From a virus, in the IMG/VR virus record IMGVR_UViG_3300033571_005202, positions 1 to 28,017 of that record: 28,017 nucleotides of DNA. One strand, 5' to 3'. This document shows, piece after piece, positions 1 to 28,017 of this stretch. Made by a program: the position numbers and the translations under genes. Below the pieces are notes generated by a model that worked only from the letters and a program-made list of their open reading frames with translations, had not been told where the DNA came from and searched no databases. Each line of letters starts with the position of its first letter. Position 1 is the first letter of the stretch.

Positions 1-764
1 GGGTAAACAGCACCAGCATTAATCTTGACCTTTGGATCACGCTCTTCCTGTGGCTTCTGGAGCTCACGGATGTAAGCAGAGTATGCATCAGCGGCATTCT
101 TACCGAAAGCCTTCTGGTAACGAGCAGAAGCAAGTGATGGAACATGCGAGAAGTTAATCTCGTCCCAACGCTTAGCACACATCAGAGACTCAACAACTCG
201 AGTTGACCCGACGATAATCTGACGATACTCCTTTGGAGAAAGCATCATGAACTTACGAAGTTCGCTTGCATTCTTGAGCTTCTCTAGCTTACCTGGGGTA
301 TTTGCCTTCTTGCTTGATGCAAGACGTGGAGCCCACTTTGCAGCAAGACCATCACCATTCATGAGTGCATCAGCATACATTCGTAGTGCATTCTTGCGGT
401 TGGTTGCATCACGGTAAGCAAAGAGGTCGTCCCAACGGCCAAGTTCTGGAACCTTGTGCATGATGCGACCAGCTAGTGCTGGGCTCTGCGCTTCAAGTGA
501 ACGAAGCAGGTTACGGAAGGTCTGGCGCTCACCAGCACCGGAACGGACGTCACGGGCCCATAGAAGAACACGAACAGCTAGGTTCTCATCTTCTGCAAGA
601 GCAGCAGAGAATGCTGGGGTCAGATCACGTCCACGGCTGGAACCGATCTTGCCGAAAAGGTCAAGGACCTTTGAATCGGAAGTTGCCCATGCCTTCATAC
701 CGTTCTCGGTGCGCTTTACTTGAGCGGACTTGGATGAAGCTACAGCTTGTGAAAAAGTATTCAT
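1..764 (-). CDS. TROVE/DUF2828 (Ro60-like) RNA-binding protein, N-terminal part
   Basis: Open reading frame of 254 codons from ATG at 764, cut by the left window edge, so the C-terminus (often a vWA-like domain in this family) is not visible. The protein begins MNTFSQAVASSKSAQ. Family-like blocks follow: RDVRSGAGERQTFRNLL near residue 75, GRWDDLFAYRD near 110, AAKWAPRLASSKK near 142 and VPSLASARYQKAFGK near 205. These match my recollection of DUF2828/TROVE proteins, relatives of Ro60, which bind structured or misfolded RNA as a ring of helical repeats. The start is supported by AAAGGA 8 bases upstream and by a TTGACA/TATAGT promoter at 885-858. The gene is clearly richer in G+C than most of the window (31 of 60 bases at 541-600). 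Without the C-terminus I cannot say whether it is a full Ro60 homologue. Confidence 0.75.
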   Translation of the reverse strand, partial: MNTFSQAVASSKSAQVKRTENGMKAWATSDSKVLDLFGKIGSSRGRDLTPAFSAALAEDENLAVRVLLWARDVRSGAGERQTFRNLLRSLEAQSPALAGRIMHKVPELGRWDDLFAYRDATNRKNALRMYADALMNGDGLAAKWAPRLASSKKANTPGKLEKLKNASELRKFMMLSPKEYRQIIVGSTRVVESLMCAKRWDEINFSHVPSLASARYQKAFGKNAADAYSAYIRELQKPQEERDPKVKINAGAVY

Positions 765-813
765 GATATTTTCCTTTCAGGTTAGTTTTTGTGTGTTTTC
801 AATATAAACATTA

Positions 814-833
814 TTAGGTTCTGCGGAACCTAA
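814..833 (-). promoter_or_regulatory. Hairpin in the 5' leader of the TROVE gene
   Basis: Read on the minus strand, TTAGGTTC and GAACCTAA form a perfect 8-bp stem with the tetraloop CGCA. It lies in the roughly 85-base leader between the promoter and the ATG at 764. No T-run follows it, so it is not a classical terminator. A second pairing is possible: AGGTTAG (836-830) with CTAACCT (785-779), which ends next to the ribosome binding site and excludes the hairpin because both use 830-833. Confidence 0.55.
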
Positions 834-857
834 CCTTGGGATTTCATTTATAGATTT

Positions 858-885
858 ACTATAACTCAAGATTTGTTTTTGTCAA
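858..885 (-). promoter_or_regulatory. Sigma-70-type promoter for the TROVE gene
   Basis: On the minus strand TTGACA (885-880) is followed after 16 bases by TATAGT (863-858). The -35 lies inside the 3' end of the upstream 59-residue gene and the -10 overlaps that gene's stop codon. A TATAAATG octamer (854-847), one mismatch from the T4 late consensus, sits just downstream; it may be chance. Confidence 0.65.
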
Positions 886-1038
886 CTGATTCTTAGAGTA
901 TACAGTAAAATAAAAGTTTGTTTCTGCCATATCTTCTTTGTAACGCCAGAAAACTTCTTTTTTCTTCATAGGAAGTTGGTCAAACCATTCCCAGAATTGT
1001 TCTTTGAATAACTTGTATTCAGGATCCTTTCGGTCCAT
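859..1038 (-). CDS. Small protein of unknown function, 59 residues
   Basis: I do not recognise this protein. It starts MDRKDPEYKLFKEQFWEW and is rich in aromatic and charged residues, with no transmembrane segment or cysteine motif. I chose ATG 1038 over the in-frame TTG at 1044 or 1047; AGAAGG lies 11 bases upstream. It overlaps the last 20 bases of the TilS-like gene in another frame, which suggests translational coupling in the same transcript. Its 3' end carries the promoter of the TROVE gene. Confidence 0.6.
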   Translation of the reverse strand: MDRKDPEYKLFKEQFWEWFDQLPMKKKEVFWRYKEDMAETNFYFTVYSKNQLTKTNLEL

Positions 1039-1624
1039 CTTCAACAACCTTCTTACGAACTACTTTGTGAAGACCTGGATTAACGATCAGAGCTTTTGGA
1101 ATAATCTCGTGGCGGATGAAGTTTCGCATGAATTTTGTATCTTCATTCGATTGATCTTCGATCCAAGGAACATTTTTGTTCCTGCACCAGTTTGAAAATT
1201 CAGATTTACGGTTGAGACGGAAAGGCCGAACAACATTCATATTTGAATATGGAATGATGCGCCCTTCACAATTAAGGGAATTGTAGATCCAAGTTTCAAC
1301 ACAATCATCTAGATGATGGCATGTAATAATTGGAGCCTCAAACGAGTGAAAATATTTATATCTTTCATTACGCCAATACTCTTCCCAAGACTCATCTTTG
1401 AATTTACCTCGGTCAATGTTACCTTTAAGTAACACTACATCGGAACTGCCATAATATTCTTGTAGAAATTGACCTGCTTCTTTTGAAGTATCAGTCCCGT
1501 GATCAAAAAATACTGCTTTGACTTTGTGATTTCGACGAAGAAAATCAATAACAGCCATAGAGTCTACGCCACCAGAACAGGCGACATAGATTTCTCGTTC
1601 AAGTTTACCTTGAATGGTAATCAT
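1019..1624 (-). CDS. tilS: TilS-like PP-loop ATPase (tRNA-Ile lysidine synthase N-terminal domain)
   Basis: TilS uses ATP and lysine to convert C34 of tRNA-Ile(CAU) to lysidine, switching decoding from AUG to AUA. The 201-residue protein shows the PP-loop SGGVDS at 17-22, CHHLDDCVET near 100 (family HHxDDxxET) and the distal TilS block WIEDQSN...RNFIRHEIIP. It is about half the length of E. coli TilS: only the catalytic domain is present and the C-terminal domains are missing, so it may act on a phage tRNA or another substrate. The ATG at 1624 overlaps the stop of the 27-codon leader ORF (ATGA). A TtcA-like role is a less likely alternative because the distal TilS block is good. Confidence 0.8.
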   Translation of the reverse strand: MITIQGKLEREIYVACSGGVDSMAVIDFLRRNHKVKAVFFDHGTDTSKEAGQFLQEYYGSSDVVLLKGNIDRGKFKDESWEEYWRNERYKYFHSFEAPIITCHHLDDCVETWIYNSLNCEGRIIPYSNMNVVRPFRLNRKSEFSNWCRNKNVPWIEDQSNEDTKFMRNFIRHEIIPKALIVNPGLHKVVRKKVVEDGPKGS

Positions 1625-1704
1625 TCAACTTCAAATCCATCTTCTTCTGCTTGCTCGAGCAGCGAACGAATGAAGTCAAGATACTCTTCGATAGTCAAGT
1701 CCAT
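1621..1704 (-). CDS. 27-residue leader peptide ORF upstream of the TilS-like gene
   Basis: A small ORF from ATG 1704, beginning MDLTIEEYLDFIRSLLEQ, acidic and probably helical. Support is positional: AAAGGAAC stands 8 bases before the ATG, a good promoter lies just upstream at 1767-1739, and its TGA overlaps the ATG of the TilS-like gene as ATGA. It may be a real micro-protein or serve mainly to couple translation into the next gene. Function unknown. Confidence 0.55.
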   Translation of the reverse strand: MDLTIEEYLDFIRSLLEQAEEDGFEVE

Positions 1705-1738
1705 GTTGTAGTTCCTTTTGTTTTACTCTATATAAACA

Positions 1739-1767
1739 TATATAAACCGATTCTAAGGAAATGTCAA
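1739..1767 (-). promoter_or_regulatory. Sigma-70-type promoter for the TilS-like unit
   Basis: Minus strand TTGACA (1767-1762), 17-base spacer, TATATA (1744-1739). The spacer carries AGAATCGGTT directly before the -10, a box also found in the promoters at 5557 and 7373. The -35 overlaps the stop region of the nucleotidyltransferase gene. Confidence 0.7.
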
Positions 1768-2183
1768 CTCTTTTGTTTTTCTGAGACTCTTTTACGCAAA
1801 TCACTTGAACTGAACCGATGATCTCTAGTATTAAAATATAGTCGAATACCACGTTGTTTACAGATTTCACGAGCTGTAAAATCTTTATTCTTGTATTCAT
1901 CACCCAAAATTCTTACAGAGATAGGAAACATCTGTAGAATATCTTCTAGATCATTTTCAGTTTGATAACATACAATTTCATCTACGTATTTGACGGCAGA
2001 CAATTGAACATATCTCTCAACCAATGTTTGGATAGGTTTATTTTTTTCTGGTCTATCAATTGTAGGATCAGTTTGCAATGCTGCAATTAAATAATCACAT
2101 TGTGTTTTTGCTTCTCTCAACATCATAACATGACCAGCATGTAAAAGGTCAAAACAAGATGTTACAAGTCCTATTTCTTTCAT
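1764..2183 (-). CDS. TagD/RfaE2-like nucleotidyltransferase
   Basis: 139 residues, the usual size of glycerol-3-phosphate cytidylyltransferase. The HxGH nucleotide-binding motif appears as FDLLHAGHVMMLREAK at residues 11-26, and the C-terminal signature as FSSSDLRKR (family ISSTxxR). Members join CTP or ATP to a phosphorylated alcohol or sugar, giving products such as CDP-glycerol or ADP-heptose. The ATG follows the stop of the phosphomannomutase-like gene with no gap (TAA then ATG), so the two are translated together. That pairing suggests one makes a sugar 1-phosphate and the other activates it, which is inference; the substrate cannot be told from the sequence. Confidence 0.75.
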   Translation of the reverse strand: MKEIGLVTSCFDLLHAGHVMMLREAKTQCDYLIAALQTDPTIDRPEKNKPIQTLVERYVQLSAVKYVDEIVCYQTENDLEDILQMFPISVRILGDEYKNKDFTAREICKQRGIRLYFNTRDHRFSSSDLRKRVSEKQKS

Positions 2184-2888
2184 TTATGTCTCACTTATAT
2201 TTTGTAATGCACCATAAGTATCTAACCAACTATCAACATTTACATAATGATCACAAAGCATTGCAACATCATAATCATTACCACCTGGGAAAATTTGATC
2301 ACCAAAGTAATAGATAATATCAGATGGTGCCGTTCTTATTTTATTTATAGCTTGAGATTTACCAAAACCTTTTTTAAAGATATCTAATCCAGTTTCACCA
2401 CCGATATAGACATCAATATAATTGAATTTATCTTTTATTTTTTCAAAAAGTTGTCTTCGTTCATGGAATTTATTATCCCACTCTTTATATAGTTCTCTTT
2501 GCTCGTATGTACATTTCCTACCTGGTATGGAAAAGTTTACCATACCCTTCCTTAATTCTATGTGAGCACCAGCTTTTTGTGGGAATTTTGATTCATCTAG
2601 CAAACCTTCAAGATAATTGATAATATTATTATCTGGTTTCCAATCACTTGAATGTACCAAATAATCTTTATTCCAGACTTCATTCCCTGCACAGTTAAAT
2701 GAAAGTTGTGCAGAATTAAAAATAGTTTCACCTACTTGTTCTAAAGTCTTAGGTTTATCGCTTCCTGTGACAAAATATACAGGATTAGTTTTGCAAAATT
2801 TTTCAAAAAACTTTGCAAAGTTATTGTCGATCTTTTTTCTAGATGGTGTCAATGTACCATCAACATCAAAAACAAATTTTCTAGTCAA
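2184..2888 (-). CDS. Phosphomannomutase-like HAD-superfamily protein
   Basis: 234 residues. HAD motif I is FDVDGTLTPSR at 6-16, with TGSDKPKTLEQVG, FNCAGNEVW, the eukaryotic-PMM-like GGETGLDIFKKGFGKSQAI and the metal-binding loop FGDQIFPGGNDYDVA near the end. This order matches the eukaryotic-type phosphomannomutase family, which isomerises mannose 6-phosphate to mannose 1-phosphate; sugar phosphatases are close relatives. The start must be TTG at 2888 because motif I begins at residue 6 and no ATG or GTG fits; AGGAAAG lies upstream at a long spacing of 12 bases, which implies weak initiation. The TagD-like gene follows directly. Confidence 0.75.
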   Translation of the reverse strand: MTRKFVFDVDGTLTPSRKKIDNNFAKFFEKFCKTNPVYFVTGSDKPKTLEQVGETIFNSAQLSFNCAGNEVWNKDYLVHSSDWKPDNNIINYLEGLLDESKFPQKAGAHIELRKGMVNFSIPGRKCTYEQRELYKEWDNKFHERRQLFEKIKDKFNYIDVYIGGETGLDIFKKGFGKSQAINKIRTAPSDIIYYFGDQIFPGGNDYDVAMLCDHYVNVDSWLDTYGALQNISET

Positions 2889-2894
2889 TTATAT

Positions 2895-3023
2895 TTAAAT
2901 CTTTCCTATCCAATGTGTACAATCATCATGTGCATCATCTATATGGTGACGATCATAATATTTTATCTCTTCTTCAGAGTCTCCATTATTTGGAGTTTCT
3001 CCGTATCTGAATACCAGAACCAA
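2895..3023 (-). CDS. Candidate small ORF of 42 residues overlapping the DUF1289 gene
   Basis: Open in the +1 frame relative to the DUF1289 gene and ending 6 bases before the TTG start of the phosphomannomutase-like gene. It needs a TTG start at 3023, with GAGGAA about 9 bases upstream. Its C-terminal half (DRHHIDDAHDDCTHWIG) has protein-like composition and fills an otherwise empty 66 bases. The evidence is weak: no recognised domain and a rare start codon. Confidence 0.3.
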   Translation of the reverse strand: MVLVFRYGETPNNGDSEEEIKYYDRHHIDDAHDDCTHWIGKI

Positions 3024-3136
3024 CTTGATAGTTCTTCCTCTGTTCGCTTACACCCGGTGCAAATCCCATCTTGTAAACGACACTTCCGTATGCACGGAGT
3101 AATAAGCTTAGGTTTCTTTTTATTCTTTCGTTTCAT
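2963..3136 (-). CDS. DUF1289-family small cysteine protein, 57 residues
   Basis: A gene of 57 residues, basic at the N-terminus (MKRKNKKKPK). It has the family pattern CIRKCRLQDGICTGCKRTEE at 15-34, with cysteines 15, 19, 26 and 29, then a W-rich helical tail ending METLKKR. DUF1289 proteins are small, common in proteobacteria and described as predicted Fe-S proteins; their role is unknown. The ATG overlaps the TGA of the preceding gene (ATGA), so it lies in the same transcript from 3374. The four cysteines suggest a metal or Fe-S site. Confidence 0.75.
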   Translation of the reverse strand: MKRKNKKKPKLITPCIRKCRLQDGICTGCKRTEEELSSWFWYSDTEKLQIMETLKKR

Positions 3137-3321
3137 TCAGGATCATATACTTCCATCCATCTTTCGAATGCAATAAAAACTATTTCACCGGCAATATCTT
3201 CGGAGATGCTATATTTATGCATCATTAAATTTACAGCATCACCAGTTGCATTTTCTGATGTAACTAAAAGTTCGCCTAAAATTTCATAAGCTGAATTGAC
3301 TAGTTCTTCTTCCGTGTTCAT
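3133..3321 (-). CDS. Small acidic protein of unknown function, 62 residues
   Basis: Not recognised. It begins MNTEEELVNSAYEILGELL and reads as mostly alpha-helical and acidic, without cysteines or membrane segments. ATG 3321 is chosen over the adjacent GTG at 3324; AAAGGA is 9 bases upstream. It is the first gene behind the promoter at 3374-3347 and is coupled to the DUF1289 gene by a 4-base overlap. It may be one of the small host-takeover proteins typical of early T4-like units, which is a guess from position only. Confidence 0.6.
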   Translation of the reverse strand: MNTEEELVNSAYEILGELLVTSENATGDAVNLMMHKYSISEDIAGEIVFIAFERWMEVYDPE

Positions 3322-3346
3322 CACAATGATTCCTTTTCACAAGTTT

Positions 3347-3374
3347 AATATATCATTATTGTAATATTTGTCAA
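3347..3374 (-). promoter_or_regulatory. Sigma-70-type promoter for the 62-residue gene, DUF1289 and sugar-nucleotide genes
   Basis: Minus strand TTGACA (3374-3369), 16-base spacer, TATATT (3352-3347), about 25 bases upstream of the ATG at 3321. The -35 overlaps the stop codon of the kinase gene. Confidence 0.65.
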
Positions 3375-4216
3375 CCCCAAGAAACGGAAGGCGGCACATA
3401 TGATGATATTTTAGCTCTTATGTCTGTTGTAAGTTTTTCTTGATCTACTGGTTTTCCGGATCTTTTAACATAGAAATACTTAGCATCCTTGATGTACATG
3501 CCACCTTTATCGGATTTTGCTACATCAGAGTCAACTTTGACTTTATTGAAAGCAAATACAATATCGCCATCCATATATTTTTTCAAATCATTTCCCATGT
3601 TGACAATATCGTGCATGGTGAGAGAAGCACCTCTGTGAGTGTTGACAAGAATTTCAACTGGGACTTGTCTATCTCTTTCAGTATTTTGTTTCTTTGCTAC
3701 TTCAATGTCATTAATAATCCACACTATGTGAATTTTTTCATTTTCATAACCAAGTATTTTTACTTGACGAGTTATGTTTTGAAGTTTTCTAAGATCCTTC
3801 AATGTAACATCGAAGATTAAATTTGGTTTACGATCTGGATGTGCAGTCATAATTGAAGCAAAAACAGTTTGCTTTCTTTTATCATCTAGATTCAGAGAAT
3901 CGCCAATGATTTCATGTAGTTTTGCAACATCATCTGGTTTCTTTAAATCAAGTTTAGAAGGATCTACACCAAACTCAGATTTAATTCTTTCTACTATTTT
4001 TGGTGTTCGCATTGAAAGAGACTTTAAGTCGTCAACATCGAAAGTATATCCTTCCGCTCCGATTAACTTGTCCTTCACAAAACCTTTACCAGACCCAGCA
4101 CCACCTGCAAGTATGATAACATTTCCAAATTTTGGATATGCTTGCCCTGCAAATGTAATAAGAGCTTCTGTTAAATCAGAAAAGGACTCTTGAATGAACG
4201 AATTAAAAGAAAGCAT
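3371..4216 (-). CDS. P-loop kinase, zeta-toxin-like, with a capsid-targeting-like N-terminus
   Basis: 281 residues. Walker A is GGAGSGKG at 38-45, followed by FDVDDLKSLS and a distal block RDRQVPVEILVNTHRGASL that resembles the zeta-toxin/nucleotide-kinase fold, where an arginine-rich lid contacts phosphates. The substrate is unknown. I chose ATG 4216 because GGAG stands 6 bases before it; the in-frame ATG at 4228 contains that very ribosome binding site. The N-terminus MLSFNSFIQESFSDLTEA resembles the short capsid-targeting sequence of T4 internal head proteins, with IQE fitting the (L/I)xE cleavage rule of protease gp21. A late-promoter octamer lies just upstream, which supports late expression. 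Packaging into the head is inference. Confidence 0.65.
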   Translation of the reverse strand: MLSFNSFIQESFSDLTEALITFAGQAYPKFGNVIILAGGAGSGKGFVKDKLIGAEGYTFDVDDLKSLSMRTPKIVERIKSEFGVDPSKLDLKKPDDVAKLHEIIGDSLNLDDKRKQTVFASIMTAHPDRKPNLIFDVTLKDLRKLQNITRQVKILGYENEKIHIVWIINDIEVAKKQNTERDRQVPVEILVNTHRGASLTMHDIVNMGNDLKKYMDGDIVFAFNKVKVDSDVAKSDKGGMYIKDAKYFYVKRSGKPVDQEKLTTDIRAKISSYVPPSVSWG

Positions 4217-4240
4217 GAAAAACTCCATTTGTTTTTCACT

Positions 4241-4248
4241 TATTTATA
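4241..4248 (-). promoter_or_regulatory. T4-type late promoter octamer upstream of the P-loop kinase
   Basis: The minus strand reads TATAAATA, a perfect match to the T4 late -10 consensus recognised by gp55, 24 bases before the ATG at 4216 in the 25-base gap after cca. The octamer also occurs inside genes of this A+T-rich window by chance, so position is the main support. Confidence 0.5.
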
Positions 4249-4253
4249 AAAGT

Positions 4254-5504
4254 TCAGGCAGCTTTCACTGCCCGAACTCTTGCCTTATACATACCGTCTT
4301 TGATTTTTTGTGTACTGGTTTCTCCATTCGGAAATACATCACCGAACTTTACAGTACGAACACGTTCAAAGACTTGCCGAACTTTCATCAGATGTTCAGT
4401 AGGTTCATCTTCTGAACCCAGTCGACCATTGTGATCACAGACCCCAACAGCCCACAGCAGCAGAACAACTTCAGGATCACGAAACGCGTCCATTTCCATG
4501 AACATATTCACAAACGTCTTTGGATTCAGTGTATCCAGCTTGTGCATATGCATGTGAAACCGAGTGGTTCGCATGACTCGATCACGCATCTTAGCAGGAA
4601 CGGTCAGACGATCACAGAAGTCACGAGCAACTTTTACACCCGACGTTTCGTGCCCATAGTGCTTTGGCAGTTGATCCCGAGGGGTCAGACCTTTACCAAA
4701 GTCATGAACCAGACACGCCAGTCGAGTTTCCAGATCAAAATGACCTTCTGCAGCCTGAGTCAGAACCAGCATGGTGTGCTCGTAAGCATCACCTTCTGGA
4801 TGCCAGCGTCGAGACTCCAGTGCAGTATTCAGTCGATACACTTCTGGAAACAGAACATGCAGAGCATCGCACTCCAGCAGAGTATCAAAGAACAGACGCG
4901 GAAATTCCTCTTCCAGTGCTCGTGACAGTTCCTTCCAAACGCGTTCGGCAGTCAGTTCATTCAGGACACCACGCTTTGACATCTGTGATACCAGAGCAAC
5001 TGTCTCTGGGGCAACAGTCCATTCCGAACCCAGACGAGCACGGAACCGAGCCAGTCGCAGGACGCGAACAGGATCTTCTTCGAAAGCATTTGAAGTGTGC
5101 CGCAGGACTTTCGCAGTCAGATCATCTTTGCCGCCGTATGGGTCAAACACAGCAAAGTGACCTTCATCGCCTTCCACAAAGAATTCAGTATCTTCCATTC
5201 TTTCCATAGCGATGCTGTTGACAGTCAGATCACGGCGACCCAGGTCTTCTTCCAGAGTCACGTCAGTTCCAAATTCAGATGTAAAGCCCAGGTAACCAGT
5301 CCCGGTCTTTTTCTCCCGCCGAGCCAGAGCATATTCATCGCCTGTTTCAGGATGCAGGAACACAGGAAAATCTGCACCGACCTGAGAAAACCCAGCAGCC
5401 AGCATATCAGAAGGAGATGAACCAACAACTACATAGTCACGGTCCTTGGGATCCAGACCCATCAGCATATCGCGAACAGCGCCGCCTACCAGATATGTAT
5501 TCAT
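4254..5504 (-). CDS. cca: CCA-adding enzyme (tRNA nucleotidyltransferase) with HD domain
   Basis: Adds or repairs the 3' CCA end of tRNA. The 416-residue protein is full length against E. coli Cca (412) and closely follows it: YLVGGAVRDMLMG at 4-16, KDRDYVVVGSSP with the catalytic acidic pair, RRDLTVNSIA, EDPVRVLRLARFRARL, LTAERVWKELSRAL, and the HD phosphohydrolase motif CLVHDFGKGLTP. ATG 5504 is chosen because AGAGGTG stands 5 bases before it, inside the longer in-frame option at 5522. The gene is strikingly richer in G+C than its surroundings (32 of 60 bases at 4441-4500, against 17 of 60 at 22561-22620), suggesting recent acquisition from a bacterium. It is intact. Confidence 0.93.
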   Translation of the reverse strand: MNTYLVGGAVRDMLMGLDPKDRDYVVVGSSPSDMLAAGFSQVGADFPVFLHPETGDEYALARREKKTGTGYLGFTSEFGTDVTLEEDLGRRDLTVNSIAMERMEDTEFFVEGDEGHFAVFDPYGGKDDLTAKVLRHTSNAFEEDPVRVLRLARFRARLGSEWTVAPETVALVSQMSKRGVLNELTAERVWKELSRALEEEFPRLFFDTLLECDALHVLFPEVYRLNTALESRRWHPEGDAYEHTMLVLTQAAEGHFDLETRLACLVHDFGKGLTPRDQLPKHYGHETSGVKVARDFCDRLTVPAKMRDRVMRTTRFHMHMHKLDTLNPKTFVNMFMEMDAFRDPEVVLLLWAVGVCDHNGRLGSEDEPTEHLMKVRQVFERVRTVKFGDVFPNGETSTQKIKDGMYKARVRAVKAA

Positions 5505-5528
5505 TGGTTCACCTCTTTTCATAAGACT

Positions 5529-5557
5529 AATCTATACCGATTCGGGTTGAATGTCAA
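5529..5557 (-). promoter_or_regulatory. Sigma-70-type promoter for cca
   Basis: Minus strand TTGACA (5557-5552), then GAATCGGTATAGATT. The -10 is either TATAGA after 15 bases (5536-5531) or TAGATT after 17 (5534-5529). It carries the same GAATCGGTATA box as the promoter at 7373-7345. Confidence 0.55.
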
Positions 5558-5561
5558 CACA

Positions 5562-5765
5562 TTATTCAAATTCACAGATCAATTCTTCATAGTAATAACA
5601 GTCGTCCACATATTCTGGATCATACTGTTTTTCGATTGCTTGTTGCACATGATACTGGTGATATGCAAAGTCACGTTCTGCTTCAAGATGAGCAGCAAGT
5701 TCTTGATCTGGTGACATACCACAAGCAGACAGAAGAGCAACAGCGGCAAGAGTAAGATACTTCAT
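5562..5765 (-). CDS. Small lipoprotein, 67 residues
   Basis: A classical lipoprotein signal peptide: MKYLTLAAVALLSAC, with lipobox L12-S-A-C15. The mature part of about 52 residues is acidic and Tyr/Glu/His-rich (DPEYVDDCYYYEELICEFE), with two more cysteines near the end. It should be lipidated and anchored in the outer or inner membrane of a Gram-negative host. AAAGGA is 7 bases before the ATG at 5765; a longer reading frame exists upstream but overlaps the previous gene. It shares the promoter at 6059-6031. It lacks the proline-rich body of an Rz1 spanin. A superinfection-exclusion role, as for the T5 lipoprotein Llp, is possible but unproven. Confidence 0.7.
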   Translation of the reverse strand: MKYLTLAAVALLSACGMSPDQELAAHLEAERDFAYHQYHVQQAIEKQYDPEYVDDCYYYEELICEFE

Positions 5766-5775
5766 TTGGTTTCCT

Positions 5776-6003
5776 TTATGCAAAAGCGGTATTAAATTCA
5801 ACCCCACCAAACTTGGTTCGGTCAAAAGCGCCAGCTTCAAAGAGAGAAGCAATCATTTCAGCATCCGCTTCGTTATTGATATAATGCTGATCAATACGTT
5901 GAGTATTTTCAACAAATGTCACAGTCCAAGACCAATCTTCAACTTTGCCACGACCTTTGCGGCGAACTTCAGCCCATTCTTTTTCAACAGTTGCAGTGCG
6001 CAT
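5776..6003 (-). CDS. Small protein of unknown function, 75 residues
   Basis: Not recognised. It begins MRTATVEKEWAEVRRKGRGK; the middle (SWTVTFVENTQRIDQHYI) looks like beta strands and the C-terminal part like a helix followed by a short hydrophobic end. No cysteines. GAGGAAAA precedes the ATG at a normal distance. It is the first gene after the promoter at 6059-6031, followed by the lipoprotein gene after a 10-base gap. Confidence 0.6.
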   Translation of the reverse strand: MRTATVEKEWAEVRRKGRGKVEDWSWTVTFVENTQRIDQHYINNEADAEMIASLFEAGAFDRTKFGGVEFNTAFA

Positions 6004-6017
6004 TTTTATTTTCCTCT

Positions 6018-6039
6018 ACCTTATAGAATCAGTATAAAC
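6018..6039 (-). repeat. 22-bp promoter repeat, copy 1
   Basis: These 22 bases are identical to 6926-6947. Each copy contains the TATACT -10 and the start of the transcribed leader of a leftward promoter. They show duplicated early-promoter sequence, also a potential site for recombination that would delete 6040-6925. Confidence 0.8.
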
Positions 6040-6059
6040 TATTTGAAAGCATTTGTCAA
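6031..6059 (-). promoter_or_regulatory. Strong sigma-70-type promoter for the 75-residue gene and lipoprotein
   Basis: Minus strand TTGACA (6059-6054), 17-base spacer, TATACT (6036-6031). The -10 and the following bases belong to the 22-bp repeat shared with the promoter at 6967-6939. Confidence 0.8.
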
Positions 6060-6065
6060 CACAAA

Positions 6066-6329
6066 TTATTCTTTTATTTCAAATTTTTTGGTGATTTGTT
6101 CTTTAATGTCGTTACATGTATCATCGACATCCCAGTTATGCTCAAGCGCAAGTTTATGTCGTTCAGAAACTACTGAAGCACATTCCTTTGCTATCAAACT
6201 TGCAAACATTTCAAGTGCATCTGGAAACTCTCTGTTCTCCTGCCAGATGCGCTCTTTGTTTCCATTTGCCCAAGGTCCCTGAACCATCCCTGCCTCTCTG
6301 GCAAGTCGTATAATTATGTTCGTGTTCAT
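6066..6329 (-). CDS. Small phage protein of unknown function, 87 residues
   Basis: Begins MNTNIIIRLAREAGMVQGPW and continues with FASLIAKECASVV, a pattern (xLAxxAG ... FAxLIxxEC) that I know from many short, unassigned phage proteins. ATG 6329 is chosen with AGGA 10 bases upstream; a TTG at 6338 would add three residues. It follows the 188-residue gene after a 3-base gap and shares its promoter. Function unknown. Confidence 0.65.
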   Translation of the reverse strand: MNTNIIIRLAREAGMVQGPWANGNKERIWQENREFPDALEMFASLIAKECASVVSERHKLALEHNWDVDDTCNDIKEQITKKFEIKE

Positions 6330-6341
6330 AGCCTGCAAATC

Positions 6342-6908
6342 CTACTCAATTACAATCTCCTCACCTTTTTCATCAATCATACGATCAAGACAATACAGAG
6401 AACAATCAAAAAATTCTTGAAGTTCCTGTTTTGTCTTATAGTATTTAACACCATCAATTTTATACCAAATTTTTACACCTTGATATTGGACTAGTTTGAT
6501 CCCGGCGGCGGCATATGCATCTTCCCAGTTATAATTTTCTTTGTTCTGGTATTCTACCAGCCGCATATTTTCTTCAGCTGTTGTATAATGAACATTACAA
6601 GATTTTTTGATAAAGTTTAAAAGTTCCTGATATTGGACTTTATCTTTAATCATTTGGATAATTTTTCGAGCTGAATTGGCACGACCGTTGTAGTGTTCTT
6701 TTGTCATTTTTGTCATTCTGCCGTTATACATCTTAATGGCGGCCAGAGATGTGTAACCAGAGTAAATTGGCTTTAGATCATGTATTTGATGACGAATTGC
6801 TTGAAATATAAATTCGTCTCTGACATTTACGAGATTTGATAAACTAACACAATAATTAGCAAAACCTTCATAGTCTTCACGAGCTGAGGATTTATTTTCC
6901 GTTTCCAT
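6342..6908 (-). CDS. Protein of unknown function, 188 residues
   Basis: I do not recognise the family. It starts METENKSSAREDYEGFANYC and looks mainly alpha-helical, with a central basic block (RANSARKIIQMIKDKVQYQE, about 75-95) and a C-terminal part that looks like a small mixed fold ending in a helix-turn-helix-like stretch (YKTKQELQEFFDCSLYCLDR). That last part resembles modules that follow phage nuclease or DNA-binding domains, but I cannot support a specific call. AAAAGGAA lies before the ATG. Promoter at 6967-6939. Confidence 0.65.
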   Translation of the reverse strand: METENKSSAREDYEGFANYCVSLSNLVNVRDEFIFQAIRHQIHDLKPIYSGYTSLAAIKMYNGRMTKMTKEHYNGRANSARKIIQMIKDKVQYQELLNFIKKSCNVHYTTAEENMRLVEYQNKENYNWEDAYAAAGIKLVQYQGVKIWYKIDGVKYYKTKQELQEFFDCSLYCLDRMIDEKGEEIVIE

Positions 6909-6925
6909 TTCGGGTTCCTTTTGTT

Positions 6926-6947
6926 ACCTTATAGAATCAGTATAAAC
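6926..6947 (-). repeat. 22-bp promoter repeat, copy 2
   Basis: Identical to 6018-6039 over 22 bases; includes the TATACT -10 of the promoter for the 188-residue gene and the first transcribed bases. Confidence 0.8.
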
Positions 6948-6967
6948 AATTTAACAGTTGATGTCAA
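6939..6967 (-). promoter_or_regulatory. Strong sigma-70-type promoter for the 188-residue gene
   Basis: Minus strand TTGACA (6967-6962), 17-base spacer, TATACT (6944-6939), followed by the 22-bp element repeated at 6018-6039. Confidence 0.8.
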
Positions 6968-6970
6968 CAA

Positions 6971-7318
6971 TTATGACCAGTGCTTTAAAAAGTTATCCAT
7001 GTAAGTGCGAATATTTTCAGCACCCACAGGGTTCTTTGAATGAACCATATATACAAAGTCTTCCGGAAGTTTCATTCCATCCATAATCATATCACACAGT
7101 TTTTGTGCAATTTCATAACCAGTCTTTTCACCCTCACCAAGATCATGATCAAAACTGATAAGTTTCGGAAAACCGAGTGTGATCACAATGTCAAGAACCT
7201 CAAGCCAATTTAGAGCAATTATCCAGTCTTTGTCTCGGTAAAGTGCTTGATCTTGCCAAGTACCCCACTTTACATCCATGGGAATTCGTTCATCATCAAT
7301 GAAAAGATTGTAGCTCAT
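6971..7318 (-). CDS. Cyclic-phosphate-processing receiver domain protein (cREC-like)
   Basis: 115 residues forming one receiver-like domain. Features are LFIDDERIP at 5-13, ISFDHDLGEGEKTGYEIA at 54-71 with acidic pocket residues D57 and D59, and the end block VHSKNPVGAENI at 92-103. The F/SFDHDLG and HSxNPxGxxNI blocks separate this family from ordinary response regulators; I recall it as the cREC domain predicted to act on cyclic phosphates in RNA repair contexts. ATG 7318 is chosen because GAGGTG stands 4 bases before it; an in-frame ATG at 7330 overlaps that ribosome binding site. It is the first leftward gene, next to the switch in transcription direction. Confidence 0.7.
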   Translation of the reverse strand: MSYNLFIDDERIPMDVKWGTWQDQALYRDKDWIIALNWLEVLDIVITLGFPKLISFDHDLGEGEKTGYEIAQKLCDMIMDGMKLPEDFVYMVHSKNPVGAENIRTYMDNFLKHWS

Positions 7319-7335
7319 TTTGCACCTCATTACCG

Positions 7336-7343
7336 TATAAATA
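7336..7343 (+). promoter_or_regulatory. T4-type late promoter for the tail-tube-like gene
   Basis: TATAAATA on the plus strand, a perfect T4 late -10 consensus, about 41 bases before the ATG at 7384. The only structural-type gene in the window stands directly downstream, and the late sigma gp55 is encoded nearby. Confidence 0.65.
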
Positions 7344-7344
7344 G

Positions 7345-7373
7345 ATAGTATACCGATTCTTCACATTTGTCAA
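7345..7373 (-). promoter_or_regulatory. Sigma-70-type promoter for the cREC gene
   Basis: Minus strand TTGACA (7373-7368), then TACTAT after 17 bases (7350-7345) or TATACT after 15 (7352-7347). It carries AGAATCGGTATA before the -10. It faces away from, and partly overlaps, the region of the late promoter at 7336-7343. Confidence 0.65.
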
Positions 7374-7383
7374 CGGAAATGAA

Positions 7384-7869
7384 ATGATAACAAATTATTT
7401 TTCACCACTAGAATTTATAGTGACCGTCAAGAGACTTCCTCACATTGAATTCTTCACACAGAGAACACAGATACCTTCAGTGTCTGCATCACCTGTTGAA
7501 AAACCAACTCCATTTAATATAATGTACGAAACTCCGGATAAATTAAGATATGAAAATTTCAATTTTTCATTTATTATAGATGAGAAAATGAATAATTATC
7601 TTGAAGTATATAACTGGATTAAAGGTATTACATTTCCGCAAAATTTTGATCAATTTAAAGCTATTAACGAAAGCAAAGAAGGCCGTTTTTCAGATATATC
7701 AGTTTTGGTATTAAACAGCAATAAAAATCCTTCTATTAATATTACTTATAAAAATTGCTTCCCTATAAGTCTTTCTGAAATTACATTAGACACAACTTCT
7801 TCTGATTTAGTTTACCCAGAAGCAACTGTTACTTTCCAGTATGACTATTACGAAATAGAACAGATTTAA
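7384..7869 (+). CDS. Tail-tube-like structural protein (gp19-fold)
   Basis: 161 residues, the size of T4 gp19 (163). The first 40 residues resemble the N-terminal strand of tube proteins. The second half matches the tube-fold layout: NWIKGITFPQNFDQFK near 78-93, DISVLVLNSNKNPSINITYK near 104-123, the turn FPISLSEITLDTTSS, and a final strand ATVTFQYDYYEIE (gp19 ends EVTLALDYWE). I infer a tail-tube, tube-initiator or baseplate-hub protein of this fold; the exact T4 counterpart is uncertain. It lies alone between early genes, with its own late promoter. Its ribosome binding site is weak (GGAAATGA). Confidence 0.6.
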   Translation: MITNYFSPLEFIVTVKRLPHIEFFTQRTQIPSVSASPVEKPTPFNIMYETPDKLRYENFNFSFIIDEKMNNYLEVYNWIKGITFPQNFDQFKAINESKEGRFSDISVLVLNSNKNPSINITYKNCFPISLSEITLDTTSSDLVYPEATVTFQYDYYEIEQI

Positions 7870-7873
7870 GTAG

Positions 7874-7901
7874 TTGACTTTTATACAAAACATTATATAA
7901 T
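7874..7901 (+). promoter_or_regulatory. Sigma-70-type promoter for uvsY-uvsW
   Basis: TTGACT (7874-7879), 16-base spacer, perfect TATAAT (7896-7901), 33 bases before the uvsY start. Confidence 0.75.
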
Positions 7902-7934
7902 ACTAAAAAGTAGATCTATATTATGGAGACTTCT

Positions 7935-8372
7935 ATGACACTGGAAGAATTAAATGAAATGTGGGCTAAGGATGCCAAGATAGATGAAGCTCAATTAGGG
8001 CATGAAGCTATTAAAATTCCACAATTACACAACAAATATTATACAATTTACAGCAAAGAGGCTCTTCGGATGCGGAAATATAAAGCCGATCTGAAGGAAC
8101 TTGAGCATGCCAAGTATGAATGGTACACTGGTAGCATGGCGGAAGAAGATATAAAGTCACGAGGCTGGCGCCCAAATCCGCTAAAAATTCTCCGAACAGA
8201 TGTAAATAAATATATTGAGAGTGATAAAGATATTATCAACTTGAGTCTCAAGATCGACTATCACATGCAAATAGCAAATTATCTTGAGGATATCATTAGA
8301 CAAATCAATAACAGAAACTTTATGATTAAAGCTGCTATTGATTGGGCCAAATTCCAGGCTGGGGGTTTTTAA
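7935..8372 (+). CDS. uvsY: UvsY recombination mediator
   Basis: UvsY helps load the UvsX recombinase onto single-stranded DNA coated with gp32. The 145-residue protein (T4 UvsY 137) opens MTLEELNEMWAKDAKIDEAQ, close to T4's opening, and keeps LGHEAIKIPQLHNKY, the central YEWYTG, the helix SDKDIINLSLKIDYH, RNFMIKAAIDW and the ending FQAGGF (T4 FEAGK). ATG 7935 has GGAG 6 bases upstream; an in-frame ATG at 7923 overlaps that site. The uvsW gene follows after 7 bases, the neighbour order typical of T4-like phages. Confidence 0.88.
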   Translation: MTLEELNEMWAKDAKIDEAQLGHEAIKIPQLHNKYYTIYSKEALRMRKYKADLKELEHAKYEWYTGSMAEEDIKSRGWRPNPLKILRTDVNKYIESDKDIINLSLKIDYHMQIANYLEDIIRQINNRNFMIKAAIDWAKFQAGGF

Positions 8373-8379
8373 ATATATT

Positions 8380-9885
8380 ATGCCAGATGTAGTAACGATT
8401 GAATATTTTGATGACGTACACATGAAAGTACTTGGGGACCCTGGTGTCCGCCAAGAATTATCACAGTATTTTTCTTTTAGACCACCGGGTTATCAATTTA
8501 CACCAGCATATAAAAATAGAGTGTGGGATGGTTACATACGTTTGTATCAACCAATGCGGCCACTTCTATATGCTGGTCTTGTTGATTATATTCAGAAATT
8601 CTGTGAAGATCGTGAATATGAACTTGTTATTCCAGAATCAATGTCACCTGAAACTGACATTCCAGATAACTACGTAGAAGAACTTGCTGAAGAGATTGGT
8701 GCAAAACTAAATCCGCGCGATTATCAAATTCAATATGTTCTGAATGCTCTTCGTAATAGAAGATCACTTTCACTGTCTCCAACATCTTCTGGTAAATCAT
8801 TTATCATTTACTTGATCCAGCAGCATTATTGGAGAGCATTTAATCATCGCACATTGATTATTGTTCCAACAATTTCACTAGTACATCAGATGGCTGGTGA
8901 CTTCGTTGATTATGGTTGTGATCCAAAAGAGATTTACAAAATTCAGGGCGGTGTTGATAAGACAACATCAGCTCCAATTGTAGTTTCAACGTGGCAGTCA
9001 CTTATTCGTCAACCAAAAGAATGGTTTGACCAATTTCGTGTAGTACTTGGAGACGAAGCACACTTGTTTCAAGCAAAATCATTGACTACAATTATGGAAA
9101 AACTGACAGATGCACCTTACCGTCATGGTTTCACAGGTACAATTTCGTCTGAGTCCAAGGTTCATAGACTGATACTCGAAGGTGTGTTCGGTCCAATCAA
9201 GCGCTTTGTGACTACAAAACAACTTATGGATGAAGGTACTGTTGCTGACTTCAAGGTGAAAGCTCTTGTTCTCCAACACGACAAAGAGTCCAAAGATATG
9301 TTTGCAAAAACTCTCAAAGACATGAAGAAGAAAAATCCTACCAAAAAGAACATGGTATATGCATTTGAAAAGGAATATCTTTTCAGTAATGAGAAACGAA
9401 ATAAATTCATTCAAAAGCTTGTCCATTCATTGGATAATCAGAATAATTTGATACTTTTTGACTGGGTTGAAAAACACGGCAAGATCTTGGAACCTTTGCT
9501 GCGCAAAGAAGGACGAGTCCTGCACTTCATTTATGGTAACACACCAGGTGAAGAACGTGAACGAATTCGTCATTTGATTGAGAATGATCCAGAAAAGAGA
9601 CATGACATTCTTGCATCATATGGTGTGTTCTCTACTGGTGTTTCCATCAAGAGAATTGATAATGCTATCTTTGCGTCTGCATATAAAGCAGAGATCAAGA
9701 CTCTCCAATCAATTGGTAGAACACTTCGTAAAGGCAACGGCTCGGATAAAGCAATCCTGTATGATATTACAGATGATCTATCAGTTGGTTCCTTCACCAA
9801 TTATACTCTCCAACATTTCCGCCGCCGCATTGAAATCTATGCCGCGGAACAATTTCCATTCCGAATCTATAATATAGATTTGTAG
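8380..9885 (+). CDS. uvsW: UvsW RNA-DNA and recombination helicase
   Basis: A superfamily 2 helicase that unwinds branched DNA and R-loops and helps switch from origin- to recombination-primed replication. 501 residues (T4 UvsW about 500). The N-terminal domain has RPPGYQFTPAYKNRVWDGY near 34-52; motif I SPTSSGKS is at 133-140 (T4 has a similar PTSAGKS); motif II DEAH at 225-228; motif III FTGTISSES; and C-terminal helicase motifs include SYGVFSTGVSIKRID and QSIGRTLRKGNGSDKA. ATG 8380 is chosen over an in-frame ATG at 8338 inside uvsY; GGGGG is upstream at a long spacing. A promoter at 9951-9924 points back into this gene. Confidence 0.93.
   Translation: MPDVVTIEYFDDVHMKVLGDPGVRQELSQYFSFRPPGYQFTPAYKNRVWDGYIRLYQPMRPLLYAGLVDYIQKFCEDREYELVIPESMSPETDIPDNYVEELAEEIGAKLNPRDYQIQYVLNALRNRRSLSLSPTSSGKSFIIYLIQQHYWRAFNHRTLIIVPTISLVHQMAGDFVDYGCDPKEIYKIQGGVDKTTSAPIVVSTWQSLIRQPKEWFDQFRVVLGDEAHLFQAKSLTTIMEKLTDAPYRHGFTGTISSESKVHRLILEGVFGPIKRFVTTKQLMDEGTVADFKVKALVLQHDKESKDMFAKTLKDMKKKNPTKKNMVYAFEKEYLFSNEKRNKFIQKLVHSLDNQNNLILFDWVEKHGKILEPLLRKEGRVLHFIYGNTPGEERERIRHLIENDPEKRHDILASYGVFSTGVSIKRIDNAIFASAYKAEIKTLQSIGRTLRKGNGSDKAILYDITDDLSVGSFTNYTLQHFRRRIEIYAAEQFPFRIYNIDL
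9864..9880. repeat. Palindrome at the 3' end of uvsW
   Basis: AATCTATA-A-TATAGATT is a perfect 8-bp inverted repeat with a one-base centre, overlapping the last codons of uvsW. The outer GAATCTA (9863-9869) can instead pair with TAGATTC (9883-9889). A run of weak stems continues to AGGTttcACCTTT at 9890-9900, possibly an inefficient terminator. A one-base centre is too small for an RNA loop, so protein binding is also possible. Confidence 0.35.
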
Positions 9886-9923
9886 ATTCAGGTTTCACCT
9901 TTATCTTCATGGATGATAATCCA

Positions 9924-9951
9924 ATTATACCATGTGTCGTGAATTTGTCAA
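9924..9951 (-). promoter_or_regulatory. Leftward consensus promoter antisense to uvsW
   Basis: Minus strand TTGACA (9951-9946), 16-base spacer, TATAAT (9929-9924): both hexamers are perfect. Transcription from about 9917 would run into uvsW on the opposite strand; no convincing leftward gene lies there. It is one half of the symmetric region 9942-9987. Confidence 0.65.
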
Positions 9952-9987
9952 CTAAAATTGTAGCCGATTCTTTTTAGTTGACAAATT
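9942..9987. repeat. 16-bp perfect inverted repeat joining two divergent promoters
   Basis: AATTTGTCAACTAAAA (9942-9957) and TTTTAGTTGACAAATT (9972-9987) are exact reverse complements separated by 14 bases. Each arm contains a TTGACA -35, so the element makes a back-to-back promoter pair. The spacer contains CCGATTCT, the reverse complement of the AGAATCGG box in other promoters here. Confidence 0.85.
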
Positions 9988-10005
9988 AATACTTTAGTAT
10001 ATTAT
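9978..10005 (+). promoter_or_regulatory. Sigma-70-type promoter for gp55
   Basis: TTGACA (9978-9983), 16-base spacer, TATTAT (10000-10005). The ribosome binding site AAAGGA (10018-10023) and ATG at 10035 follow. Confidence 0.7.
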
Positions 10006-10034
10006 AAAATAAAAACCGAAAGGATTCTATCATT

Positions 10035-10577
10035 ATGCTACAAAAAAGAGTTAAAAAGAATTACATTAATAATAGAGATCTTTATGAGGCACTCATTCAA
10101 TATCAAAAAGATTGTCGTGATGCCGAAAATTCAGGCGAAGAAAAACCTATGGTACCCAAATACATAGGTGAATCGATATATCAAATTGCAACAAGGTTAT
10201 CTACAAAACCTAACTTTTCAGGTTATTCTTTCAAAGAAGACATGATCATGGACGGTATAGAAAATTGTCTGCAATATATGCATAACTTCAATCCCGAAAA
10301 GACTGAAAATCCATTTGCATATTTTACACAAATTATATGGTATGCATTCTTGCGAAGGATTGCTAAAGAAAAGAAACAAATGTATATTAGATACAAATCT
10401 TCACATGAAATGATCTCTATGGGTGAAACATATGAAGGCGGTTCCGAACTTGCCCTTCACTTAAATACGAGTGCAGACTATATCAATAATTTCATTGAAG
10501 ATTATGAAAGTAAATTAGTTAAAAATAAAAAAGAAAAAGAGATAGACGAGGTTCCTGATGTTACCGACGATAATTGA
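10035..10577 (+). CDS. 55: gp55-like sigma factor for late transcription
   Basis: gp55 directs host RNA polymerase to TATAAATA late promoters and works with the sliding clamp. 180 residues (T4 gp55 185). Typical blocks: VKKNYINNRDLYEALIQY at 7-24; FKEDMIMDGIENCLQYMHNF near 72-91, the reduced sigma region 2; and NPFAYFTQIIWYAFLRRIAK near 98-117, the promoter-melting and -10-contacting helix pair. The C-terminal tail is acidic and Lys-rich; the clamp-binding end of T4 gp55 is not obvious. Two late-type octamers stand upstream of genes in this window (7336 and 4248), consistent with its role. The next small gene overlaps its end by 20 bases. Confidence 0.9.
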   Translation: MLQKRVKKNYINNRDLYEALIQYQKDCRDAENSGEEKPMVPKYIGESIYQIATRLSTKPNFSGYSFKEDMIMDGIENCLQYMHNFNPEKTENPFAYFTQIIWYAFLRRIAKEKKQMYIRYKSSHEMISMGETYEGGSELALHLNTSADYINNFIEDYESKLVKNKKEKEIDEVPDVTDDN

Positions 10578-10716
10578 AGATTATATAAAGAATTTGACTA
10601 ACAAAAATACACACATTGAAAGACGCCAATTTTATTATATGACTTTACTTAAAATTAGAGACGAAGTTGGTTCCGCTATTGACAAATATGAAAAGGAAAA
10701 GAGCACACGTAAATGA
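10558..10716 (+). CDS. Small protein of unknown function between gp55 and gp47, 52 residues
   Basis: A short gene from ATG 10558, starting MLPTIIEDYIKNLTNKNTHI, charged and helical, with no recognised domain. It overlaps the end of gp55 by 20 bases and its TGA overlaps the gp47 ATG (ATGA). It fills the 135 bases between the two genes, so it is probably translated. T4-like phages often keep small ORFs here; I cannot assign a function. Confidence 0.65.
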   Translation: MLPTIIEDYIKNLTNKNTHIERRQFYYMTLLKIRDEVGSAIDKYEKEKSTRK

Positions 10717-11774
10717 AGATAGCTATATTATGTGACAGTCACTTTGGAATAAGATCGGACAGTAAGACATTTTTAGAACATCAATCTAAATTCTTTGCCA
10801 ATTTATTTTTTCCATATTTGGAAGAATATAAAATTGATACTGTATTACATCTAGGTGACATATTTGACCGCAGAAAATACATTAATTTTTACACTCTCAA
10901 AAAATCAAGAGAGTTCTTTTTTGATGAGTTAAAGCGCCGCGACATTGAAATGCATGCAATTCTAGGAAATCATGATACGTTCTTTACAACGACAAATGAA
11001 GTCAATTCAGTCGCACTACTTTTGAAGGAATATGATAACATACACATTTATGAACATGAGGTTGTCCATCTTGACTTCGGTTCAACTAAATTTGCTATGT
11101 GTCCTTGGCTGACTAAAGAAAATACTGAACAGAATATTAAAATACTAAAAGAATCAAAGGCACACATCCTATGTGGTCACCTTGATTTAAAGGGGTTTGA
11201 GTTGATGAAGGGTATTGTCAGCGACCATGGATTTGATCATAAAGAGTTTGTAAACTTTGAAGCTGTATATTCTGGACATTACCACCATCAATCTGAATAC
11301 GGTAATGTCAAATATCTTGGGGCCCAATATGAAATGAATTGGTCGGATTACGGCTGTAAAAAAGGGTTTCATGTTATAGATACTGAAACAAGAGAGTTGA
11401 CATTTGTTGAAAATGATGATAGAATATATCATAAAATAGATTATGATGATATTGACCTGGCAATTGATGACATTGCAGCTCTTGATACATCAATTTTAAA
11501 AGATTGCTATGTCAAAGTCATAGTAAAAAATAGAACAAATCCATATCTATATGATTTATTCCTAAATAGATTAAATGAATGTGGTGCTGCTGATATTAAG
11601 ACAGTGGAAGATGAATTGAATTTATCTGGAATTGGTGTTGATGAAATGCTTGAAGAAGCCAAAGACACAAAAGATATATTACATTCATACATTGACTCTG
11701 TAGAAACTAATATCAATAAAAGTAAAATCAAAAAAGTTGTAGATCAATTATATCTGGAAGCAATGAACGTTTGA
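10713..11774 (+). CDS. 47: gp47 recombination nuclease subunit (Mre11/SbcD-like)
   Basis: Nuclease half of the gp46/gp47 complex, which resects double-strand ends for recombination-dependent replication and host DNA breakdown. 353 residues (T4 gp47 339). The metallophosphoesterase motifs are all present: CDSHFG at 7-12, HLGDIFDRR near 46-54, LGNHDTFF near 88-95, CGHLDLKG and SGHYHHQS. Metal-binding Asp and His residues are intact. The C-terminal third (IDYDDIDLAIDDIAALD onward) is the usual cap and partner-binding part. Coupled by ATGA to the upstream small ORF. Confidence 0.93.
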   Translation: MKIAILCDSHFGIRSDSKTFLEHQSKFFANLFFPYLEEYKIDTVLHLGDIFDRRKYINFYTLKKSREFFFDELKRRDIEMHAILGNHDTFFTTTNEVNSVALLLKEYDNIHIYEHEVVHLDFGSTKFAMCPWLTKENTEQNIKILKESKAHILCGHLDLKGFELMKGIVSDHGFDHKEFVNFEAVYSGHYHHQSEYGNVKYLGAQYEMNWSDYGCKKGFHVIDTETRELTFVENDDRIYHKIDYDDIDLAIDDIAALDTSILKDCYVKVIVKNRTNPYLYDLFLNRLNECGAADIKTVEDELNLSGIGVDEMLEEAKDTKDILHSYIDSVETNINKSKIKKVVDQLYLEAMNV

Positions 11775-11778
11775 AGTC

Positions 11779-11928
11779 ATGTATTACTATCATGTACTCA
11801 TAGGAACACTTCATATTGATTTAATTAAGGCTTCTTCTCCAGAAGAGGCCATTAAACTTATAAAAATAAAATTTGGTTCATCTAGTATATACTCAAGTAT
11901 ACACAAGTACCGAGCAGTGAGGGCTTAA
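11779..11928 (+). CDS. Small protein of unknown function between gp47 and gp46, 49 residues
   Basis: A gene of 49 residues from ATG 11779, beginning MYYYHVLIGTLHIDLIKASS. A strand followed by the helix PEEAIKLIKIKFG suggests a small beta-alpha fold. Its TAA shares a base with the gp46 ATG, so gp47, this gene and gp46 form one translationally coupled set. It occupies the position of T4 46.1, though I cannot prove homology. No obvious ribosome binding site beyond TTTGAAG. Confidence 0.65.
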   Translation: MYYYHVLIGTLHIDLIKASSPEEAIKLIKIKFGSSSIYSSIHKYRAVRA

Positions 11929-13640
11929 TGCACATACAATTTAACAAAATTCGTTATAAAAATATAATGTCCGTAGGCAATCAGTTTATTGAAATTGATC
12001 TCGGGCGCTCAAAGACGACACTCATCAGTGGAGCAAATGGGACTTCCAAATCAACATTTATTGAAGCAATTGTATTTGCACTTTATGGTAAACCATTTCG
12101 GAAAATTAATAAACCTCAGTTAATTAATAGCATCAACCAGAAAGAACTTCTTGTTGAACTTGAGTTTTCTATTAATACAGACAAGTATTTGATCAAAAGA
12201 GGTATGAAACCGAATGTATTCGAGATCTGGAAAAATAATGATCTCGTAAATAAGGATGCCGCTACGAGAGACTATCAAGAATATTTGGAACAAAACATCA
12301 TCAAGATGAGTTTCAAATCATTCTCACAAATTGTCATTCTTGGAAGTGCTACATATGTACCTTTCATGGAACTACCTGCTGGTCAACGAAGAGAAATCAT
12401 TGAAGACCTTTTGGATATTCAAGTTTTCAGCACAATGAATATTCTATTGAAAGAGAAAATTGCGGATAACAAGACCAATATTACAGACAATAATTATTCT
12501 ATTGATCTTTTGAAAACTCGCATTGAAGCCGCCAAGGAACATAACGAGGAAATTCAGAGGATTAAGGAGACGGAAGTCGAGAAAATCAAAGGTAAAATTG
12601 AAGAAAATTTAAACAGTATCGAAATTGAAAAACAAGTAATTGAAAAGCTAGAAACAGAAATCACTGAACTTTCTGATTTGATTACAGATAAAGCAAAACA
12701 GAAGAAAACACTAGAACAAGCTAAAAACCTTCTGTATGAACTATCATCAAAGTACAAATCATATATTGATGAAATTTCATTTTACTCAAATCATGATAAC
12801 TGTCCAACTTGTAAACAAGGTATTGAACACGACTTTAAAGAACACATTGTCTCAGAACGAACAGAGAAGAATGCAGAATTGACTGGTGGTATTGATCAAT
12901 TGAAAACTCGCATTGAAACAGTTGAAACTAGACTAAATGAAATCTCGGATGTTGAGGATAAAATACAAAAACTGCACAATACAGCAAATGAACATCGACT
13001 TCAAGTAAAGATTATGATTGGTCAATTAAAGTCATTTAAAAAGGAACTTGAAAATGCCGAACGTGAAGTTGAAGAAATTGACCAGACAAAGATCCTTGAA
13101 TTTATGAGTGATCTGACTAAAAAACAAGAAGAGCAGACTGAATTATATGAAAATCGCGAAACGCTGGGTATTGTAGGAACAATGCTAAAAGATGGCGGCA
13201 TCAAGACAAGTATCATCAAAACATACATTCCAATCATGAACAAGTTAATCAATCAATATCTTTCAGAGTTTGAACTATTTGTTGATTTTAACCTTGACGA
13301 GAACTTTAACGAAACTATTAAATCAAGGTTCCGCGATACATTCTCCTTCGCGTCATTCTCCGAAGGTGAAAAAATGCGCATTTCACTCTCCATCATGTTT
13401 ACATGGAGAGCAATTGCAAAACTAAGAAACTCTGTGTCTACAAATCTCCTTATCATGGATGAGACACTGGATGGACCATCTGATGCCGATGGTGTTGAAT
13501 CATTGATTGACATTCTACACAAGATGAACGGAAATGATAACATCTTTATTATCTCGCACAGAGGTCAACAATTCTCCGAAAAATTTGATGATCACATTCG
13601 GTTTGAAAAGATTAAAAACTTCACGCAAATTGCAGCTTGA
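11928..13640 (+). CDS. 46: gp46 recombination ATPase subunit (Rad50/SbcC-like)
   Basis: ATPase half of the end-resection complex with gp47. 570 residues (T4 gp46 560). The N-terminal ATPase lobe has the P-loop at 35-42, GANGTSKS. A long coiled coil (about 180-450) is split by the zinc hook CPTC at 292-295. The C-terminal lobe has the signature FASFSEGEKMRISLS, Walker B LLIMDETLDG and FIISHR. The P-loop has Ser40 where the consensus GxxGxGKS has the last Gly, which is unusual. Everything else is intact, so I expect an active protein. Confidence 0.93.
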   Translation: MHIQFNKIRYKNIMSVGNQFIEIDLGRSKTTLISGANGTSKSTFIEAIVFALYGKPFRKINKPQLINSINQKELLVELEFSINTDKYLIKRGMKPNVFEIWKNNDLVNKDAATRDYQEYLEQNIIKMSFKSFSQIVILGSATYVPFMELPAGQRREIIEDLLDIQVFSTMNILLKEKIADNKTNITDNNYSIDLLKTRIEAAKEHNEEIQRIKETEVEKIKGKIEENLNSIEIEKQVIEKLETEITELSDLITDKAKQKKTLEQAKNLLYELSSKYKSYIDEISFYSNHDNCPTCKQGIEHDFKEHIVSERTEKNAELTGGIDQLKTRIETVETRLNEISDVEDKIQKLHNTANEHRLQVKIMIGQLKSFKKELENAEREVEEIDQTKILEFMSDLTKKQEEQTELYENRETLGIVGTMLKDGGIKTSIIKTYIPIMNKLINQYLSEFELFVDFNLDENFNETIKSRFRDTFSFASFSEGEKMRISLSIMFTWRAIAKLRNSVSTNLLIMDETLDGPSDADGVESLIDILHKMNGNDNIFIISHRGQQFSEKFDDHIRFEKIKNFTQIAA

Positions 13641-13642
13641 TG

Positions 13643-13671
13643 TTGACAAATCTATCACTATGTGATAGGAT
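13643..13671 (+). promoter_or_regulatory. Sigma-70-type promoter for DNA polymerase
   Basis: TTGACA (13643-13648), 17-base spacer, TAGGAT (13666-13671), 31 bases before the gp43 ATG. The spacer is filled by a palindrome. Confidence 0.7.
13652..13668. promoter_or_regulatory. Operator-like palindrome inside the gp43 promoter
   Basis: CTATCAC-TAT-GTGATAG is a perfect 7-bp inverted repeat with a 3-base centre, lying between the -35 and -10 and covering the first half of the -10. This is where a repressor dimer would block polymerase. It is upstream of the expected transcript start, so it would act as DNA, unlike the T4 gp43 RNA operator. Confidence 0.6.
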
Positions 13672-13701
13672 AAAACAAATACATTACAATAAGAGGTACT
13701 T

Positions 13702-16239
13702 ATGTCTTCATTCTATACATCTGTTGAACGCAGCGGTAATATGATTTTATGGCGGGGCTATGAAAATAACCGCCGCTTTTCTCGTAAGGTTAAATATGAA
13801 CCATCACTATTCATTCCAACCAAAGAAGAAACCTCATACAAATCATTGATTGGCAACCATGCTATCAAATCAAAACAGTTTGATACTATGAATGATGCCA
13901 AGGAATATGTTGAACGATACAAGGAAGTATCCAACTTTCAGGTTTATGGCAATACAAACTTTGTCCAACAATTCATTCAGGAAAAATATCCAAATAACAT
14001 TGATTTTGACATGAACCAAATCAATATCTTTTCATTTGACATCGAAGTTGATATTTCGCAAAAACTTCCAGACATGGAAACTGCTGATAATGAAATCACT
14101 TCTATCGCAATCAAATCATCCAAATCAGATACATATCATCTACTTGGTCGCAAAGACTATGATAAGTCAAAAACACTATCGGGTATCGACCCCGAACACA
14201 TCCAATTCATGAAATTTGATAATGAACGTGATCTGCTTCGGCGCTTCATTCAAATCTGGACCAATGACTTTCCAGATATTGTGACTGGATGGAACGTGGA
14301 ATACTTCGACATTTACTATATCATCACTCGGATTATCCACCTGTTTGGCGAGGAAAAGGCTAAGGAACTATCTCCTTGGGGCTATATCCGAAAAGTCACA
14401 ACTGAAATCTTCAACCGTAATCAATCAACATATAACATCTCTGGTATCAATATCATTGACTATATGGATGCATTCAAGAAGTTCGGTTACAAATATGGCA
14501 CGCAAGAGACATACAAACTCGACCATATTGCGCACGTTGTTCTTGGCAAAAAGAAACTCGATTATTCCGAATATGGTTCATTGACCGAACTGTATAATCA
14601 AAACCCACAACTTTACCTTGACTATAACCTAATCGACACTCAACTTATTCAGTTGATGGAAGACGAAACTGCTCTCCTTGCTCTTGTCTTGACTGTTGCA
14701 TATGGTGGTGGCGTCAACTATTCCGATGCATTTGGAACCGTTGGCATCTGGGAATCAATCCTTTATCGTAAACTAATGACCAAAAACTTGGTTCCACCTG
14801 TTAAATCAGGTCCAGGTGAAAAACTTGGCGAACTCGTTGGTGGATACGTGAAAGATCCAGATACTGGATTAAAAGAATGGATTGTGTCTTTTGACCTTAA
14901 CTCACTATATCCACACCTAATGCTTCAATACAACATGTCACCAGAAACATATATTCTAGATCAACGTGAATATGTTTCACAGGAAATGGTATTGAATGAT
15001 GAATATAGGAATGCAAATCCCGATTACTCGGTCTGTGCAAATGGTGTATGTTTTACCAACAAGAAACTTGGTATCATCCCAGAAATCATTGAAGAATATT
15101 ATGCCAATCGTAAAAAAGTAAAACAGGAAATGCTTCGTATTGAACAACTTGAACAAGATACCAGTGATCCTGTCAAGAAAAAGGAATACAAGAAGCAAAT
15201 CACGCAGTTACACAATTCACAGATGGCTATTAAAATTGCTATGAACAGCTTGTATGGTGCAACCGCTAACCGTTACTTCCTATACTATATTGCGGAAATG
15301 GCAGAGGCTATTACAACATCTGGTCAACTTTCAATTCGGTATTCACAGAAATCTATTAATGAATATCTAAATTCCGTTTTGAAAACCACCAGTAAAGATT
15401 ATGTATCTTATGTCGACACAGACTCTAACTATGTAAACATGGCTCCACTGATCGAAAAGGTGTTTGGAACTACAAAGATCACACGTGATCAAGGTGAAAA
15501 GTTCCTTGATGCCGTTTCAAAGGAAAAACTTGAACCTGCTATCCAAGAAGGTTATGAAAAACTTGCATGGATCATGGGTGCATACCGTAATGCAATGTCC
15601 ATGAAACGTGAAAAGATCACGGACAAGACTATATTCATCGCCAAGAAGCGCTATATCATGAATGTTCTGAACTCCGAAGGTGTGCATTATGCAAAACCAA
15701 AAATCTCGGTCACCGGTGTTGAATCCGTTCGGTCTTCTACTCCAGAAGTCTGCCGGAACAAAATGGAAGATGCATTCAAAGTGTTCTTGAATGGAACAGA
15801 ACGTGATGCACAGGACTTCATTGAAAACTTCCGCAGTGAATTTTCATCGCTACCTGCTGCACAAGTTGCCAAAACATCTGGGACAGACGACATTGGTAAA
15901 TTCACGGATCGTCAAGGTTGGTATACTAAAGGTTGCCCAATTCATGTCCGTGGTGCAATTCTATACAATAAGTTCCTTTCTGACAGAGGTCTAAATAACA
16001 AGTACGAGACAATTAGGTCAGGTGATAAAGTGAAATTTGTATATCTAAAAATGCCAAATCCGGTTCGCGAAAATGTTATCGCGTTCCCTGGATATCTTCC
16101 AACTGAACTTGGTATTGATAGATATGTTGATTATGATACTCAATTTGACAAAGTTTTCCTAAAACCACTTGAAATTGTCCTAGAAGCCATGGGATGGACT
16201 TCTAAAAAAGTCGATACACTTGAAAACTTTTTTGGTTGA
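13702..16239 (+). CDS. 43: gp43 replicative DNA polymerase (family B)
   Basis: Replicates phage DNA and proofreads. 845 residues (T4 898). Exonuclease motifs: FDIEV with D113 and E115, TGWNVEYFDIYYI, and YNLIDTQLI. Polymerase motifs: A, SFDLNSLYPHLM with D398; B, KIAMNSLYGATANRYF; C, YVDTDSNYV at 570-578 with D572 and D574. Motif C has Val where most family B enzymes have Gly (YGDTDS). The C-terminal end (MGWTSKKVDTLENFFG) fits the clamp-binding tail of T4 gp43. GAGGTA lies 6 bases before the ATG. It has its own promoter and is unsplit by introns or inteins. Confidence 0.96.
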   Translation: MSSFYTSVERSGNMILWRGYENNRRFSRKVKYEPSLFIPTKEETSYKSLIGNHAIKSKQFDTMNDAKEYVERYKEVSNFQVYGNTNFVQQFIQEKYPNNIDFDMNQINIFSFDIEVDISQKLPDMETADNEITSIAIKSSKSDTYHLLGRKDYDKSKTLSGIDPEHIQFMKFDNERDLLRRFIQIWTNDFPDIVTGWNVEYFDIYYIITRIIHLFGEEKAKELSPWGYIRKVTTEIFNRNQSTYNISGINIIDYMDAFKKFGYKYGTQETYKLDHIAHVVLGKKKLDYSEYGSLTELYNQNPQLYLDYNLIDTQLIQLMEDETALLALVLTVAYGGGVNYSDAFGTVGIWESILYRKLMTKNLVPPVKSGPGEKLGELVGGYVKDPDTGLKEWIVSFDLNSLYPHLMLQYNMSPETYILDQREYVSQEMVLNDEYRNANPDYSVCANGVCFTNKKLGIIPEIIEEYYANRKKVKQEMLRIEQLEQDTSDPVKKKEYKKQITQLHNSQMAIKIAMNSLYGATANRYFLYYIAEMAEAITTSGQLSIRYSQKSINEYLNSVLKTTSKDYVSYVDTDSNYVNMAPLIEKVFGTTKITRDQGEKFLDAVSKEKLEPAIQEGYEKLAWIMGAYRNAMSMKREKITDKTIFIAKKRYIMNVLNSEGVHYAKPKISVTGVESVRSSTPEVCRNKMEDAFKVFLNGTERDAQDFIENFRSEFSSLPAAQVAKTSGTDDIGKFTDRQGWYTKGCPIHVRGAILYNKFLSDRGLNNKYETIRSGDKVKFVYLKMPNPVRENVIAFPGYLPTELGIDRYVDYDTQFDKVFLKPLEIVLEAMGWTSKKVDTLENFFG

Positions 16240-16263
16240 CAAATAAGTATCCTATGTTAAAGT
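16236..16263 (+). promoter_or_regulatory. Putative promoter for the hypermodification cluster
   Basis: TTGACA (16236-16241) overlaps the gp43 stop; TAAAGT follows after 16 bases (16258-16263). The -35 is perfect, the -10 matches four of six. AGGAG at 16284 and ATG at 16295 follow. Confidence 0.45.
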
Positions 16264-16294
16264 TATCTAAATAGATTTATTTTAGGAGTAAAGC

Positions 16295-16612
16295 ATGAAA
16301 GAACATGTAAATGATACATCCAAAGATTATGATCATATGATTGGTTATGTAGCCGAAGAAAATATCAATAAAGGATCATTGAATGAGTTCCTTGGTGAAA
16401 AACCCAAAGAATACAAACCAGAGGTCAAGAAAAAAGAGCGCGATAATGAATTTCCTGAAGATTGGCAAAAGCTTCTTGTAAACTTTCATTCTGAAAAAGA
16501 TTATATTGACTTTATGAATAAAATTGGAAGTAAACCTGTTCCGAAATTAAAAGGTCTAATTTATGAAAAGCCAGGTGATAAATCCGCATTTTCCGACTTC
16601 TTTGGAGACTAA
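16295..16612 (+). CDS. Small protein with a W-x-V-x-F domain, 105 residues
   Basis: Unknown function. The N-terminal half is charged (KPKEYKPEVKKKERDNEF); the C-terminal half has WQKLLVNFHSEKDYIDFM followed by IGSKPVPKLKGLIYEKP. This strand-helix pattern also appears in the next gene (WKQIVIKFKNKEDREHFA ... YKLTDRTDVVSYPDRP), so the two proteins share one small domain. I recall similar modules in ParB-like and modification-associated phage proteins, without a known activity. AGGAG stands 6 bases before the ATG. First gene of the cluster that leads into the TAGT glycosyltransferase. Confidence 0.7.
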   Translation: MKEHVNDTSKDYDHMIGYVAEENINKGSLNEFLGEKPKEYKPEVKKKERDNEFPEDWQKLLVNFHSEKDYIDFMNKIGSKPVPKLKGLIYEKPGDKSAFSDFFGD

Positions 16613-16614
16613 AT

Positions 16615-16932
16615 ATGAATACATTAATTGAAATTAATACAGTAGAAGAATTACAAAATCACTGGCGTGATCCTTATCTTCAATGGTGGGCTGCAGGTAT
16701 GCCAAGTTTTAGACAGCCTGCAAAGGATCCTTGGAAACAAATCGTGATTAAATTTAAGAACAAAGAAGATCGTGAACACTTTGCACAAGTATTTGGTTAT
16801 AAACTAACTGACAGAACTGACGTTGTGTCTTATCCTGATAGACCTCGTGATCCAAATTCAATGAGTCGTTATGTCGAAGAAGGATACCAGCAAGATAAAT
16901 TTGAGGAGACTGATCAAGATGACGATGAATGA
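16615..16932 (+). CDS. Small protein with a W-x-V-x-F domain, 105 residues, paired with its neighbour
   Basis: Same length as the preceding protein and sharing its domain, here in the centre (WKQIVIKFKNKEDREHFA then GYKLTDRTDVVSYP). The N-terminal part, WRDPYLQWWAAGMPSFRQPA, is Trp-rich and the C-terminus is strongly acidic (DKFEETDQDDDE). The tandem pair may be an old duplication. Its last 14 bases overlap the start of the TAGT glycosyltransferase in another frame, implying linked translation and perhaps a partner role for that enzyme. The function is unknown. Confidence 0.7.
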   Translation: MNTLIEINTVEELQNHWRDPYLQWWAAGMPSFRQPAKDPWKQIVIKFKNKEDREHFAQVFGYKLTDRTDVVSYPDRPRDPNSMSRYVEEGYQQDKFEETDQDDDE

Positions 16933-17869
16933 TAATCCAAGATATCCAATTTATATTATCTCTAAAGGTCGTTGGGAATCAAGACATACCTCTCGTACAC
17001 TAGATAAGATGGGCGTTCCATATTATCTCGCTGTAGAACCACAAGAATATGATAACTATGTCAAAGCCGTCGGCAAAGAAAAGGTCCTGGCACTTCCATT
17101 CAGCAATCATGGTCTTGGTTCTGGACCAGCAAGAAATTGGTGCTGGGAACATTCAAAGGTCAATGGTTTCAAGCGCCACTGGCTAATGGATGATAACATG
17201 CTCGACTTTTATCGTCTCCATAATAACAAGCGCTATCGTGTCGATAAAGGTTCGGCAATTTTCCGTGCAGCAGAAGATTTTGTTGACCGATTTGAAAATA
17301 TTGCACTATCTGGTTTCCAGTATAAATTCTTTGCAATTGACGATTGTGCTTATCCACCATATATTCTTAATACACGGATCATGTCTTGTTTCCTAATTGA
17401 TAATGATTGTCCTGTCATGTGGCGCGGCAAATACAACGAAGACGTTGACCTTTCAATTCGTGTTTTGAAAGAAGGTCTTTGCACAATGTTATTCTATTCG
17501 TTCCTCTGCGGTAAACTTCGGACTGGTACAGTAAAAGGTGGTAATACTACTGAAATCTATAATAACTATCAGGAAGATGCATCATATAATAAATCCAAGA
17601 TGCTTTATGAAATGCATCCAGACTGTGTTGAACTTGTAGAAAAATATGGTCGTGCACACCACCATGTAAACCTTGATAAAATCATAAATAAGTTCGGCCA
17701 ACCAGCAAGACAAAATGTTCCAATCTTGAAAAAAGATGTTGACATTTTGAATAAAGTAGATAATTATGGGATGGAGTTGTTCCGTAACTATGGGACCGAC
17801 AATACATTTTCAGAGCCTTCATTCAGTCTAAATGACTACCCTAAAGGCAGAAATTCTATTCACGAATAA
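16919..17869 (+). CDS. TAGT-family glycosyltransferase (TET/JBP-associated, GT-A fold)
   Basis: Predicted to transfer a sugar to a hydroxylated pyrimidine in phage DNA. 316 residues. The opening YPIYIISKGRWESRHTSRTL (about 8-27) and MGVPYYLAVEPQEYDNYV are typical, followed by LPFSNHGLGSGPARNWCWEH, the metal and nucleotide site WLMDDNM with D91-D92, FRAAEDFVDRFENIALSGFQ and the acceptor-side block MWRGKYNEDVDLSIRVL. This order matches my recollection of TAGT proteins found beside TET/JBP dioxygenases in phages. No TET or cytosine C5-methyltransferase gene lies in this window, so the base it modifies is unknown. ATG 16919 has GAGGAG 10 bases upstream; a longer frame has no support. Confidence 0.8.
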   Translation: MTMNDNPRYPIYIISKGRWESRHTSRTLDKMGVPYYLAVEPQEYDNYVKAVGKEKVLALPFSNHGLGSGPARNWCWEHSKVNGFKRHWLMDDNMLDFYRLHNNKRYRVDKGSAIFRAAEDFVDRFENIALSGFQYKFFAIDDCAYPPYILNTRIMSCFLIDNDCPVMWRGKYNEDVDLSIRVLKEGLCTMLFYSFLCGKLRTGTVKGGNTTEIYNNYQEDASYNKSKMLYEMHPDCVELVEKYGRAHHHVNLDKIINKFGQPARQNVPILKKDVDILNKVDNYGMELFRNYGTDNTFSEPSFSLNDYPKGRNSIHE

Positions 17870-17891
17870 CCGAAATATTAAGGAGAAAAGA

Positions 17892-18848
17892 ATGAGCAAA
17901 ATTATGATCACAGGCGGCGCTGGTTTCATCGCGTTCCATCTAGCATCTAGTTTGAAAGAAAAAGGTCACGAGGTTTTTGGGTTTGATAATTTCAATGATT
18001 ATTATGATCCAAGTTTAAAGAGGGCTCGTGTTGAAGAACTAGGTAAGATCGGTGTTCCAGTTTACACTGCCGATCTTCGGATAAAATCCGATCTAGACGA
18101 ACTAGTTAGAACAGAGCAGCCAGATGTAGTTATGCATCTTGCGGCACATGCTGGTGTCCGGCATTCTATGGAAAATCCTAGTGTTTACATTGAAAACAAT
18201 ATTGTCGGAACACAAAATCTAATTGACGTATGTGAAAAATATGGTGTTTCAAACTTGGTTTATGCTTCCACATCATGTGTCATGGCTGGAAATACACTCC
18301 CTTGGAAAGAGGATGAACCTACAGGTCACCAATTAAATCCATATGGTTATTCCAAACGAACAAATGAATGCCAATTCAAGGTTGCAAAAATTGATAATGT
18401 AATTGGTCTGCGATTCTTTACAGTTTATGGACCATGGGGTCGACCAGATATGGCACTATTTACGTTCACAAAAAATATCCTAGACTCAAAATCAATTGAT
18501 GTTTACAATTATGGAGACATGAAGCGTGACTTTACATATGTAGATGATATTGTACAAGGCATTGAAATTGTAATCAACCGTGTACTTTCTGTTGACAAAC
18601 CAATTAATGAGATATATAATATCGGTTATGGGGAACAAGTAAATCTGATGGACTTTATTTACGAGATTGAAAAGAACTTTGGTAAGGTTGCTGAAAAGAA
18701 CTTTCTCCCGTTACACCCCGCCGATACACAAGAAACCTGGTCTGACACAACAAAATTGCAGCAACTTGGTTATAAATCAACAACTCCTATGGAAGTAGGT
18801 GTAGAGAAATTCTCGAATTGGTATAAACACTATTATAAGGTAAATTGA
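17892..18848 (+). CDS. NAD-dependent nucleotide-sugar epimerase (UDP-glucuronate 4-epimerase-like)
   Basis: Extended short-chain dehydrogenase of 318 residues. The Rossmann motif GGAGFIAFHLA is at 7-17. FDNFNDYYDPSLKRARVEEL near 30-50 is typical of UDP-glucuronate 4-epimerases (CapI/LpsL type). The catalytic set is ASTSC and YGYSK (YxxxK). RFFTVYGPWGRPDMALFTFT and DFTYVDDIV are substrate-binding blocks. UDP-glucuronate to UDP-galacturonate is the best guess; UDP-xylose/arabinose or UDP-glucose epimerisation cannot be excluded. The following gene resembles UDP-glucose dehydrogenase, which makes UDP-glucuronate, so the pair forms a short pathway. AAGGAG precedes ATG 17892. Confidence 0.8.
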   Translation: MSKIMITGGAGFIAFHLASSLKEKGHEVFGFDNFNDYYDPSLKRARVEELGKIGVPVYTADLRIKSDLDELVRTEQPDVVMHLAAHAGVRHSMENPSVYIENNIVGTQNLIDVCEKYGVSNLVYASTSCVMAGNTLPWKEDEPTGHQLNPYGYSKRTNECQFKVAKIDNVIGLRFFTVYGPWGRPDMALFTFTKNILDSKSIDVYNYGDMKRDFTYVDDIVQGIEIVINRVLSVDKPINEIYNIGYGEQVNLMDFIYEIEKNFGKVAEKNFLPLHPADTQETWSDTTKLQQLGYKSTTPMEVGVEKFSNWYKHYYKVN

Positions 18849-18849
18849 T

Positions 18850-19695
18850 ATGAAAAAATTGAAAATGGCTATTGTCGGGCATGGGTTCGTCGGTGCAGCC
18901 GTAGATTATGGGTTCCCAGATAGTAATTGTAATAAAACAATAATTGATCCAAAATATGGAACTAGAGTTGCAGATTTAGTCGGATCTGATATTGAAGTTG
19001 CATTTGTTTGTGTTCCAACTCCGATGGGAAGAGCTGCAAGCATTGATGCTACAATCTTAATTTCTGCGGTCAGTGATCTTCTGACATATACAAATGCTAT
19101 GGTTGTAATCAAATCAACAGTCATTCCAAGTATTGTTGGTGAACTTGCCAAAGATCCAAGAGTCATTTACAATCCTGAATTTTTGACTGAAAAGGCTGCA
19201 AATGAGGATTTTGTCAATCCGATTATGCACGTATTTGGTGGTGAAGCTGAACAAACTGAAAGACTTGAAAAGATCTATACCAAATATAGCGCCTGCAAAC
19301 CATGCCCAGTTTACCATATGACTGCGGAAGAAGCAAGTTTTGTCAAATATGGTATGAATTCATTTCTTGCTTCAAAGGTTCTTTGGTTTAATCAGTTCCA
19401 TGGTATTGTTGAAAAATTTGGCGGGAATTATTCTACAATTATCAAGGCTATCGGAACTGATAAGCGAATTGGATCTTCGCATACAATGGTTCCGGGACAT
19501 GATGGTCGTAAAGGTTATGGTTCGGCGTGTTTTGCCAAAGATGTTCCCGCATTTGTAAAATTTGCGCAATCTGTCGGAAAAGACTTTACTGTTCTGAAAG
19601 AAGTGGCTATTGTAAATCAGAATATCCGAAATTCGTATGGTGAACCTCTTCCACGTGAAAAAGAACAACACGTTAGTTTTGATTATGACATCTGA
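18850..19695 (+). CDS. UDP-glucose 6-dehydrogenase-like enzyme lacking the C-terminal domain
   Basis: Oxidises UDP-glucose (or a related nucleotide sugar) to the uronic acid in two NAD-dependent steps. The 281 residues include the Rossmann start MAIVGHGFVGAAVDYG, FVCVPTP, the central helix block AEEASFVKYGMNSFLASKVLWFNQ with the catalytic Lys/Asn positions, and YGSACFAKD with the nucleophile Cys227 (family GGxCxPKD). Full-length enzymes have 390-450 residues; here the third domain, which closes over the UDP moiety, is absent. The frame stops cleanly and the next gene overlaps, so this is not a recent frameshift. It may be a compact phage form with altered donor binding. Confidence 0.8.
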   Translation: MKKLKMAIVGHGFVGAAVDYGFPDSNCNKTIIDPKYGTRVADLVGSDIEVAFVCVPTPMGRAASIDATILISAVSDLLTYTNAMVVIKSTVIPSIVGELAKDPRVIYNPEFLTEKAANEDFVNPIMHVFGGEAEQTERLEKIYTKYSACKPCPVYHMTAEEASFVKYGMNSFLASKVLWFNQFHGIVEKFGGNYSTIIKAIGTDKRIGSSHTMVPGHDGRKGYGSACFAKDVPAFVKFAQSVGKDFTVLKEVAIVNQNIRNSYGEPLPREKEQHVSFDYDI

Positions 19696-19999
19696 TAATT
19701 TCAATAAACTAACACCAGCTGAAACTGAAAGGCTTGCAATGCTTGCTGAAGAAGCTGCTGAGATTGTACAAATTGTTGGTAAAATTCTTCGGCATGGTTA
19801 TGATAGTTATAACCCAAATGCCGAAAAGATTACTAATAGAGTATTGCTCAATCAAGAAATAGTTGATCTTATGGCAGTGACTAAAGCAATGGTTATCAAC
19901 AATGATATTCATGATCAACATGTTGATGATATTTACAGAGCTTGGCAACGCAAATTAAAATGGTCGCATCATCAGGATAAAATTGATGCCAAAAGTTAA
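19685..19999 (+). CDS. MazG-like nucleotide pyrophosphohydrolase, first copy
   Basis: All-alpha NTP pyrophosphohydrolase fold. 104 residues with the metal-binding set EEAAEIVQIVGKILRHG near 16-32 and LNQEIVDLMAVTKAM near 57-71 (ExxE ... ExxD). Members hydrolyse non-canonical or normal (d)NTPs to monophosphates; phage versions may tune nucleotide pools or the alarmone ppGpp. ATG 19685 lies 11 bases before the previous gene's stop, and dCMP deaminase overlaps its end by 14 bases, so expression is tightly coupled. A second MazG-like gene is at 23701; the two are clearly different in sequence. Confidence 0.7.
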   Translation: MTSDNFNKLTPAETERLAMLAEEAAEIVQIVGKILRHGYDSYNPNAEKITNRVLLNQEIVDLMAVTKAMVINNDIHDQHVDDIYRAWQRKLKWSHHQDKIDAKS

Positions 20000-20477
20000 T
20001 TCTAAATGGGATACTCGGTTCATGAAGTTGGCTCGAGAAATTTCCACCTGGTCTAAAGATCCAAGTTCAAAGATTGGTGCGGTGATTGTCAATGATGATC
20101 GCCGCATTCTTGCTACTGGTTATAATGGGTTTCCAAAGGGTATTGAAGATACAGAGGAGCGATTAAATGATCGTGAACAAAAGTATCCACGAATAGTTCA
20201 TGCTGAAATGAATGCTCTCATGAATGCACTTTATAGTGGTGTTTCAGTCAAAGATGCTACAATTTATGTTTACGGGCTTCCAGTATGCCCTGAATGTACA
20301 AAATCTATTATCTCAGCAGGGATTAAACGTATTGTGATCTCACCCGATCCATATGTCTATATCACACCATGGACCGAAAAATGGAAAAATGTATCGTATA
20401 AAATGATACAGGAAGTCGGAGACATTAATGTGACATACGCAAATTCAGATAAATTGGACTGGACATTAGATGGCTAA
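19986..20477 (+). CDS. cd: Deoxycytidylate (dCMP) deaminase
   Basis: Converts dCMP to dUMP, feeding thymidylate or hydroxymethyl-dUMP synthesis. 163 residues; zinc site HAE at 72-74 (HAEMNALMNAL) and PVCPEC with C101 and C104; N-terminal DPSSKIGAVIVNDDRRIL and YNGFPKGIEDTEERL are typical of dCMP deaminases as opposed to cytidine deaminases. T4 Cd is 193 residues. ATG 19986 overlaps the MazG-like gene end. With dUTPase at 27120 it indicates control of the dUMP pool, which fits a phage that alters pyrimidines. Confidence 0.93.
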   Translation: MPKVNSKWDTRFMKLAREISTWSKDPSSKIGAVIVNDDRRILATGYNGFPKGIEDTEERLNDREQKYPRIVHAEMNALMNALYSGVSVKDATIYVYGLPVCPECTKSIISAGIKRIVISPDPYVYITPWTEKWKNVSYKMIQEVGDINVTYANSDKLDWTLDG

Positions 20478-21117
20478 TTCACTCAAAGATATCTATGTTG
20501 GTGTAAAGAAAGATGATGAAAATCGGAATGAAAATGATCTTTATCCAACTCCACCAATAGCAACATACATACTACAGAAATATGTTGATTTACCGAAGAA
20601 TATTATTGAGCCATGTGCTGGCCGTGGTAATATCTCAATCGAACTTATTCGGAATGGGTTTGATGTAAAATCATTTGATATGTATGAATATGAAGATAAA
20701 CTTTGTACTATTCAAACAGGGCAAGATGTTCTAGCATTGCCGAAGCAAATTGGTTATGGTGCACTTGTCACAAACCCACCATATTTTCAAGATTTACCTC
20801 GCAAAATAGCAGAAAAATGCGTGTCAGAATATGATGTCACTGCTCTCTTTGTGCGATTGACATTCCTAGAAGGTAAGAAACGAAAGAAATTATTTACAAA
20901 AAACACTCCAAGTGATATAATTATTCTTTCGGATCGTATTAGATTTGGAGCCGGGTATCCTGAAGCTATAAATAAGAATGAGCAACTTGGCGGTATGATT
21001 GCATACTGTTGGATTGTCTGGGATAAACGCAAAGATAATCAAGCAACTAAACTCCGTTGGGTTCTTTTAGAAGATGAATATGATGAATGGAGACAACATT
21101 ATGAGGAGACTAAATGA
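20470..21117 (+). CDS. SAM-dependent DNA methyltransferase-like protein (NPPY type)
   Basis: 215 residues, a compact Rossmann methyltransferase. YPTPPIATYILQKYV precedes motif I, IIEPCAGRGNISIELI (about 42-57), with a likely acidic SAM contact in FDMYEYEDK. Motif IV is NPPYFQDL from residue 102, which indicates amino methylation of adenine or cytosine in DNA, not C5 methylation. A target-recognition domain is not evident, so it may act non-specifically or modify something else. It overlaps dCMP deaminase by 8 bases and is coupled to the GT-B gene by ATGA. Confidence 0.7.
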   Translation: MANSLKDIYVGVKKDDENRNENDLYPTPPIATYILQKYVDLPKNIIEPCAGRGNISIELIRNGFDVKSFDMYEYEDKLCTIQTGQDVLALPKQIGYGALVTNPPYFQDLPRKIAEKCVSEYDVTALFVRLTFLEGKKRKKLFTKNTPSDIIILSDRIRFGAGYPEAINKNEQLGGMIAYCWIVWDKRKDNQATKLRWVLLEDEYDEWRQHYEETK

Positions 21118-22187
21118 CTAAAATTGTAATGCCATTTCTAATGAATGATGAAAATGATCTTGACTCGCCACGTGTTTCAGGTGGGCTAGAACGATTCTCT
21201 CAGTTTATTTACAAATATGCTGGTGCGGAAGTCATTCCATTCTATTACAATCGAGAAGATCGGAAAAATAGAACTGTAACTCCAAAGTTACTTGCATTTA
21301 TCCACAATCACAAGCCTGATCTTGTAATTTCAAATCAAGATTCTGGAACTATTACTACAAACATTCAACGTGTGACTGATATTCCAATGCTTTGGATATC
21401 TCATACAGCCGCAGGAGGTATTTTTAAAATCCCTCAACTCGATATGATGAAAGAGTTTGTTGATAATGGTGGGACTCTTGCCATGGTTAGTCAATGGCAA
21501 TATGATGGTATGAATGAACTGTCCAAGCGAGTTCGCAGTAGAGAGCTTGAACTCAATGGTGGTTTAATCAATTCAGCATTCTGTACTGGCGATGAACAGA
21601 CATCGACACAAATTGATTATGATTGTGTGACTATCGGTCGAGTCGACAAAGAAAAAGACCCATTCCTTCTACATAAACTTGCAGGTAAGAGTGATCTTAA
21701 ATCCTTGGTCTTGACCTCTGCATATGATCTTATACCTTCACAACAAGAATATCTCGACAAAAATAAACATTGGGAAAGCCCAAAGGAAACATTGTTTAAT
21801 CTAAAACACACCGAGGTGATGGATCATCTATCAAGATCTGGTGTCTATCTTTCTACTTGTGCCAGAGAAACCTGGGGTATTACAGCACTTGAAGCATTTG
21901 CACGTGGTGTTCCTGTAGTTCTATTTCGTATTGCCGCTAATAAAAATAAACACGCATCAGAAGATATTGCACCAGGTCCAGAGTTTTATGAAGCAATGAC
22001 AAATAAGACCGAAAAGGATTTTAAATTAGCAGTTGACAAATTACTAAAAGTTGATAGAATGGAACTATCACAAAAGACCAAAGAGAAACATTCCAAAGAA
22101 AATTGGGTGCAAACTCTCAATAATCTTATTGATAAAGCAATCGAAAATAAAAAGCAACACCAAAAACCCGTTTCATGGTTTGATTAA
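21114..22187 (+). CDS. GT-B glycosyltransferase (GT4-like)
   Basis: 357 residues with two Rossmann-like halves. The N-terminal half has GGLERFSQFIYKYAG near 23-37 and DIPMLWISHTAAGG near 90-103; the C-terminal half has the donor-binding block ETWGITALEAFARGVPVVLF, where E252 and E260 give the EX7E retaining motif. It resembles GT4 enzymes that use nucleotide-diphospho-sugars. Its place in the cluster suggests transfer to DNA, or extension of a sugar placed by the TAGT enzyme, but a surface or protein acceptor cannot be excluded. ATGA coupling with the methyltransferase. Confidence 0.75.
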   Translation: MTKIVMPFLMNDENDLDSPRVSGGLERFSQFIYKYAGAEVIPFYYNREDRKNRTVTPKLLAFIHNHKPDLVISNQDSGTITTNIQRVTDIPMLWISHTAAGGIFKIPQLDMMKEFVDNGGTLAMVSQWQYDGMNELSKRVRSRELELNGGLINSAFCTGDEQTSTQIDYDCVTIGRVDKEKDPFLLHKLAGKSDLKSLVLTSAYDLIPSQQEYLDKNKHWESPKETLFNLKHTEVMDHLSRSGVYLSTCARETWGITALEAFARGVPVVLFRIAANKNKHASEDIAPGPEFYEAMTNKTEKDFKLAVDKLLKVDRMELSQKTKEKHSKENWVQTLNNLIDKAIENKKQHQKPVSWFD

Positions 22188-22198
22188 GAAAGTATATT

Positions 22199-22834
22199 AT
22201 GAAGTTAATCTTTATAGATTTTGAAACTATGGGTGACGATGTTCTCGAACCTTGTGCAGCAGTAGACATGTCAATACTTGTTGGCGATACTGATAAAATG
22301 TTGTCTGACAATCCTTATTCTTGCAAAGATGTTGTCTTAGCAAAGAAGTTTAAATTGTCAGTGAAAGATCAAGTGTCTAATTACGGATTTGTTGTCCAAG
22401 ACACTGCGGTTAAATTTTGGCAAGAGGTATCACCAGAAGCTCGTAAACACGTCAAGCCTTCACCAGATGATCTTACAGTAGAGCAGTTTATTAATCAACT
22501 GATTACACATCTAAATACCATTGGCAAGTTTGATTATTGGTTCTCTCGTGGTAATACATTTGATCCAATTATCTTACAGCGACTATTTAAAGTAGTTGGT
22601 AAAACTTACACATTTAAAGAATATTTTAGATTTAATAGAGTGCAAGATATGCGAAGCTTTATTAATGCTAAAATGGATTATCCTGTAACTACAAATATTA
22701 CTCCAATTCAAGATGAAGTATTCTGGAAATCTGTGTTTATTGAGCATGATAGTGCATGGGATGTTCTTGCTGATTTACTTCGCTATCAGACAATTCTTAG
22801 ACTTGAAAATGATTTAGAACAACCGAAAAGGTGA
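22199..22834 (+). CDS. dexA: DexA-like 3'-5' exonuclease
   Basis: DEDD-family exonuclease; T4 DexA degrades single-stranded DNA and can substitute for other nucleases. 211 residues (T4 DexA 227). Exo I is FIDFETMGDD at 4-13 (D6, E8); exo II RGNTFDPIILQRL near 118-130; exo III EHDSAWDVLADLL near 181-193. Blocks FWQEVSPEARK and RVQDMRSFI are also typical. It lies between two glycosyltransferase genes, a separate insertion relative to T4. No ribosome binding site of note; the gap to the previous stop is 11 bases. Confidence 0.85.
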   Translation: MKLIFIDFETMGDDVLEPCAAVDMSILVGDTDKMLSDNPYSCKDVVLAKKFKLSVKDQVSNYGFVVQDTAVKFWQEVSPEARKHVKPSPDDLTVEQFINQLITHLNTIGKFDYWFSRGNTFDPIILQRLFKVVGKTYTFKEYFRFNRVQDMRSFINAKMDYPVTTNITPIQDEVFWKSVFIEHDSAWDVLADLLRYQTILRLENDLEQPKR

Positions 22835-22837
22835 TAT

Positions 22838-23704
22838 ATGAAAATTGAAATAACCGCAGATGTATTAAGAAAATATTCTATATTCATAGGCACTCCTATG
22901 TATGGTGGAAACTGTGCAGGATTATTCTGTAAATCTGTAAGTGATCTATCAAAACTTTGTGCAAAAAACGGTATTGAACTACAAGAATATTTTCTGTTCA
23001 ATGAAAGCCTTGTTCAGAGAGCAAGAAATTATGTAGTTGATGAATTCCTAAGATCAAACTGCACGCACTTGATGTTTATTGATGCTGACATCGGGTTTAA
23101 TCCAAAAGATGTCCTTTCACTACTAGCATTGCAAATATCAGATCCAGAAAAATATCAAATTATGACTGGACCTTATCCCAAAAAGACTATTGCATGGGAA
23201 AAAGTAAAATCTGCCGTTAAAAATGGTAAGGCGGAAAATCCTTCCGATCTTGCATTTTATTCTGCTGACTATGTGTTTAATCCAGCAAAGAATGTTACTT
23301 CATTCCGTATTGATGAACCCGTTGAAGTTGCCGAAGGTGGTACCGGCTTTATGTTAATTCCCAGAGAAGTACTCGAAAAATATGCTGCAGCATATCCAGA
23401 ATTGAGTTATAAACCCGATCATGTCAGAACAGAAAATTTCAATGGAGACAGAGAAATCACTGCATTCTTTGATTGTATTATTGACCCAGAAACAAAGCGA
23501 TATCTATCAGAAGATTATTTCTTCTGTAAAAAAGCTAGAAAAATTGGCATTACTATTCATATGTGCCCATGGATGAATCTACAGCATGTTGGAACATACA
23601 TTTTCAGAGGATCAATGGCAGCAATTGCATCTATTGGGGCTTCTCCAACCGCTGGTGCTGACGCAAAGGTAAAGAAAAAGAACAAGTTAGGAACAAGACC
23701 ATGA
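22838..23704 (+). CDS. GT-A glycosyltransferase-like protein
   Basis: 288 residues. The GT-A core has FIGTPMYGGNCAGLFCKS near 16-33, NESLVQRARNYVVDEFLRS near 55-73, and the metal-binding LMFIDADIGF with D82-A-D84 (DxD). Later blocks EGGTGFMLIPREVLEKY and SEDYFFCKKARKIGI (a likely catalytic acid in SEDYFF) and LQHVGTYIFRGSM complete the fold. I have seen this type in marine T4-like phages, with no proven acceptor. The C-terminus is Lys-rich (AKVKKKNKLGTRP), perhaps a DNA contact. Third glycosyltransferase of the cluster; its end overlaps the second MazG-like gene by 4 bases. Confidence 0.75.
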   Translation: MKIEITADVLRKYSIFIGTPMYGGNCAGLFCKSVSDLSKLCAKNGIELQEYFLFNESLVQRARNYVVDEFLRSNCTHLMFIDADIGFNPKDVLSLLALQISDPEKYQIMTGPYPKKTIAWEKVKSAVKNGKAENPSDLAFYSADYVFNPAKNVTSFRIDEPVEVAEGGTGFMLIPREVLEKYAAAYPELSYKPDHVRTENFNGDREITAFFDCIIDPETKRYLSEDYFFCKKARKIGITIHMCPWMNLQHVGTYIFRGSMAAIASIGASPTAGADAKVKKKNKLGTRP

Positions 23705-24039
23705 CATTTTTAAATACACTACGTCAAAAGAATAATGAGCGGCAAAAACTATGGACAGGCTCTGAGAATGTTGATGTTCTTTTTAGAGCAGTTGAATTTG
23801 CGGGTGAAGCAGGTGAAGTTGCAAATGCCGTAAAGAAGGTCTATAGAGCACAAAATGGTATTATTGGAAACAATAAAGACATTAACGATTTAATGGAAAA
23901 TCTGGTCGAAGAAATTGGAGATGTTCTTATTACTATTGACCTTCTCGCAAATGAATATAACATTGATCTTGAACAAGCAGTCAAGTCTAAATTTAACAAA
24001 ACATCAAAAAAAGTAAATATTCCAGTGTTCCTGGAGTAA
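23701..24039 (+). CDS. MazG-like nucleotide pyrophosphohydrolase, second copy
   Basis: 112 residues with the classic MazG pattern: QRKNNER-type start (LRQKNNERQKLW), FAGEAGEVANAVKKVYRA near 38-55 and LVEEIGDVLITIDLLA near 77-92 (ExxE ... ExxD). A better match to MazG-type dNTP pyrophosphohydrolases than the copy at 19685. Such enzymes in T4-like marine phages have been discussed as modulators of host nucleotide metabolism. It ends the accessory cluster; the clamp promoter begins 7 bases after its stop. Confidence 0.8.
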   Translation: MTFLNTLRQKNNERQKLWTGSENVDVLFRAVEFAGEAGEVANAVKKVYRAQNGIIGNNKDINDLMENLVEEIGDVLITIDLLANEYNIDLEQAVKSKFNKTSKKVNIPVFLE

Positions 24040-24045
24040 TTTTTG

Positions 24046-24073
24046 TTGACTTTTTCCTACATTATGATATACT
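24046..24073 (+). promoter_or_regulatory. Sigma-70-type promoter for the clamp and clamp-loader operon
   Basis: TTGACT (24046-24051), 16-base spacer, TATACT (24068-24073). AAAGGAG and the gp45 ATG follow 24-36 bases later. Confidence 0.75.
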
Positions 24074-24109
24074 CAATCTATTATATGACACTCATTGAAA
24101 GGAGTTACT

Positions 24110-24772
24110 ATGAAATTTTCTGAACGCACACTCACAGTCCTCAAGAATTTTGCAACCATTAATCCATCTATTATCTTTAAACCTGGTAAACAACTTCGTA
24201 CTATCAGTCCACAAAAGACTGTAATGGCTATTGCAAATATTGATGACGAGATTACTTCAGAAGCCTGTGTTTATGACATGTCTCGTTTTCTATCCACCTA
24301 TGGTCTATTCGGTGAACCCGAAGTTCAATTCGAAGACACCCATTTTATAATGGCTCAGGGTAAAACAAAGACACGTTATTACTTTGCTGACAAGTCTATG
24401 ATTATTGCACCGCCTGAAAAAGAAATCAATATCCCAACTAATGATGTTGAAGTTGAAATTGAATGGTCTGATCTTCAATCGGTAATCAAAGCGGCTGGTG
24501 TTCTCCAGCTTCCAGAAGTTGCTTTCGTCGGTGATGGTGATACTTGTTCATTGAAGGCAATTGATTCAAATAATGCCACTGGTGACACTTTCGGTGTTGA
24601 ACTTGGTGCTACCGCTGACAAGTTCCAACTCATCATCAAGACCGAAAATCTCAAACTCATCCCTCAGAAGTATAAGGTCACACTTTGTTCCAAAGGTATC
24701 TCAAAGTTTGAAGGTGATAATGTGACATACTTTATCGCAATCGAATCCAAATCAACATATAAGAAAGGCTAA
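24110..24772 (+). CDS. 45: gp45 sliding clamp
   Basis: Trimeric ring that tethers gp43 to DNA and activates late transcription with gp55. 220 residues (T4 gp45 228). It begins MKFSERTLTVLKNFATINPS, close to the T4 opening, and keeps IIFKPGKQLRTISPQKTVMA near 21-40, the domain linker around FADKSMIIAPPEKEINIPT and the C-terminal strand block NVTYFIAIESKSTYKKG. ATG 24110 is chosen because GAAAGGAG stands 5 bases before it; the in-frame TTG at 24095 lies within that site. First gene of the operon. Confidence 0.92.
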   Translation: MKFSERTLTVLKNFATINPSIIFKPGKQLRTISPQKTVMAIANIDDEITSEACVYDMSRFLSTYGLFGEPEVQFEDTHFIMAQGKTKTRYYFADKSMIIAPPEKEINIPTNDVEVEIEWSDLQSVIKAAGVLQLPEVAFVGDGDTCSLKAIDSNNATGDTFGVELGATADKFQLIIKTENLKLIPQKYKVTLCSKGISKFEGDNVTYFIAIESKSTYKKG

Positions 24773-24774
24773 AG

Positions 24775-24963
24775 ATGGAGACGAATATAAATCTAAATGA
24801 TATGGTCACTATGGTCAATATCATTGACGCTTGCACAGAACGTGGTGCATTTAAAGGTAACGAACTTGTAACTGTAGGTACATTACGTGAAAAACTTGCA
24901 AATTTTGTTCGTGTAAATCAACCTACAGCTGAAACTACCGAAACAACAGAGAGTGCTGAATAA
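24775..24963 (+). CDS. Small acidic protein between gp45 and gp44, 62 residues
   Basis: Unknown function. METNINLNDMVTMVNIIDAC then RGAFKGNELVTVGTLREKLA is a compact helical domain; the tail is Thr/Glu-rich (TAETTETTESAE). I recall similar short proteins beside gp45 in marine T4-like phages, so it is probably a conserved component of the replication operon. Its stop codon lies in the loop of the terminator-like hairpin at 24948-24972, so ribosomes finishing here would disturb the hairpin. Confidence 0.65.
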   Translation: METNINLNDMVTMVNIIDACTERGAFKGNELVTVGTLREKLANFVRVNQPTAETTETTESAE

Positions 24964-24972
24964 GCACTCTCT
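24948..24972 (+). terminator. Terminator-like hairpin with a stop codon in its loop
   Basis: AGAGAGTGC (24948-24956) and GCACTCTCT (24964-24972) form a perfect 9-bp stem with a 7-base loop that contains the TAA of the 62-residue gene. The downstream tract TATTCGTCTT is only moderately T-rich. It probably attenuates transcription between clamp and clamp-loader genes, giving more clamp than loader. Confidence 0.6.
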
Positions 24973-25008
24973 TATTCGTCTTGAAAATCTTGAAAGGATT
25001 ACTATATA

Positions 25009-25959
25009 ATGTCACTTGATGTGAAAACTGATGAACTACTTTGGGTCCAGAAATATCGTCCACAAAAAGTTGCGGATACAATTCTACCTGAACTTACAAA
25101 AAATGCATTTCAAAAATTTGTAGACGATAATACTGTTCCAAACCTTTTACTCGCTGGTTCACCTGGCACTGGTAAAACAACTGCCGCAAAGGCAATGCTA
25201 GAAGAACTAGGTTGTGATTATATCATTATCAACGCTGCTCTGAATCGTGGTATTGATACTGTCCGTAGTGAAATCTCAACATTTGCTTCTGCTATTTCAC
25301 TTGCTGGTGGTCGCAAATACATCATCCTTGATGAGGCTGATTATCTTACCCCAGATGCGCAGGCATCAATGCGTAACTTGATTGAAACATTCTCTAAAAA
25401 CTGTGGTTTTATCTTTACCTGTAACTTTAAAAACCGTATCATTGCTCCACTTCGCTCTCGTCTGTCTGAAGTTGACTTTGCGGTTGAAAAAACTGAAAAG
25501 CCAAAACTCGCAGCACAATTTTTCAAACGTGTTCTTGCAATCTTGAAAAATGAAAATGTTGATTTTGATCCTAAAGTCGTGGCAAAAGTTATTGAAAAGT
25601 ATTTCCCTGACTTCCGCCGTATCCTGAATGAACTTCAGAAATATGCTGGTAACGGTCGCATTGACGAAGGTATCTTTGCCGATTTCAAACAAGAATCCAT
25701 TGACGAACTTTTTTCACTCTTGAAGGAGAAAAACTTCACGAGTATGCGTAAATGGTGTGCCGATAACTCCGACCAGGATCCAAACGAAATTTTCCGTAAA
25801 ATCTATGACACTGCAACTGATAAAATTGAACTCAAGAGCATGCCATCGTTTGTCGTGTCTCTTGCAGACTACATGTATAAGGCGGCATTTGTTGCCGATC
25901 AAGAAATTAACCTTGTTGCTTTCCTTACCGAAATCATGATGGAAACGAGTTTCCGTTAA
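25009..25959 (+). CDS. 44: gp44 clamp loader large subunit (AAA+)
   Basis: ATPase subunit of the gp44/gp62 clamp loader that opens gp45 and closes it on primed DNA. 316 residues (T4 gp44 319). It has ELLWVQKYRPQKVADTILPE near 8-27, Walker A GSPGTGKTT at 50-58, Walker B YIILDEADYL near 104-113, sensor 1 FIFTCNFKNRI and the arginine finger in APLRSR; the C-terminal collar domain follows. AAAGGA precedes the ATG at a spacing of about 11. The next gene starts at its stop (TAATG). Confidence 0.95.
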   Translation: MSLDVKTDELLWVQKYRPQKVADTILPELTKNAFQKFVDDNTVPNLLLAGSPGTGKTTAAKAMLEELGCDYIIINAALNRGIDTVRSEISTFASAISLAGGRKYIILDEADYLTPDAQASMRNLIETFSKNCGFIFTCNFKNRIIAPLRSRLSEVDFAVEKTEKPKLAAQFFKRVLAILKNENVDFDPKVVAKVIEKYFPDFRRILNELQKYAGNGRIDEGIFADFKQESIDELFSLLKEKNFTSMRKWCADNSDQDPNEIFRKIYDTATDKIELKSMPSFVVSLADYMYKAAFVADQEINLVAFLTEIMMETSFR

Positions 25960-26159
25960 TGCTATCCGGTATGTTTAAGAAAAAAGACACAAAGGTCACA
26001 TGCCACTTTTGCAAACTTTCTGTTGACAAAAGTGGCATCTTTGTGTTACAATATAGAGCAGCAGATGGAATTGGTTCTATGAATGTTTGTAATGAATGTT
26101 CACATTATCTAAACAACATTATTGATACATGGGAAAGCCTCAATGAAAAAGACGACTAA
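25959..26159 (+). CDS. ClpX-type C4 zinc-finger small protein, 66 residues
   Basis: MLSGMFKKKDTKVTCHFCKL, with C15 and C18 and then NVCNEC with a second CxxC about 25 residues on. The spacing resembles the C4 zinc finger at the N-terminus of ClpX, which binds adaptors and dimerises. It lies between the two clamp-loader subunits and is coupled to both: its ATG shares a base with the gp44 stop and its end overlaps gp62 by 17 bases. It could be a loader accessory or an RNA-polymerase-binding factor. Function unknown. The gene contains a long inverted repeat and a promoter. Confidence 0.65.
   Translation: MLSGMFKKKDTKVTCHFCKLSVDKSGIFVLQYRAADGIGSMNVCNECSHYLNNIIDTWESLNEKDD
25988..26045. repeat. 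Long inverted repeat within the zinc-finger gene
   Basis: TGCCACTTTTG (26001-26011) pairs perfectly with CAAAAGTGGCA (26027-26037) across 15 bases. The stem is extended by CACAAAG (25988-25994) with CTTTGTG (26039-26045) after a 6/1 internal loop, giving 18 bp in total. The right arm contains the end of the TTGACA -35 of the internal promoter. Confidence 0.8.
26023..26052 (+). promoter_or_regulatory. Internal promoter for gp62 and regA
   Basis: TTGACA (26023-26028), 18-base spacer, TACAAT (26047-26052) with an upstream TG that makes an extended -10. It lies inside the zinc-finger gene and would start transcripts about 85 bases before gp62. The inverted repeat 25988-26045 overlaps its -35 and spacer. 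Confidence 0.6.
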
Positions 26160-26673
26160 AAAGACCGCAGTGGTGCAGCAAAAATTGGCTCAACGCGATG
26201 ATGACTTTCAGGAATTTGATTATTTCGGTCTTGGTAAACCTGAAGAACTTGAGGAGATTGATCTTTCCGAACACAAAGAGGAAAACATGATTTTCAAGTT
26301 TGTCGAAGCTGTTTCCAAATCTAAGAAGGATCTAATCAAGGATGCTGAAATCCCTGAGGATATGGAGAAGAAGTACAATCCATACATCACCAATAAAGCA
26401 TTCTCATTCTATGTTGACACAATCCTGCACGCCAATGAAATGAATGGTAAACATTGGGTCTTTAAAGATGCACAATTCCGTTATTATCTAGGAGGTCTTC
26501 GGCCGCGGTTTCGTAAAAGTGAATGGTTTAAAGCTAAAAAGGACTCTGATCTCGATAACATCCAACAAGTCTTCCAATGCAACCGAACCGTTGCTAAGCA
26601 GTATTTAAAAGTTCTTTCAAAGGAAAACCTCCAAGTAATAAATAATAAGGTCTCCAAAGGAGGCGACACATAA
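26143..26673 (+). CDS. 62: gp62 clamp loader small subunit
   Basis: Non-ATPase subunit of the clamp loader. 176 residues (T4 gp62 187). T4 similarity is low, but the pattern is that of marine T4-like gp62 proteins: a charged start, FKFVEAVSKSKKDLIKDAEI near 51-70, NPYITNKAFSFYVDTILHAN near 78-97, and a helical C-terminus ending VSKGGDT. The call also rests on position between gp44 and regA. ATG 26143 is chosen with GGGAAAG upstream; the in-frame start at 26122 would lengthen the overlap with the zinc-finger gene. Confidence 0.82.
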   Translation: MKKTTKKTAVVQQKLAQRDDDFQEFDYFGLGKPEELEEIDLSEHKEENMIFKFVEAVSKSKKDLIKDAEIPEDMEKKYNPYITNKAFSFYVDTILHANEMNGKHWVFKDAQFRYYLGGLRPRFRKSEWFKAKKDSDLDNIQQVFQCNRTVAKQYLKVLSKENLQVINNKVSKGGDT

Positions 26674-26707
26674 TAATGAATAACAATAATAATAAAGGTG
26701 ACCTTAT

Positions 26708-27112
26708 ATGGAAGACATTTTTCACGGTGTGGGAGTCGAAATAGAATTGCCTATACCAGAGAACTTTCTTAAAATAAAAGAAACTCTCACAAGAATTGGG
26801 ATTGCATCACGTAAAGACAAAAAGTTATATCAATCTTGCCATATACTCCATAAACAAGGTAGATATGTAATTCTTCATTTTAAAGAACTTTTTATTCTTG
26901 ATGGCAAAGAAAACAACTTTACGGACGAAGATAAAGGTAGAAGAAATACAATAGTAAATCTTCTAGAAGAATGGGATTTAGTAAAAGTAATAGATTCATC
27001 TAATGTGCAAGACCCAGTTGCACCTTTGAGTCATATTAAAGTTTTATCCCACAAAGAAAAAAATCAATGGGAATTGACAAGTAAATATAATATCGGCAAA
27101 AAGAAAGGCTAA
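26708..27112 (+). CDS. regA: RegA translational repressor
   Basis: RegA binds initiation regions of early phage mRNAs and blocks ribosomes, its own message included. 134 residues (T4 122). Typical blocks: VEIELPIPENFLKIKETLTR near 10-29, GIASRKDKKLYQSCHILHKQ near 31-50, YVILHFKELFILDGKENNFT near 53-72 and RRNTIVNLLEEWDLVKVID near 78-96. The ribosome binding site AAGGTGA lies in the short palindrome AAGGT-G-ACCTT (26695-26705) just before the ATG, a possible target for its own regulation. Follows gp62 after a 34-base A+T-rich gap. Confidence 0.92.
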   Translation: MEDIFHGVGVEIELPIPENFLKIKETLTRIGIASRKDKKLYQSCHILHKQGRYVILHFKELFILDGKENNFTDEDKGRRNTIVNLLEEWDLVKVIDSSNVQDPVAPLSHIKVLSHKEKNQWELTSKYNIGKKKG

Positions 27113-27119
27113 TTATACT

Positions 27120-27632
27120 ATGAAAGTATTTCGTTTGAATGAAATAGCAGAACTACCAGCATTTGCTACCGAAGGTTCTGCCTGCTTTGATTTAAAAGTA
27201 TGTATTACAACTGAAACTAAACTGAAGACATATAGTCCACATAATAAAGAAATTATTATACCTGCTAAAGCAGGATCGGATGGTCGGGTAACTGCAGTTT
27301 TACACCCGCAATTTCGCACACTAATTCCAACAGGACTTATTTTTGATATTCCTAAGAACCATGTTCTAAAGGTATTCCCAAGATCCGGTATGTCGATTAA
27401 ATATGGTATCGGTCTCGCTAATTCTACCGGTATTATTGATTCAGATTATGTTGAAGAACTATTTGTACCTGTATATAACATGAGTGATACACCGATTACC
27501 ATTTATCACGGCGATAGAATTGCACAAGCATTGCTTGAAGAAATAAAACAATACACGCTCGTAGAACGGAAGAGTCGCCCAGAACAAAAAACTGAGCGTG
27601 ACGGGGGATTTGGCTCAACCGGAACTAACTAA
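27120..27632 (+). CDS. dut: dUTPase (trimeric type)
   Basis: Hydrolyses dUTP to dUMP and pyrophosphate, keeping uracil out of DNA and supplying dUMP. 170 residues with all five motifs: EGSACFDLKV near 19 (1), PRSGMSIKYGIGLANSTGII near 87-106 (2 and 3), HGDRIAQALLEE (4), and the C-terminal RDGGFGSTG (5), which closes over the base. Between motifs 1 and 2 lies a longer insert than usual (residues 30-60). It follows regA after 7 bases. Confidence 0.95.
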   Translation: MKVFRLNEIAELPAFATEGSACFDLKVCITTETKLKTYSPHNKEIIIPAKAGSDGRVTAVLHPQFRTLIPTGLIFDIPKNHVLKVFPRSGMSIKYGIGLANSTGIIDSDYVEELFVPVYNMSDTPITIYHGDRIAQALLEEIKQYTLVERKSRPEQKTERDGGFGSTGTN

Positions 27633-27658
27633 CACACACTCAGACAAGGAGAACTAAA

Positions 27659-27910
27659 ATGACTACGAACAAAAACGGTTTTGAAATTCGTCTTGAAGTC
27701 CTCAAGATGGCAAAAGAAATGATGGACCAGCAGTATCAGGAAGCATCTAATGCATACTGGTCCACCTGTTCTAATCTAGCAGAAAGTTGGAACAAGTCTG
27801 CTGCCGAACTTATCGAGCAGACTCAATCCATGAAGCCAGTTATGTATACACCTCAGGATATCATGACAAAGGCACAAGAACTTTACGGATTTGTTTCCAA
27901 GAAAGATTAA
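27659..27910 (+). CDS. Small protein of unknown function, 83 residues
   Basis: Not recognised by function. MTTNKNGFEIRLEVLKMAKE then a helical, amphipathic body (DQQYQEASNAYWSTCSNLAE) and the ending YTPQDIMTKAQELYGFVSKK. Predicted wholly alpha-helical, perhaps coiled-coil; somewhat like phasin or chaperone-type helices. AAGGAG stands 7 bases before the ATG, so it is well translated. A distinct protein, well separated from dUTPase by 26 bases and followed at 3 bases by the alternative oxidase start. Confidence 0.65.
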   Translation: MTTNKNGFEIRLEVLKMAKEMMDQQYQEASNAYWSTCSNLAESWNKSAAELIEQTQSMKPVMYTPQDIMTKAQELYGFVSKKD

Positions 27911-27913
27911 TAA

Positions 27914-28017
27914 ATGTCAGAGAAACATCACACCCCAAAAGATGTTTCTGACAGAATTGCGAAGGGCTTTACAAAGGTCCTTCGCTTTATTGCAGATACA
28001 TTCTTCAAAAAAAGATA
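27914..28017 (+). CDS. Alternative oxidase, N-terminal 34 codons (cut by the right edge)
   Basis: The visible start is MSEKHHTPKDVSDRIAKGFT then KVLRFIADTFFKKR, with the next codon beginning TA. This agrees with the segment before the conserved RYGHRAVVLETVAAVPG block of alternative oxidases: a DRxA helix, LRxxAD, FFxKR(Y). The family is a di-iron membrane ubiquinol oxidase that passes electrons to oxygen without pumping protons; plastid-terminal-oxidase relatives occur in cyanophages. Only the N-terminus is seen, so none of the iron ligands can be checked. No ribosome binding site other than the end of the previous gene, so translation is probably coupled. Confidence 0.6.
   Translation, partial: MSEKHHTPKDVSDRIAKGFTKVLRFIADTFFKKR
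27915..27953 (+). promoter_or_regulatory. mRNA hairpin at the start codon of the alternative oxidase gene
   Basis: TGTCAG (27915-27920) pairs with CTGACA (27948-27953), and AAACATC (27923-27929) with GATGTTT (27941-27947): 13 bp with a 2-base bulge and an 11-base loop. The stem begins at the TG of the ATG, so folding would hide the start codon. Confidence 0.6.

Follow-up and report, generated by a model that had tools for sequence, protein, structure and literature searches.

Between gp43 and gp45, a T4-like virus of water bacteria carries a co-directional cluster of overlapping genes that we interpret, with a probability of about 0.52 for the whole chain, as a DNA-glycosylation module of the T4 superfamily with its own donor supply, that is, with DNA as the target and a donor derived from UDP-glucuronate. 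Taken separately, derivation of the donor from UDP-glucuronate is quite probable and DNA is the probable target; the chances that the transferred sugar is still an acid are even. The virus belongs to an aquatic lineage, and a DNA-level search of GenBank phages with the stretch analysed (28,017 nucleotides, hereafter the window) gave no match. In the proposed pathway, a short UDP-glucose 6-dehydrogenase (UGD) would oxidise UDP-glucose to UDP-glucuronate, which an SDR would convert, most likely by 4-epimerisation to UDP-galacturonate. TAGT, a GT-A enzyme akin to the T2/T6 enzyme that adds the second glucose to hydroxymethylcytosine (hmC), would then attach this sugar to a hydroxylated pyrimidine of the replicated phage DNA, either directly or through a first sugar already present. 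The products of the GT-B and phrog_1574 genes may attach a further sugar, dCMP deaminase and MazG-like enzymes would shape the nucleotide pool, and the likely purpose would be to shield the DNA against host nucleases. The preliminary description of this DNA had also proposed a modification cluster with its own donor pathway, and this stands as the best reading, since the epimerase-type SDR (EPI) and UGD are tied to the DNA glycosyltransferase AGT in sister phages and the adjacency of TAGT and SDR is near universal.

Genes of the cluster

The cluster lies directly behind gp43, at the place that holds gp42 and b-gt in T4 and the arabinosylation genes in RB69. Pfam, PHROG and PDB matches agree with the earlier naming of TAGT, epimerase, UGD-like, methyltransferase, GT-B, dCMP deaminase and MazG-like genes. 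The reported overlaps are real (4 bases between the methyltransferase and GT-B genes and between the "GT-A" and second MazG-like genes, 8 between the dCMP deaminase and methyltransferase genes, and 14-17 between the first MazG-like and dCMP deaminase genes), but the TAGT and epimerase genes come apart once RBS-supported starts are used. The dN/dS values of UGD, TAGT, EPI and GT-B are about 0.05, which means strong purifying selection.

All genes of the cluster described here are on the plus strand. At the 5' end, orfA (16295..16612) encodes a small conserved protein that resembles orfB by eye; its family is found together with TAGT at 83 loci, with a dN/dS of 0.04-0.07. The next gene, orfB (16615..16932), is probably the N-terminal domain of TAGT as a separate gene, as the two are fused in relatives (G001, 61221-62447; TAGTs of 405-409 aa in L106 and L116). 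The proposed transferase onto DNA, TAGT (16919..17869), has an ORF that opens at 16871 and an RBS-supported start at 16919. It belongs by family match to PF20691, the T2/T6 DNA glycosyltransferase family (6.7e-47, model positions 1-205 of 205, the whole length), and also matches phrog_842 (6.9e-52). Its DDN and NED motifs are invariant, in keeping with a GT-A enzyme with a DxD-type metal motif. The Foldseek matches of its model (pLDDT 73) are GT-A enzymes, with a best E of 2.5e-6 and a TM of about 0.4, and its sequence found no match in the PDB. "Solitary" TAGTs have been named an open question (PMC13216743).

The SDR proposed for the second donor step (17892..18848) is of the UDP-glucuronate 4-epimerase type, and its start is preceded by the RBS AAGGAG. 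It matches PF01370 (2.7e-52), carries the RFFTVYGPWGRPDMALF motif, and has 5u4q (9.6e-84) and 6zl6 (2e-47) as its nearest solved structures. Alignments to both locate YxxxK and the Arg of RPDMA in the window SDR, which is without a UXS signature; its nearest characterised members and these residues place it among the UDP-glucuronate 4-epimerases. We take 6zl6 to be a UDP-GlcA 4-epimerase and the RPDMA arginine to be the carboxylate-binding residue of such enzymes.

The UGD gene for the proposed first step (18850..19695) matches PF00984 (1.2e-16) and PF03721 (1.2e-11). The preliminary description was right about the family and missed the absence of a domain: the protein has only 281 aa, and PF03720, the C-terminal UDP-binding domain of known UGDs, is missing in the window. 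Most phage relatives of this UGD are equally short. Catalytic Lys166, Asn170, Cys227 and Asp231 are invariant in 40 sequences (dN/dS 0.05), and the best 50 Foldseek matches of the model (pLDDT 92) are all UGDs. The protein has the Rossmann and central domains with the catalytic Cys, Lys, Asn and Asp of a UGD, and this activity is predicted from sequence and model.

Farther downstream, a fast-evolving MazG-like NTP pyrophosphohydrolase (19685..19999, with a longer ORF opening at 19637; phrog_4856, 1.4e-16) is a putative nucleotide-pool enzyme. The dCMP deaminase (19983..20477; PF00383, 1.1e-22; phrog_174, 6e-48) is common in T4-like phages and hence not diagnostic. The DNA methyltransferase (20470..21117; phrog_799, 3.8e-40) is of the amino-methyltransferase type with NPPY and is not a C5 enzyme. 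A GT4-like GT-B glycosyltransferase (21114..22187; PF00534, 2.4e-8; dN/dS 0.05) is a possible second transferase. The exonuclease (22199..22834; phrog_255, 4.2e-23) probably has a role in replication or recombination, outside the donor pathway. The gene earlier described as GT-A (22838..23704) is present and may encode a glycosyltransferase, but it is without a Pfam match, its glycosyltransferase link is weak (1.3e-4), and its family, phrog_1574, is of unassigned function. It had no meaningful match in the PDB. We rejected it as a core gene: phages that lack TAGT still carry it close to gp45, and it is therefore only loosely a member of the cluster. A second MazG-like pyrophosphohydrolase follows (23701..24039; PF03819, 3e-8).

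Related loci and the acceptor base

The comparison set comprised several hundred related loci, among which many contigs are akin, so that the following counts are not independent events. At TAGT loci with enough flank, an SDR gene is immediately downstream of TAGT in 55/60 and UGD within 2.5 kb in 39/60; at 16 TAGT loci SDR is present and UGD absent within 7 kb. Many TAGT-SDR-UGD loci are without GT-B, and TAGT and SDR are nearly always neighbours. The SDR partner comes in at least three kinds, and phages that are otherwise about 93% identical may differ in it; EPI-type and other-type SDRs never share a locus. Between the window and L087, the TAGTs are 93% identical while the SDRs are only 25% alike; hence either TAGT tolerates different donors, or both SDRs lead to one product, or an enzyme other than TAGT uses what the SDR makes. 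Even TAGTs that are only 31-32% alike have an SDR downstream of them, with UDP-xylose-synthase motifs (L139, L141) and, in one case, a full-length UGD. The commonest alternative SDR is at most a possible UDP-xylose synthase: its best PDB matches are UXS, yet it lacks the STSEVYG motif. Relatives of the alternative SDR adjoin UGD in bacterial genomes (26/77 loci). By eye, G001 has several further glycosyltransferase-like genes; genes like KdsA and KdsB occur in L153.

The donor genes also accompany the T4-type DNA alpha-glycosyltransferase (AGT; PF11440, 3e-32), with EPI and UGD within 3 kb at 57 of 63 loci and EPI only at the other 6. In sister phages the pair is directly behind AGT, often with a gp42-like dCMP hydroxymethylase that is 44-53% identical to T4 gp42 and has the NDYAWQ motif. 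This position behind a DNA glycosyltransferase connects the donor pair with the glycosylation of DNA. AGT Gly15, Arg204 and Glu306 are conserved in 73/73 sequences, and the position of T4 His114, a glucose contact, is Val in 68/68 EPI-linked AGTs (one clade). A C5-methyltransferase that adjoins EPI/UGD in sister phages (f40) has no counterpart in the window and was not taken as part of the module here.

Enzymes that could provide the acceptor hydroxyl were sought in two near-complete relatives, G001 (170 kb) and G002 (178 kb), as well as in the window, whose genome is incomplete. A TS-family dCMP hydroxymethylase (gp42) was absent from the window, both relatives and 50 TAGT records. Neither PF12851 nor a profile built from six TET-like proteins of phages matched a TET/JBP enzyme in G001, G002 and the other TAGT loci searched, and no C5-methyltransferase was detected in G001 and G002. 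The preliminary description had considered that a full genome without an enzyme making a hydroxylated pyrimidine would refute it, and in these three enzyme classes the two relatives go part of the way there. Their lack of a known base-hydroxylating enzyme points to an unrecognised acceptor-making route or to a new TAGT substrate. As gp42 was not found with TAGT, the cluster is likened to T-even hmC glycosylation in its working only and is not counted a member. ThyX, considered as a disguised hydroxymethylase, is found in G001 and G002 but also near gp42-bearing clusters, and so is not specific to TAGT. An unsystematic look for CmoX-type carboxymethylation noticed no homologue. A crude, noisy scan for 2OG-oxygenase motifs picked out a prolyl-hydroxylase-like protein (by eye; G001, 51434-51976), for which no TAGT link was found.

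Known systems and novelty

T2/T6 hmC diglucosylation by gp42, AGT and TAGT (beta-glucosyl-HMC-alpha-glucosyltransferase) has the TAGT family and the site behind gp43 in common with the cluster, and sister phages carry gp42 and AGT homologues. However, the T2/T6 donor is host UDP-glucose, whereas the window encodes two donor-making enzymes, and no gp42 turned up in TAGT relatives. RB69 and NP, which make arabinosyl-hydroxycytosine, are T4-like phages with their own sugar-donor genes behind gp43. The comparison with RB69-type pentose drawn earlier is nevertheless only a loose one: RB69 makes its donor with isomerase, kinase and NTP-transferase genes, has a 5-hydroxy-dCMP synthase, joins the pentose to 5-hydroxycytosine, and has no annotated UGD or UDP-GlcA epimerase. 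Its ORF050c-053c, ORF055c and ORF048c gave no tblastn match in the window, which thus showed neither the ORF053_052 NTP-transferase/kinase nor the 5-hodCMP synthase. The TET/JBP-TAGT cassette of Nonlabens phage P12024L likewise has TAGT beside a methyltransferase, but there a PF12851 oxygenase directly precedes TAGT, and the window TAGT has none. Phage C48C1 (Kyanoviridae) has an epimerase (57%) and a UGD (41%) shortly behind gp43; TAGT was not found in it, and a TET/JBP-like oxygenase, a glycosyltransferase of a second kind and a UDP-galactopyranose mutase are elsewhere in its genome.

T-even glycosylation known so far uses neutral sugars. The suggestion that any acidic sugar on DNA would be unprecedented is not supported, since the DNA of phage SP-15 carries phosphoglucuronate and its modification cluster has a UGD (PMC5977210). 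SP-15 thus shares with the proposed module an acidic sugar on phage DNA and the UGD, but its glucuronate is attached through a phosphodiester to a hypermodified uracil (phosphoglucuronated, glucosylated dihydroxypentyluracil), and no 4-epimerase or TAGT is listed in its described cluster. Uronosyl-hydroxymethylcytosine would be new; the literature searched, largely open-access papers, yielded no description of hydroxymethylcytosine bearing a uronic acid. Tentatively, a widespread aquatic T4-like lineage may place uronic acid on pyrimidines (GalA- or GlcA-hmC in gp42-AGT-EPI-UGD phages, and an analogous base with an acidic glycosyl group in TAGT phages like this one, where an unrecognised enzyme would supply the hydroxyl), with the sugar switched by exchange of one SDR between near-identical genomes. 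If so, each modified base would gain a negative charge, altering packaging and interactions with polymerases and nucleases, and the enzymes might serve DNA tagging via the carboxylate. That the SDR can be exchanged suggests gene-by-gene alteration of the phage sugar coat.

Competing explanations and accessory genes

The DNA might instead receive a neutral or altered sugar, if the SDR or a later enzyme turned UDP-glucuronate into a pentose or another product. RB69, NP and Thanatos are known to carry pentose-modified cytosine, the distant TAGT operons of L139 and L141 pair TAGT with an SDR of UDP-xylose-synthase motifs, and the SDR is exchangeable between EPI and other types from locus to locus. 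The window SDR itself argues otherwise, being a 4-epimerase-type enzyme by its matches to 5u4q and 6zl6, with the arginine of RPDMA and no UXS signature, and no additional pentose-making enzyme was recognised beside it, so that we regard this explanation as rather unlikely. The swap of SDRs next to a TAGT that stays 93% identical would also fit a TAGT that acts on DNA with host UDP-glucose, the donor genes serving the GT-B or phrog_1574 transferase. The equal conservation of GT-B and the missing UGD in some TAGT loci agree with such a division of labour, but it is made improbable by the many TAGT-SDR-UGD loci that do without GT-B and by the nearly constant adjoining of TAGT and SDR.

A target other than DNA, such as host lipopolysaccharide, capsule or a virion glycoprotein, remodelled to block superinfection or change adsorption, appears unlikely. 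UGD and 4-epimerase are classic capsule/LPS genes, and the bacterial UGD neighbours of the alternative SDR, the other glycosyltransferase-like genes of G001, the KdsA-/KdsB-like genes of L153 and the failure to find a base-hydroxylating enzyme in G001 and G002 are all compatible with such a target. In both main arrangements, however, the neighbour of the donor genes is from a DNA-glycosyltransferase family (TAGT or AGT), often with gp42, and the cluster is within the DNA replication block. These points favour DNA as the target. We saw neither a flippase nor a polymerase gene in the cluster.

Two possible accessory genes are found on the minus strand of the window. One (2184..2888; PF03332, 1.5e-28) encodes a phosphomannomutase-type sugar-phosphate mutase or phosphatase, and a family similar to it, named by eye, is near the cluster in 25 loci. 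The other (1764..2183; PF01467, 1.8e-11) encodes a cytidylyltransferase-like nucleotidyltransferase, and a similar family, matched by eye, is found at 53 loci.

The probable modification cluster between gp43 and gp45

The window, a fragment of 28 kb from IMG/VR, belongs to a deep-branching phage of T4-like type; its DNA polymerase shares 44% identity with that of phage C48C1 and ~43% with those of cyanophages. The best reading of its gene cluster, at a probability of roughly 0.52, is that a module glycosylates DNA with a donor made from UDP-glucose via UDP-glucuronate. The sugar so attached may plausibly be a uronic acid. The cluster is flanked by gp43 (13702-16239) on the 5' side and gp45 (24110-24772) on the 3' side, and all of its genes lie on one strand with several overlaps of 4-17 bases. 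Domain searches bore out the cluster genes named in the preliminary description; the exception is the "GT-A" gene at 22838, whose family, phrog_1574, has no function assigned to it. The phrog_1574 protein (window 22838-23704; related loci L223 9001-9858 and L224 9001-9849) is also encoded near gp45 in the T4-like phages of Stenotrophomonas and Caulobacter whose same region contains a TET/JBP-like oxygenase. On its minus strand, this T4-like window also encodes a set for RNA metabolism: a DUF2828 protein (3-764), a PP-loop (TilS-like) protein (1019-1624), and a CCA-adding-type nucleotidyltransferase with an HD domain (4254-5522).

Upstream of the glycosyltransferase TAGT (PF20691; 16919-17869) stands the small orfB (16615-16932). 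Relatives, G001 among them (408 aa), have the two fused, and therefore the window carries a split TAGT unit. The UDP-glucuronate 4-epimerase-type SDR (17892-18848) aligns with 5u4q (9.6e-84) and 6zl6 (2e-47), and carries the RFFTVYGPWGRPDMALF signature. The C-terminal domain is missing from the 281-aa UDP-glucose dehydrogenase, UGD (18850-19695), as it is from most of the enzyme's phage relatives. Lys166, Asn170, Cys227, and Asp231 of UGD are invariant across 40 diverse sequences, and the 50 best PDB matches of its confidently predicted model (pLDDT 92) are all UGDs. Since dN/dS is ~0.05 for each of TAGT, the epimerase, UGD, and the glycosyltransferase GT-B (21114-22187), none of these genes is decaying.

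SDR and UGD genes beside TAGT

Five scans of viral contigs yielded several hundred related loci. Sixty TAGT loci extend 2.2 kb or more downstream; the next gene is an SDR in 55 of them, and UGD lies within 2.5 kb in 39. The window-type SDR is found in 19 TAGT loci; the others mostly contain a second type, 25-31% alike, and the two never occur in one locus. The window and locus L087 are nearly identical in gp43 (94%), TAGT (93%), and GT-B (94%), but UGD is only 78% identical and the SDRs differ in type. This points to cassette exchange, in which the SDR-UGD segment appears to have been swapped as one unit. TAGT is constant across the swap, and the products of the SDR types may or may not differ. 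Because UGD lies within two genes in 26/77 loci of its bacterial relatives (identity up to 63%), the second type probably also uses UDP-glucuronate. Two distant TAGT loci (31-32% identity) encode an SDR with the UDP-xylose-synthase motifs ACPASP and TSTSEVYG or TSTSEIYG, followed in one by a full-length UGD. TAGT is thus repeatedly partnered by an enzyme predicted to act on UDP-glucuronate. Two loci closely related to the window, L147 (1289-5647) and L176 (4705-9945), have no TAGT. In its stead, before the epimerase, they encode an RB69-like NTP-transferase/kinase protein, the glycosyltransferase-like f87, which has no family match, and a C5-methyltransferase.

AGT loci with the same epimerase and UGD genes

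Sister marine phages carry the epimerase and UGD downstream of a protein assigned by Pfam to AGT, the T4 DNA alpha-glucosyltransferase (PF11440, 3e-32). AGT loci were gathered by a separate scan, and neighbors were counted within 3 kb (n=63); both genes are present in 57 loci, and the epimerase alone in the remaining 6. Many AGT-epimerase loci also encode a protein like the dCMP hydroxymethylase gp42, with 44-53% identity to T4 gp42 and the NDYAWQ motif. His114 of T4 AGT is a listed glucose contact (PMC6024577). In an alignment of 73 AGTs, Val occupies this position in 68/68 epimerase-linked AGTs of one clade. His114 is kept in T4, KP179, and three further AGTs, two of which have no epimerase nearby, and Gly15, Arg204, and Glu306 are conserved in 73/73. 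On this alignment, the change to Val fits a donor altered at its sugar; because the epimerase-linked AGTs make up one clade, it may be a single evolutionary event. The base-modification genes of T4 and RB69 likewise lie downstream of gp43.

A C5 cytosine methyltransferase gene (PF00145; L075 10809-11999, and homologues) regularly follows AGT-epimerase-UGD. KdsA-like (PF00793) and KdsB-like (PF02348) genes (L153 1770-2561 and 5514-6209; also L149, L150, and L071) lie upstream of the epimerase/UGD pair in marine phage contigs, near a TS-family gene.

Known systems and the search for an acceptor-making enzyme

TAGT is the second-sugar enzyme of T2/T6, and solitary TAGTs, found in 288/753 phage genomes, have been described as potentially novel transferases (PMC13216743). 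In phages of the RB69 type, 5-hydroxycytosine bears arabinose (PMC6024577, PMC13390438), made by genes other than those of the window's cluster. An acidic sugar on DNA had been proposed as new; SP-15 DNA bears phosphoglucuronate, with UGD within the SP-15 cluster (PMC5977210), and thus such a sugar is already known. Our literature searches turned up no report of hydroxymethylcytosine bearing a uronic acid.

No TS-family gene was detected in 50 TAGT-bearing records or in G001 (169,742 bases) and G002 (177,535 bases), two relatives with nearly complete T4-type replication and virion gene sets. Nor was a C5-methyltransferase detected in G001 and G002, and no TET/JBP was detected in them by a Pfam TET search, which had no positive control, or by a six-sequence profile, which did recover the sequences it was built from. 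For thymidylate, both genomes encode ThyX, named from the RHRSFSFQEFSQRY motif. The preliminary description took the lack of a pyrimidine-hydroxylating enzyme as counter-evidence; such a lack is therefore seen in part, for these three enzyme classes in the two relatives. Because gp42 was looked for in relatives and not found, we class the module as working like T-even DNA glycosylation and not as a member of it.

TET/JBP-like oxygenases are encoded in C48C1 (OQ984149 49583-53030), L223 (6440-7786), L224 (15039-16367), and L494 (3729-5165). All can be aligned to the PF12851-annotated protein of P12024L; in DLP_6, Cr30, and S-CBWM1 they are labelled "SNF2 DNA repair protein". Genes for a glycosyltransferase and a UDP-galactopyranose mutase come after the oxygenase in C48C1. 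The 170-kb T4-like relative G001 (L214, L215) carries genes (4065-5210, 8086-9357, 10842-11423, and 37854-39209) for serine hydroxymethyltransferase, alternative oxidase, heme oxygenase, a bilin reductase, and a 5-aminolevulinate-synthase-like enzyme, the last named by eye.
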